Source: Chiridota heheva
Lineage: Eukaryota; Echinodermata; Holothuroidea; Apodida; Chiridotidae
Direction: 5' to 3'
Length of the DNA stretch: 64,000 nt
NCBI GenBank assembly: GCA_020152595.1
Contig: JAIGNY010004524.1
Span: forward strand, 43,501-107,500
Made by a program: the position numbers and the translations under genes. Position 1 is the first letter of the stretch; each line of letters begins with the position of its first letter. A model generated the notes under the pieces. It saw nothing but the letters and a program-made list of their open reading frames with translations, did no database searches and was not told where the DNA came from. Below are positions 1 to 64,000 of the stretch, piece after piece.

Positions 1-560
1 ATTGCAACAGTCTGCTTGTAGGTGCGTCACATGAGAACATCAAACGATTGCAGAGGATACAAAACAAAGCTGCACGTATTGTCACTAAAACATCAAAACG
101 TGACAGTATTACAGCGGCGTTAAAGCTTTTGCACTGGCTACCAGTTGAAGCTAGAATCGAGTATAAGATATTGTGTTTAGCCTACCAGTGTATAGACGGA
201 TCAGCACCAGAATACCTCTGTGAGCTTCTGTCCATCTATCAGCCAAAAAGGTGTCTCAGGTCTAGTGACAAGCAATTGCTGGATATACCAAAGTGGAGAC
301 TAAAATCTTTTGGGTACAGGTCTTTCACAGTGGCAGCCGCCAGAAAATGGAATGATATTCCGAAATCCATGAAAGACATTAAATTTTTGAATACGTTTAA
401 ATCTCAGCTCAAAACATATTTGTTTAAGAAGTATTTTTGATTTTTATTATAATTTAATTTAATCATTTATTTACATTAACCTATCATTTGTATTGTATAA
501 GCGCTTTGAGCATACTCCACAGTGTGGATTAAGCGCTATATAAATGTTCCTATTATTACA
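1..560 (+). mobile_element. 3' end of an L2-like non-LTR retrotransposon
   Basis: The 3' terminal part of an L2-type LINE. It contains the end of the reverse-transcriptase ORF and a short 3' UTR with a GCGCTTTGAGCATAC / GCGCTATATAAATG hairpin-like tail ending in TATTATTA, a style typical of L2 elements in marine animals. Immediately to the right, without spacer, Polinton sequence (penton-like gene start) begins, so this LINE appears to have inserted into Polinton copy A. The 5' part lies outside the window. Confidence 0.75.
3..440 (+). CDS. L2-like reverse transcriptase, C-terminal fragment
   Basis: Partial ORF open at the window edge and ending with TGA at 438-440. It encodes the C-terminal thumb and tail of an L2-type reverse transcriptase. 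The CNSLL motif (of the family's DYCNSLL), the RIQNKAARIV segment and LHWLPVEARIEYKI are the usual landmarks following the catalytic palm, which is not in the window. The reading frame is intact over the visible part, which points to a fairly young insertion. Family membership is recognised from these motifs; no search was run. Confidence 0.75.
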   Translation, partial: CNSLLVGASHENIKRLQRIQNKAARIVTKTSKRDSITAALKLLHWLPVEARIEYKILCLAYQCIDGSAPEYLCELLSIYQPKRCLRSSDKQLLDIPKWRLKSFGYRSFTVAAARKWNDIPKSMKDIKFLNTFKSQLKTYLFKKYF

Positions 561-658
561 GGTCTCGAAAGAATGTTTCGAAATTCCGTCACTGTGTTTT
601 CGGGACACACATTCATCGAGACATTGCTAGGCAGCGTCATGTAAAACGATCTACCCAT
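561..658 (-). pseudogene. Penton-like minor capsid protein, N-terminal stub
   Basis: Reading leftward from ATG at 656-658, the sequence encodes a short N-terminus with the pattern SFYMTLPSN followed by CPENTVTEF, the signature start of the Polinton penton-like (minor capsid) protein. It matches the two copies in Polinton B at 48271 and 47005. The frame is open to 561, where the L2-like LINE begins, so only about 33 codons remain. In these elements the protein is expected to form the capsid vertices. It lies just downstream of the integrase in the same orientation, as in copy B. Confidence 0.65.
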
Positions 659-699
659 TGTAACGTCTCGCAGTCGAATGAAGGTGTTGTCAAACGACT

Positions 700-1793
700 T
701 TATAATTTAAGAACATCGGTGACCCAACTGTTGAATTTGGAAGGGTAACCGTACCATTTTACCAGATATTCTTTCGTTCCATCTTTACGTTTTCGTGATC
801 GAAGAATCTTCTCTATTTTATAAACTGCGTCTATTTCCTTTTTGCCGATCTTTTGTAATTCCTCTCGATAAAAGGTACGGCCACTTCTTCTCCTTCGAGA
901 TCTTCAACCGCATACACGACGGGTTGACGGCGGATAACTTTGTCGATTACAAATACTTCTTCGGTCCATCGTGGCATATAGCCTTTGCGAAATGGTCGTG
1001 TGACCATGCTCAAACGAACGACGTCTCCTATTTGTAAGGTTACACCTTTCATCTTCTTCTTTGACATTTTACCGTATAAAGCTTCCCAGACCTCCAATTC
1101 GTTACGCTCGTGGACATCTTCAGGAGCCCGTCTGATACTGCGATGCCGAGCACCGTTGTAGGCGACAAGAAGTTTGGGTAGTACGTCGACGTATTTGTAC
1201 GTGCTGTTTGCAGTGAAGTAGCGCCACATTCGAGTTTTGAGCGTACGGTTGAATCTTTCCACCACGCTGGCTTTGGTTTCGTTTTCCGTCGAGAAGAGCT
1301 TTACACCTTGTTTTTTCAAATAGGTCTGTACTTGATGATTATAGAATTCGGTTCCTTTGTCTGTCTGAAGCTTCCGCGGTAAACGTCCTGAATCTTTGAA
1401 CAACTTTTTGAATGCAGTCAAAAGTGATGCTCCTGATTTGTTTTTGAGTGGTATTGCCCATGCGAATTTGGAAAATACGTCTATACATGTCAACAACCAT
1501 TTTGTCCCTTTGTTAAACCGTGCGTAAGCACTGAGATCGACGAGATCGGCTTGCCATTGATCGTCGATACCATTTACGATGACTCTGTTTCTGTTGTACT
1601 TATGTCTCGAAGTCTTGTGCAAAGTGTACGTGTCTTGTTTTTCAAGCCATGTTCGTACCGCCGTTCGTTTCAGATTCGGAAACCGTTTCTTGGCCGCGGC
1701 GTACACGCTGTCGACTCCTGCGAAGCCAGCGGGATGCGATGGATCGTAGTAGATTTCTCGAAGTATTTCTTCCACCGTCGGTGACATCTTCAT
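700..1793 (-). pseudogene. Polinton integrase (DDE, retroviral type) with C-terminal chromodomain, one frameshift
   Basis: Retroviral-type integrase that would insert the element DNA into the host chromosome. Starting at ATG 1793, an N-terminal HTH-like region (residues 1-60) leads to the catalytic core: Asp in QADLVDL near residue 83, Asp in LQTDKGTEF near 145 and Glu in VVERFNRT near 179, a DDE triad with roughly the usual 35-residue spacing. An SH3-like segment follows, then a chromodomain (EIDAVYKIEKILRSR, then LVKWYGYPSKFN) that is in another frame because one G is missing near position 880 compared with copy B. The uninterrupted ORF therefore stops at 831, while the chromodomain frame ends at TAA 700-702. 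Everything else is intact. Confidence 0.9.
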
Positions 1794-1930
1794 TCCGAAT
1801 CACACGTCCACCGCAACAAGCGCTGACACAGTTGGTGTTTTTTAATAAATTGCGTAAGGTTACCCAAGATGATGCTGTACCTGCCATGTCGGTTTCTATT
1901 CTGTACTTATCAAACTCGAACGATGTCTTT

Positions 1931-2650
1931 TTATGTGTACTGTAACCATCGTGCTGCTCTTTGGTATCGGTCTCTGTGGCGGAAACGCTCTCTAAGAGAA
2001 GTTCTTGGCATATACATTGGTGTTTCCTCTTCTTCTTCTTCTTCTTCACGAGTCATTGGAATTTCTTTTTCTTCCACAGGGATTTCTTCTTTCTCAACGT
2101 CCCCCGTCTGATTAAATCGTCGAAGTCGTTCCCACATCTCTCTATTACCGACCAACTCTTGCGGAACATTGAGCCGTGATAATCCTTCGATAAACGCTTT
2201 ACGCCCGGTCGGACTGAAAGTTTTTCGGAAACGGATCGCATCGTTTACCAAATCTACCACATGACTCCCAGGTACGGTTTGACCTTCGACGATTAACTCC
2301 CCGCGAGGCGACCATTTCATCTCACGTAACACCATCCTGGCTAATTGTTCTGCTTTACCGCGTAATGCTTTTGGTGCGCTGGCGATCATCTCGTCGACGT
2401 GGTGTGTGGCAGGGACGGATGGTGGTGGTGTTGGTGGTACGGAAAATCCGATTGCTTTACGACGGTAAACAGTGAATAAACTTAATGCGTCTTCGTAAAG
2501 TTTGACTTTTTCTTCGTCCGTGATGTCGCGTCGATCCAAAATCTCTCTCATTTTTTCGTCCAGGGACAAAGTTTTGATTTTCTCCGGAGCTTCAAACACC
2601 TGTGCTTGCCGTGTCAGAGCGTCAGGAGTTACGACTAGCATTTTTTTCAT
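1931..2650 (-). CDS. Conserved Polinton protein of unknown function (239 aa)
   Basis: An intact 239-residue ORF beginning MKKMLVVTPDAL. I do not know a function for it. The middle holds a conserved block (ELIVEGQTVPGSHVVDLVND, then FRKTFSPTGRKAF and LSRLNVPQELVGN) of a type I recall next to the ATPase and small basic protein in metazoan Polintons. The C-terminus has a long Glu run (EEEEEEEE) and an Arg-rich tail (RERFRHRDRYQR), giving a strongly charged end. It lies 5 bp from the next minus-strand gene upstream, suggesting one transcription unit with the ATPase. A decayed homologue is at 49561-50100. A structural or DNA-packaging role is possible but is inference. Confidence 0.7.
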   Translation of the reverse strand: MKKMLVVTPDALTRQAQVFEAPEKIKTLSLDEKMREILDRRDITDEEKVKLYEDALSLFTVYRRKAIGFSVPPTPPPSVPATHHVDEMIASAPKALRGKAEQLARMVLREMKWSPRGELIVEGQTVPGSHVVDLVNDAIRFRKTFSPTGRKAFIEGLSRLNVPQELVGNREMWERLRRFNQTGDVEKEEIPVEEKEIPMTREEEEEEEETPMYMPRTSLRERFRHRDRYQRAARWLQYT

Positions 2651-2655
2651 GGTTG

Positions 2656-3003
2656 TTACAGCAGGAGTGGAATCACGGCAGGTAGTAAAGTCGGCAGTTG
2701 TTTCAGTATAGGTACTATAATGTTTTGAAAAAATTTGCCCGAGCCACGTTGTCGTAGTACTTGACGTTTGTACTTGATCGGGACGTTAGAGCAACCCAAA
2801 ATCACCAGTTTGCGTCGTTGTTTGGCGAGGGCTTTCTTCTGTGAGGGAGTCAGTTTCACCGTTCCTTCGGAGATGTTCAATGCACATTCGCAAAGACAAT
2901 GCAACAGTTGATTACTGGCGTGTTTCAACACGTGACGACGTTGTTTCGAACTGCCTTCGGCGATTGCTCTGAGATAGGGTTCTTGGTGTCTCCACTTCTC
3001 CAT
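2656..3003 (-). CDS. Small basic Polinton protein with hydrophobic C-terminus
   Basis: I choose the ATG at 3001-3003 (MEKWRHQEPYLRAI), giving 115 residues; the frame is open further upstream to 3096 but that part overlaps the upstream gene's 3' region. The protein is Lys/Arg-rich in the middle (QKKALAKQRRKLVIL, then KYKRQVLRQRGSGKFF) and ends in a hydrophobic segment (PILKQLPTLLPAVIPLLL). Small basic proteins of this layout accompany the ATPase in Polintons; whether they are core/condensing or membrane-active proteins is not known to me. It is sandwiched between the ATPase and the 239-aa protein on the same strand. The copy B homologue at 50113-50464 is frameshifted near its end. Confidence 0.7.
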   Translation of the reverse strand: MEKWRHQEPYLRAIAEGSSKQRRHVLKHASNQLLHCLCECALNISEGTVKLTPSQKKALAKQRRKLVILGCSNVPIKYKRQVLRQRGSGKFFQNIIVPILKQLPTLLPAVIPLLL

Positions 3004-3151
3004 GACGAATGAATGCACCCCACTTGGGTATACGTATTTTATTTCCTTCGCACATCCACACATGCAAAAACGGTTTAAAGATCCAAAAGATTGCAACGAA
3101 CCATTTCATTACTTTGCCAAAAGGTGCCATAATGTCGAGTGAAGAGAAAAG

Positions 3152-3798
3152 TCAACGACAATAGTTTTTATCGAGGCAAATACACGTATCGGCGGCCGAA
3201 GAGTCCGGTTTGTAAACGAAATCGATCGGGGTTTTAGGGGTGAAATCGATGAAAAGGTAGCCGTATGGCTCTCGTGTGGCATCGGCATAGGCTTCTCGGA
3301 CGTACCGCAAGCGGCCAGGAAACATCTGGCGAGCCAAATGATCGATAGAAGAAGCATCTCGAGGGTTTTGAAAAATATGAGATAATGAGTGTTTAGACTA
3401 AAGGGTACGTCCGCCTTTAAAAACAAGTTTTGTACGAGAAGCACAACGGATAGGTTACGATGATGACTGCCTTTTGTGAACAATGCAGTCACGACGGGGT
3501 TCAACTCGTTCATCAAATCGTCGATGACAATCAGCTTCCTATGCTCTGCATCCAACCGTTTCAGTTCTTCTTCACCGGGTAATCCTTCTATAAATTCGAC
3601 ATGAGGTAAAGCTTGTTTCAATGCTTCGTAATCGGGTTGGTATTCGGCATAAAACCAATACACGCGTTCGGGAGTTGGATCGATTAATTGCTCACGACGT
3701 TCCAACAGCGTTCTCACCCACCGGGTCTTCCCGCACCCTGTCGGCCCTGCAACGATACAAGTGAAAGGATGATGTAATGTTCCATCCAACGTCTCCAT
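3152..3798 (-). pseudogene. Packaging ATPase (FtsK/HerA-A32 type), frameshifted near the C-terminus
   Basis: Genome-packaging ATPase of the FtsK/HerA-A32 lineage, expected to pump element DNA into capsids. ATG at 3798. Walker A GPTGCGKT is at residues 18-25, Walker B KLIVIDDL at about 88-95, and a sensor-like VVLLVQNLF follows near 118-126. Near position 3370 one base is missing from an A run compared with copy B, so the continuous ORF drifts into an unrelated tail to 3109. The expected C-terminal region (HLARQMFPGRLRYVREAYAD, then EPYGYLFIDF) is in the next frame and ends at 3152. It is transcribed divergently from PolB. Confidence 0.9.
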
Positions 3799-4188
3799 TT
3801 CATGAATGTTACGATTAAACTGATGCTGTTCTTTATATTATCTAAAACATATTTACCTATCTTTTTTTTCTTCAGAAAAAGATAATAAAAAAATAATAAT
3901 AATTTCTCTATCTTTAAAAAACAACAATGATCGATATATAAAAAAAACAGATTCTAGTAGTTCGCTCTATACACATATTATTCGCCCTTAAAGATTGTCG
4001 CCTTAAATTGTGAAAGTCACCTTGAAAGGCACCTTTATACGCTGGCATCGTGCCAAGTCACCTTTAAACAATATGTGTGGGTATCGCGTCACCTTCAGAC
4101 AGAAGTTTGGGCATCGCGCCAAACGATATAAATTGGTATGAAATCTTTTGAATTGCATCACTCTATCTTTCGATCTCGAGAAAACAAC
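3799..4188. promoter_or_regulatory. Divergent promoter between ATPase (-) and PolB (+), with E2F-type site and TATA box
   Basis: About 390 bp separates the ATPase start from the PolB start. On the PolB side are three imperfect repeats (roughly 4016-4125) pairing a GTCACCTT-like half with a GGCATCGYGCCAA-like half. The last contains GCGCCAAA at 4116-4123, the inverse of the E2F/DP consensus TTTGGCGC, directly followed by TATAAATT at 4127-4134, about 60 bp before the PolB ATG. The ATPase side is A/T-rich with poly-A and poly-T runs. Binding is inferred from sequence only. Confidence 0.55.
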
Positions 4189-7100
4189 ATGGCCCAACGC
4201 ACGGTGGATTTGTTCGATCAAGGCTGAACGCTAGAAACAAGCAACACTCATGGACAAAGTTACTTTTTTAATCATAGGACAGGTGAAAAACGCTGGGAAT
4301 TGCCGGACGGGTTTGAAGACTCGATGGATTGGGAAGCACAAATCGATACGGAGGAATGGGATATCGAGGATTGGGATGCACAAATTGACACAGAGGAATG
4401 GGATATCAATTCCCAGGATTGTGAACTGGGGGAGATGATCGAGAGAGGAGGAAATAATTTAACCGATGAACTCAATACGTTTGTGAATCAATTAATTGCC
4501 GAAAACATACCAATTCCAGATGAACAATTATTACAATTACCTATCGTTCGTGAGTTTTTACCGCTCGTTGACGAAATAGAAAGACCAGATCAAGTTGGGG
4601 AATCACCTATCGTTCGTGAGTTTTTACCGTTCGTTGATGAAATAGAAAGACCCGATCAAGTCGGGGGAGCAGACGAGGTTGTGGATGTCGATCAGGACGA
4701 TGAAAAAGTTACCGTCGAGAGTTGCTATCGTATCGTGGAGACCCGAAGACGCCATATTCCCAGATATAACTCGGAGGCAAATGAACACGTTGTACGGTTC
4801 GACGGGGAAAGAATTGGTCGACTTGCCAACCAAGAAGAGGACATCGTCAACGTATTACATGCTGTTTTCGAAAGTCTCATCGAACGACTGGTAGAAGGTT
4901 TTGCTGCTCAAGATCGTGTGGGTTTTGAGATTCATTCACCCAGTCTAGAGTATCCGATATGGGTGCAACTCATGCGTAGAGATTAAATGAGCGTACAACG
5001 TCTTCTAACCGCCATTTTTCGAGTATTGTAATCAAAGACTGCTTTTGTGCTCGACGGAGACGTTGAAATCAGAGTGATTCACATCGAGATGCCTCAAGGA
5101 AGTGGCCGTACCAACATAAAAGACTGGACCTTGAAAAAACACTCTATCATCCGTATCGCAAACAAAGATCACCTCTGTCTAGCCCGAGCTCTAGTGACCG
5201 CCAAAGCCCGCATCGACAAAGAGAACGATAACGCCATCAACTGGGAAAACATTCGTCATGGTTTTGGTGAGCAAACGAGACTCGCAAGAGAGTTACACGA
5301 ACGAGCCGGCATTGCTTTGGCTCCTTGTGGATTGGAAGAAGTAGAGCGTTTTCAAGCCGTGTTACCCGATTACCAAGTGAATGTCGTTACTTCAAACCCA
5401 CACGACTTGTTTCTATTCAGGGGACATCCTCGTGCAAAAAAAACTTCATCTTTTCTACCATGATAATCATTTTGATGTTGTCACCTCACTTCCTGGACTA
5501 CTGGATACCCATTACTTCTGTGACATTTGTGAAAAAGGGTACGAAGTCTTTGACCACCATCGTTGCCATAAGGCTTGCGAATGTTGTTTCAATGCAACAA
5601 AAGAGGAATGCCTGCTTACCGAATGGATACATTGTAAAGATTGCGACCGATCCTTCAAGAGTCCGACATGTTTTGCTAATCACAAGAGGATCCCAAAAAG
5701 AAGCAAAGTCACGATCAAACCTAAAACCAAAACAATACCACGCTCAACCTGTCAACACATCTGTCGTTGTACTACTTGTGGAGTAACCGTCAAAGGACAG
5801 CACAAGTGTGGTCAACTTTACTGTAGAAACTGTGAGAGTCGCCAACCGTACGATCATCTTTGTTACATGCAAAAGATCAAAGGAGGAAGAGGGGGAGGAG
5901 AGGTAATTGTCGACGACGTAGAAGCTCGTGATGTTCTCGGCATGAAAGACGAACCAATGAAAGAAAAGAGCCTTCCTCTGAAATACATTTTTTTCGATTT
6001 CGAATGCATGCAGGAAGATAAACTCGACAACGGAGGATATTTACACGTGCCAAACTATTGTGTAGCACATCGTGTTTGTTTGAACTGTATTCAAAACGAA
6101 GATATTCATCAAGATTGTGTATCGTGTGGCAAACGAGAACATGTATTCTCGGGAAGAAACACTCAAAAAGACTTTTGTAGTTGGTTGCTTTCTCCAGAAA
6201 ACAAAGGGAGCACGGCCATCGCTCACAACATGAAAGGATACGACGGTCATTTTATTCTCGATCACATGAATAACATTGGAATGTGCCCCAACGTTGTGAT
6301 GAACGGAGCCAAGCTGATGAGCATCGACTTGAAAGAAAAAGCCAGGAACAAAAAAAGAAAGATGTCACGACCCTGAGGATCATCGATTCGTGTAACTTTA
6401 TTCCGGCTCCTCTCTCTTCTTTTCCCAAGACGTTCGAGTTGACGGAAAAGAAGAAGGGTTATTTCCCGTACCATTTCAACACTCAGCTCTATGAAAATTA
6501 CGTCGGTCCTTGGCCTGCAGTCGAAAACTACAATCCCGATCACATGAAACCTGCTCAGCGCAAAGCTTTTCTTGCTTGGTACGAAGAACAGAAGAACAAG
6601 ACTTTTGACATGGCTCGTGAAATGTACCAGTACTGTTGTAGCGATGTAGAACTACTCCGGCTAGGATGTTTACGTTTCCGAAAAGAGTTTGTTGAAACTA
6701 CGGGCGAAGATCCTTTCGAAAAATGCATCACTATTTCCATGGCCTGTATGCGCCTGTTTCGACGAAAGTTCCTTCGTACCGATACGATTGCCCTGGTTCC
6801 TCATTCGGGGTACGAAAATGATATACAATCGGTGAAAGCCCTTCAATGGTTGAAATGGATCGAGCAACGAGAGGGCCGACAACTGCAACACGCCCGATCT
6901 CCCAAAGGAGAAAAACACATCGGTCCCTACAAAGTAGACGGGTGGGATGAGACGTCAAAGACAGCCTACGAGTTCTACGGTTGTTTGTGGCATGGTTGTC
7001 CTACCTGTTACCCAAACAGAGAACACAAGCTGCCGAGGGTCGAAACAACCGTCGAAGATGTTCACGAGAAGTTTACCCGTAAACGAGACTGGCTGAACAA

Positions 7101-8635
7101 CGAAGGGCTTCGAGAAGGCTGGAAACTGGTTGAAATCTGGGAATGCGAGTTCCTAGACGAACTGGAGAGAAACCCGCAGGTGAAAGATTTCGTCGATAAC
7201 CTGAAACTGAACGAACCTCTCCGCCCCCGAGATGCGTTTTTCGGTGGACGGACCAATGCCATCAAGCTTCATGAAGTCGTCAAAGAAGACGAACAGATCA
7301 AGTACATCGATGTCTGTTCGCTCTACCCATATGTCAACAAGTATTGTAAATACCCTATCGGGCATCCGGATATCATCAAAACCCCGGACACCACCGACGT
7401 ACGTGACTACGAAGGACTGATCAAATGCACCATCTTGCCTCCTCGTGGTCTGTACCATCCCGTGCTACCGGTCCGATGTCGAGGAAAACTCATGTTTCCG
7501 TTATGTATCGCTTGCGCAGAGACTCTGGCCAAAGGAAGATGTAAACACTCTGATGAACTACGAGCACTTCACGGGACGTGGGTGAGCTGCGAGTTACAGA
7601 AAGCCGTAGCGACGGGTTACGAGGTGTTACATATCGGCGAGGTGTGGCATTTCAAGGAGACGATGCAGTACGATCCCGAAACGGGAGAGGCCGGTTTGTT
7701 CACGGCTTACATCAATACGTTTCTGAAAATGAAACAGGAAGCCAGTGGGTGGCCCGAAGGCTGCGAAACCGAAGAACAGCGTCGTCGGTACATCGACGAG
7801 TATGAGGCCCGAGAAGGGATCAGACTGGACTACCTCAACATCGCCAAGAACGAGGGAAAGCGATCGTTGGCTAAACTGATGCTCAACTGCTTTTGGGGAA
7901 AGTTTGGACAGCGAAGTGCACTTACCAAGACGGAATTTATCAACACTCTTGAAAAATTCTACAAGCTGTTGACGGACAAATCGAAACAAGTGAAATACGT
8001 GCAGTTTCACGACAAGTTCACCGCCCGCATCTAATGGGTCGACACGAACGAATACGTCGAAGTGTCGCCAAACACGAACATTTTTAACGCGGCTTATACC
8101 ACGGCTCACGCCAGTCTCAAACTCTACAGTTACATCGAGCGACTGGGGGAGCGCGTCCTCTACATCGACACGGATTCCGTGATTTACTTCAGCCGGCCGG
8201 GAACCTACGATCCACCTCTCGGCAACTTTTTTTGGCGACATGACAGACGAGCTGGAGAAATCTTACGGTGCCGGGAGCTACATCACAGAGTTTGTTTTTG
8301 GAGACCTAAAGAACTACGCTTACAAAGTTTGTTCGACCAAAGCAGGCGCCGTCGTCGTGGGGGAGTGCAAAGTCAGAGGCATCACGTTGGACCACAACAC
8401 CATTCTATCGGTCAACTTCAAGGCGATGATCAACATGGTAAATCACGTAGATCCTGGAACAGGCCGAGCCTGGGAAGACGACGAAGAACTCATCGTTCCT
8501 GTCCATTATCCTCACAGCATCAGGAGAGACGGTCCCGGAAGAGTTCTCACCAGATCCATTACCAAGGATTACAGACTGATCTACGACAAACGCGTCATCC
8601 AAGCAGATCTTTCGACCCTCCCGTACGGTTATTGA
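4189..8635 (+). pseudogene. Polinton protein-primed DNA polymerase B, broken by stops and frameshifts
   Basis: Replicative DNA polymerase of the element. I start it at ATG 4189-4191 because coding homology runs in frame from there, through a WW-like motif (YFFNHRTGEKRWELP), an acidic stretch with internal duplications, and on across TGA 4225, TAA 4984 and TAA 5029. Then come the family block HLCLARALVTAKA, Cys/His clusters (5515-5850, zinc-finger-like), Exo I (FFDFECMQ, about 5990), Exo II (HNMKGYDGHFIL, about 6226), Exo III (YCCSDVELLR, about 6631), motif A (DVCSLYPYVN, about 7309), motif B (NCFWGKFGQR, about 7885) and motif C (YIDTDSVIYF, 8161-8190). Frame changes occur near 5440, 6370 and 8230 (an expanded T run), plus a TAA at 8032 where copy B has CAA. 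Catalytic residues are retained, so decay looks recent. Confidence 0.9.
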
Positions 8636-8824
8636 AAGAGCGCCACCATATATACGGTCGTCGAAAACAGATCTTCAAGCCGTATACGATCACACACCAA
8701 ACTTTTCGTGTAGATACAGAAAGAGCGCCACCATTAACAATGCTGCTTTACTCTCATTGGTCAGAAAGAACATAAAAAGGCAAACCTCGCAGAAGTTCGA
8801 TTCATTATTCCATTAGACACCAAC
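8636..8824 (+). promoter_or_regulatory. Promoter region of gene X (repeated GAGCGCCACCA motif, inverted CCAAT, TATA-like)
   Basis: Between the PolB stop and gene X are two copies of AAGAGCGCCACCAT (8638 and 8718), an inverted CCAAT box ATTGGTCAG at 8756-8764, and a TATA-like CATAAAAAGG at 8771-8780, about 45 bp before the ATG. The same order (GAGCGCCA, then CCAAT-like, then TATA-like) recurs before gene X of copy B, where a CRE-like TGACGTCA is also present. Compared with copy B this interval lacks about 390 bp, including small gene V. Confidence 0.5.
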
Positions 8825-9609
8825 ATGGATACCACACTTAACAGTACGAGTTCAGGGCAGAAACGTAAAGCAACGTCGGAACATACACAGGCATCAAAGA
8901 AACCACGCAACGAGACCTTCAACGTAGTAAAAATGGCCCCTTCGCAAATCATCATGACAGAGATCAGACATGTGGTGCGCGACGACTCTTGCGATCCTGA
9001 CATATACGGAGAACACACCGGCGAAGGAGACTTCACATTACCATTCTACAACGCATTAGGTTGTCTCACCGCGTTTATGGCCCCCTAGGATTTGGCATGG
9101 ATGAAGAAGGAGAAGTACTTGAACATTTGTTGAAAGAGGCAAAGAAACACATGGGCATGGAGGAGGATCATACAAACATTCTGCAGAACGAAACGTCACC
9201 AGCCGTCAAGTCGACAGAAGAAGACTCTCTTTTGTTTAAAGAGAAAAAGAACTGGCCAAAATTCCTAAAAGCGATGACGGAGATAGCACACGACTTGTTG
9301 AAAGCCCAATTGACACAAGCCATATTGGTCAACGACCTGATCAAGAAGGTCGAAGAAAAGAAAGGCAAAGTAAAAGAGATTCAACGCCCGCTGAATACAG
9401 ATCCACTCACGAAAGACATTTTCAAAGAGCTGGAAAGGAAAATGAAGGAAGAGGTTAGCAAAGACTACGGGGAAGAGAAGGTACTCTGTTTGTTGAGAGA
9501 CGTCATCTATGCAACGCTAGGAAGCTATGCTGATCGATTGAGCAATCTCGGTCTCAAATGCAAAGTGATGGACTGTCTGTGGGACTTGATTATTGTGGGA
9601 GAATGTTAA
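8825..9609 (+). pseudogene. Gene X: unknown Polinton protein with NLS and coiled coil, one frameshift
   Basis: About 260 residues. It starts at ATG 8825 with an N-terminal stretch rich in basic clusters (GQKRKATSEHTQASKKPRNE) that resembles a bipartite nuclear localisation signal. A conserved segment follows (VRDDSCDPDIYGEH, then FYNALGCLTAF), then a long Lys/Glu-rich helical region (KFLKAMTEIAHDLLKAQ, LIKKVEEKKGKVKEIQ) likely to form a coiled coil. One base is missing near 9085 compared with copy B, moving the second half to another frame; the ORF ends at 9609. I do not recognise the family. Copy B (58833-59570) confirms that it is a real gene. AATAAA occurs at about 9635. Confidence 0.65.
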
Positions 9610-9663
9610 AACATTGTATGTGTTTGAAGAAAAAAATAAAAATATTTTAAAAAATGAAAAAAT

Positions 9664-9740
9664 GAGGGCGGAAGGAGTACAAAATCGTGGCATGACTCCT
9701 ACGGTACCACTGCGTTGGTTGGGGCAGGTACTTTACCCTC
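9664..9740 (+). ncRNA. Conserved 77-nt element predicted to fold as a three-way junction (copy A)
   Basis: Closing stem GAGGG (9664-9668) with CCCTC (9736-9740); second stem AGGAGT (9673-9678) with ACTCCT (9695-9700); third stem GTAC+CTGC (9704-9713, two-base bulge) with GCAG+GTAC (9724-9731). Homologues at 43239-43315 and 25959-26040 keep the same three pairings with different bases. It lies 55 bp after the stop of gene X. The fold is my hand pairing. No known ribozyme core was found, and it could act as RNA or as cruciform DNA. Confidence 0.5.
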
Positions 9741-9854
9741 GTATGTAAATATTCAAAAAAGAGAAAAATGAATTTAAAGACATTCGAAAAGAGTTCGAGG
9801 CTACCGTAGAGACTACCGTAGAAGTTTTGACCTAACTCATCATACCTTTCTTTT

Positions 9855-9941
9855 TTCAAAAGAGCGCCACCAACTCGAATGGTATCATACCTTTCTGGCT
9901 TCTGATTGGTCGAAGAGATCTAAACAAAAAAGCATAAATAG
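9855..9941 (+). promoter_or_regulatory. Promoter of gene Y (GAGCGCCACCA, inverted CCAAT, TATA-like)
   Basis: AAGAGCGCCACCA at 9860-9872, inverted CCAAT in TGATTGGTCG at 9903-9912 and CATAAATAG at 9933-9941, the same order as before gene X. A short reading frame opens at ATG 9978 and stops after seven codons, so the first coding exon or leader of gene Y probably starts here. Confidence 0.5.
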
Positions 9942-10074
9942 AGCAAACTTGATCAATTCTTTTCTTTAAGTGACAGCATGGTACCGGGCACAGGGTATTA
10001 GTTTTTCATTTTCCTTAGTTGGCTGAGGTTGCCAGTGGCCACTACAATCCTTTAAAAAAAAAAAAAAAAAGTTG

Positions 10075-10127
10075 ATTACCTGACATGTAAATCGGGCCAG
10101 CCTTCGGGCTGGCTATCGATAGGTAAT
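10075..10127 (+). other. Stable nested hairpin with UUCG tetraloop
   Basis: Core stem GCCAGCC (10096-10102) and GGCTGGC (10107-10113) around a TTCG tetraloop. It is extended by ATCG (10091-10094) with CGAT (10117-10120) and an outer ATTACCT (10075-10081) with AGGTAAT (10121-10127). It follows a poly-A run, so it may belong to an inserted element rather than to gene Y. Function unknown. Confidence 0.45.
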
Positions 10128-10166
10128 GTTAATGGATTGATAAATATTTCATATTCAATTCTTTTC

Positions 10167-10442
10167 TATCTACCTACTGTGGTGTAGCGGTTATCATACC
10201 TGTCTACAGACCACGAGGCCCGGGTTCAATCCTGGGGCGGGTAGACACGCCAGTGCACCACAACTGGTTATCAAAGGCCGTGGACATTGACTTGGTTGTC
10301 GATGTTATGTCTGTCCGTACGTCGTACCTGTGTTCTCGTCCGGGTCGTATTAAGCGTTTCGTGATAGCATTTGTACTATCATAACCGAATACGCAGGCGA
10401 CGACCCCGTCATTGTAATTGTGTGTTCAACTCTCTCTCTCTC
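10167..10442 (+). mobile_element. tRNA-derived SINE with 12-bp target-site duplication
   Basis: The first ~75 bp resemble a tRNA (closest by eye to tRNA-Val): an A box-like GTGGTGTAGCGGTTATCA and a B box GGGTTCAATCC, flanked by CTACC and GGTAG that could pair as an acceptor stem. A ~200-bp unrelated body follows, ending in a (CT)n run. The element is bounded by identical TCAATTCTTTTC at 10155-10166 and 10443-10454, a clear target-site duplication, so the insertion is young. A functional tRNA is unlikely because the stems are imperfect. Confidence 0.7.
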
Positions 10443-10480
10443 TCAATTCTTTTCATTCTGAGTTTCAGAGAGAACACATC

Positions 10481-10951
10481 ATGCCTCAATACTTGCCATT
10501 ATCGCCAATATCCACGGTTTTTTTCCCTAACGGGTTTACAAGGAGAATGTTAACACAGGAGGGAGATCCCATCAGAGCTTACTACCGGTTCGGTTTGGCA
10601 CACAAATTCGACAACAGAGTACACAAAACATCGGCCGTCAGAACACCGCCGAGATACCTACATCAAAGACCAGATCACCCTCAGAACTTTGCAATGAGAG
10701 AGAGTAAGTGGGGGAAAGCACGCTTCTCCAAGGCTCGTCTGCGTTATTACGCTTGCAGAACTCCAGCATATTATAGATTTCTCAACCACTACAAGGTTAA
10801 AGCCCAGAAAAGGAAAAGATACATGTCTAAGCCACCTTGGGTAAGAGGAATGTTCGTAGCCAACGTGATGAGACATCGTAAAACGCATAGAGAAATGTTG
10901 AGGAGCAAAGCAACAGATGGGCATCAATGGACTACGGGAGGAGGACAGTAA
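10481..10951 (+). CDS. Gene Y: small, very basic Polinton protein, possibly DNA-condensing
   Basis: Intact 156-residue ORF beginning MPQYLPLSPISTVFFPNGF. I count about 33 Lys/Arg against 7 Asp/Glu, with Arg/Lys-rich stretches such as KVKAQKRKRYMSKPPW and MRHRKTHREML plus many Tyr residues. There is no recognisable family. A basic virion core or DNA-condensing role is inferred from composition only. It is the outermost gene on the right. Its stop is followed 32 bp later by a histone-type 3' stem-loop, and no AATAAA lies in between. A decayed homologue is at about 59890-60005 in copy B, sharing the SKPP segment. The ORF may have an upstream exon (see 9942-10480). Confidence 0.6.
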   Translation: MPQYLPLSPISTVFFPNGFTRRMLTQEGDPIRAYYRFGLAHKFDNRVHKTSAVRTPPRYLHQRPDHPQNFAMRESKWGKARFSKARLRYYACRTPAYYRFLNHYKVKAQKRKRYMSKPPWVRGMFVANVMRHRKTHREMLRSKATDGHQWTTGGGQ

Positions 10952-10980
10952 CAGATCGATCGGAGATCGATAAAGAACCC

Positions 10981-11020
10981 AAAGGCTCTTATAAGAGCCA
11001 CCACAAATATAAGAAAGAGA
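10981..11020 (+). terminator. Histone-mRNA-type 3' end: stem-loop plus downstream element (gene Y)
   Basis: GGCTCTTATAAGAGCC at 10984-10999: a perfect 6-bp stem with a 4-nt loop, preceded by AAA and followed by ACCACA (11000-11005). It matches the metazoan replication-dependent histone 3' stem-loop. AAGAAAGAGA at 11011-11020 matches the purine-rich histone downstream element bound by U7 snRNA (sea urchin CAAGAAAGA), at the usual distance. It sits 32 bp after the gene Y stop. A very similar arrangement ends gene Z in copy B. Confidence 0.75.
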
Positions 11021-11033
11021 AAATTGAATTATG

Positions 11034-11196
11034 ACAATGTGTTTGTGTTTATTGTTTTCCCTCCAAAAGATGTGACGCCCTTCGGTCGTGTGGTAAAATC
11101 ACAGGGAACCTATACAGGTAGTGACCAATCAGGAGCCAGTATTCCCCCTGGTTTATTATTGTGTGTTTATTGTTTTCCCTCCAAAAGATTTGACAC
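11034..11196 (+). repeat. Tandem duplication near the Polinton A right end
   Basis: The sequence TTTATTGTTTTCCCTCCAAAAGAT occurs at about 11046 and again at about 11166, each followed by a copy of the CCTAT-CAGGTAGTGACCAATCAGGAGCC module (11105-11148 and 11197 onward). So about 117 bp of subterminal sequence is duplicated. A related CTTTTGGAGGGAA stretch lies at the equivalent place in copy B (about 41987). Confidence 0.55.
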
Positions 11197-11321
11197 GAGG
11201 AGCCTATCCAGGTAGTGACCAATCAGGAGCCAGTATTCCACCTCATTTGCATATTCTATGAATATTTATGAGAAATTAGGAATACTGGCTCCTGATTGGT
11301 CACTACCTGGATAGGCTCCTC
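11197..11321. repeat. Palindromic end module of Polinton A (two 43-bp arms)
   Basis: Left arm 11197-11239 and right arm 11279-11321 are inverted copies running from GAGGAGCCTATCCAGG to GGAGCCAGTATTCC, each with a CCAAT box (GACCAATCAG). The 39-bp spacer contains the octamer ATTTGCAT. Related palindromes lie at 41850-41963 (copy B left end) and 25522-25621 (copy C). I take it as the element's terminal module or TIR tip; it could also be a bidirectional promoter or a separate MITE. Confidence 0.6.
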
Positions 11322-11440
11322 TTACTACTACTATGGTCACTAAACATTTTTCACAAAAATTAGTAAAGAAAGCTAAAAAGCATAATTAGATTAGAGTTCT
11401 AGCCCGGGCTAAATCGAATACTATATTAAATTATATTTCA
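11322..11440. other. Short non-coding stretch right of Polinton A
   Basis: About 120 bp between the palindrome and the first minisatellite. No gene or repeat structure seen. Confidence 0.4.
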
Positions 11441-11444
11441 GAAG

Positions 11445-11785
11445 CCTTACCAGATGGTGTTATAAGATAGTGTTACAAGCTGGTGTTACAAGATGGTGTT
11501 ACAAGATGGTGTTACAAGATGTTGTTACAAGATGGTGTTATAAGATAGTGTTACAAGATGGTGTTAGACAATAGAGTTACAAGATGGTGTTACAAGATGG
11601 TGTCACAAGATGGTGTTATAAGATGGTGTTACAAGATGGTGTTAGACAATAGAGTTACAAGATGGTGTTACAAGATGGTGTTATAAGATGGTGTTACAAG
11701 ATGGTGTTACAAGATGATGTTATAAGATAGTGTTACAAGATGGTGTTACAAGATGGTGTTACAAGATGGTGTTATAAGTCAAGAA
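11445..11785 (+). repeat. Minisatellite, 13-bp unit TTACAAGATGGTG
   Basis: About 25 tandem copies of a TTACAAGATGGTG-like 13-mer with variants (TTATAAGATAGTG, TTAGACAATAGAG). Non-coding. Confidence 0.85.
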
Positions 11786-11944
11786 GAATTCCAATTGATC
11801 TTTGGGAAGTCTAAAAGTTCTCTGAAATAAAGAAAGAGATGAGGCAGAAAGTTGCTTCCTGGAGTCGCATGGCTCCGGCTCAATTGTTGCAGGAAGAAAA
11901 AGACAAATTAATTAAGAAGGCCAAAAAAACAAAAAACAGAGGAA

Positions 11945-12606
11945 ATTCTACCGAATGTTAGTTTTTGTGCTGATGTTGCCGAATCTTAATTTTCATGCTG
12001 ATGTTGACGAATGTTAGTTTTTGTGCTGGTACCGAATCTTAGTTTTTGTGTTGTTTACGAATGTTAGATTTTGTGCTGAGGTTGCCAAATGTTAGTTTTT
12101 GTGCTGATATTGCCAAATGTTAGTTTTTGTGCTGATGTTGACGAATGTTAGGTTTTGTGCTGAGGTTGCCAAATGTTAGTTTTTGTGCTGATATTGCCAA
12201 ATGTTAGTTTTTGTGGTGATGTTGACGAATGTTAGTTTTTGTGCTGAGGTTGACGAATGTTAGATTTTGTGCTGATATTGCTAAATGTTGGTTTTTGTGC
12301 TGATATTGCCAAATGTTAGTTTTGATGCTGGTAATGACGAATGTTTGTTTTTGTGCTGATGTTGACGAATGTTAGATTTTGTGCAGCGGTTGCCAAATGT
12401 CAATTTTTGTGCTGATATTGCCAAATGTTAGTTTTTGTGCTGATGTTGACAAATGTTAGTTGTTGTGCTGATGTTGCCAAATATTAGTTTTTGTGCTAAA
12501 GTTGCCGAATGTTAGTTTTTGTGCTGATGTTGACGAATGTTAGTTTTTGTGCTAATGTTGCCAAATGTTAGTTTTTGTGCTGGTGATGACGAATGTTAGT
12601 TTTTGT
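11945..12606 (+). repeat. Minisatellite, about 28-31-bp unit GAATGTTAGTTTTTGTGCTGATGTTGAC
   Basis: More than 20 degenerate copies of a unit built around TTAGTTTTTGTGCTGATGTT, varying at the GACGAAT/GCCAAAT junction. No ORF. Confidence 0.85.
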
Positions 12607-13145
12607 TACGATTAGATTACGTTACATAATACACACAATAGCTATGAAATTGAAAGAATGGTTTCCGATGGCGTTATACCTGCCAGTTTATGATTCCGAT
12701 AATTTGTGTTACTTTTGAAGAAAAAGTGACCAAAAATATTGTTACTATGCTTGTCCAAATGCAAATCCTGCCCCCAAAAATTATTTTTGTCAACCGATTA
12801 GAAGTTATCTTGATCTCTTGGGGCGACGGTTTAAATATCTAGGTATAATCCTGTGTGTATTCCAAGTTCCAGTTCCGCGAAAATCTTGTAAGAATTTTGA
12901 TGCGATGATTATTTCAAAGTTTTAAAGGACCACTAGACCGATAAGTGAGTGCGTATTTTTAGAGAGTCCCCAAAAAATCAAATGCTTATCTAGTTAGCAT
13001 TTTCTAATAAAAATGAATTACTTGACCTTTGCCCTCACGTCGTCTTGGCTATGGAGGCATGAAGTTTATCGATCTTTTGTGGATGATATATTTGGAAATT
13101 CGCAAAAACAAGCGCCCTTACTTTTCTTGTTCGTAAGATTAGGAT
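12607..13145. other. Non-coding stretch between minisatellites
   Basis: About 540 bp of A/T-rich sequence with no supported gene, RNA or repeat. Confidence 0.4.
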
Positions 13146-13149
13146 ATTA

Positions 13150-13446
13150 AAACAGGAGCTCCTTGATTATAACAGCTGTAGGTCCACTTTAAATGACATC
13201 AGCTCCTTGATAAATTTGTAACAGCTGTAGGTCCACTTTAAATGACATCAGCTCCTTGATAAATTTATACCAGCTGTAGGTCCACTTTAAATGACATCAG
13301 CTCCTTGATGAATTTATAACAGCTGTAGGTCCACTTTGAATGACATCAGCTCCTTGATGAATTTATAACAGCTGTAGGTCCACTTTAAATGACATCAGCT
13401 CCTTGATGAATTTATAACAGCTGTAGGTCCACTTTAAATGACATTA
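13150..13446 (+). repeat. Minisatellite, about 60-bp unit
   Basis: Five to six near-identical copies of a unit reading AACAGCTGTAGGTCCACTTT, then AAATGACATCAGCTCCTTGA, then TAAATTTAT. Low divergence suggests recent expansion. Confidence 0.85.
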
Positions 13447-14190
13447 TTTCGGCAGACAGTTTTAAGGCATCGAGAGATCTCTGATAATTTTAATCCTCAA
13501 GCAAAAAGTCAATGATGATTGGCTATAATAATCCACAATGAAGGCAGTACATCAATTCTCGGTATGGGCACAGACACAATTGTAAATGTATAAATTCTCT
13601 AAAAATGTCTTGAAGTCCCTTATATACACAATTATTGGTTCCTACCGAAGAGAAGTATTGTAATCTTGTGATGTTAAATTTTTTGAAGAATTACGTCAGT
13701 CTGAGAACACTATTCTGGAACTGCGTCACCACCTTTGGTATGATATAATATTCTTACACAATTCAAGACGCTACTAGAAAGTCTGTGAAAGTTTTGTGAA
13801 AGGTCTCCTATAAGGTCTCCTATACCACCAGGGTCAGCAAAAGAATTTCAGATCTCAGGGAAGGGTTACAAAACTTAAACTGAATTAATGTCACGTGCAA
13901 AAACTAAAAGATTTAAGCTATTTTGAAATAATATTTCATATCCCACAAATTTGCATATAACAACCAAAACCCAAAAAGTTGCAAAAGCAATTGGCTGTAC
14001 ACATGCACTGAATGTTTAGAATGGAAAAATAATCATCTGCACCCCTTCTTTTTAGTGTTAAAAACAGATCTATGGGTTCACTTCTTCGTGGCTAAAATGA
14101 CCCGCTGCAAAGAGGCCCACTTTGCGACTGTACGCGTCATCTATTGGCTTACTTTGACATATTCTAAATATGTGATATTTGAGGGTTTAC
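13447..14190. other. Non-coding stretch
   Basis: About 740 bp with no supported gene or repeat. The open frame that begins at 14055 shows L2 homology only from about 14200. Confidence 0.4.
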
Positions 14191-15323
14191 ATGCAATCGA
14201 TGTCACAATTTTGATATGTTTACCTCTATCCATAGATGCGCTAGACCACCAAATCATGCTTCGTTGTTTTGAGCATAGCTTTGGCTTTTCTGGCAACGCT
14301 TTGGATTGGCTATCATCATATTTTAATTGTCGGACTAACCATGTCCATGTTCCTGGAGCTGACTCCAACACTGTAAATCTTGAATATGGGACCCCACAAG
14401 GCTCTGTTTTAGGACCTTTGTCATTCACACTTTATACTATCACAATAGGTGACATATTGCGGAAGCACAAGATCGAGTATCACATATATGCTGATGATAT
14501 ACAGATTTTCTTAGCCTTTAACCCCAAAGTTCCACTCGATGCTGAATGTGCTTTATTCAAACTGACCTCCTGTGTGCAAGATATCCAACAGTGGATGATT
14601 GCAAACAAACTTAAACTTAATGAGGACAAAACAGAGTGTATCATAATCTCTTCATCAAATGCTAGTAAAGCCCTTGAAAACCTCAAGTTTGTATTTGGCA
14701 ATACTTGCATCTCACCAGTCACTTCAGTTAAAAATCTGGGAGTTGCTTTCGATAATAGAATGTCAATGGACAACCATGTTACACAACTTAGTAAAACAAT
14801 TAATTATCACATTAGAAACATTGGCAAGATTCGTCGGTACATTGACGTTGAAACCTGTCATTATGTTGTTCGATCCCTCATCCTATCACGTTTGGACTAC
14901 TGTAATTCCCTTTTGAATGGTATTACCATGAAAAATGTAAATCGCCTACAGAAACTCCAAAATAAAGCTGCTAAGCTTATCTTCAGGAAACGTCGTCGTG
15001 ATCATGCCTCACCCTTGCTCAACAAATTGCATTGGCTCCCTGTGTCACAGCGAATTTTATACAAAACATGTCTTATTGTCTACAAATCCCTGATACATCA
15101 ATCACCTGAATACATATCCAACAGTCTGAAACTTTATACACCAGCACGATCCCTTCGCTCCTCTTCTGAAAACTTCCTGGCTGAAACCAGAACTAACGCC
15201 AAAGCTGGTTCTAGGGCTTTTTCAGCTGCAGCACCCCATGTTTGGAACTCTTTGCCTTCACACATTCGCCATGCCAGTTCACTTGGACAGTTCAAAACAC
15301 GTCTCAAGACTTTTCTTTTTTAA
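14190..15323 (+). pseudogene. L2-like reverse transcriptase (palm to C-terminus)
   Basis: The frame is open from 14055 to TAA 15323, but recognisable homology starts near 14200, where motif A is degraded (LPLSIDALDHQI in place of the family's LSAAFDTLDHQI). Motif B region GTPQGSVLGPLSFTLY and motif C YADDIQIF are intact. They are followed by LDYCNSLLNGI, RLQKLQNKAAKLIF, LHWLPVSQRI and a C-terminus ending in the WNSLPSHIR region. Without its 5' half (EN domain) and with motif A altered, it cannot act alone. Confidence 0.8.
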
Positions 15324-15420
15324 TCATGTATTACTTACTGAACTTTGGGGCAGCATTCTGGGCGCTTTGTATCCTATGGAAAAGGCGCCTACTACAAATG
15401 AACATGGATGGATGGATGGA
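14190..15420 (+). mobile_element. 5'-truncated L2-like non-LTR retrotransposon
   Basis: RT coding sequence followed by a 3' UTR (15324-15420) with GGGCGCTTTGTATCC and AAGGCGCCTACTAC, ending in a short TGGA microsatellite (about 15402-15422), as is common for L2 tails. The 5' end is lost upstream of the palm domain. Confidence 0.75.
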
Positions 15421-15640
15421 TCCATTCATAGGATCCCACTCCTCTGCTCCCCAGCTACAAAACAGGATGGAACGACGAGGGCGCCACTTTCCTGACGGGA
15501 TGATAGAGGAGAAAACCGCTTTTAAGGAATGACAAATTGAATTTATGGCACTTTGGCACTTTGCCAAAAAGATCTTACTTTTTCATGACGGGATTAATCA
15601 TTTGCCGATTTAGTGAAAGCATAGTCATTTTTAACATACT
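15421..15640. other. Non-coding stretch
   Basis: No gene seen. A GGGGAA simple repeat follows at about 15640-15675. Confidence 0.4.
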
Positions 15641-15744
15641 ACGGGGAAGGGGAAGGGGAAGGGGAAAGGGGGAGGTAAATTCCTTAGATTCCTTTTAATT
15701 GTCCCTCTCCCAGTAATAAATTAAGATCGTCAACTCAATAGCTA

Positions 15745-16255
15745 ATATTGAGTAACAGACTCGGAAAATCAATTTTCCTTCATTTTCAGGAAATTTCCTT
15801 CACTCTGGGGAATTCTCTTCTAATTTCCTTCATTTTCATCCAATTTTCTTTAAGTTTTTGGAAATTGTATCAAATTTTCAGGAAGTTTTTTTTTTTTCGA
15901 GAAATTTGTTTTCATTATTGGGAAATGTCCCTCATTTTTTGAAAATTTCCTTCATTTGTGTGAACCTTTCCTAAAATCTCGGAAAATTTCCTTTGATTTC
16001 TATCTTTTTCTTCAATTTTTCGGAAAGTTTTTTATTTTCGGGGAATTTCCTTCCTTCTTCGAGACATTTTTTTTCATTTTTGACAAATTTGTTTCATTTT
16101 CGTAAAGTTTTTTTTAATTTTTGGGAATTTGTTTTCCTTTTTTTGGAAATTTGCTTACTTTTGGCGAAATTTGTTTCATTTGTATGAAATTGTTTTTAAA
16201 TTTTTTGGGAAGTTTGCTTCATTTTAGTGAACTGTTCTTCAATGTTCTGCAAATG
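15745..16255. repeat. Degenerate T-rich tandem repeat (GGAAATTTCCTTCATTTTC-like)
   Basis: Roughly 20-bp degenerate units combining GAAATTT(C/G), CTTCA and TTTTTCGG. The same style makes up the much longer array at 23345-24960. Apparent ORFs inside are low-complexity Phe/Leu/Ser runs, not genes. Confidence 0.65.
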
Positions 16256-16820
16256 TTGAAAATAGTTTTGGGGCATAAGAAACTCGTATGCAGAGTCGGC
16301 GCGGAAGATGTCTGAATCTGAAGGGGGAAGAGGGCAGTATCTGAAGATCTGACAGACGAATATATGTCACTTCATACCAATCTGTTTAGGTAGGAAGGGG
16401 GGCAGTACCTGAAGATCTGACGGACGATGTCCCCTCATCCCAATCTGTATATAGAATAAGTGAGTCTAAAACAGCAAAATTAACTAAAAGGGGCACTCAT
16501 TTTGAGAAAAGGACACTTTTCCAATTTCCAATTAAGGACTCATTTCTCCCGTACATGGGACTGACAAAAGTCGCCAGTTTCCAACTATTGGGACAGTAAT
16601 TAAGGGGCACTTTTTATTTTTAAAGGGGCACTTTTATCATTTTTAGAAAAAGTGGAAGGGCACGCGCCACCGTCTTTCTATACCTATGCTATCGAGTTAA
16701 GTCGAAAAGCATTTTTGGAGCAATATCCTAAAAGCCTATAAAAAAAAAAAAACTTTCGTAACATGCTAACATACAATCTTATGGCATATTATTGAAATAA
16801 TGGGAATTACACATTACACA
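16256..16820. other. Non-coding stretch with a short tandem segment
   Basis: Contains two related segments (GGGCAGTATCTGAAGATCTGACAGACGA at about 16331 and a close copy at about 16400). No gene seen. Confidence 0.4.
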
Positions 16821-16829
16821 GAGTACTTA

Positions 16830-17400
16830 AAAGATTAGTTCAGTGGTCAAGCATATTCATTTTCTTTGAAAGAGGACTTCAAAAGAAACAAAATGGTAAA
16901 GAAAGCATTCAAAAATATTTTTCCGTTAAGGAAATATTCAACTTAAAGTTTGGTATCATTTCTGTAGAAACGACTGAAATCAGACTAGTCGTGATATTAC
17001 ACCCTCAGATTCTTCACAGTCTTAATGTATTTGAAAGATAGTTTATTCAATTTTTTCACTATTTAAATTATTCATCCCCACACTTTCTTCAGGTGGTATA
17101 TTATTAATACCCTTTACAGATTCAGTTTTACTATTCTTTTGACATATACCATGGTTTTTAAGCCAAAGAAACGCAGGACAAAATATGATAGAACACATCA
17201 ACACTGAGGAATCTGAGGCTATGACATCACAACTAGTATGATTTCAGTCGTTTTTACACAAATGATACCAAACTTTAAACTTAGGTATCTCCTTAGCGGA
17301 ATAAGATTTTTGAATGCTTTCTTCACCATTTTGTTTCTCTTGAAGTCCTCTTTTATGTAAGAAAGACTTCCTTGACCCCTGAACTAATCCTTTAAATTCG
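16830..17400. mobile_element. MITE-like element with ~180-bp inverted arms
   Basis: Sequence from about 16830 (TTAGTTCAGTGGTCAAG, GAGGACTTCAAAAGAAAC, AAAATGGTAAAGAAAGCATTC, AAACGACTGAAATCA) returns inverted between about 17205 and 17400 (TGATTTCAGTCGTTTTTAC, GAATGCTTTCTTCACCATTT, TTGAAGTCCTCTTTTATG). No transposase. The block AAACAAA-TGGTGAA-AAA, then TCTTATTCCG, is shared with the inverted arms at 37610-38190, so both belong to one family. Confidence 0.65.
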
Positions 17401-17957
<557 letters not shown>

Positions 17958-18104
17958 GGTTTAGATAGGTCCTGTGTATTTACGTAACGTCAACAAAATG
18001 TGTGCCTAGAAATATGTGCAATAATAATATGATCGATATCTGATTATTTATTACTCTATTAACATTCATAGAGAAAGGATCTTTCCTTAGTTGTAGTAAT
18101 TATA

Positions 18105-18260
18105 AGAGGTTCAACCAGTTTTTAGAAGTCTTACACCAGTTTAAGAGCTACCACCAGTTTTTGTTATCTTATAAGAGCCATATTATCTAAGAGCTTACAC
18201 CGATTTAAGAGCTTACACCGGTTTATGAGCTTACACCAGTTAAAGAGCTTATCCGAGTGT
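18105..18260 (+). repeat. Short minisatellite, unit about 22 bp (AGAGCTTACACCAGTTTA)
   Basis: About seven degenerate copies of a CACCAGTTTAAGAGCTTA-like unit. Non-coding. Confidence 0.6.
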
Positions 18261-19715
18261 TAGTTCTCCAATATGAACCATTGATGTTTATCAAGTATAC
18301 AATGATTATCAAATGATTTGTTTGAATGGTTTATAAGAGTTCCAATGAAGAATTCTCCAGACGAAAGAGATTTAGCAAATGTGACCATTTCACTGTTTAA
18401 TCTCTATCTTCTCGAAAATCAGGCCTATTATGGACAACTTTTCTTGAACTGATGACTTTTTTGTAGAATTTTGTTTTCATATCTAAATCATTAATTTCTT
18501 TTATTTCCAAGATGAGTACATTTTGCTGCATTTATTTGAAGTTTACTTACACAGCAAAAGTATATAAGTTTCGCTGTGTATTATGAGAGCATGGTGGCCT
18601 TCATTGCGTTAAAAATCCTTAATTCTAAGTATCTGACCTTATGATAAAGAAGAAGAATATGTTTCAGGATTAAAATAGTTTTAAAAGGTATAAATTTAGT
18701 TCCACACAGAAGAAACACGATTGCACCCGACCTTGAACGTCCGCGTGTTATACGAATACAAATATTGTAGAGCTATAATATAGGTCTAAGCATTCTCGAA
18801 ATAAAAGCATTCTCAAAAACGATGGTTCAAACGAAATACAAGAAGGATAATGAACAGCGAAGAATAATATTTGCTTTGCTGAAAATCAACTCCTTTGCAC
18901 TTAATATCAATACATCAATCAATACACACAGTGATAAAAAGTAACTTCATATCATGATATTCTTTTAGGAATATTTCTCTGAAATTCTGCTCGATTTAAA
19001 GATTTTGTTGTAACGCCTTCGTTCAGTTGATTTTGGGAAAAAATGGGGAATCATTTTCCCGTCACAAATTTATAATAAATACATGAAGGATAAGAAAAAC
19101 AATTATGTACTTACCTGGTTCAATGCTTCCCTTGATTATACCAAAGACGTTATGAACAGGTCTGATTTGATTGTAGTGGTTAACAACCAATCTAACATAC
19201 CTATGCAAACAGGGGGAAAGGGTATAGTTTACAATATAAATGCTATCATATTGTTAGCAAGATTTCATTTTAGCTTACTTTTTGTTGTTTTGATATTAAT
19301 GCTGAAATCCTGATTACGAAACACATTACTAGATTAAGGTATATACAACCATGTATGCCTGCACGTAACCAGAACTGACAATCTAATACAGAGAGAATCT
19401 CGTCTCAAGATAACTAGTGACGTCACTTCCGCGGCGGTAATTGATTGGCGTGTCGATTGGTGTGGAAATATTACGACCAGTCAGAAACGTTGGATTGTAG
19501 TGTATATTTATCTCTACCATAATAGGATATCCAGCGACATGAAGTCCCATAGGCGGTGGAACCGGGTGCAGGTGCCCCTCTACTTTGTCAAAAGTTTCAG
19601 GGAAAAAAAGTGTTCTTTTTCATAGGAAAGAGTACCCTCCTGAGAAAGGACACTTGCCCTTTTTCAGAGAATGAATGTGCCGTTTTAAATTGAAAAAAAT
19701 GTTCACTTTAGATTA
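18261..19715. other. Non-coding stretch
   Basis: About 1.45 kb of A/T-rich sequence. The short open frame at 19083-19313 has no recognisable features and I do not call it. Confidence 0.4.
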
Positions 19716-19722
19716 TGTATAT

Positions 19723-20083
<361 letters not shown>

Positions 20084-20339
20084 CTTTTCGTTAAACTGTT
20101 GAAGAAAAAAAGACACAAATATCTCCCTGAAAGAGAATACAAATGTTGAATTTTACGCAGAAAAGTATTTATAAGTTTCCCTAAAGACATTGACCTTTTT
20201 TCAATAGGCCTACTGAAAAAGCAATACATCAGCATACCTATATTTCCCCAATTATAATTAGTAATTAGAACGGTAAATACCGTCATGGTTCGCATGCCCA
20301 TGCAATTTGACACCCATTTCATATGATCCAGCCTATTAT

Positions 20340-21125
20340 AAAGATTGGCATCTCACACTAAGCCTCACATGGAAGATCATGTCCCACATGGACTTCCACT
20401 CATGTCCCACATCCCATCCTTTGTCCCACATGGCATTCCACCATATCTCCCGCATGGCATTCCACCATATGTCCCACATGGCATCCAACCCTATGACCCA
20501 CATGGCATTCCATCCTATGTCCCACCTGGATCCCATCCCATGTGCCAAATGACATCCCACCCCATGTCCCACATGACATCCCATTTCATGCCTTGTCCCA
20601 ACTGGCATTCCACCATATCTCCCACATAGTATTCCACCATACAGTATGTCTCACATGGCATCCCACCCTATGTCCCCCATGGATTCCATTCTACATATAT
20701 GTCCCACATTAATACAACCATATGTACCACATGGCATCCCTTCCTATGTCCCACAAGGCATCCCTCCCTGTGTCCCACATGGCATCTCTTTCTCTGTCCC
20801 CATTGCATCCCACCGTATGCTCGCATCAGTGGCTTCCAACCTGATGTCCCACATGGCATCCCACCTTATGTCCCACATTGAATTCCACCATATGTTCCAC
20901 ATGATATCCCTCCTAATGTCCCAATGACATCTTACTTGATATCACACATGGCATTCCACTACATGACATTCCATACCATTCCATGTCCCTCATATCATCC
21001 CATCCCATGGCATTCCACCCTATGTCCCACATGACATTCCACCATATATCCTACATGGCATTCCACCCTGTACCACATGGCATCGCACCCCGTGTCCCAC
21101 CTGGCATCCCACACCATGCCCCACA
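20340..21125 (+). repeat. Minisatellite, unit about 24 bp (CCCACATGGCATTCCACCATATGT)
   Basis: Roughly 30 degenerate copies of TGTCCCACATGGCATNCCACC. The array opens reading frames on both strands full of PHGIP/SHMAF or GWNAMWD repeats, which are repeat artefacts. A few isolated units recur at 21318-21365. Confidence 0.85.
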
Positions 21126-21750
21126 TGACATCGTATAGGCTTCATAAGAAGTCTCATCCTAGTCCATGATTGAGCATAATATGCATGGAAGTATCAGTTC
21201 ATATAATAACTTATATGCAAATAACCTGTTGAATAAGAAAACAAGGCGGAGTCAGACAAGTATGCCTGATACAGCCCTTGGTGTATTCCACGTGGTATAT
21301 ATTATAGCATATGTCTTGCATGGCCCCCATCCATGTCCCACATGGCACCCCCCTATATGTCCATATGCAGTCACATCCTGTCACACTCCCTGACTGAGCA
21401 TACTAAATAAATTAATTAAACAGTCTGGTCAGTTCACATACTGTAGCAGCTTTATGCAAATACAACAATAATAAAGGCGGACTTTAATAAATATGTCTGA
21501 TACAACCTTTGGTGCCCAAATATTTTGAGGAATTTTAAGGATTTTAAATTTTTGTGTTAACCTGAAGATAATAACAATTTAGAAATATAATTCAAAGTTT
21601 CTGGTCAAAACATGACAAGACAATCAGTAATCGGTTGGGAATGCCAGACAGACACCACTGGAACTAATAGCTTCCTACTTCACGTTTGTGATTCCCAGGT
21701 ACAGTACACCTCAGAATGTCTCATCATATACTCATGGTTCATCCATTATC
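21126..21750. other. Non-coding stretch
   Basis: A direct duplication is visible: a segment with TGAGCATA, CAGTTCATAT, TTATGCAAATA, AGGCGGA, TATGCCTGATACAGCCTTGGTG-like sequence at about 21170-21285 recurs at about 21390-21510. No gene seen. Confidence 0.4.
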
Positions 21751-21751
21751 A

Positions 21752-21832
21752 CACACACACACACCACACACACGCACCCACCCACACCCACACACACGCA
21801 CCCACCCTCACCCACACACACACGCAAACACA
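21752..21832. repeat. CA-rich microsatellite (ACACACAC / CCCACACA)
   Basis: Mixed (CA)n, CACCCACC and CACACGCA units. Confidence 0.9.
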
Positions 21833-23340
21833 CCGAAAATTTCTAAACTTGTATGGGTTCGAACATTACTGGTGACCCATTTTCCCTTCTTTTTTCAATT
21901 AAAGCTTCAAAATTCAAGATATTGTGATCCAACGTTCGGTACAATATAACAATTTTATTATCTACAACAATTGCTGAATAGAAAAATGTATAGATCATAA
22001 GTGTTGAAATCGGAAGGATCTAGATTTATTGATCATGATTAACCATTGTATGGTTCATGAATCAAAATACTTCAATGTCTAAAATAATGTGAAAAGCAAA
22101 ACGCCCCTTATAGAGGCCATCATTTCTTTGCTGCTGGGAATAAGATATGTAACATTTCGTAGTATAAATCAAACCAGATGGCCCAAATTCACACCCAGTC
22201 TTCAGCGAATCAGTGGCAAGTGTTCCATTGTACAGTTGTTGTTTTTTTCTTTCTAGAACCCAACTTAAAGGCGTTCTGCGAGCGAAATTTGTTTGTGTTG
22301 CTTTCTTCGATCTGTCAATAATAAGATCAATTATAATAAGGGGACTTAAAATATATTTTAATATTTTAAATAACACTTTTTTATCGCTGTAAAGGAGCAC
22401 CTTTTTAAACTTTACAAAGAAGATGGGCAGAGGGCACGCAAGATTATGTCATTACAAATAATGAGTTTTGCCCTGCATGGCCCATTTCAAAGATGCCCAA
22501 CTAATACAATTTGGAGTGGCTCGTATACCCTAAAAAGGCCCTATTTTAAAGACTTTGTACAAATTATAAACTGGGAAAACAAAGATAGGACGAGGCGAGG
22601 CTTTTAAAGTATGAAAAAGTCTAATATTGTCTAATATATATAGGGCTGCTGGGCTCTAACTTTGTTCTAAGGAAAAAATCAGAATATTTCACATTTTTCG
22701 TCTTTTCAGGGCAATATTTGTGTTACTTTCTTCAATTAAAAATCATATATATATATAAATAAATATGTATGAAGAAAAAAGGTTTTCAATGTTTAAAAGG
22801 GCATCCTTTTGATAAACTTTCCTCTCCGAAAGGGGCACTTTAAACTTTTGAGAAAAGCCCCCCCCCCCCACCCCACCCCATACCCCGCGGGAATTACATT
22901 GAAGCGACACAATATCACTTAAAGTGCAAAGCGCTTGACTTGTCGGCGTAGGGTTCAGGGGCCCGCTTAAGAGCCCCTGGCTGGGTCGAAACAGAGATGT
23001 TTATGTAGTATTATTATGTGCTGCATACTTGGCGGATATACTTACTTCCCGGAACTTTTGCGCAGAATTTATACAAACGGTTCCTTGCACGTTGCAACTC
23101 CACACATGAATAATACAAAATAAGATAAAAACTTGAAAACATCAATGTTGTAGTAACTCAACCTATACAGATATATGTTGAGACAGGTTGTAATGGCGCC
23201 ACACTAGCAGACTAGAGAAGTTTAGTCAGATTTAGTAGTGTGTCTGAGGCAGAGGCAGAGTCCAGAGGGTTAGGGTGGGCTAGATTTTACCGATGATACT
23301 ACTTTTACCATGAGATAATTCTTAATCACGGTTTAGGTGA
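21833..23340. other. Non-coding stretch
   Basis: About 1.5 kb without a supported gene. It holds a short TATATATATAAATAAATAT run near 22745 and a C-rich tract at 22858-22882. Confidence 0.4.
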
Positions 23341-23344
23341 AAAT

Positions 23345-24960
23345 AAAAATGGGACATTTTAATCAATTTTTGGGAAATCCCTTTAAATCTTTGTGAAATT
23401 TTCTTCATTCTTGTGTTATATTTCTTCAATTTTTGGTATATTTTTGGTAAATTTCCTTCCTTTTGGGGCATTTTCCCCACCGATTTGTTAAATTTTCTTC
23501 AATTTTCAGTGCATTTCCTCCACTGAATGTTTGGGAACTGTCTTTCAAGTTCCGGCTGTTGGGCAATTTCCTTAAATTTCATACAATTTTTTCAATTGTT
23601 ATTTTGTAATAAATTTCCTTTAATCTCTGGGAAATTTTTCTAATTTTTTTCAATTTTTTCAATTTTCGGTCAATTTCCTTTATTTGGGAGCAATTTTGTT
23701 TTTCAATTTTGGACAATTTTTTTTATTCTCGTGCAATTTTCTTCAATTTCCTTTATTTTAGGGTATATTTCCTTTAATGTTTGGGAAATTTCCTTTTATC
23801 TTGCGGCAATTTTATTTCAATTTTCGTGCAATTTTCTTCATTTGGGTTTATTCGATTTTAGGTGGATTTTCTTATTTTCTTCAATTTAAAGCAATTTTGT
23901 CTTTCAATTTTAGGCAATTTCCTTAATTCTGGTACAATTTTTCAGTCTTTATTTGGGGATGAATTTCCTTTAATCTTTGAGAAATGTCCTTAATTTTGGA
24001 GCAATTTTTTTTCATTTTTTGGTAAATTTCCTTCACTTGGGAGCAATTGTGTCTTTCAATTTTTTTAATTTTCGTGCAAATTTCTTCAATTTCTTTTATT
24101 TTGAGGTAAATTTTCTTCAATGTTCGAAACTTTTATTCAATTTGGGGCAATTTTACTTCAATTTTCGGTCAATTCCCTTCATTTTGGGGTAATTTTAATT
24201 CAATGTTTGGTCAAATTTCTTCATTTACGGTAAATTTACTTCAATTTGGAGCAATTTCGTCTTTTAATTTTGGACAATTTCCCTAATTCTCGTACAATTG
24301 TTTCAATCTTTATTTTGGGATGAATTTCCTTTAATCTTTGGGAAATTTCCATATTTTTGGGGCAATTTCCTTCAAATTTCTTTTTTTGGGGAGCAATTTG
24401 TCTTTCAATTTTGGACAATATTTTTAATTCTCGGGCAATTTTCTTTAATTTTTTTTATTTTGGGTTAAATTTTCTTCAATTTGCGGCAATTTTACTTCAA
24501 TTTTCGGTAAATTTTCTTCATTTGGGTGCAATTTTGATTGGAATGTGGGTAGATTTTTTTTTCTTCTTATTTTGGGGCAATTTTATTTGATGTTCGGTAA
24601 ATTTTCTTCAATTTTTGATAATTTTTCTTCATTTTGGAGCAATTTTGTTTTTTAATTTTCTTAATTCTCGTATAATTTTTCTAATTGTTATTTTGGGATA
24701 AATTTCCTTCAATCATGTCAATAATTGGTCAATTTACTTCATTTTGGGCGAAAATTCATTCGCTTTTCGGAAAGTTTTCTTCAATTTTCGGGAAATTTCA
24801 TTCAATGTTCGGAAAATTTCTTTCATTCTCGTGCAATTTTTGGATATTTTATTCAATTTGAGACATTTTTCTTTGATTTCTAGTGTGGTTTTTCTTTAAA
24901 TTGAAGGAAATTTCCTTCAACGTTTGTGATCTTTCAATTTTTGGAATTTTTTTCCTTTAG
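23345..24960. repeat. Long degenerate T-rich tandem repeat (TTCAATTTTGGGCAATTT-like)
   Basis: About 1.6 kb of units near 20-22 bp combining AATTTTCTTCAATTTT, GGGCAATTT and TTTCCTTCA. The ORFs it opens on either strand consist only of low-complexity residues. Related to 15745-16255. Confidence 0.75.
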
Positions 24961-25520
24961 AGGGCACCTTTTCTTCGATTTTCAAAAAAAACATCAATTA
25001 TTGGCAAATGTTGCCAAATTTACACAAATCCCCAATGATTTTACTAAAATTTCTGCATTTTTTTGGATAATTTCCCAATTTTCTCAATCGAAAGAAAACC
25101 TTTCAGGAAGTACCGTTCTCTCTGCTCCCGACTCTGCACACTTGTCCCAATATGCTGCATAACAAAACTACTCATAAAACACGTTATCATGATGTTTTGG
25201 TTTGACATCCTGCTGTAGGTGTAATTGCGACGATCCTGGTCTGAGGTCATTATGTCAAGGCTAGATAAAATGGCGGATATTCAGAGTCGTGTCTAACCAA
25301 TGTTTAAAAATTGTGCTGTAGCTATCCTTAATTAACTTTAAACCGGGGATAATGTTTTATTACCCTGGTTAAACATTAATGGCAGGCTAATATAAATGTC
25401 TGATGCATTAATGTTGGCGAGTGAAGCCACAGAGAAAGTTCATACTAGGTAACCAATTTCTCCACAGGCCAGTAGTTCATACTAGGTAACCAATTCCTTC
25501 ACGGGCCAGTAGTAAGGGGC
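24961..25520. other. Non-coding stretch left of Polinton C
   Basis: No gene. A 36-bp direct repeat TAGTTCATACTAGGTAACCAATT...GGCCAGTAG lies at about 25437 and 25475. Confidence 0.4.
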
Positions 25521-25521
25521 G

Positions 25522-25621
25522 ACTATACAGACCCTGATTAATCAGAAGCCAGCATTGGTATTACGTGATAACTTATTTGCATATACTTAATGTTGGCCTC
25601 TGTTTGGTCGGGGTCTGTATA
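25522..25621. repeat. Palindromic end module of Polinton C (degenerate)
   Basis: Left arm 25522-25558 (ACTATACAGACCCTGATTAA..CAGAAGCCAGCATTGG) and right arm 25586-25621 are imperfect inverted copies. The spacer has TTACGTGATAA and the octamer-containing TTATTTGCATATA. Related to 11197-11321 and 41850-41963. Confidence 0.55.
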
Positions 25622-25900
25622 GGGCCCTTGAGATTTTCCATCTGGGTCATCGGATTGCCGTCACAGGATATTCTCGACGATGGAGCTTCTGATTGGTCGG
25701 TGTCTGTATAGTGACCCCTGATTTTTCATCTGGGTCATCAGATTGCGTCATCTTAGAGAGAGGGTATTCAGGTCATCGGATTAATGTCACAGGATATTTT
25801 AGACGACGGAGTTTCTGATTGGTCGGAGTTTGTATAGTGGCCCCTGAGATTGTTTCATCTGGGTTATCGGATTGCCATCACAAGATATTATCGATTAGTC
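25622..25900 (-). repeat. Tandem subterminal repeats with CCAAT boxes
   Basis: Three degenerate ~95-120-bp units containing CATCTGGGTCATCGGATTG, CGTCACAGGATATT, GACGATGGAGCTTCTGATTGGTCGG and GTCTGTATAGTG.CCCCTGA. Each unit carries an inverted CCAAT in the same context as the palindrome arms. Confidence 0.6.
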
Positions 25901-25958
25901 TGCAGAGTCCTTTTAACAAGGTATATAGCTTTTCCTGACTGGGTATTTCAGGTGATTG

Positions 25959-26040
25959 TAGGGTAAAAGTACCTGCCTCAACCAACGCAGGATACCGTAG
26001 GAGGGAAGCCATGGTAGCTCTTTTCCCTCCTTCCGCCCTC
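25959..26040 (-). ncRNA. Conserved three-way-junction element (copy C)
   Basis: Read on the minus strand: closing stem AGGG/CCCT (one pair fewer than A and B), second stem AGGAGGGAA with TTCCCTCCT (9 bp, longer than in A and B), third stem GTA+CCTGC with GCAGG+TAC. It lies about 130 bp past the end of PolB and in the same orientation relative to the genes as copies A and B. Confidence 0.5.
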
Positions 26041-26170
26041 ATTAGGGTTTCATCGGATCTTGAGTTACGAATGCTGGCATTCAGCAGTGTGGTCTAATTG
26101 AATCACCCGATTGTCATAGACGAACCTGTCCGTTTCATGTAATGAGACTTGTGGGATGAGAGGTTTCATA

Positions 26171-29100
26171 CCCGTACGGGAGGGTTGTGAGATCGGGCTG
26201 AATAAGGCGTTTTGTATAGATCAGTCGATATTCCTAGGTGATGTCTTTGGTGAGAACTTTACCGGAACCGTCTTTCTGAATGCGGTGAGGGTAGTGGACG
26301 GGAACGATGACTTCTGCATCATCGTCCCAAGCCCTACCGCTTCCTGGATCCACATGATTGACCATATTTTTCATCGCTTCAAAATTAACCATTTGAATGG
26401 CATTGTGGTCCAAAGTGATGCCCTTCACTTTGCATTTTTCGACAATGACAGCGTCAGTTTTGGTTGAGTGCACTTTGTAAGCATAGTTCTTTCAACCTCC
26501 CGATACGAATTCAGTGAAGTAACTCCCGATACCGTAAGGTTTCTCGAGCTCATCGATCATGTCGCCCAGGAAGTTTCCGACGGGTGGTTGCCAATCTTCG
26601 GATTGATGGGCGTGAACGATGGAATCGGTGTCGAAGTAGACCACGCGTTCCCCTAGTTTTTTCCAGGTAGCTGTAAAGTTTGAGGCGGGAGTGGGCCGTG
26701 GTATAGGTTGCATTGAATATGTTGGTGTTAGGTGACACTTCAATATACTCATTGGTGTCGACCCACTGGATCCTGGCTTTAAACTTATCGTTGAACTGCA
26801 CATATTTCACTTCTTTGGATTTGTCCATCAGCAGTTTGTAGAACTTTTCCAGGGTGTTGACAAACTCTGTCTTGGTGAGTGTGTTGCGTTGATTAGACTT
26901 TCCCCAGAAGGAGCTTAACATTAGCTTAGCCAAGGCACGATTACCCTCGCTATGTGGGTTGAGTCGGATACCTTCAAGTGCTTCGTAATTGTTGATGTAC
27001 TGGCGACGTTGCTCTTTGGTGTCGCATCCTGGAGGGCATCCGCTCACTTCTTGTTTCATTTTCAGGAACGTGTTGGTATAAGCTGTGAACAAACCTGCTG
27101 TTCCGTTTGAGGGGTCGCAACGTACCGTTTGGTTAAAATCCTACACTTCTTCGACATGTAAAACGCGATACCACACCTCTACAGCTTTTTGCAACTCACA
27201 GCTCACCCAACTTCCATGGAGAGCGCGTTGATCTTCGTGGTGTTTGCATGGTTCTTTGGCTAGTGTTTCTGCGCAGGTGGCACATAGTAGGAACAAGACT
27301 TTTCCTTGACATCGGTACGGGAGTACGGGATGGTAGAGACCACGAGGAGGTAGGACGGTGCATTTGATCAGTTCTTCATAGTCTCTCACATCGGTCGTGT
27401 TCGGGGTCTTGATGATAGTAGGATGGCCGATAGGATACTTGCAGTATTTGTTAACCCACGGGTAGAGTGAACAGACATCGATGTATTTAATTGTATCATC
27501 GTCTGCAACGACATGGTGCAGTTTAATGGCATTGGTGCGTCTTCCGAAGAAAGCGTCCCTTGGTTGGAGAGGTGATGTCAGTTTCAGGTTATCGATGAAG
27601 TTTTTCATCAACGGATTCCTCGCCAGCTCATCTCGGAACTGGCATTCCCAGATCTCTACTAATTGCCAGCCTTGACGACGACCTTCGTTAATTAACCACT
27701 CTCGTTGTCGGTTGAGCTTAATATGAGCATCCTCGACGGTTGTTTCGACACCTGGCAGTTTTTGATTTTCTTCTTGGGTAGCAGGTTTAACAACTATGCC
27801 ACAAACAACCGTAGAACTCAAAGGCGGTCTTTGACGCTTCATCCCAGCCGTCAACTTTGTAAAACCCTACGTGTTTTTCTCCTCCACAAGACCGAGCATG
27901 CTGAATGCGTCGACCATCTTGGTGCTCTAACTATTTCAACCATTGGAGAGCTTTGACGGGTTGGGTGTCATTATTGTAACCACGATGAGGAACCAGAGCG
28001 ATCGTATTAGGGCGTAGGAACTTTCGTCGAAACATCCGCATACAGTCCATGGAGATAGTGATGCATTTTTCGATCTCAAACATCCTCGACGAAGCAGTTC
28101 TACGTTGCTGCAACAGTACTCGTACTTTTCTCGAGCCATGACAATAATCTTGGCCTTCTGCTCCTCATACTAGACGAGAAAATCTTTTCGTTGAGCAGGT
28201 TTCATGTGATCGGGATTATAGGTATCAACTGCAGGCCATGGGCCGACGTAATTTTCATTAGCTCTGGTGTTAGAAAGGTACGGAAAATACCTCTTTTTCA
28301 TCTCTGTCAATCCGAACGTCTTGGGAAAGGATGATAGCGGAGCCGGAATGAAATTGCACAAGTCAATGATCCTCAAGGTTGTGACATCTTTCTTTTTCTT
28401 ACTTCTGGCTTTTTCTTTCAAGTCTATACTCATCAGTTTGAATATGTTCATCACGGCATTGGGACACATTCCGATGTTGTTCATGTGGTCGAGAATGAAA
28501 TGGCTATCGTATCCTTTCATGTTGTGTGCAATGGCCGTGGCTCCTTTGTTCTCTGGAGAAAGTAACCATTGGCAAAAGTCTTTTTGAGTATTTCTTCCTG
28601 AAAAGAGGTGTTCTCGCGCGCCACATGTCTCGAAGCCTTGACGAATATCATTGTCGCGGATGCAGGTCAAACAAACACGATGCGCCACATAGTAGTTCGG
28701 CACATGCATGTAACCACCGTTGTTGAACTTACCGCATTCGAAATCGAAGAAAATGTATTTCAACGGAAGGGTCGCTTCTTCATCCTCTACCTCGTCTTCC
28801 AGACCGAGAATAACTCGAGCCTCTTCGTCATCGATTTCAACGTGTGCTCCTGCTTCCTCTCTATCCTTAATTACTTGCATGATGCAAAGATGGTCGTTTG
28901 GTTGGTAACTTTTGCAGTTTCGACAGTAACTTTGACCATATTTGTGTCGATCCTTAACAGTGGTACCACAAGAGGGGCAACGACGGATACGTTGACAGAT
29001 CGTACGTGGCGGTGTTTTTGTCTTGGTTTGAATCCTGGTTTGGCTTTTTTGGAATCTTCTTGTGGTTTGCAAAACAAGTCGGATTATTGAACGATCGGTC

Positions 29101-29226
29101 ACAATCGTCGCAATGCCTCCATTTAGTCAATTGGCATTCTTTCTTCCCTACATTGAAACAACACTCACAAACGTTACGGCAACGATGATCCTCAAAGTGG
29201 TTACACCCGAACCACATGACTACCAT
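26171..29226 (-). pseudogene. Polinton PolB copy C (N-terminal third missing, frameshifted)
   Basis: Starts within the Cys/His cluster region (FEDHRCRNVCECCFNVGKKE) near 29226 and runs to the family C-terminus LPYGY near 26171. Exo I appears as FFDFECGKFNN, Exo II as HNMKGYDSHFILD, motif A as DVCSLYPWVNKY and motif C as YFDTDSIVH (about 26610-26640), with the catalytic Asp pair intact. At least five frame changes and an in-frame TAG near the end break it. The N-terminal WW-like and acidic part is absent. Relative to copies A and B the sequence is clearly divergent. Confidence 0.85.
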
Positions 29227-30150
29227 TAGTGGGCTGCGTTATAGAAGAAACAAAAACATGTGCGTGTACATTACATTGCCTGCTGGTATTTTATCTACAG
29301 TACACCTTTCAGCGACGTATTCAGACAAATAACATGAAAGATTCACGCCTCTACATCACCAATGTTCAGTTTTGCCACGTGTTAGAAAATCGAACATCTC
29401 AAGGCCACCAAAATGTATGCATCACTGCCCACACACTCCATATGTAGAGTGTAGTGTACGTTTATGTACATACGCTTTACGTACATTTTATTCTGGAAAT
29501 GGTTTAAGCGGACACAGCGTGTACATTATTTAGGAAATAGTTAGTGAGGGCGCTGCGAGTAGCAATGTCGTAGATGTCGGGACACGATATTGGCATGAAA
29601 GAGTGGGAGCAGAGAAATTGTCTTTGCAAATTCTGTGAATATTATGCTCTGGATGTGTCCTCTAAGCTCGAAGAATTATCTATAATACCTTGATCTTACC
29701 TTTTGAGCTAAGCAAAGAAATTCCAGCCTGTTTCTCATCTTGCTGAGCAAACTTCCCTTTTCCTCATTTAAATATCTTCTTTCTATTAACTCTGCAATAA
29801 AAACATAATTGTCTCAAAAAATTCTCTCATTATATCACCTGTTAAGAAATTTAAAAAAAAACTGACTATATTTTAAATGATTAAACAAATTGGAAATTGA
29901 TATTTTAGAAATTGTTTCTTCATGTATTTTGGTTAAATCCTTTTTACGCTTTACTGGTACATTTCTGACAGCAGGAACAATTGATTTGTGTATAAGGAAA
30001 ATTATTTTCTCAGCTGCATGAACTTCGGGCCCACTATGCTACTAGTTTTTCAAGATAAAGCAAATGGAATGTCTTTAATATATTAGCTGACAAATGCAAT
30101 GGCCACGAGGGTTGAAAAAATCACTCGCCTGCAGTGGTACTCACCACACT
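29227..30150. other. Non-coding stretch upstream of PolB copy C
   Basis: No gene. GTGAGGGCGCTGCGAG at about 29544 resembles the AGAGGGCGCTA motif found near Polinton B promoters. Confidence 0.4.
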
Positions 30151-30157
30151 TAATCAG

Positions 30158-30645
30158 TAGGGGAGAATCCTCAACTTTTGGTGTAATAATAAATACACCA
30201 AAAATTGGAGTTCGTATTCATCAAAATTTATGGAGGCCGCTATTTTAACTATAGTAATAAAGTTAATCAATGGCGATTTTTAATGAGAACACGGGGGTAT
30301 TTTTGAAAAGAAAAACCGATATTAATTGAATATTCAGTAGATTTGACCGCAAGCTTTTCAATTTCATCGTGGACTTCTCAATAAAATGACAAAAGACTTC
30401 CGTTGACAGTGACCTGTTGTACAGCCCTCTCGACACATGATTCTGTGTTGGCTTAGTCATCGCTGATACTGTGCACATGCATCATACGATTGCACAAATA
30501 CTACCGTTCTCTTAGTAAAAATCCCATTGATATAACGTTATCACTAGTTAAAATAGCGGCCTCCATGGATTTTAATGAATACGAAGCTCCAAGTTTTGGT
30601 GCATTTTTTTATTACACTAAAAGTCCAGGATTCTCCCTGACTGTT
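30158..30645. mobile_element. MITE-like element with ~100-bp TIRs, possible TTAA target site
   Basis: The left arm (GGGGAGAATCCTCAACTTTTGGTGTAATA, GGAGTTCGTATTCATCAAAATTTATGG, AGGCCGCTATTTTAACTA-like) returns inverted at 30540-30645 (TAGTTAAAATAGCGGCCTCC, TGAATACGAAGCTCC, GGATTCTCCCTGACTG). TTAA abuts the element within a base at the left and directly at the right. No transposase inside. The frame at 30263-30478 is not supported as a gene. Confidence 0.65.
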
Positions 30646-31155
30646 AATTAAGCCTCGCCAGTTTGGCGAGGGTATTTTTGTGTATGTTTCCAACCTTGAT
30701 TAAAGCAATGGATATGTTTTATATTACAGAAAGCAATGCAAATTAATTTAGACATATTGTCACCGGGGCCTGGGCCAATGTAAAACTAACATATAGTTAT
30801 AATGTTTTTTGTATTTTGAAAACGGTAGCCCCTTGTTATTAACCAATATTGGGATATTCATGCAAAAAACTGCAAATTAAAAGTGGAATCATAGCCTTCA
30901 ACTGTGACATTCAGCTTAGTGTACAGCAATGTGAAGCTAACACCTATCCCTGTTAATTTTTAGGCTTGGGAAAGAAAGTAACTTTAAAATTAAGTACAGA
31001 ATTTGCTAAAACTGAAACAGACATGAGTGCAAGATTTGAAAATAAATCCTGAAATCCTATATTTTTAGAAAAAAAATACTTCAAAATCCAAAGATATAAA
31101 AAAAAAAACCTAAGAAGCATTAATAATAGGTTGTCAACTATACTCGGACAGGAAT
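30646..31155. other. Non-coding stretch
   Basis: A/T-rich, no gene seen. Confidence 0.4.
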
Positions 31156-31159
31156 TTTC

Positions 31160-31720
31160 CTTTTTTCAAATTAAAATCCATTTATATGCAAATCACCTAA
31201 TTATTATGCATTAATGACCCCGATACTTATCGTAAAGATAAAACATTTGATATTCAACTATTAACCCACTTTTCATGATCATACATGAATAGTCTACGAG
31301 AAATTGAAAATAATACATTTGTCTTTATTATGCAAATTAGCTAATTAGTATGCACACATAACACCCCTTTTCATGCTTATTTAAAATGTACGTTAGTTCT
31401 TCACCTCCATGTCAAGTAGTGTCGATGTACTTTATTCATATATCTCAAGTTATGACTTAAAAGTTCAACATATTTTTTAAATTCCATTGTATGCAAATCA
31501 CCTAATCAATATGCATTAATGACCCCAAAACTTATCGTAAAGCTACTAATGACCCCGAAACTTATCGTAAAGCTACAGCATTTGATATTCAACGATCAAC
31601 CTACTTTTCATGATCATGCTAAACAGTCTACAAGAAATTAAAAATGATACATTTGTCTTTATTATGCAAATTACTTAATTAGTAAGCACATAAAACACCC
31701 CCTTTTATGTTCATTTCGAA
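31160..31720 (+). repeat. Two ~240-bp direct repeats, about 310 bp apart, rich in ATGCAAAT
   Basis: Segments at about 31165-31385 and 31475-31710 share TATATGCAAATCACCTAAT, ATGCATTAATGACCCC, ACTTATCGTAAAG, TTCATGATCAT and TTTGTCTTTATTATGCAAATTA. The second has an internal ~33-bp duplication (ACTAATGACCCCGAAACTTATCGTAAAGCT). ATGCAAAT is the octamer sequence, but no adjacent gene is seen. Confidence 0.65.
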
Positions 31721-32685
31721 GGTAACTTAGCCCTCTACCTCTCTGCCAAATTGTATGGATGTACCCTATTCCTGAATGATGTAAAATGATACACTACAAC
31801 AACATACTGTTACTGCATTGTGATTATGATAATACTATGTTAGGATAATTGTTATTATAAGTTTAGCATATAGGCCTAGGCCTAACGTTAGTCTGGCAGT
31901 AGCTTAGGCAAGAAAACTGAAGCAGTCTTCAACCCACCAATACCATACAGTATCTAAGAATGGAATACTATGATGAGGCTAAACATCATAACTTTCTTCT
32001 CTCAATAGTGACCTAATGCTCACTCAAACAAGAAAGCAGTTCAACGAAAAGGTTAGTAAAGTGTAACGTTATAGATCGTTTACAACATTGTAAGGCCTAG
32101 TGTCAACACACTGAGCTACAGATACAATAACACAAACATCTTAGGCTAGGGCAAAAATCAAATGACAACTCTATCCGTGAAGAATTTATTTTATCTGTTT
32201 CAGAAACGAAGTGTTGCACAATTCATCTTAAACAAAATGAAACTACATTTTATTAAAAGACACGATTAATACGCATACCTGCTTGGGCAACAAAAAGCTA
32301 ATTCCAAGATCGTTCAAACTTCCAGTTGTTTAGCCATGCTGTAACGCTAGGCTAGGCCGTGCATATGCATTGCACCGGCCGGCAGTGCGCGTACCTACGT
32401 ACATCCGTACGCACGTCACGCGTCAGACGCGTTGTGAATAGTTTTCCCTGCCTGGTATGCAACACACGATCTGATTTATTTGTTGAAAAAGGTGGGAAAC
32501 CAGGCTGGATCCCGATCATAGTACAATTGTTGAATTTATTGATTTGTGCATGTATATTTAGGCCTACTTGGAAGCTTTTGAACTTGAAAAACAAAAAGGA
32601 AGTATTCATCATTTCATGTAGAGATAAATGTATGTAATGGGTTAATGCTTGTTGGGATGATGTGGGGCCGTTAAGAAATTTCCCC
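31721..32685. other. Non-coding stretch
   Basis: No supported gene. Two overlapping short frames (32352-32637) on opposite strands lack recognisable features. Confidence 0.4.
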
Positions 32686-32689
32686 CACC

Positions 32690-33330
32690 CTCTATGTTTT
32701 ATCTTAAAGGTCAGAGGTCAAATAAGTGACCTCTGACACTTATTGTTAGAAGGACATTTTGCGTCTGCTTTGCTGAACAAAACAGTAACTGATCTTTTAT
32801 TGATGCTTCGTAGGACGGTGTGGAATGATAGCAAGTTTGTCTCCCTATAATGTGGGTTATGTAACTTAAAGGTCAGAGGTCAAATAAGTGATTAAAAGAG
32901 ACAATTTTGCGTCTCTTTTACTGAGGAAACAGTAACTGATCTTGCGTTGATGCTTGGAAGGATGGTGTGGAATGATGACAAGTTTGTCCCCTTATAATAT
33001 GGGTTATGTACCTTAAAGGTCAGGGGTCAAATAAGTGATTAAAAGAGGAAATTTTGCATCTCTTTTGCTGGGGAAACGGTAACTGATCTTGGGTTTATGC
33101 TTGGTTGGGTGGTGTGGATTGATGACAAGTTTGTCTCCCTATAACGTGGGTCATGTACCTTAAAGATCAAAGGTCAAATAAGTGATTCAAAGAGTAAATT
33201 TTGGGTCTCGCTTTCTAAGGAAAGGGTAACGGATCTTGAGTTGATACTTGGTAGGTTGGTATGGAGTGATGGCAAGCTTGCTCCCTGTAATATGGGTTAT
33301 GTACCTTAAAGGTCAGAGGTCAAATAGATT
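32690..33330 (+). repeat. Tandem repeat, about 150-bp unit, four to five copies
   Basis: Units share TATGGGTTATGTACCTTAAAGGTCAGAGGTCAAATAAGTGATTAAAAGAG-like sequence, TTTTGCGTCTC, AACAGTAACTGATCTT, GATGCTTGGTAGG and GGTGTGGAATGATGACAAGTTTGTC. Direct AAAGGTCAGAGGTCA half-sites resemble a DR1-type nuclear receptor site, but no gene is adjacent. Confidence 0.8.
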
Positions 33331-34028
33331 ATTTCTGAAATGTTTCACTGATTTTGGTTTTGCTTGTTGTAGAATAAAAACAATTGAAGGTCATTAGACA
33401 TGTACCCTCATCCAAGCTAACTTCTGCACTGTCTTTTTTGTGCCATTCATATCTCATATGTTAAACTATGGTATATGTTTTGTGCTACTGTAACATGTTA
33501 TTTTGCAACAAAATAAAACCTTACAACTAAAATGACAGTTTATTTTTTTTAATGTCAGCATGTTGAAATTTAAACTTCAGTCTCTAGATCTAATATTGCT
33601 TTTTATCAAGCTGTAATGTATACTAAAAAAATCAACAAGGTTATATCTGGCAATTAGCAAACTGATTTCAAATATGACTCGGAGTTTTAAGTTACATTCG
33701 CACATTTGCAGACTAATCTCAGATGTGACTTTATATATTTTCAACTTTTAGCTATTAAAGTTGTTTAAGATTTGAATTAGAGATAAGGGTTAGATCTGCA
33801 CATTTGCAGACTAACTTAAAACGCCTCAGAAGTCTGCAATCTATTCAGATGTTGGCTACTATTTTAGTCTGCATATTTTGCAGACCTGCTTTATCATCTG
33901 AATTTGATCTGCAAGGAAGTCTAATATACATTTGCACACATCTGCAGAAATCTGCCAGACTATTTATTAGTCTGACAGACTTGTTTCAGTTAACTTTCTG
34001 ATTAATTTTAGACTAATTTTTTTAGTGG
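33331..34028. other. Non-coding stretch with scattered TTGCAGACTAA units
   Basis: Repeated CATTTGCAGACTAA / AGTCTGCA motifs between about 33695 and 34000. No supported gene. Confidence 0.4.
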
Positions 34029-34029
34029 G

Positions 34030-34915
34030 GAGCGACCTTGCATGTGAAATACTCAAAATCAGGTTGCTTACACAATGCTTGCATGGAACATAGCTCAAAC
34101 TCATCTGACTTACACAATGCTTACATGTGGAACTCAAATTCAGGTTGCTTACATAATGCTTGCGTGTGAAATACTAAAATTATGGTTGCTTACACAATGC
34201 TTACATAGAAAATAGTTCAAATTTAGTTAACTTACACAATGCTTACATGTGAATAACTCAAATTCAGCTGGCTTACACAATGCTTTCATGTGAAATACTC
34301 AGAATCCTCTTGCTTGCATATAAAATAGCTCAAATTTAGCTAACTTACACAATGCTTACATGTGAAATACTCAAATTCGGGTTGCTTGCATAATGCTTTC
34401 ATGTGAAATACTCAAAACCAGGTTGATTACACAGTGCTTGCATGGAAAATAGCTCAAATTTAGCTGGCTTACTCAATGCTTAAATGTGAAATACTAAAAT
34501 TCTGGTTGATTACACAATGCTTACATAGAAAATAGCTTAAAGCTGGCTTACACAATGCTTACATGTAAAACACTCAAAACCCTGTTGCTTGCATATAAAA
34601 TAGCTAAAATTTAGCTTACTTACACAATACTTACATGTGAAATACTCAAATTTGGGTTGCTTACATAATGCTTCCATGTAAAATACTCAAAATCAGGCTG
34701 CTTACACTATGCTTGAATGGAAAATAGCTCAAATTTAGCTGGCTTACTCAATGCTTAAATGTAAAATACTAAAATTCTGCTTGCTTACACAATGCTTACA
34801 TGGAAAATAGCTCAAATTCAGATGGCTTACACAATGCTTACATGTGAAATACTCAAAATCCGGTTGCTTACATAATACTTGCGTGCAAAATAGCTCAAGT
34901 TTAGCTGGCTTACAG
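34030..34915 (+). repeat. Minisatellite, unit about 45 bp
   Basis: About 20 degenerate copies of a unit with GCTTACACAATGCTTACATG, TGAAATACTCAAA and TCAGGTT, alternating with a variant containing AAAATAGCTCAAATTTAGCTG, so a ~90-bp higher-order unit is likely. Confidence 0.8.
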
Positions 34916-35059
34916 CGAGGGTCAAATTGTGCCTGAGAGGTTAGATCATTCCAGAGGAGGAGTCTGAGAGAAGTACGGGGACTAATAGTCAGGAAGCTGG
35001 GATCGATAGAAGAAGTGCAGAGGAAGTGCAGAGGTGCTCAAAAAGGCAAAAGCAGGTAG

Positions 35060-36029
35060 AGGGGATGAGAGAGGAGGACTAAATATGGTTGTAGAAGGAG
35101 GCACGATAAAGGAAGGAGATAATTTTTATCCAGAGGTTTTTTTTTTTTTTTGGAAGAGCTCGGCTATGGAGTTGTAATGGGTGAGGGAAGCTCTGGGAAG
35201 GTTTTACAGGGGACAGACAAGGAGGATGTGGTGGACCATGAAGGGGCAATGACAATCGTTGCAGAGGGGTGGGGTAGCCAGTAAGGAGGTGGGAGTGAGT
35301 GAGGTGGGTGTAACCTATTTAAAGGCGGGTAATGTGGACGTTGTTGATACGGGAGAGATTGTAGATGGTGGGCTTGGTCGTAATGCTTGGCTGGATATCA
35401 TGAGGTTTGTTGTCAATTTTGGGGTCCCATGAGGTTTGCCAGCGGTCACGAACAAGGGAAGCGATAAGCGGTTTGATGTCAAAAAGGGTTTCGGGGTAGG
35501 GGGAGGTTGATGGCAAGCTAAGCGGCCGAATCAGCTTTGTCATTGCCGGGGATACCAACGTGGCTGGATATCCAGAAGAAAATAATACTTTATCTGCAGG
35601 GGAAGGGGGCGAAAGAAGTTTACGTAGTAGGAGGTGGGACGTAGTGTTATCCAACCTAAGATTGATTAAAGAAGTAAGGACAGACAAGTAGTCGGAAAAT
35701 ATGACACATTGGCTGAGCGGGAAACACTTAATAAAGTTGAGGGCGAGTATGATGGCCTTAGCCTCGGCCGCAAAGATGAACGAGTAGTTGAAAAGCCTTC
35801 TACTGAGGGTGATATCTTGGATGACGGCAGCAGCAGCTGTTTTGTCGCCTTCCTTAGAGCCATCAGTATAGATGGAGGTGTACTTTGAAAATTGGTCTTT
35901 GATTTGGTTTGAAGGTTGATGAAGAGGTTGGGTGGGTTTGGGTTTTGTGATGAGTGGAGAGGCCCAGGTGGATAGAAGGGAAGGGGTGGCCCAGGGAGGA
36001 AAAGTGAGACGGACAGGAGAAGGTGCCAA
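35060..36029 (-). pseudogene. RNase H domain and Cys/His tail of the non-LTR ORF2
   Basis: RNase H removes the RNA strand during target-primed reverse transcription. IYTDGSKEGDK carries the first catalytic Asp, AAEAKAIILALNF the Glu and FSDYLSVLTSL the second Asp. A stop at 35319 breaks the frame, after which a Cys/His cluster (CNDCHCPFMVHHILLVC, about 35240-35290) follows, as in I-like elements. A poly-A-like tract (35136-35152 as poly-T on the plus strand) lies within the tail. Confidence 0.75.
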
Positions 36030-36199
36030 GATTGGCGGGGCTGATGCCGAGATGGTGGAGGTCGGGTTTGATGGGAAAAGGGTTTTAGTCCTATCAAAGA
36101 AGGTGGAGAAATTGGGTTACCTAATAAAGTTATATACAGGGTTTTGGGTGTTGGTGAGAGTTCTAAAAGCGTAGGAAAGGCTAAGCTTTCTACATCTTA

Positions 36200-37560
36200 G
36201 CATAATTGGAAATTCGTTAGCTTTAACGTGAAGGCTGGTGATGGGGAGGTCGTGTATGCACCCAGGCAAAATCTGAGGGCTTCATTTTGGATGGCGTTGA
36301 TGTGGTTGAGGTAAGAGTTGTGAGTGGCACAGTAAACAATGTCGCCGCAGTCGCGCTTGGCACGAATGGTGAGCTTGAAGATTTTGAGGAGAGCGTGGTG
36401 GTTCGTACTGAGGGAGCTGTTGCATTTATGTTTCAGCTTGATGATGTGTTGTTTGTAGGAGAGCTTGGGTCCAGTGTTAAACCCAGGAACTTAGTGTCGT
36501 TAACTTTAAGTATGCGATTGCCATTAAGCACAAGGTTCGGGTTGGAGGTTGTTGAAATGACAGAAGTGCATGCAGACTGTCTTGTCTTTGGAAAATTAAA
36601 AACCACTATTGTTGCACCAATCTTGCAGCCGATTGAAGCTAAGTTGGAGCCTATTTTCGACAGGAGAAAAGCTAGGGTAGGAGTAGAAGATGTTGTCCAC
36701 GTGGAGGGTACGTTCGATGTTGGGCCAACGTTGTCCGCGATGTTGTTATTGCTAAGGTTGAAGAGAGTAGGGCAGAGGATGCTGCCTTGATGAATGCCCT
36801 CTTCTTGGGAGTGGAGGTTGGAGAGAATGTGGCCAATACGAACTTGGAACTGCCTAGATGAGAGAAAGCTTTAAATAAAGATGGGGAGGTGGCCTCTCAG
36901 GCCGATGGTGTGAAACTTACGGGTAATGCCATATTTCCAATAGTGTCGAAAGCTTTCTCGAGGTCAACAAAATGGCAATGACGTGTTCTTTTTTTGCTAA
37001 GGATTCCCGGATAGCGGTTTCGATCGTGATTAAATGGGCCAGGGTTTTCTAAATCCGCTTTGGTGCGGGGAGAAGATACTGTTGGTCTCAAGAAACCCGT
37101 TTAGTCTCTGATTAATGATCCTTTCCATAATTTTACAGATACAACAGGTGAGGGCAATGTGGCGGTAACTGGAGGGGTCGGTAATGTCCTTCCCCGCTTT
37201 GGAGACGGGGGTGATGATAGCTGTCCTCCAGATAGGGGGAAAGGAGAGTGAGGACCAAATGTGGTTGAGGATGGTGAGTAGGATAGCGGTGACCTTGTTG
37301 GGGAGGTGTTTGAGGAACTGGTAGGGAATGTTATCTGGGCTCTTGGAGGTGCAGCCAGCGTCGTAAATGGCTTGCTTTAATTCAGATAGGGTGAGAGGGG
37401 TCTTGTAGCTCTCGGAGTTGTCAAAGGGAAAGGTAATACTCTGGGTTTTGTTGCGGGATTTTTGGTTTGAAAGCATTGGGATAGTTGGCCGAAGACGAGA
37501 TGTTGCTCAAAGAGGCGACAAGGCGGTTAGCGATATCCTTTTTCCTGATGAGAAGATTAC
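36200..37560 (-). pseudogene. Reverse transcriptase of the non-LTR ORF2 (degraded)
   Basis: Finger region LTLSELKQAIYDAGCTSKSP and DNIPYQFLKHLPNK, then IWRTAIITPVSKAGKD, the YRHIALTCCICKIMERII block (family: YRPI-LT-CICK-MER) and LNGFLETNSIFSPHQSGFRK. Motif A is VDLEKAFDTI (about 36950). The expected F/YADD region near 36690 is mutated. Open frames on the plus strand here (36287-36790) are shadows. Confidence 0.75.
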
Positions 37561-37599
37561 CATTTTAGGAACGATGGGAGATGAGAGACTTGCCAATCA

Positions 37600-38190
37600 T
37601 GCGGTGAAAGCTGTTATAAGAATATTCCCATGGTTTCTCATTTGTTCAGATATGATAGAGAAACATTTTAGAAACAAAGTGGTGAAAAAACTATGTCAAT
37701 ATCTTATTCCGTTTAGAAGTTACGAAATTTTAAATTATTTTTGAATTTGGACAAAAGTTACTGATAGGCAACATCTGTGATGTCATTGAGACAATTTCAA
37801 CAAAACGTCTTTTGTATTTCTTTAAGAATGTTTGGAGTTTTTTTTTTCTCATTGCCAATGTGATGTACACCAAGAAAACACAAAATATTTTATTGTAAAT
37901 TGTATATTCTACCTATCTCTATAATGAACCAAAAAAGCTGTTCGATAAGTTAAAAACATTGTGATTAAATTTATAAGAAATACATAAGAACTGTGTTGGA
38001 ATTGCCTTGATGACATCACCAAGCTGAAGGACATATACTGTACGAGGTGTTTTTAAGAACATTCTTCTACTCTTTAAATTGTTATAACTTTTAAACGGAA
38101 TAAGATATTAACACAGTTTTTTTCACCACTTTGTTTAAACAAATTTTCTCTAGTATAAAACACCATGAGAATTTTCCATTACCCATACTC
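37600..38190. mobile_element. MITE-like insertion inside the non-LTR ORF2
   Basis: Inverted arms: plus-strand 37617-37735 (CCCATGGTTTCTC, AAACAAAGTGGTGAAAAAAC, AATATCTTATTCCGTTTAGA) against 38065-38185 (TTTAAACGGAATAAGATATT, GTTTTTTTCACCACTTTGTTT, CACCATGAGAATTTTCC). The middle has TGATGTCAT near both arms. It separates two parts of ORF2 that are adjacent in related LINEs (ending IWSM and resuming MIGKSLISH). Same family as 16830-17400. Exact ends uncertain by about 20 bp. Confidence 0.65.
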
Positions 38191-38194
38191 CAAA

Positions 38195-39273
38195 TCTTCT
38201 TAGTGGGTGTGTTGGTGGTGAAAGAAGAGATAAAGTTGTTCCAAGTGTTGGTTTTACTGTCCTTGATAGTGCGCCTGCTTTCGTACAGCTGATGCAAAAG
38301 AGGTTGAGGTAGTGGGTGCTTGGGTTTGTTTTGAAGTTCCTGAGGGTTTTTTATCTGTTCTTGATGGCGTTTTTGTATTATCGTTGAACAATGGGTTGAA
38401 GGGGAGTGGGAGGGAGGGGAGTTAGGGGGAGGGGGTGGAGCTGGTGGCGATGTTGATAATGATGTTACTGAAGTTGGACATGGTCTCCTCATCGTCGAGG
38501 AGATGGGAGGAGAGGTGAGAGTTGCTTTGGGTTTCGAAAAGGGGCCAGTTGGCTTTCTTAAGATTCCAATTGGGGGTGTGATCTGTGGGGGTTTGAAGGT
38601 TGGAGTGAAAAAGGAAAGGGTAATGGTCACTACCACAGAGGTCAGCAGTGACCTTCCAGCTAAAATCAAGGAAGAGGTTGGGAACAGATTGACAGGTCAA
38701 TACAGGCGAAGGAGCCTGTGGCAGGGTGAAGATAGGTCGGGGAATTACTGTTGAGCAAGAAGAGGCTGTGCTGACGAAGAGTGTTTTCGACAAGCTTGCC
38801 TCTGGGGGTGATGGTATTGGAGCCCCACAGCAGGGGTGGTGGGCGTTGAAGTCACCAAAAAGGATGAAAAGGAGGTGCGCTGAGAGATGAGGTTTAAAGC
38901 ATGGTTGGCTGGACATTGGCGTTAGGGGGAGATAGATATTGCAAAGAATGACGGTTTTGTGGAGGGAAATAAAGACACATATGGCCTAAAGGTCGGTGTT
39001 CACATATATAGGGTTGTGTGGGATACCATGTCTAACGAGAATAGAGTCGCCCCCACAGGCCCTCTTGACGTCCTCTTGATGTTTATGGTAGCAAAATAAA
39101 TTATTGAAGGAATAACAGTAAGTGGTTTTCAAGAAGGTTTTTTGTAAGCAGAAGACGACCGAGTTGAAGGTGGTGGCCAGAAGGTCAATTTTTTCCAAAT
39201 TGGCCATAATGCTCCTGATGTTCCATTGTATAATGTTATGAGTGTTATTGTAATTGTTTGTGTTGTACGCCAT
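38195..39273 (-). pseudogene. Apurinic-like endonuclease (EEP) domain of the non-LTR ORF2
   Basis: Starts at MAYNTNNYNN (39273) with the N-terminal strand IIQWNIRSIMANLEKIDLLA. The catalytic Glu position reads CLQKTF rather than CLQET, so Glu is replaced by Lys. GDFNAHHPCCGAP (about 38830) and CGSDHYPFLF (about 38630) are the later catalytic motifs, in a shifted frame. A Pro-rich linker leads toward the RT and is cut by the MITE. Confidence 0.75.
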
Positions 39274-39299
39274 AAGGAGGCGGGGGTAATCTGGAGGAA

Positions 39300-40578
39300 G
39301 ATCTGTTGTGTCTGAATTGGCTTGTTTTTTCTATGGATTTGTCCCTATTTCTTTAAGAGCGTTTGTTTTTTAAAGTTGGACGAGAAGTATGTTCGGTGGG
39401 TTCGGTAATCAAACAATCCATGTTCTCTTCAGTGTCATACACGTGAGTTTGGATAGTGGGTTCTTTGTTTTTTTTTTTTTGTTGGCCAGGTTGGCTTGAG
39501 TTTGATGGCATTTGAGGTATGGGGAGGATACGGCGGTGGGGGTCTTAGAAAAATAAGGAAGGTTGGGGAGAGAAGTGGTGGTGAAGGTGGTTTGTGTAAC
39601 GGGTGTGGTTGGGTTGTTGGCAAAATTGATGGGCTTAGGACTCAGTAAGAAGAACCAGGTGAGGTCGGTTAGGGCATGTGAGTCAGTTTTAGTTGTGTTA
39701 GGGGGCGGTAGTGATGTTTGAGGAGACTGTGCAGGCGTAGGAAGGTGTGGTGTTAAGTGAAGCGAGGAATTGCTTCCTGGCCTCCGGGTAAGATTTGCTG
39801 GGTTAAAAGGTTTTCAGTTTTGTTATCTGTTTTTCCCGAAGCCAGGTAGAGCAGTCTTTTGAGAAGGAGGGATGCTTGGCTGGTTGAGTACCATCGCAAT
39901 TGGTGCAGTGGGGGGTGCTGGTGCAGGAAATGCTGCATAGTCCGGGGCTCCACAGCTGCCACAGCGCGCTTGGCTGCGGCAGGAGTTTTTTTCCATAGCC
40001 ATACCTTTGCACTTATGACAACGGAGAGGACTGGGAATGTAGAGGGCGACTGGGATTCTCAGATAGCCGGCAGTGATGTGGGAGGGGAAAAGTTTTGGTG
40101 GCAAAAGTTAGGAAGATGGTATTGGTAGGTGTTTCAGCACCGTCTCTTTGGGGAAGAGACGACGGGCCTCAGTGACATGTTGGCTGGCATGTTCCTCAAC
40201 GAGGTCTTCATTGGTCAAGTGGGCAAGGTCTCTGGTTCTGATGACGCCTTTGCTGGTGTTCAAGAAATTATGAGGAGTGGCTGTTACGTCGACCAGTATT
40301 ATCTAGGGTTTTGGTGGTGAGGATGGTAGTGGCGTGAGTGTCCCTGATGCAGTGCACCAGGGGATCGCCGGACCTGAGGGTAGACACCTTGGAGAGGGTA
40401 CCGAAAAGGCCGTGGAGCGTCTTGTGTATGAGGAAGGGGGAAACTCTTTTGAAACTGTTTGGTTTTTTGGTGGCCTGAATGATTACAATTTTGGGGATTG
40501 GGGCTGATGAATGGTCAATGGAGGTAACAGGTAGGTCAGGGGGAGGAGGAGAGAGTCAAGGTAGAAGCGTTTGGTCAT
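39300..40578 (-). pseudogene. Gag-like ORF1 with degraded zinc knuckles
   Basis: ATG at 40576-40578 opens MTKRFYLDSLPPPPDLPV, followed by the RRM-like region typical of I/Jockey gags (VSTLRSGDPLVHCIRD, about 40380). After frameshifts come CHKCKGMAMEKNSCRS and ARCGSCGAPDY (about 39950-40030), CCHC knuckles in which at least the His of the first is lost. A Pro/Ser-rich tail follows. Gag binds the element RNA. It is heavily frameshifted. Confidence 0.65.
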
Positions 40579-40660
40579 GTTGGAAAAATACCAAAGGCCG
40601 AGAGACTAAAGGCAACAAGAAAAAAAAGTCGCAGAACTACAATACGAAAACCACTAAATA

Positions 40661-41849
40661 GGTACCGAAAGGACGTAAAGGCTTGTTCACAACGGGACGA
40701 AAAAGTAAAAAGGAACGATCTTACCGAAAGCAGACACCCATACACGAAAAAGGAAATCCTGGAAAATAAAGGTGCAAAAGTTTAGGTGAAAAGTGCGTTG
40801 TAGAATACTCAGAAAGAAAAGATAGAGAGAAAAGAAGGAAGTCACGCTGCTCTCAACACATGAACGCAGTTTATAATGGTATTGTGTTAAATAAATAAAC
40901 ATTTTGAAAGATCTACCATGGATATGTAGCAATTTCTATATTAGGTTTCAACGTTTTGAATTTGAAAATCTATAGCACATTATATATCACATAGTTTTCG
41001 CGCTATGGCTGATCAAATATGATCGATTTTCTATATTTGCGAATTTATGTGGTATGACTATGACTGGGAGGACAGCTCAAAATCTTTGTCAATCTTTATT
41101 GATTTCTTTCCTTAATCTTCGTATAAGTTGGGATAGTCTATTCCTACTAGAATTTGATCGAGGATATCATGGTAAAAACTCAAAACCGTTTAGTCAGTGC
41201 ATATCTCGAGCAAGCGGGAAGGCTTAGCGTCAGGGTTCATTGTATGATATATAATTATAAATACATGATAAATATAGATGCATGTAACTTCAATATAAAT
41301 CTATTAAACCCCGCGCACTGATATTCAAAAACACGAAAGTGCATTTTTTCAGAGGGCGCACAGATAAAAAGTCGATCGTTTCACTAAAGCAGTATAATTC
41401 TTATTATCATACTCCACCAAACGAGCCAAATTAACGAGCCTCAAATTGTAAGTTGTACCCAACTCAGGCAGTCAGGTCAGAAATGGTACGCAGAGGTCAA
41501 CTTCGCGTAATGTTTAAGCAGCGCAGTAATATAGTACTTTAGCTAATAAAAAGTAAGATATTCCTGGTTAAAGAACGTAACTTAGCCTTTGACAAAATAC
41601 CACGTAAAAAAGAAGATGCATTTTTAAACCCATTTTGTGATAATTAGATTAATTAATTCATTATATGCATATATCAGTCTAAACAAACATTTGTGCTTGT
41701 CAAACGACTCAACGGAAATTTGCAAATCGAACTCGTTCTCGATGTTTACTGCATGAACTAAAATTCAGAGGTAAGTCAAGTAATGATGTTCTGTTCCTAT
41801 GAACGAGAATGAAATAGCTCGAGGAACACAATTGTGAATAAAGTACTTA
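40661..41849. other. Non-coding stretch between LINE and Polinton B
   Basis: About 1.2 kb, A/T-rich, with no supported gene or repeat. Confidence 0.4.
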
Positions 41850-41963
41850 GAGGAGCCTATACAGAAGTCGACCAATCAGGAGCCAGTATTACTATCACGT
41901 GATAGCTCATTTACATATTCATAATACTGCTTCCTGATTGGTCGACTTCTGTATAGCTTCCTC
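41850..41963. repeat. Palindromic end module of Polinton B (two 41-bp arms)
   Basis: Left arm 41850-41890 (GAGGAGCCTATACAG ... GACCAATCAGGAGCCAGTATT) and right arm 41923-41963 inverted, both with CCAAT boxes. The 32-bp spacer holds the palindromic ATCACGTGAT and an octamer-like CATTTACAT. The same outer sequence AGAGGAGCCTAT borders the right end of copy A. Confidence 0.6.
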
Positions 41964-42258
41964 GAATTGTATCATACGACCATCTCTTTTGGAGGGAAGG
42001 GATGTTGGTTTATATACGACCGTCTCCCCAGTTTTAGGAGAGTGTTGGTTTTATATACGACCGTCTCCCTATTTCTTCATTGGTCGGTCGGTTGGTGGAG
42101 AAAATGTTTTATCGAAAAATAAGGATTGGTGGGGAAAAATTTTCATCGAGGATTAAGGTTCCAGGGTTTGCTGGGAGAACACGCAAAAACATAACAAACA
42201 TGGACGTTACAATGTCACACAACAAAATAAAAACGATAAGAATGGCAAAATTGAATTT
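41964..42258 (-). other. Subterminal region of Polinton B
   Basis: Contains CTTTTGGAGGGAAGG, matching the CCTCCAAAAG element near the right end of copy A, and a repeated TGGTTTATATACGACCGTCTCCC (about 42008 and 42047). No gene. Confidence 0.45.
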
Positions 42259-42295
42259 TCTCTTTCTTATACCTGTGGTGGCTCTTAAAAGAGCT
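42259..42295 (-). terminator. Histone-mRNA-type 3' end: stem-loop plus downstream element (gene Z)
   Basis: On the minus strand: AAGCTCTTTTAAGAGCC followed by ACCACAGGTA and TAAGAAAGAGA (complement of 42259-42269). The stem GCTCT/AGAGC (42290-42294 with 42281-42285) has lost the outermost G-C pair to A-C. The ACCACA flank and purine-rich downstream element match those after gene Y. It sits about 32 bp past the gene Z stop. Sequence beyond it (AAAATTCAATTTTGCCAT) also resembles copy A (AAAATTGAATTATGACAAT). Confidence 0.7.
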
Positions 42296-42326
42296 TTCGT
42301 GTTTTATTTCTTTCTTTTTCTGTCTT

Positions 42327-42794
42327 CTACTCGTCCATAGTGCAAAAAGAACCATCGCAGAGACGATGACCATCTGTTTGTGTTTGTATGTTTCTATCAA
42401 TCTCCACAATCTCCTCCCTCATCTTTGCCTTTGCCTTTTCTACATCTCTGGTGGGGCCAGCGTACCACTTTTGTGTCTGCAGGTACATTTCTTCCTGTTT
42501 CTGTTTCTTTTCTTCTTCCTCTTTCTTTTTCTTGTTCTTTGTTTGTTTTTCTTCTTCCGGCCATTCGTCTTTGACGAACCATTTCTCGTCACAGGCCTCT
42601 GCCACCTCGGCCCACTCTCCGTTGGCCAGTATAATCATCGTCTCTTGTTCGCCGTTGTCCGCAGGCTGTTCGGTCCGGACTTTAAATGGAGGATCTTCAT
42701 CCAAGTCCTGGTTTTTCGTCCTTGACGAGACATCATTAGACCTCCAGTTACTCTTTGTTGCTGACGAAGCATCGTCAGTCCTAGGTATCCTCAA
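42327..42794 (-). pseudogene. Gene Z: charged coiled-coil protein, unknown function
   Basis: About 155 codons are open, but the 5' limit has no ATG in frame (upstream in-frame TAG near 42805), so the start is lost or lies in another exon. The middle reads IILANGEWAEVAEACDEKWF, then a Lys/Glu run (EEEKQTKNKKKKEEEEKKQK) and MYLQTQKWYAGPTRDVEKAK, suggesting a long charged helix. No family recognised. It is the outermost left gene and reads out toward the palindrome; its 3' end carries the histone-type stem-loop. Confidence 0.5.
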
Positions 42795-43238
42795 ACCTCT
42801 CTAGTATGTCAAACTACCTGTATAGATTAGCCATGGCAGTTTGATAAATTATCCAATCGAATGATTGAAAATTACCAAAGCTGATAGTTTTATTCTGTCA
42901 ACGACCCGCCGCTTTTTCTCCACACCTTGCCGTGATTGTTTATTGGTGTTGCTCAGAAGTACAGGTTTGTAAAAACACGTCCTGATTGATTTCCAACAAG
43001 TCAGACAGCAGACACTTGTCTGGTTCGTGTCTGTGCACGTGCCCCTGATAGGCTGTTCTGAGGATCACGCCTGTCTGGTGTGGCTTCACGTGTGTTGTTG
43101 ACCGAGTATCCAGACATCGTGTCGTTGATCTTCTTTTGGGATGTTGCTCTGAATGGTAGCCTTGAAACTCTACGGTGCGTCTTAATGCAAGTTTCTCTTT
43201 CATGACTGATTATAAAAGACTCTTCAAAAGAGTTCCAC
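42795..43238. other. Intergenic stretch between genes Z and W
   Basis: Contains TTATCCAATCGAATGATTG (about 42848) with a CCAAT box that could be part of the gene Z promoter region. No convincing gene. Confidence 0.35.
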
Positions 43239-43315
43239 GAGGGTAAATGCACCTGCCTTAACCATCGGAGGGTGTCGTAGGAGACATGCCATGGTTTTGT
43301 ACTCCTTCCGCCCTC
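43239..43315 (-). ncRNA. Conserved three-way-junction element (copy B)
   Basis: 77 nt, as in copy A. Read on the minus strand: GAGGG/CCCTC closing stem, AGGAG/CTCCT (plus ACA/TGT) second stem, CACC/GGTG third stem. The third-stem pair that is T-A in copy A is C-G here. It lies 127 bp past the stop of gene W, orientation as in copies A and C. Confidence 0.5.
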
Positions 43316-43441
43316 ATTTTTTTAAAACTCATTTTCTCTTTAAAAACAAGAAAATAAGACGCAGTTATATGGCATAATAAAATACAACAATAAACATTTG
43401 CTTTTTTAATGTTCAAACAGGTGTAGAAAACCCTTCTTCTT

Positions 43442-44327
43442 TTATGTGTTCTTCCTTGGGGTGATGATGGATGGTATGTCAAGTTTTAAATTTACCTTGC
43501 GTCGTTTTGACAGGGTGGGAGGTGGCGACGATGACAGCGAACGGGGTCTTTTCTTTGCGGGTAAAACGATAGGTACATTGACCGGTGTTTTCGAATCTTC
43601 TACTGCGTTTAGACATTCCGTGACCATCTCTTCGCACCATTGGTCCAGGTAAAGGGGCCTTTTCTCTACGATAGGTACTTTGACCAGTGCTTTCAAATGT
43701 TCTACTGCATATAGACCATCCATGCTTATCAGTTTGCACCATTTGTCCAGGTTGAGAGAAATCTCATTTTCTTCGGGTATGACAGTCCATTGACGGCTGG
43801 TGCGTCCGTTTGGGTCGCTGATCGTTTGCATTGCATGGTCAAAATGGCGTATGCCCATAAGAATGTTTTCATCTTCTGCGGTCTAATTGATGTAAATCTG
43901 TTTTCCTAGAGGCAAACGTAACTTTTCAGGATGTGACGGACTGCTCATGCGACGGGCTCCGTTGACGCTAGACGTATGGTAATGCAAGACCAGTCCAGAT
44001 ATCATATTTGTATTCTTACAAAGTTCATCCCAAACGCCTTCTTCCATGGCGATGCCTTCAGCCGTGATTCAAGGTATTGTGCCGGGGTTGGTTTTGGCAT
44101 ACTTGCCGAGATGTACGTTTTTGATGCTTTCAAATTGCGATGTAGATACGTACACGTCCTCTCTTACGATATAAGCTCGGATCACCCATCCACAACTGTC
44201 TCTTACTTTTGTCGTAACCCTGCATTTTAAAAGCTCTCTTTAAAGGTATGTTGTCAGGACTCAAAGGAGGTAATGAGAATCGTAGTGAGAATCGCATTTC
44301 TCCTGTATGCTTGTTATAGTAGCACAC
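43442..44327 (-). pseudogene. Gene W: Polinton protein with repeated Trp-Cys segments, broken
   Basis: Opens at 44327 (MCYYNKHTGEMRFSLRF, then KMQGYDKSKRQLWMGDPSLY), passes a stop and frame change in 43860-44130, and resumes to TAA at 43442. The C-terminal half has two related segments, EISLNLDKWCKLISMDGLYA and PLYLDQWCEEMVTECLNA, each followed by VPIV; these resemble the second half of a PC4-type domain (family: GISLT-EQW), but weakly. It ends in a basic stretch (PAKKRPRSLS, SKRRKVNLKLD) that could be a nuclear signal. A promoter-like region lies upstream at 44430-44510. Confidence 0.45.
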
Positions 44328-44429
44328 GTTACCGTTCCTCTCGTTTACTTTATTTCAACCTGTTTGAGTTAAAAGGTGTCTTTCTCGAAGAGCTACGAAA
44401 GAATGATGGGTGTTTTTTTGGAATCGGGC

Positions 44430-44510
44430 ACTTTTATAACTTTTTTAGTAGAGGGCGTTAGTCAACTATCAGCCGATGACATCCTGTTTCATTCCAATCG
44501 AAAGACATGT
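44430..44510 (-). promoter_or_regulatory. Promoter of gene W (inverted CCAAT, AGAGGGCG motif, TATA)
   Basis: On the minus strand: CGATTGGAATG (inverted CCAAT), TAACGCCCTCTACT (complement of AGAGGGCGTTA at 44451-44461) and TTATAAAAG (about 44432), about 100 bp upstream of the gene W start. Confidence 0.45.
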
Positions 44511-44607
44511 TTTCTGACTGTAATGCAAGGTTGTTACACGTCGACTCTTTCTCAACAGACATACCCACGGGTGCGAACACAAGGTTGGGTTTGCTGCACA
44601 TCATTTT

Positions 44608-45170
44608 TTATGAAGGCAAGTCAACAGGCGTGTTGGTTTTTTCTGCTTGAATGTCGAGGTTTCTTTGCTTGATTGCGTCTTCTTCGTTTTTTAAAATACA
44701 CACTTGACGAGAACTCTCGGGACGTGTCAAAGTCATCCATCGCTCGGGTGTGAGAGCGATACCCTTCTTGTTAGGTACTTCGCCGACAGAAGGAACGCTG
44801 CTGTACTTCCTGATAGGTACGTAGAAATTGTCTTTGAATGAAGAAATTGTAGGTGTGCTGCCCAAGCACCAGCTTGAACTTTTCTCCCGATTGGATGAGA
44901 TGGGTACTTTTCTTTAATTTCTTGAGCGTATCCGTTGCCAAATGAGCTCGGCGACTTATCAAGGCCCATTGCTCGAGTGTGAGGGCAATACCCTTCTTGG
45001 TCGCCATAGGCGTCGTCCTTACATTCGGGTGTGTGAAATCCTGTCTTACATGAACGTAAAACTTACCGTTGAAGCAAGAGACGGCGAGGTAGCGCTCGCC
45101 TCCTAACACGACAGCTTTCTTGTCTTGTGTGCCAGCACGGACATCGAATAATACGGATCGCTGCGGACCT
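44608..45170 (-). pseudogene. Tandem PC4-like (p15 coactivator) protein, one frameshift
   Basis: Two copies of a PC4-like ssDNA-binding fold. The first: VVLGGERYLAVSCFNGKFYV, then HVRQDF and TKKGIALTLEQWALI (about 44960-45115). The second: FKDNFYVPIRKYSS and NKKGIALTPERWMTL (about 44720-44850), in another frame after a frame change near 44870. PC4 proteins have a beta-sheet ending in a KKGISLTPEQW-type strand-helix junction, clearly seen here twice. Cellular PC4 binds ssDNA and coactivates transcription; the role in a Polinton is unknown, but late transcription or replication is plausible. The start is uncertain and may lie near 45170. Confidence 0.55.
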
Positions 45171-45299
45171 GTCGGCCGGGCAGTGAAATTGCCAGTGTTT
45201 GTTAATGCTTTGATGTTTGTATCTGAGTTTCAACTAAATGCTACACACTGTCGTCGTCACCTTTTTGTAACTTTTTCAACAATATATGCACATGCACAA

Positions 45300-45440
45300 C
45301 ATGAAACAAACGCCCTCTACTCAAACAACGATTCACTACTTATTCGAAGTCTGTCGCTTCGAAAAGGAGACGGGATAATACATCCGTTCCGGCTTCGGTC
45401 ATTTCGGATGACTCATCAATGTTTTTATAGAGGGCGCTAA
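45300..45440. promoter_or_regulatory. Promoter-like region with inverted AGAGGGCGCTA motifs
   Basis: AACGCCCTCTACT at 45309-45321 and ATAGAGGGCGCTAAAC at 45426-45441 face each other in the gap upstream of the PC4-like gene and downstream of the protease. An ATAATACAT A/T-rich box lies between. Placement, not experiment, suggests a promoter. Confidence 0.35.
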
Positions 45441-45559
45441 ACAGGTAGATCATCATTACGAAGAATATCTTCAGAGCATTCGAGTTATAATCACCATTAG
45501 AAAAACATCTAATACGTATTTGAATCAATCACCATTAAACGAACGTCCTATATTATTGT

Positions 45560-45912
45560 TTTAACCGTAATGTTGAAGTACAAATGTGAACACGTCCTCG
45601 TCGTTGCCTTCTTTGTCTTTACCAAAACCAAAATGTCGTTTAGGTCCAAGCATCGTGCCCGGTGAACCAGATAATAGATGGAGTAGTGACCACATACGTC
45701 AGTGGTAGGACTCTGAAGCGGTTTGTGGTTGTAAACGACGGTTTATATTTCAAGAAACGTCGAATAAAAGAAACGTCGGAGGGTTCGCTGTAGGAGTCAA
45801 AATATTCCCAAGGACCGACTTTGGGCACGTAAATGGCAGCCCAATGACGGCCCGGTTTCCAACTCGGATCTGTGTTGACTACCATGACACTCTGCGGCAT
45901 GAACGCCGTCAA
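45560..45912 (-). pseudogene. Adenain-like cysteine protease, N-terminus missing, frameshifted
   Basis: Polinton maturation protease of the adenovirus-protease family. The remaining part has VVNTDPSWKPGRHWAAIYVP with the catalytic His, PWEYFDSYSEP with the family's FDS motif, and, in the next frame near 45680, DVCGHYSIYYL with the catalytic Cys. A third frame (KRHFGFGKDKEG, VFTFVLQHYG) reaches the C-terminus at 45560. The N-terminal residues are gone and the ORF directly abuts the capsid gene end. Residues of the catalytic site are still present, but the gene cannot be read as one frame. Confidence 0.75.
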
Positions 45913-45918
45913 ACACGT

Positions 45919-46680
45919 CTATCTATCTATTTCAATGATGTTGTCGAAATCAGCGTAGATGAGAAGGTTGATTGTGGAAGCCAATGCCTCTGCAAATTTG
46001 AAATCCACACGAAGATTTCCTTTTTTTTTATTGTGTAGCGCTGTCCGTGGAATCTGTCGGGCGTCAGATTGAAAGCGAACAGCATGTAACCGTCCAGAAA
46101 ATTCGCCGGAGTGATATTTAGGCCCCCATTGTCGTGAAGAAGAACCTTGGTCGAAAACACTTAAAGGTAACTGCGGAGAACTTGATGTGATTTGAAGTTT
46201 GGGATGAGCGGCGTAGAAGGACACTGCTTCTCATCGACGTAAAGCGTGAGATAATTCAAACCGAAAGATTGTAAACGAAACGGGTTATTCTTGTAGGCGC
46301 CGTTGAAAGAGGCCTTGTCCACCAGACAAACCACGATCCTCTTTGGTAGCTCGACCAGATATACATTGTCTCGTTGTAAATCTTGGGTTCCGGGCGGTAT
46401 GGTGGGTCGGATCTTGTTGAGGATGACGAGCGCGTTGAGCAGATGGGTGTCGCTGCATGTCCGTCAGTTTGCGTACGTGGAGAATGGCGTCCAAGATAAT
46501 CACACGAAAGTCAGCAGCCGCAGTTCACGACGTCAAACAAAAAAAGAGTCCTTACTTCAATGCAGTTTGAGTCGTACTTTCACACCTGGTAAAAGCACGT
46601 TGTTTTGTCCTGCAATGTCTTTGAAGTGTATTGCAACGTGTCCGCGTTTTGCTCGTTTTCTTAATTGTCCGTTATAAGTG
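45919..46680 (-). pseudogene. Major capsid protein (double jelly-roll), N-terminus deleted, frameshifted
   Basis: Recognised from three family landmarks in different frames: NNVLLPGVKVRLKL (about 46560-46610), DAILHVRKLTDM (about 46445-46490), and the strongly conserved LPKRIVVCLVDKASFNGAY with KNNPFRLQSFGLN (about 46270-46350). GGLNITPANFLDGYMLFAFN (about 46065-46125) and the C-terminus LLIYADFDNIIEID (about 45922-45963) complete it. These match Polinton major capsid proteins (C. elegans F54H12.2-like). The first jelly roll is largely lost through a junction with the duplicated penton start. Confidence 0.75.
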
Positions 46681-46689
46681 ATACTCTTT

Positions 46690-47007
46690 CTAATAGTATG
46701 CAAATCTTGGTATTATTCAGGCAAGTATTTTGTTGCGACAAGCGTTGCCAAGGTCACCTCTCTCAAGGGCTGCAAATCAACCTTCTACTCATTTTCCGTA
46801 CCTGCCGACCGAAAGGAACATTGACTCGTCTTGTTACAGAAAATGTTACCACAAATAGGGGTAGCTGAAACTCGTTAAACCGACTTCTCATGCAACATGG
46901 AGATGTAGGGGTCTGTAAAAAATGGTTTGAAATTCCGTCACTGTGTTTTCAGGATACACATTCGTGGAGCCATTGCTCGGCAGCGTCACGTAAAACGATT
47001 TAGCCAT
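46690..47007 (-). pseudogene. Second, truncated copy of the penton-like gene start
   Basis: ATG at 47005-47007 opens [20 protein letters not shown] and [16 protein letters not shown], then TAG. Further homology to the complete penton copy (48273 leftward) continues to about 46690 (LQPLREVTLATLV region), then breaks into major capsid sequence. So the penton 5' region is present twice, with the (TA)n array between the copies. Confidence 0.65.
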
Positions 47008-47085
47008 GGTAAAGTCTCGCACTCGCATGGGCCATGATGATTCGTCTCGAGCGATAAAGAAAAGTACGACGTCTGCAATAACATA

Positions 47086-48273
<1,188 letters not shown>

Positions 48274-48320
48274 GGTAACGTCTCACACTCGAATGAAGGT
48301 ATTGTTAAACGAATTTACAA

Positions 48321-49398
48321 TTAAACAACATTGGTGACCCAAATGTTGAATTTGGAAGGGTGACCGAGCCATTTTACTAGATATGCTTTCGTTCCGTCTT
48401 TACGCTTTCGTGATCGAAGAATCTGCTCGATTTTATAAACCGCGTCGATTTCCTTTTTACCAATCTGTTGTAATTCCCCTCGATAAAAGGTACCGGCCAC
48501 TTCTTCTCCTTCGAGATCTTTATGCGCATACACGACGGGTTGACGCCATATCACTTTGTCGACGATAAATACTTCTTCGGTCCATCGCGGCAGATAGCCT
48601 TTGCAAAACGGCCGTGTGACCATACTCAAGCAAATGGCGTCTCCTGTTTGCAAGGTCTTATCGACATCTTTCTTCTTCTTCTATGACAATTTACTGTATA
48701 AAGCATACCAGGCTTGCAATTCAATGCCCTCGTGGACATCTTCCGGAGCCCGCCTGATGCTGCGATGACGAGCACCGTTGCAGGCGACAAGAAGATCTGG
48801 TAGCACGTCGACGTATTTGTAGGTGCTTTTTGCGGTAAAGTAGCGCCACATTCGGGTTTTGAGCGTACTGTTAAATCTTTCCACCACGCTGGCTTTGGTT
48901 TCATTTTCCGTCGAAAACAATTTTACACCTTGAACTTTCAAATAGATCTGTACTTGATGATTATAGAATTTAGTTCCTTTGTTTTTCCGCAGCTCCCGCA
49001 GTAAACGCCCTGAATCTTTGAACAGCTTTTGGAATGGAGACAAAAGCGATGCTCCTGATTTATTTTTGAGAAGTATTGCCCAAGCGAATTTGGAAAATAC
49101 GTCTATACATGTCAACAACCATTTTGTTCCGTATATAAGCATTGAGATCGACGAGATCGGCTTGCCATTGATCGTCGATGCCATTTAAGACGACTCCGTT
49201 TGTATCGTTCTTATGTCTCGAAGTTTTGTGCAAAGTGTCTTGTTTTTCAAGCCATGTTCGTACCGCTGTTCGTTTTAGATCAGGAAACCGTGTCTTGGCC
49301 GCGGCGAACACGCTGTCGACTCATACGAAGCCAGCGGGATGCGACGGATCGTCGTAGATGTCTTGAAGTATTGTTTCAACCGTCAGCGACATCTTCAT
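48321..49398 (-). pseudogene. Polinton integrase copy B with chromodomain
   Basis: Starts at ATG 49396-49398 (MKMSLTVETILQDIYDDPSH). A stop follows near 49320, a frame change near 49235, a deletion near the first catalytic Asp (QWQADLVDLNAY), and more shifts near 48690. The second Asp position reads LRKNKGTKF, so the family's TDKGTEF Asp and Glu are both changed; VVERFNSTLKTRMWRYF keeps the final Glu. The chromodomain is in frame with the preceding SH3-like region (AVYKIEQILRSRKRKD, LVKWLGHPSKFN), which shows the domain belongs to this gene. It would not be active. Confidence 0.85.
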
Positions 49399-49560
49399 TT
49401 CGAATCACACGTCCACCACAACAAGCGCTGACACAGTCAATGTTTCATAATAAATCGCGTAAGGTTACCCAATGCGATGATGTACCTGCCCTGTCAGTTT
49501 CTGTTCTACACGAGTCAAACTCGAACGATGCTTTTATATCTGTTTGTATGTGTAATGTAA

Positions 49561-50100
49561 CTATCGCACTGCTCTCTCGTATCGGTCTCTGGGACGGGGA
49601 CGATTGCTAAGAGAAGTTGTTGGCATATACATTGGTGTTTCCTCTTCTTCTTCTTCTTCTTCTTCTTCTTCATTTCTACGAGTCACAGGGATTTCTTCTT
49701 CTTCCATCTCAACGGCTCCCGTCTGATTAAAACGTAGAAGTCGTTTCCACATCTCTCTATTATCGACCAACTTTTGTGGAACGTTGATCCGTGATAATCC
49801 TTCGATAAACGCTTCACGTCCCATCGGACTGAAAGTTGTTCGGAAACGGATCGCATCGTTTACCAAATCTACCACGTGATTTCGGGTACGACTTGACCTT
49901 CAACAATCAACTCCCCGCGAGGTGACTAATTTCATCTCACGTAACTCTGTCCTGGCTAATTGCTCTGCTTAACCGTGCAATACTTTTGGAGCGTTGACGA
50001 TCACGTCGTCGACGTGGTTGAAGCAGGAACGGGTGATGGAGGAGGTTTGGAAGGTTCGATTGCTTTACGACAGTAAAAGTCAAAACTAGCATTTTTAAAT
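49561..50100 (-). pseudogene. Conserved Polinton protein of unknown function (copy B)
   Basis: Homologue of the 239-aa protein at 1931-2650. MVDLVNDAIRFRTTFSPMGR, LSRINVPQKLVDN and the Glu run EEEEEEEEEETPMYMPTTSL are conserved. The N-terminal half (49880-50100) is shortened and frameshifted. The Glu run is one of the few differences in repeat number (GAA/GAG triplets at about 49640-49675). Confidence 0.7.
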
Positions 50101-50112
50101 GGTTGTTACAGC

Positions 50113-50464
50113 AGGAGTAGAATCACGGCAGGTAGTAAAGTCGGCAGTTGTTTCAGTATAGGTACGATAATGTTTTTAGAAAATTGCCCGAACTGCGTTG
50201 TCGAAGTACTTGACGCTTGTACTTGGTCGGGACGTTAGAACAAGCCAAAATCACCACCTTGCGTCGATGTTTAAGAAGGGCTTTCTTCTGCGAGGAAGTC
50301 TGTTTCACCGTTCCTTCAGAGACGTTCAATGCATATTCACAAAGACACTGCATCACTTGTTTACTGGCATGTTCCAACACGTGACAATGTAGTTTCGAGG
50401 TGCCTTTGGCGATTGCTCTGAGATAGGGTTCTTGACGTCTGCACAAGGAATGAACACACCCCAC
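50113..50464 (-). pseudogene. Small basic Polinton protein (copy B, frameshifted end)
   Basis: RRQEPYLRAIAKGTSKLHCH, CLCEYALNVSEGTVKQ and SNVPTKYKRQVLRQRSSGNF match the gene at 2656-3003. A frame change near 50170 ends the open frame at 50153, while the hydrophobic C-terminus is still encoded to 50113. The start corresponding to copy A's ATG is not preserved. Confidence 0.65.
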
Positions 50465-50589
50465 TTGGGTAGATGTATTTCATGACCTTCGCACATTCAT
50501 AAAAATATAAAAAACGGTTTAAAGATCCAAAAGATTGCAACTAACCATTTCATTACTTTGCTGAAGGCTGCCATAACGTCGACTGAAGA

Positions 50590-51273
50590 GAAAAGTCAAC
50601 GAAGTAGGTTTGTATTTAAGTAAATACATGTAACGGCGGTCGAAGAGTCCGGTTTGCAAACAAAATCGTTCAGCTGTCTTAGGGGTGAAATCGATGAAAG
50701 GGTAACCGCTCTTGCGTGGCTTCTACGTACCGCGAGCGACCAGGAAACATCTGGCGAGCCAAATGATCGATAGAAGAAGCATCTCTAGGGTTTTAAGAAA
50801 ATACAAAATAATGAGTGTTGAGACTAAGGGTACGTCCGCCTTTAAAAAAAAAAACAGCTTTTGTAGGAGAAGTACTACAGATAGGCTACGGTGATGACTG
50901 CCTTTCGTGAACAGCGCAGTCACGACGGGATTCAGCTCGTTCATTAAATCGTCGATGACAAGCAGCTTCCTATAGCATAGCATAGCAAGGTTTAACGTCC
51001 CGATAGCATCCAGTGCTGGACATTATATCAAGACGTATCAGTTCATCTTCACCAGGTAATCCTTTGATAAATTCGACAAGAGGTAAAGCTTGCTTCAATG
51101 CCTCGTAATCGGCTTATAATATTTGGCGTAAAACCAATACACGCGTTTAGGAGGTGGATTGATTAATTGCTCGCGACGTTCCAATAGTGTTCTCACCTAC
51201 CGGGTCTTTCCACACCCTGTCGGTCCTGCGGCAATACAAGTGAAAGGATGATGTAGTGTTTCATCCAACGTCT
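50590..51273 (-). pseudogene. Packaging ATPase copy B
   Basis: The position of the copy A start reads ATT rather than ATG (about 51271-51273). Walker A (AGPTGCGKTR) survives but is followed by TAG where copy A has Trp. A short insertion (about 50972-51030) splits the Walker B region (KLLVIDDLMNELNP). The C-terminal part (NPRDASSIDHLARQ) is in a different frame from the middle. Frameshifts are at different places from those in copy A, so the two copies decayed independently. Confidence 0.8.
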
Positions 51274-51667
51274 CAATCTCTTAAATGTTACGATTAAACT
51301 CGTTACGCTCCTTATATTATCTTTTCAGAAAACAATGATACAAAATACAATTTCCTATCTATATTTTAAAAGATTCTAGTAGCTTGAACAATCTACCGTC
51401 CATCAATCCCTAGTTTAAGCCAAATAGATTGTGAAAGTCACCTGCAACCTCTACTTTATAAATCAAATAGATTGTGAAAATCACCTTTAAACAGAAGTTT
51501 AAAACGTATAATGTATTGTGTATTTGCGGACATCTTGGCATCATGCCAAGTCATCAAATGTTACCAATTGGCACGAATTCTTTGGAATTACGTCATTCTA
51601 TTTTTAGATCACAACAAATGAACATTATCTGTGGATGTCTTTTCTTGTCAATGTATTTTAACAGATC
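51274..51667. promoter_or_regulatory. Divergent ATPase/PolB promoter of copy B (degenerate)
   Basis: Corresponds to 3799-4188. Repeats of GTGAAAGTCACCT / GTGAAAATCACCTTTAAACAG (about 51430 and 51475) and CATCTTGGCATCATGCCAAG remain, but the E2F-type GCGCCAAA and the TATAAATT of copy A are not preserved. Confidence 0.45.
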
Positions 51668-52892
51668 ATGGCTCAACGCATGGTGGATTTGTTCAAACAA
51701 GGCTTGACGTTGGAAACAAGCAAAACTCATGCACGAAGTTAATTTTTCAATCACTTTTCGGGCGAAAAACGTTGGGAATTGCCGGATAGGTTTGCGGAGG
51801 AGAAGGTTCAATCACAAAACAGAGAAGACTTAACGAATTGGAATATCGACAAAGAGGATTGAGATGCACAAATGGATACAGAGGAATGGAATATCGACTC
51901 CCAAGAATGTGAAGTGGGGGAGATGATTTCGAGAGGAGGGAGTAATATACCCGAAGAACTTAACACGTTTGTGAATCAATTCATTGTTAAAAATATGCCA
52001 ATACCCGACAAACAATTAATACAATTACCTGTTGTTTGGGGGTTTTTGCCGCTTGTTGAAGAAATTGAAAGATTCAATCAGGTCGCAGACTATGGATGTT
52101 AATCGACAACCAGATGAAGAAGCGGACAAGTTGCAGACTATGAATGTCGACCAGGAACAGGGCGATGGAAGTGAACAGGACCAGATGGCTTACCAACACG
52201 ACGAAGAAGTTGACAGAGCTAACGATGCAAAAGTTATCGTAGAGAGTTGCTGCGGCATCGAGGAGACCAGAAAACGTCAGATTCCCATGTACAACTCGAA
52301 AGGCAAATGAGCACGTTGTGCGGTTCAACGGGGAGAGAATTGGTTGACTGGTCAATCAAAAGGAGGACGTTGTCAACGTATTGCATGCTGTTTTTGAAAG
52401 TCTCATTGAACCACTGGTGGAAAGTTTTGCTGCTCAAGATCGTGTGGGTTTCGAGATTCATGCACCCAGTCTGGAATATCCAATATCATTATTATTCGAG
52501 TTTATTTTTCGAGTTAACAATCAAAGACTGCCTTCGTGCTCGACGGAAACGTTAAAATCAGAGTAAATCACATCGAGATGCCTCAAGGAAGCGGACGTGC
52601 CGACATAAAAGACTGGACCCTGAAAAAACGCTCTATCATTCGTATCACAAACAAAGACCATCTCTGTCTAGCCTGAGCTATCGTGAGCGCCAAAGCCCGC
52701 ATTGATAAAGAGAACGACAACTCCGTCAACTCGGAAAATATTTGTCAAGGTTTATGTGAGAAAATGAGACTCGCCAGAGAGTTACACGAACAAGCCGACG
52801 GTGCCATGGCTTCCTGTTGATTGGAAGACGTCAAGCGTTTTCAAGCCATGTTACCCGATTGCCAAGTGAATGTCGTTACAACAAACCCACAC

Positions 52893-54860
52893 GACATGGG
52901 CGGCCGTTTGGGCAAAAAAAAATTAGTAAGAAACATAAATATAAAAATGAAATAAACAAAAAATGAACCAATACAAAAATATGTTATAAAGTAAATATAA
53001 ATTGAATATGACATAAATGAAAAAATTGTAATACAAAAAAAATTATAAAACAAAGTAAAAATGAAATGATTGAAAAGAAACCAATAAAGAAAGGATGTTA
53101 TACAAAAATATAAATTGAATATGCAATAAATAAAAAGAAATACAAAAGATGATAAAGAAACATATAAACTAAAAAATGAAACAAATAAAAAATAATTGAT
53201 ACAAAATGTAGGTATATAGTAATAAAAACGACAAATTAGATATGAAATAAATAAAAAGAAAACAAAATCCCAAGTAATATAAAAACAGAAAATATATCTC
53301 TAAATATAACTACTTAAATATAAACTTATCATCTAATTATAAAAATGAGACCATAAACAGTTTATCTTTAAATTTGTCTTTAAATCTTTATTTTTAAATC
53401 AATATCTTTAAATCAATATACCTTTAAACAGAAGTGTAAGTAGAGTCTCAGCTTCTTTTTTTTATATACAAAAAGAAATTCAAATAAAAAAAATATATAC
53501 GTACAAAAAAATATGTTAAAAAGGATATATATGCGCAGCACTTTGCGCACCACAATGCAATGTAACGTGTGTTGCGTACACTTGCAATCTATTACCGATT
53601 ATACTTGGCAGCAGTTTCACTGCGCACCACAGATATGATAGATGTATGTCGGTTTCGTCAACGTACTAATTGAACAGGTACATCAAGCCTGCAGGTAGTC
53701 AGGCAGTAGGTACGGCAGGTACAGCTGTATGACAGTCTGAGCTGTGCAGTAGGTTGCCATAACGCTAGGAACACCTGTCATGCCTGTCTGCCTGTGGAGT
53801 GCAGTGCGATGCTGACATGGCCGGCCCGTTGGCTGAGCTAGAGCTAGAGGTAGAGCACTAGGCACATTTTCAGGGGCATGCCTAACGTTAGGCGTACTCG
53901 GCCCCATTGGACCACGGTATTGAAGGGTACTGGTACTGTTAGCCGGGCACTCCCTTTAATTGCTTCCGACACAAGTTATGTTGCCCTTCTACTTAGGCCA
54001 ACAGCCTCTACAATTATCGGGTTGGAATATATTTCCGGTATCCATTTTTTCCACATGAGGTTAAGTTGACTTCACGCTCAGCATGGCATTGCATAAACAT
54101 AACGCATTAGGGCGCTAGTGTCAACTTGTAGGCCCGTACTCACTACGTCTGGGCGCAAATGCTGGTGAAGTGCATTGTGGTGCGCAAAGTGTTGCGCATA
54201 TTTCTTTTTTATACATTTTTTTTATACTTATAATTTGTTTCTTATACATTTATTTTTTGTACTTATAATCTGTTTCTATTTATAAACAGATATAACGCTG
54301 TCTGTGAATATATTTCTGTTAAGAGATATATCACTGTTTTATAGATATAGTAATGCTTATGTATTAAGAAAAGTATGTTTTTTTGGAGATATATTTTCTG
54401 TTTGTATAGTATTTTTTATAGTTATTTTTATTGTGGTGGAACATTGTGTATTATACAATCTTACCGATTTTTAATTGTAGTTGTGTTTGTTTTATTTATT
54501 ATTTTTGTTTCTTTTTCTTCATTGCTCTCTTGTTTTTTGTTTTGTTTTTAATTTCGTATTACTTATTTTCTTTTGTATTGTTTTCTTTAAGTTTATTTCA
54601 TATTCAATTTATATTTGCCTTATTAGAATACTTTTCTTTTGTATTGTTGTTTTTATATTTATTTCATTTTTAATTTGTATGTTTCTGATTATTTCTTTTT
54701 CTTTTAAATTTACTTCGTATTGAATTCTGTTTATTCATTTTTTATTCAAACTTAGTTTTCTTTTTATTAGATACTTTTTTTTTTGTATTGGTTTCTTTTT
54801 TTCTCTTTTTGATTCATGTTTCTTAGTCTTTTTAATTCTTGCCCAAACGGCCGCCCATAG
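52893..54860. mobile_element. ~2 kb foldback (long inverted repeat) element inserted in PolB
   Basis: Ends are inverted: ATGGGCGGCCGTTTGGGCAA at 52896-52915 and TTGCCCAAACGGCCGCCCAT at 54839-54858. The A/T-rich arms continue roughly inverted (ATTAGTAAGAAACAT against ATGTTTCTTAGTCTT; AAATTGAATATGA) to an inner inverted pair, ATGCGCAGCACTTTGCGCACCA (about 53530) and TGGTGCGCAAAGTGTTGCGCAT (about 54180). The centre (53570-54165) is unique and has no transposase-like ORF. PolB coding homology stops at one end and resumes at the other. Confidence 0.8.
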
Positions 54861-55289
54861 TAACGTCCCCGTACAAAAAAATCTGCATCTTTTCTACCAT
54901 GACAATCCTTTTGACGTGGTCATTTCACTTCCGGGACTACTGGATACCCATTACTTCTGTGATATTTATGATAAAGGGTACAAATTCTTCCACCACCATG
55001 GTTGCCACAAGGTTTGCAAATGCTGTTTCAATGCAACAAAAGAGGAATGCCAGTTGACTAAATGGATACAATGCGAAGATTGCGACCAATCCTTCAAGAG
55101 TCCGACTTGTTTTGCAAATCACAAGAAGATCCCAAAAAGAAGCAAAGTCACGATCAAATCCGAAACCAAAATAACACCACGCACGATCTGTCGACACATC
55201 CGTCGTTGCACTACTAGTGAAGTAACGATCAAAGGCCAACACAAATGCGGTCACCAACCGTATGACCATCTTTGTTACATGCAAAAGAT

Positions 55290-55510
55290 CGGAGTCGTCG
55301 TCGTCGGAGGAGGAGGAGGAGGAGGAGGAGGAGAAGGAGGAGGTGGCGTAGAAGAAGAGGAGGAGGAGGAGGAGGAGGTGGCGTAGAAGAGGAGGAGGAG
55401 GGGGAGGAGGAGGAGAAGGAGGAGGTGGCGTAGAAGAAGAGGAGGATGAGGAGGAGGAGGTGGCGTAGAAGAGGAGGATGAGGAGGAGGAAGAGGAGGCG
55501 GAGAAGAGAA
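55290..55510 (+). repeat. GAG/GGA-rich coding minisatellite inside PolB copy B
   Basis: Triplet-rich expansion (GGAGGAGGA runs) with a recurring GAGGTGGCGTAGAAGAGGAGG unit of about 45-50 bp. In copy A the same place is a short Gly-rich linker (GGRGGGEVIV) between the Cys/His region and Exo I. The repeated unit includes TAG in the coding frame. Confidence 0.8.
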
Positions 55511-58224
55511 TGAGGTATTTGTCGACGACGAAGAAACTGGTAATATTCTCGGCCTAGAAGACAAGCTGGTGAAAGAAAAGAGCCTTCCTCTGAAATACAT
55601 CTTTTTTGATTTTGAATGAATGCAGGAAGACAAGCTTGACAACGAAGAATATTTCCACGTACCAAACTATTGTGTAGCACATCGTATATGTTTGAAGTGT
55701 TTCCAAAACGAAAATATCCATCAAGATTGCGCGTCATGCTGTAAAAGAGAACATGTTTTCTTGGAAAGAAACACTCAAAAAGACTTTTGCAGTCGGTCGC
55801 TCTCTCCAGAAAACAGAGGGAGCACCGCTATCGCTCACAACATGAAAGGATACGCTGGTCATTTTATGCTAAACCACATGAATAACATCGTAATGTGCCC
55901 CAACGTTGTGATAAACGAGCCAAGCTGATGAGCATGGACTTGAAAGAAAAATCCAGGAACAAGAAAATGAAAGATGTCACGACCCTGAGGATCATCGGTT
56001 CGTGCAACTTCATTCCGGCCCCTCTCTCTTCTATTCCCCCAAGACGTTCGGCTTGACGGAAAAGAAGAAGTGTTATTTCCCGTGCCTTTTCAACACACAG
56101 CTCTATGAAAATTACGTCGCTTCTTGGCCTGCAGTCGAAAACTACAATCCTGATCTCATACAACATGCTCAAAGCAAAGCTTTACTCTTATGAAGGACAG
56201 AAGAACAAGACTATTAATATGGCTCGTGAAATGTACCAGTACTGTTGCAACGATGTAGAACGACTCCGGCTAGGATGTTTACGTTTCCGAAAAGAGTTTG
56301 TTGAAACTACATGCGAAGATCTTTTCGAAAAACGCATCACTATTTCCATGGCCTGCATGCGCATGTTTCGACGAGAGTTCCTTCGTACCGATACGATTGT
56401 CCTGGTTCCTCATTCCTTGTTCCTCATTCATTACGAGAATGACACCCAATCCGTAAAAGCCCTTCAATGGTTGAAATTAATCAAGCAATGAGAGGATCGG
56501 CAACTGCAATACGCCCGATCTCCCGGAGGAGAAATCACATCGGTCCTTACAACGTAGACGGATGGGATAAGTCGTCAAAGACACTCAACGAGTTCTACGG
56601 TTGTTTGTGGCAAGGTCGTCTCACCTCCTACCTGCACAGAGAACACAAGCTGCCGAGGGTTGAAACAACCGTCGAAGATGTTCATGTTAAGCTTACCCGA
56701 AAACAAGACTGGTTGAACAACGAAGTTCTTCGACAAGGCTGGCAACTAGTGAAAATCTGGGAATGCGAGTTCCAAAACAAGCTGGAGAGAAACCCACAGA
56801 TGAAAGACTTCGTCGATAACCTTGAACTGATTGAATCTCTTCAGCCACGAAATGCGTTCTTTGGCGGACGGACCAATGCCATCAAGTCGTCGAAGAAGAT
56901 GAACAGATCAAGTACGTCGATGTTTGCTCATTCTACACTTACGTCAACATGTACTGCAAATACCCTATCGGCCATCCGGCTGTCATCAAAACCCCGGACA
57001 CGACCGACGTGCTTGACTATAAAGGACTGATCAAATGCACCATCATATCTCCTCGTAATCTGTACCACCCCGTACGCTCGGTCTGATGTCGAGGAAAATG
57101 TTTCTGCTGTATGCCACCTGCGCAGAGACTCTAGCCAAAGGACGATGTAAACACCACGAAGAACAACGAGCGCTTCACGGGACGTGGGTGAGCTGCGACT
57201 TACAGAAAGCTGTAGCGATGAGGTACAAGGTGTTACATATCGACAAGGTGTATCATTTCAAGGAGACGGTGCAGTATGATCCTGAAACGGGAAAGGCCGG
57301 TTTGTTTACGGCTTACATCAATAAGTTTCTGAAAATAAAACAAGAAGCGAGCGGGTAGCCTGAAGGCTGCGAAACCAAAGAACAGCGTCGCCTGTACATC
57401 GACGAGTACGAGGCCCGCAAGGGGATCAGACTGGACTATGCCAACAACACCAAGAACGAGAGAAAGCGAGCGTTTGTTAAACAGATGGGGAAAGTTCGGA
57501 CAGCGAAGTGCACTTACCAAGACGGATTTTGTCAACACTCTTGAAAAATGCTACAAGCTGTTAATGGACAAATCGAAACAAGTGAAATACGTGCAGTTCC
57601 ACGACGAGTTCATCGCCCGCATCCAATGGATCGATACGGACGAGTACGTTAAGTATTGCCAAACACGAACATTTTCAACGCAGCTTGTACCACGGCTCAA
57701 GCCCGCCTCAAACTTTACAGTTACATCAAGCGACTGGGAGAGCGCGTCCTATACTTCAACACGGATTCCGTGATTTACGTCAGCCAAATTAAAACCTACG
57801 ATCTACCCTCGGCAACTTTCTCGGCGACATGACAGAAGAGCTGGAGAAACCTTATGGTGCTGCGAGCTACATCACCTACTTTGTTTCCGGAGGCCCAAAG
57901 AACTACGCTTACAAAGAATGTTCGACTAGAACAGGCGCCGTCGTCGTAGAAGAGTGCAAAGTCAGAGGCATCACGTTGGACCATAACTCCATTTAATCGG
58001 TCAACTCCGAGGCGATGACCAACATGGTAAATCATGTGGATCCTGGAACAGGCCGAGCCTGGGAAGACAACGAAGAACTCATCGTTCATATCCATTATAT
58101 ACACAGCATTAGGAGAAACGGTCCGGGCAGAGTTCTCACCAAACCCATTACCAAGGATTACAGACTGGTCTACAATAAACGCGTCATCCAAGCAGATCTT
58201 ACGAACCTCCCGTAGGGTTATTGA

Positions 58225-58315
58225 AGGGGCGCCACCACCGACACTCTGACGTCATATTTGCTCTATCGTGATTGGTCCAAAACAATTCTCTGAAAGGTCT
58301 CACTTCAAACCAACC
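58225..58315 (+). promoter_or_regulatory. Promoter of gene V (GGGCGCCACCA, CRE-like, inverted CCAAT)
   Basis: AGGGGCGCCACCACCG at 58226-58241, TGACGTCA at about 58249 and TGATTGGTCC at about 58269, upstream of ATG 58316. Layout as at genes X and Y. Confidence 0.45.
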
Positions 58316-58630
58316 ATGGGTATTCTAAACGAGGAAGAGGCATTTGTGTGGAATCGCTTATGGTGGCCTATGCTTGCAAAAAGTCAACGTCAAAAAGCCA
58401 CAGAGTACGGAAATTTTACTGTTTGAGTGATGAAACTGGATATAGAGATGAGCACTTGGATCTTGTTCATTAATCCTTGTTTTCATCTCGATTGTGGGGA
58501 AGGATCACATAGAAAGGTAATACTAGAGATTTTGCGAAACTTCAGTTGGAGATTGTACAGAGATTGAGAAATATACCGCCTTCATGCCGGAACATATTTC
58601 TGCTTGGTTGAAAACAAACGATGTAAGAGT
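58316..58630 (+). pseudogene. Gene V: small unknown ORF remnant between PolB and gene X
   Basis: ATG 58316-58318 opens MGILNEEEAFVWNRLWWPML, then AKSQRQKATEYGNF and a TGA after about 36 codons. A shifted frame continues as CLSDETGYRDEHLDLVH. It has its own promoter-like region. The corresponding ~390 bp are missing in copy A, so comparison is not possible within this window. Unrecognised. Confidence 0.35.
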
Positions 58631-58639
58631 CCGTATTGA

Positions 58640-58832
58640 GTATACGATTATTGAAAACAGATCTCCAAGCCGTATACGTTCCCGCACTGAAACTTCCATG
58701 TAGTTATAGAAAGAGCGCCAGCTTTAACATTGTGACGTCATTGCTGCTTTGCTCTGACTGGTCAAAAATAACATAAAACGGAAACATCGTCGAAGTCTGA
58801 TTCATTCTTTCATCAGACATTAAAGAAACAAC
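58640..58832 (+). promoter_or_regulatory. Promoter of gene X, copy B
   Basis: AAAGAGCGCCAGC at about 58709, a CRE-like TGACGTCA at about 58734, TGACTGGTCAA at about 58757 in the place of copy A's inverted CCAAT, and CATAAAACGG at about 58772. The sequence from GAAAACAGATCTCCAAGCCGTATACG onward aligns with copy A 8660-8824. Confidence 0.5.
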
Positions 58833-59570
58833 ATGGAGACTATTGCAACACCAAACAACAGTACGGGAGACTGTTCCGGTCAAAAACGTAAAGCAGCGCC
58901 GGCGTATTCACAGGCATCAGAGAAACCACATCATGAGACCAGTATTGTAGTAGCAATGACCTCTTCGGAAATCATCAGGGCAGAGATCAGGCGTATGGTG
59001 CGTGATGACTCTTGCGACCCTGACATCTACGGAGGAAAGCATACCGAAAGAAGAGACTTCAAACCACCGTTCTACAACGCTTTAGGTTGTCTCGCCGCGC
59101 TTATAACCCTTATAGGATGTGGCATGGATGAAGAAAGAAAAGTACTGGATAATTTGTTGAAAGAGGTCAAGAAACAGATGGGTGTGGAAGAGGAGGAAAG
59201 TACAACGACAAACTCTCAGCAGGCCGAAACAGCATCGACTGTCGAATTCAAGCCAACAGAAGAAGAGTTTATCTTGTTTAAAGAGAAAAAGAAGTGGACA
59301 TAATTCCTGAAAGCGATGGCGGAGATAACACACAACTTGCTGCAAGCCCAATCGGAACAAGCCACAAAGGTCAACGTCCTGATCAAGACGATCGAAGAAA
59401 TGAACGGTGAAGTGAAAGATATCCGACGCTCGCTGATTACAGATCCAATCGCAAAAGACAGTTTCAAAGAGCTGGAAAGGGGGATGAAGGAAACGGTTAG
59501 CAAGACTACGAAGAAGAGGAGGCGCTCACTTTACTAAGAAACGCCATCTACGGAACGCTGGTTTCCACGT
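58833..59570 (+). pseudogene. Gene X copy B
   Basis: ATG at 58833. N-terminal GQKRKAAPAYSQASEKPHHE, then VRDDSCDPDIYGGKH, FYNALGCLAAL, GMDEERKVLDNLLKEVKKQM and, after a TAA at about 59301 (copy A has Lys), FLKAMAEITHNLLQAQ. A frame change near 59500 ends the open frame at 59537. The junction that is frameshifted in copy A (near 9085) is in frame here. Confidence 0.65.
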
Positions 59571-59889
59571 CATAGCTGTAACACAGTGCTTAATAGTGCT
59601 CATGCGCATCACATGACCAATCCACATACACCTTCTTCTTTTTACTTCAGTGCTGATTTTGTCATGTTAAGTGATTCTCAGTATTTCATCGTCAGATATT
59701 ACAGTATTACATATGGCTATCTTATCTTCAAAATTCTCCTGTAGGAATTGCACATAAATGTATCAAGCTTTTTATTATCTGCTACATCAACTCTCCGTGT
59801 CTCGGAACCATACAAAGGTACAGACTTAAAAAGAGAGTTAGGGTTAAAGTTCACACATTAAGAAATCTCCGACATTTCGTATTTGTACC
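59571..59889. other. Unexplained stretch between gene X and gene Y remnant
   Basis: About 320 bp. The three-way-junction element and promoter expected from copy A are not recognisable here; the sequence probably includes unrelated inserted DNA. Confidence 0.35.
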
Positions 59890-60005
59890 AACCAATACAA
59901 GATAGAAGCCACGAGGAGGAAAAGAATGAGGTCTAAGCCACCTTGAAAAAGAGAAACCGCCTCGTATCGAGCTCACTTAAAGAATCTAGACATTTTGAGG
60001 AGGTA
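59890..60005 (+). pseudogene. Gene Y remnant (copy B)
   Basis: AGAAGCCACGAGGAGGAAAAG, AATGAGGTCTAAGCCACCTTG and TAGACATTTTGAGGAGG align with copy A's KRKRYMSKPPW and REMLRS coding region (about 10800-10905). One in-frame TGA replaces the Trp. Only this C-terminal third survives. Confidence 0.5.
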
Positions 60006-60099
60006 TCTGAATCTGAATCTGAATCGATTAAGTCGGCAAAAATCCTTTAAGAGGACACGAACGCCAACCGAGCGTTCCGTAAAAAGTATGAGTACAAAT

Positions 60100-63000
60100 T
60101 AAAAAAATAAAAAATTAAAAAAATAGTTAGCAATACAAGTGTTAGTAAGTTTAGCTTTGAAACAGGCGAGACTTGGTGCATGTACAATGTCTGACGGTAA
60201 AGCATTCCAATCCTTTAGTGTGTGGGGGAAGAAAGAGTGTTTATATACATTCTTTTTAGCATAGGGAACCTGGAAATTAAGGTCATGATTATTTCTTGTA
60301 TTAGTTCTGACGGTGAGGATAAGTTCATCTTTATTGATGGCGACAAGATTGTTATTGACTTTATATAGCATATATAGCCGGGTGTTGTATCTTCTTTTTT
60401 AGGGCTAATCTAATTTATGAAGCATGTTTTTACACTAGATTTATAAGAGTAGTCTGCCATACAGAACCTGGCTGCTCTCCTTTGAATAGATTCAAATTGA
60501 TCCACATTGCACTGGTGATGGGGGTCCCAGACTGTTGATGCGTAATAAAGTACTGGCCTGACTAGAGCATTATAAGCAGTGGATTTAACGTCGGTGGGAC
60601 AGTTTGAGAGGTTACGTTTCAATAGGCCAAGTACAGAGTTAGCCTTCTTGGTTATGTTATGTATATGTTTATCCCATCTAAGCTTATTATCAATTTCAAC
60701 ACCTAGGTATGGGTGGGAGTTGACATGTTTTAGTGGCTGGTTGCATAAGGTATTAACAGGTTATTTAAAGCATTTCTTAGAGGAAATTGACAAGATGTAG
60801 CATTTAGAGGGGTTGAAATTCATTTGCCATTTGTTTTGCCATTGTTCAAGTTTGTTAAAATCATCTTGAAGGATTTGTTGGTCAGAGGGGTTATCAATTG
60901 TTCTGTACACAAGGCAGTCATCAGCAAAGAGTCTAACTGTGCTGTTTATATTATCAGGGATGTCATTAACATATAAAAGGAAAATTAATGGATCTAAAAC
61001 AGTACCTTGTGGTACACCGGATGAAACCTGTTTAGAATCAGAGATTTCACCATCACAGACAACACGCTGGATGCGGTTGTTGAGGAATGATGCAAACCAG
61101 GCCAGGATATTTTCATCAATGCCATAGGCGGAAAGTTTGGATAACAGGCGCTAGTGTGGAACTTTATCAAAGGCTTTTGAGAAGTCAAGAATAGCCATAG
61201 AGACGTTACTGTTTTGGTCAATTTGTTTAGAGATATCATTTATTGTTAAGAGGAGTTGTGTTTCAGTCGATCTTTTTGCACGGAAGCCATGTTGTAAATC
61301 AGTTAAGATATTATGCTCATCAAGAAATTTCATCACATGTGAGTGGATTATTAGCTCAAGGATTTTACTACAAACGCAGGTAAGGGAAACAGGTCTGTAA
61401 TTAGCTGGGTTTTGTTTATCACCTTTTTTAAAAACGCTACATATGTTAGCTTCCTTCCACTTGGTAGGGATAGTACCATTATCGACAGAGGTTTGAAAGA
61501 GATCAGTAAGATATTCATAGAGGTCATCAGCATGTATTTTGAGAAACCATGGTGGTATTTGGTCAGGACCTGAGGCTTTGTTGGGGTCTAGGTTATGCAG
61601 TTGCTTTTTGACACCTTCTGGGGTAATTATAAGTTGGTTTATTTTGTTGTTGGTGAGTGGTTTAGTTACAGGGATTTGAGAGGTCTTTTCTTCTGTGAAA
61701 AGACTGAAAAACTGGTCATTAAGAATGTTAGCTTTAGTTTTACTGTTCACTGTCACTGCAGAGTTTACCATTATTTAGTTGATCAGACACACCTACAGAG
61801 TTACTTTTTAATCTGTTGATATAGGACCAGAATGCCTTTGGGTTTTCGTTAAGTGAGTTTTAAAGTTTATCACAGATGAAGGTGTTTCTAGCTTCTTTGA
61901 GGTTTTTACGGACAGCCTTCCTAAAGCTTGTATAGGTAGTCCAGTCATTGGCTTGTTGATTAGTCTTAGCTTTTTTAAACAGTTTATGTTTTTTCCTGCA
62001 GAGACCGCGTTGGATACGGGTGAACCAGGGCAGATTTAGTTTAGTTGAGGTGAATTTGTGAGGCGTGTGTTTATCAATAATCAGTTTAATTTCTTGTTTA
62101 AAAAAATTCCATTTTCATCAACATCAATGGAGTTATTGAATTGAGTATAATATTGCAGTTTAGATTTGGTCAGGTCTTCTTTTATTCGTTTTATGTTAGC
62201 TTTTTTTCTTTAAATAGATTTTACGTTTAGGCAACTTTTTACGAGGAGGGGAGATATTTAGGGTCAGTTCAACAATATCATGGTCACTTATACTGGGAAT
62301 GACATTAGCTAAGGTAACAGCTGGTGAATTGTTAGTAAAAACAAGATCAAGGATGTTGTTATCTCTGGTGGGTGACTGCACTATTTGTGTGAGATTTAAT
62401 GAATTGGTTACTTCAAGAAGAATTTTGGCTGCTTCGGAGGAAGCGTTAGTTCCTGAAATAATGTTTTGACTCCAGTCAATGTTAGGTTGGTTGAAATCAC
62501 CAGCAAGAATAACATTGCTTTTGTCAGCATTTTTACCAAGCTTTTGAAGGGATTTTTTTAACTCAAGTAGGCTAGTGAGATCATTGTGACTGGGTCTGTA
62601 AAATGTTTCTATATACATGCTCTTTTCCTTAGGAAATTGAAATTTGGTCTAAATAATTTCACAGTCAGAGTCTAATTTAGTGAGCTCAGTAAAAACCAGG
62701 TCATTTTTAATTGCCTGTAATACACCACCATAATCATTTGAATTGTTATCTTTGCGAACGACTGTATAGTTGTCCGGGAAAATTTAAGCGCTGGTAATTT
62801 CAAAATTAAGCCAGGTTTCAGTGCCAATAATGACATCTGGGTCTTTTTTTTGATAAGACTTTCCACGGAGGCCGTCTTGTTTTGAACACTCCGAAAGTTG
62901 ATAACAAGAAGTTTTTAGAACCTTCCTTTTTTCCCTTTTGGGATTTGTTTTCAATTTGACATCGGGATGGTGGTTGGACCCCGAGTCAAGGCCAGAAGAA

Positions 63001-63900
63001 CAATTTTGAAGTGGCTCATATGAGTTAGTGCAGTTGATGGAATTGTTAGTTGAGAAGAAAGAATCAGAGAAGTTCATGAAGTCACAAGTGTCACACACCC
63101 AGGTACAGCTAGAATGCATGAGATCGCTGTATTTGGAGTCGTCAAAGCTGCAGCACTTAGTGTGGATCCATAGATCACAATTGTCACACTGTACTGCTTT
63201 TTCGGATCTCCTACACTGGAGTCCACACAGGCCACAAGGTGCCAAACATTCCGAACAAAACCAATCATCAGATGATGATGCAAGAGTATTGTAAGCTGCA
63301 TTACTAATACCTGCACACTTACTATGAACCCACGAGTCACAATCATCACAACAAATACCTTTCTGGTTATTTTTGACAGATTTGTTACATTGTTTGCAAA
63401 GATATTTTGGGGAGGGTCCAGGTTTGCTTTCAATATCACCAGAAAAGGTAAGGAGTGAAAGGAGTAATTTTCTCCTGCGTGAGTTGAATTTTGACAATTT
63501 CCAACTTGATTTGTACGAATGTAATTAACCATCGATACAAAGATAAGTTGCAAGTGAGTGATTTAAATAATCACTAAAGCCAAACAAGACATGATAACCA
63601 GTTCCTGGGGCGTTTAGAGGCAAATTTGATGCCTGATATGAATGAGGTTGCAACGAATACAAGAAGTTTAGAGAGTCAGAGACTCGGAAGTATGTTAAGA
63701 AGAACAGTACAGGGAAGACGAGGCTGTGAGTGAGAATATACATGATTGATGGCAAGAAGAATGAATATACTTGACAAACAGGAAATACAGACAGGTAGAG
63801 CAAATAAACACTGTAATACAGAAAAGAATATGAGTGGAATGACGTATAGAAAACAAACAATAAACTTACTCAGTTCTCAGGATTAATAATGTTCCGATCA
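60100..63900 (-). mobile_element. CR1/Jockey-superfamily non-LTR retrotransposon
   Basis: A single long degraded coding region (60105-63497) with a 2A-like peptide, two PHD-type fingers, EN and RT, a short 3' region of TTTTTAATTTT repeats at about 60098-60130, and a 5' leader beyond 63497. Several stops. Its 3' end abuts the truncated right end of Polinton B. Confidence 0.8.
60105..63497 (-). pseudogene. CR1-type ORF: 2A-like peptide, PHD fingers, endonuclease, reverse transcriptase
   Basis: ATG 63497. Residues 20-28 are GDIESKPGP, a 2A-like motif. Two Cys/His domains of PHD type follow (YLCKQCNKSV, CDDCDSWVHSKC; and CGLCGLQCRR, CDNCDLWIHTKC). EN motifs: DVIIGTETWL (about 62820), LAGDFNQPNIDW (about 62480) and ISDHDIVEL (about 62280). 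RT: LDPNKASGPDQIPPWFLK, FKKGDKQNPANYRPVSLT, LQHGFRAKRSTETQLL, motif A AILDFSKAFDKVPH (about 61160) and motif C FADDCLVYR (about 60910). The C-terminus has YYASTVWDPHH and ARFCMADYS. Stops at 62784, about 62650 and 61150 break it. Confidence 0.8.
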
Positions 63901-64000
63901 CCGAAAAAAAACGTGGAAATGGTAATAATACAAATAATATGTTAGGCTATATAACATTAGGTTCACAAGCGTTACGCAAAAATAACAAAGACAAAAACTG
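63498..64000. other. 5' leader of the CR1-type element and flank
   Basis: About 500 bp to the window edge without a supported gene. The frame at 63525-63860 (minus) is rich in Phe/Tyr/Leu and not recognisable. Confidence 0.4.

Follow-up and report, generated by a model that had tools for sequence, protein, structure and literature searches.

A predicted histone-type mRNA 3' end behind the right-terminal gene of a Polinton in Chiridota heheva

To our knowledge, the histone stem-loop is seen as all but exclusive to replication-dependent histone genes, and we know of no mobile element that uses the histone mRNA pathway. The locus described here raises the question of whether a Polinton may do so. 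In the 64,000-nucleotide stretch of Chiridota heheva DNA that we analyzed (the window), a small gene near the right end of one Polinton copy, here gene Y of copy A, is followed by what reads like the end of a histone mRNA:

10481-10951, + strand: gene Y, 156 amino acids, pI 11.25, with ATG at 10481 and TAA at 10949-10951
10984-10999, + strand: putative histone-type stem-loop GGCTCTTATAAGAGCC, flanked by AAA and ACCACA, called from its fold and from 37.5 bits against RF00032
11011-11027, + strand: purine-rich downstream element with an AAAGAG core at 11014-11019, 14 nt past the stem, kept in a second Polinton arm (copy D)

The preliminary description of this DNA had placed a stem-loop with an ACCACA flank 32 bp past the gene Y stop and a purine-rich element 11 nt past the stem, and both were borne out. 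The 16-mer GGCTCTTATAAGAGCC at 10984-10999 lies 32 nt from the stop, ACCACA follows it directly and AAGAAAGAGAAAA comes next; AAGAAAGAGA begins 11 nt past the stem, with the AAAGAG core at 14 nt. The Rfam family Histone3 (RF00032) matches positions 10979-11025 (+) over the whole model (1-46) with 37.5 bits, against a gathering score of 34, and with an E value of 2.3e-7 as computed for 4227 families and 64 kb. This is the sole gathering-level Rfam match in the window, and by this curated covariance model the signal behind gene Y is a histone-type 3'-end signal. The 28-nt hairpin stretch is predicted to fold at -9.4 kcal/mol, and none of 200 shuffled sequences folds equally well. Pairing with a human U7 arm, a sequence that may differ from the host's, did not exceed that of shuffled sequences, being equaled by 77 of 500 shuffles for copy A and by 162 of 500 for copy D.

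In histone mRNAs, the stem-loop is bound by SLBP, which contributes to their processing, export, translation, and stability and whose level goes up ahead of S phase (excerpts of PMC7614891). The U7 snRNP pairs with the histone downstream element and CPSF73 cleaves (excerpts of PMC7614891 and PMC7026596), and the mouse H2a element has AAAGAG as its purine core (excerpts of PMC7026596). The signal behind gene Y shares with the histone 3' UTR stem-loop (RF00032) and U7 element the 6-bp stem, the 4-nt loop, the A-rich 5' flank, and the ACC(A) 3' flank, as well as the AAAGAG purine core, a short distance from the stop, and one uninterrupted ORF upstream. It differs in that gene Y encodes no recognizable histone and sits in a transposon, and in that the corresponding signal of copy D is sub-threshold.

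Could such a resemblance arise by chance? A text pattern that combines the stem-loop consensus with an ACC-type flank occurs once on both strands of the window, where 0.00075 occurrences are expected from base composition, and GGCTCTTNTNAGAGCCACCACA had no matches in a prokaryote collection of 257 billion bases. Bare matches to the pattern do exist elsewhere, as a looser version found seven loci in IMG/VR, but none of the seven holds a gathering-level Rfam match, and they therefore look like chance; a covariance model built from copies A and D gave one weak partial match among them, at the pattern itself (E 0.033). Behind gene Y, a chance resemblance would have to account for the E value given above and for a second block at the corresponding place of another arm, and we consider it extremely improbable.

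That other arm belongs to copy D and comprises the following features:

43321 down to 41842, - strand: copy D right arm, in the order structured element, ORF, stem-loop, AAAGAG element, terminal repeats
42327-42794, - strand: ORF upstream of the second stem-loop, 155 amino acids, acidic, pI 4.84, TTG-started in the ORF table
42280-42295, - strand: second putative histone-type stem-loop, AGCTCTTTTAAGAGCC-ACCACA, 31 nt past the ORF stop, below the Rfam cut-off
42260-42265, - strand: AAAGAG core, 14 nt past the stem
41842-41998, - strand: right-terminal region, from sequence comparison

The order of elements is the same as in arm A. The related block, stem-loop plus purine element, which the preliminary description had not listed, spans 42300-42246 (-) and scores 21.6 bits against RF00032 (cut-off 34; E 0.21). 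Its stem has lost the outermost pair to an A.C mismatch at the base, and its hairpin is predicted to fold at -5.6 kcal/mol, with one of 200 shuffles as good. The spacing is nearly unchanged, with 31 nt from stop to stem in D versus 32 nt in A and 14 nt from stem to AAAGAG in both. When A and D are aligned, 44 of 50 columns are identical across the stem-loop and downstream element, versus 34 of 69 in the flanks (13 of 29 before the block, 21 of 40 after), a difference with a Fisher p of 1.2e-5 for block borders that were picked after the alignment was seen. A search of the window with the covariance model built from A and D returned these two at E 1.2e-17 and 4.1e-17, scores that are no new evidence, both being its building sequences, together with six further matches (E 0.032 to 2.4), of which the first is in copy D but on its other strand.

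The coding parts of the two arms behave otherwise. The gene Y product and the copy D ORF product gave no alignment, and gene Y searched against the translated frames of arm D with phmmer reached a best E of only 0.97, leaving homology of the two proteins unsupported. Because the two products do not align, the noncoding block appears either to have been conserved more strongly than the coding part or to be independent of it. Retention of two elements without the ORF is the pattern that a working histone-type 3' end would leave, the ORFs having diverged or been exchanged, although gene conversion, or a common origin of the block, could mimic such constraint, both positive arms coming from one window. 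Near arm D there is no PolB match, and copy D is not a whole element here. Directly established, in our view, are the signal with its statistics, its placement at the right end of the Polinton, and the preferential conservation of both elements in the second arm.

The two arms also bear on the idea of a DNA palindrome with some other role, such as a terminator or a terminal DNA element for replication or packaging. The hairpin does lie about 100 nt ahead of terminal direct and inverted repeats, as this idea would have it, but both arms have the strand-specific parts (ACCACA past the stem, AAAGAG at 14 nt, and a U-H-U-H loop) on the coding strand, and the distance from the ORF stop is nearly fixed. 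We judge a palindrome of this kind to be very unlikely.

Two further Polinton copies in the window lack the signal:

25508-26164, - strand: copy B right arm, with structured element and terminus present
26164-29197, - strand: copy B polymerase, related to copy A
48176 to about 59566, + strand: copy C, related to copy A
59863-59956, + strand: gene Y relic of copy C

In the copy B right arm we found no gene Y, no stem-loop, and no Histone3 match. The relic in copy C is recognized by tblastn (E 0.003 at 59863-59943) and by 71% DNA identity over 90 bp at 59867-59956, and no Histone3 match up to E 10 was found in 58600-64000. The four copies thus comprise one above the Rfam cut-off (A), one sub-threshold homologue (D), and two without the signal (B and C). 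The recurrence that the preliminary description had looked to in other Polintons is therefore partial within the window, where it holds for one of the three other copies and there below the cut-off. Its naming of a U7/SLBP 3'-end signal is upheld by the 37.5 bits of copy A and by the block in arm D, and is qualified by the 21.6 bits of that block and by copies B and C.

Copy A itself has the gene content of a Polinton:

561-11329, no strand assigned: the part of Polinton copy A that the window covers; homology to copy C starts at 561; rve, IVa2-like ATPase, DNA_pol_B_2; right terminus motif at 11329
831-1793, - strand: retroviral-type integrase, Pfam rve PF00665, E 2e-13
3109-3798, - strand: packaging-type ATPase ORF, Pfam Adeno_IVa2, 28.2 bits with a cut-off of 21
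5381-8775, + strand: DNA polymerase B, DNA_pol_B_2 family, PF03175 at E 1.5e-31 in 6544-8034
9097-9609, + strand: gene Z, acidic, with AATAAA 26 nt past its stop and related sequence in copy C

An rve-type integrase, a family B polymerase of the protein-primed type, and an A32/IVa2-type packaging ATPase, three of the criteria for a Polinton, are all found here. Of the terminal inverted repeats and 6-bp target duplication expected at Polinton ends, the window covers the right side, where A, B, and D share an AG-starting terminus. Positions 1-560 look like the 3' end of a LINE, and the left terminus of copy A lies outside the window. Copy A resembles Polintons/Mavericks and adintoviruses in its rve integrase, adenovirus-IVa2-like ATPase, DNA_pol_B_2 polymerase, and AG-starting right terminus, and differs in that capsid and protease genes are unrecognized among the ORFs scanned in the window (none among 10 copy A ORFs scanned with Pfam, the left part of the element being outside) and in its predicted histone-type mRNA end, unreported in the literature searched. 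Gene Y and the stem-loop lie inside the element, adjoining its right end, because the right terminus is common to A, B, and D. The polymerase frame is interrupted (ORFs 5381-6376, 6283-8034, 8062-8775, and 8240-8635, in two frames) and the gene Y leader carries insertions, for which reasons this copy may be dead. Searches of IMG/VR with gene Y, integrase, ATPase, and three PolB queries matched 2, 5, 11, 47, 11, and 2 stretches, none confirmed by tblastn, and the 15 stretches matched by PolB in prokaryote genomes were likewise not confirmed. Between integrase and ATPase, two ORFs in 1931-3063 (-) have no Pfam match above the curated cut-off.

What gene Y encodes is less easily said. Its product has 33 K/R versus 7 D/E residues and finds no family match up to E 1 in Pfam, PHROGs, or NCBIfam; among PDB sequences there is a single, non-histone match at E 0.25. 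A full-length structure model has a mean pLDDT of 55.5, and the C-terminal 77 residues modeled alone form three helices at pLDDT 71.1; neither of these low-confidence models has a fold match at E <= 0.001. That gene Y might itself be a histone was not supported, as Pfam, PDB sequences, fold comparison, and tblastn were all without histone similarity. By sequence comparison the product is basic but not detectably a histone, and perhaps a small DNA-binding protein. Of the histone parallel drawn in the preliminary description, the charge stands (pI 11.25), while similarity to histones does not, and since the copy D ORF is acidic, the signal does not always go with a basic protein. Upstream of gene Y we note the following:

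9905-9939, + strand: candidate gene Y promoter motifs, ATTGG (inverted CCAAT) at 9905 and TATA-like ATAAAT at 9934, by consensus only
9953-10454, + strand: apparently two insertions in the gene Y 5' leader, bounded by three copies of TCAATTCTTTTC at 9953, 10155, and 10443

The second insertion has a tRNA-Cys-like head at 10171-10244.

Such motifs might suggest that a Polinton ancestor picked up the 3' end of a host histone gene, perhaps with its promoter, and that this tail hitch-hikes and may still work but has no element-specific role. The match of the block to the Rfam histone model is full-length, and CCAAT, TATA-like, and octamer motifs are nearby, yet an octamer alone is weak, with 12 exact copies in the whole window. 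There is also no histone coding remnant, four human histones compared with the whole 64-kb window by tblastn reaching a best E of only 0.58 and both gene Y and the copy D ORF having no Pfam histone match, and conservation centers on the two processing elements. A captured tail of this kind seems to us unlikely.

Some histone genes have a second poly(A) site, and the stem-loop could likewise be used conditionally on a transcript that is polyadenylated too. In copy D, AATAAA lies 19 nt past the ORF stop and 7 nt ahead of the stem-loop, as such a dual end would have it, but in copy A the first AATAAA downstream of gene Y is 875 nt from the stop (ATTAAA is at 474 nt), and we find a dual end decidedly improbable. 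Gene Y's missing nearby signal is itself a weak point and not special, because four of the seven other copy A ORF stops examined also have no AATAAA or ATTAAA within 100 nt (360, 810, and 860 nt, and none in 1000). The remaining three have one at 26 nt (gene Z), 66 nt (the ATPase ORF), and 85 nt, and the window as a whole has 1.5 poly(A) signals per kb and strand.

Taken as a whole, the evidence leads us to think it probable that, for its right-terminal gene, this Polinton lineage draws on the SLBP/U7 pathway of its host. The right-terminal transcript would end with the cis-signals of histone mRNAs, an SLBP-type stem-loop and a U7-type purine element. SLBP would bind the Polinton stem-loop, the U7 snRNP would pair with the AAAGAG element, and CPSF73 would cleave after ACCA(CA), giving a gene Y mRNA without poly(A) that would be stable and translated mainly when SLBP is high, in S phase. 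A small basic protein would thereby be tied to the period in which copying of the element is possible. Processing, the lack of poly(A), S-phase timing, and DNA binding of the gene Y product are all things that we infer, and S-phase translation of gene Y seems to us less likely than use of the pathway. More tentatively, and with chances that we would put close to even, an animal Polinton family may have adopted the SLBP/U7 snRNP, no-poly(A) pathway so that the gene at its right end, whose product is a candidate protein of chromatin or of the virion core, is expressed only during DNA replication, and the terminal CCAAT/octamer arrays may be an S-phase promoter to match or else belong to the replication origin. 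The latter would parallel adenovirus ends.

If this explanation is correct, it would show that the histone 3'-end pathway can be captured by a selfish element, would link Polintons directly to S phase, and would make available a naturally occurring non-histone transcript on which SLBP and U7 could be tested. An Rfam model match beside polymerase and integrase elements could serve as a simple marker for more cases in animal genomes. The earlier remark that no such end had been reported in Polintons agrees with our literature search, which among open-licence papers found no transposon or Polinton with a histone-type mRNA end; in three papers on Mavericks, Polintons, and relatives (PMC8097293, PMC10120064, PMC11071308), 'histone' and 'stem-loop' do not occur. 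Among animal DNA viruses, the Histoid genes of Xeno-class adomaviruses and tailtomaviruses are likewise small genes with a possible chromatin link (excerpts of PMC11071296), and one Histoid-bearing virus pairs its Histoid gene with adintovirus-like virion genes, as excerpts of the same paper describe. Histoid proteins resemble histones in those excerpts, whereas gene Y has no such similarity and no link was found; the main text of PMC11071296 does not contain 'stem-loop'.

The right ends of the copies have further features in common:

11105-11329, no strand assigned: right-terminal region of copy A, with direct and inverted CCAAT-containing units, octamer ATTTGCAT at 11245, and terminus AGTAGTAAG... 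on the minus strand
9658-9745, + strand: conserved structured element of copy A, between genes Z and Y, a predicted three-way junction
43234-43321, - strand: conserved structured element, copy D
25955-26046, - strand: conserved structured element, copy B

Read inward, the right terminus is AGTAGTAAGAGG at 11329 (A), AGTAGTAAGGGG at 25508 (B), and AGTACTTAGAGG at 41842 (D), so that all three start with AG. The right termini (11105-11329, 41842-41998, and 25508-25725) carry direct plus inverted CCAAT-box units, with ACCAATCAG in A, B, and D. The octamer ATTTGCAT stands between the inverted arms at 11245 and 25575 and has one mismatch in D; we see in this CCAAT/octamer arrangement a likeness to the Oct-1 site of adenovirus origins or to an H2B-type promoter. 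A perfect 43-bp inverted repeat with arms 39 nt apart occupies 11197-11321, immediately inward of copy A's right terminus.

About 88 nt long, the structured element is conserved in three of the Polinton right arms; AATGAGGGCGGAAGGAG is found close to its beginning and TTTACCCT toward its end. It has no Rfam match at E <= 1, and its pattern did not occur in IMG/VR. The predicted junction has 25 pairs, two of them changed on both sides in one sequence, and folding of the single sequences is unexceptional (z -0.9, -0.9, and -1.9). It is possibly a new structured RNA or ribozyme. Weak matches to the stem-loop model built from A and D lie at 43181-43227 (-) and 9753-9777 (+), with E 1.3 and 0.25, both just 3' of the structured element and each with AAAGAG, which in the copy D match is preceded by an imperfect hairpin, ACTCTTTTGAAGAGT. 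These weak matches may represent a second, decayed 3' end or chance.
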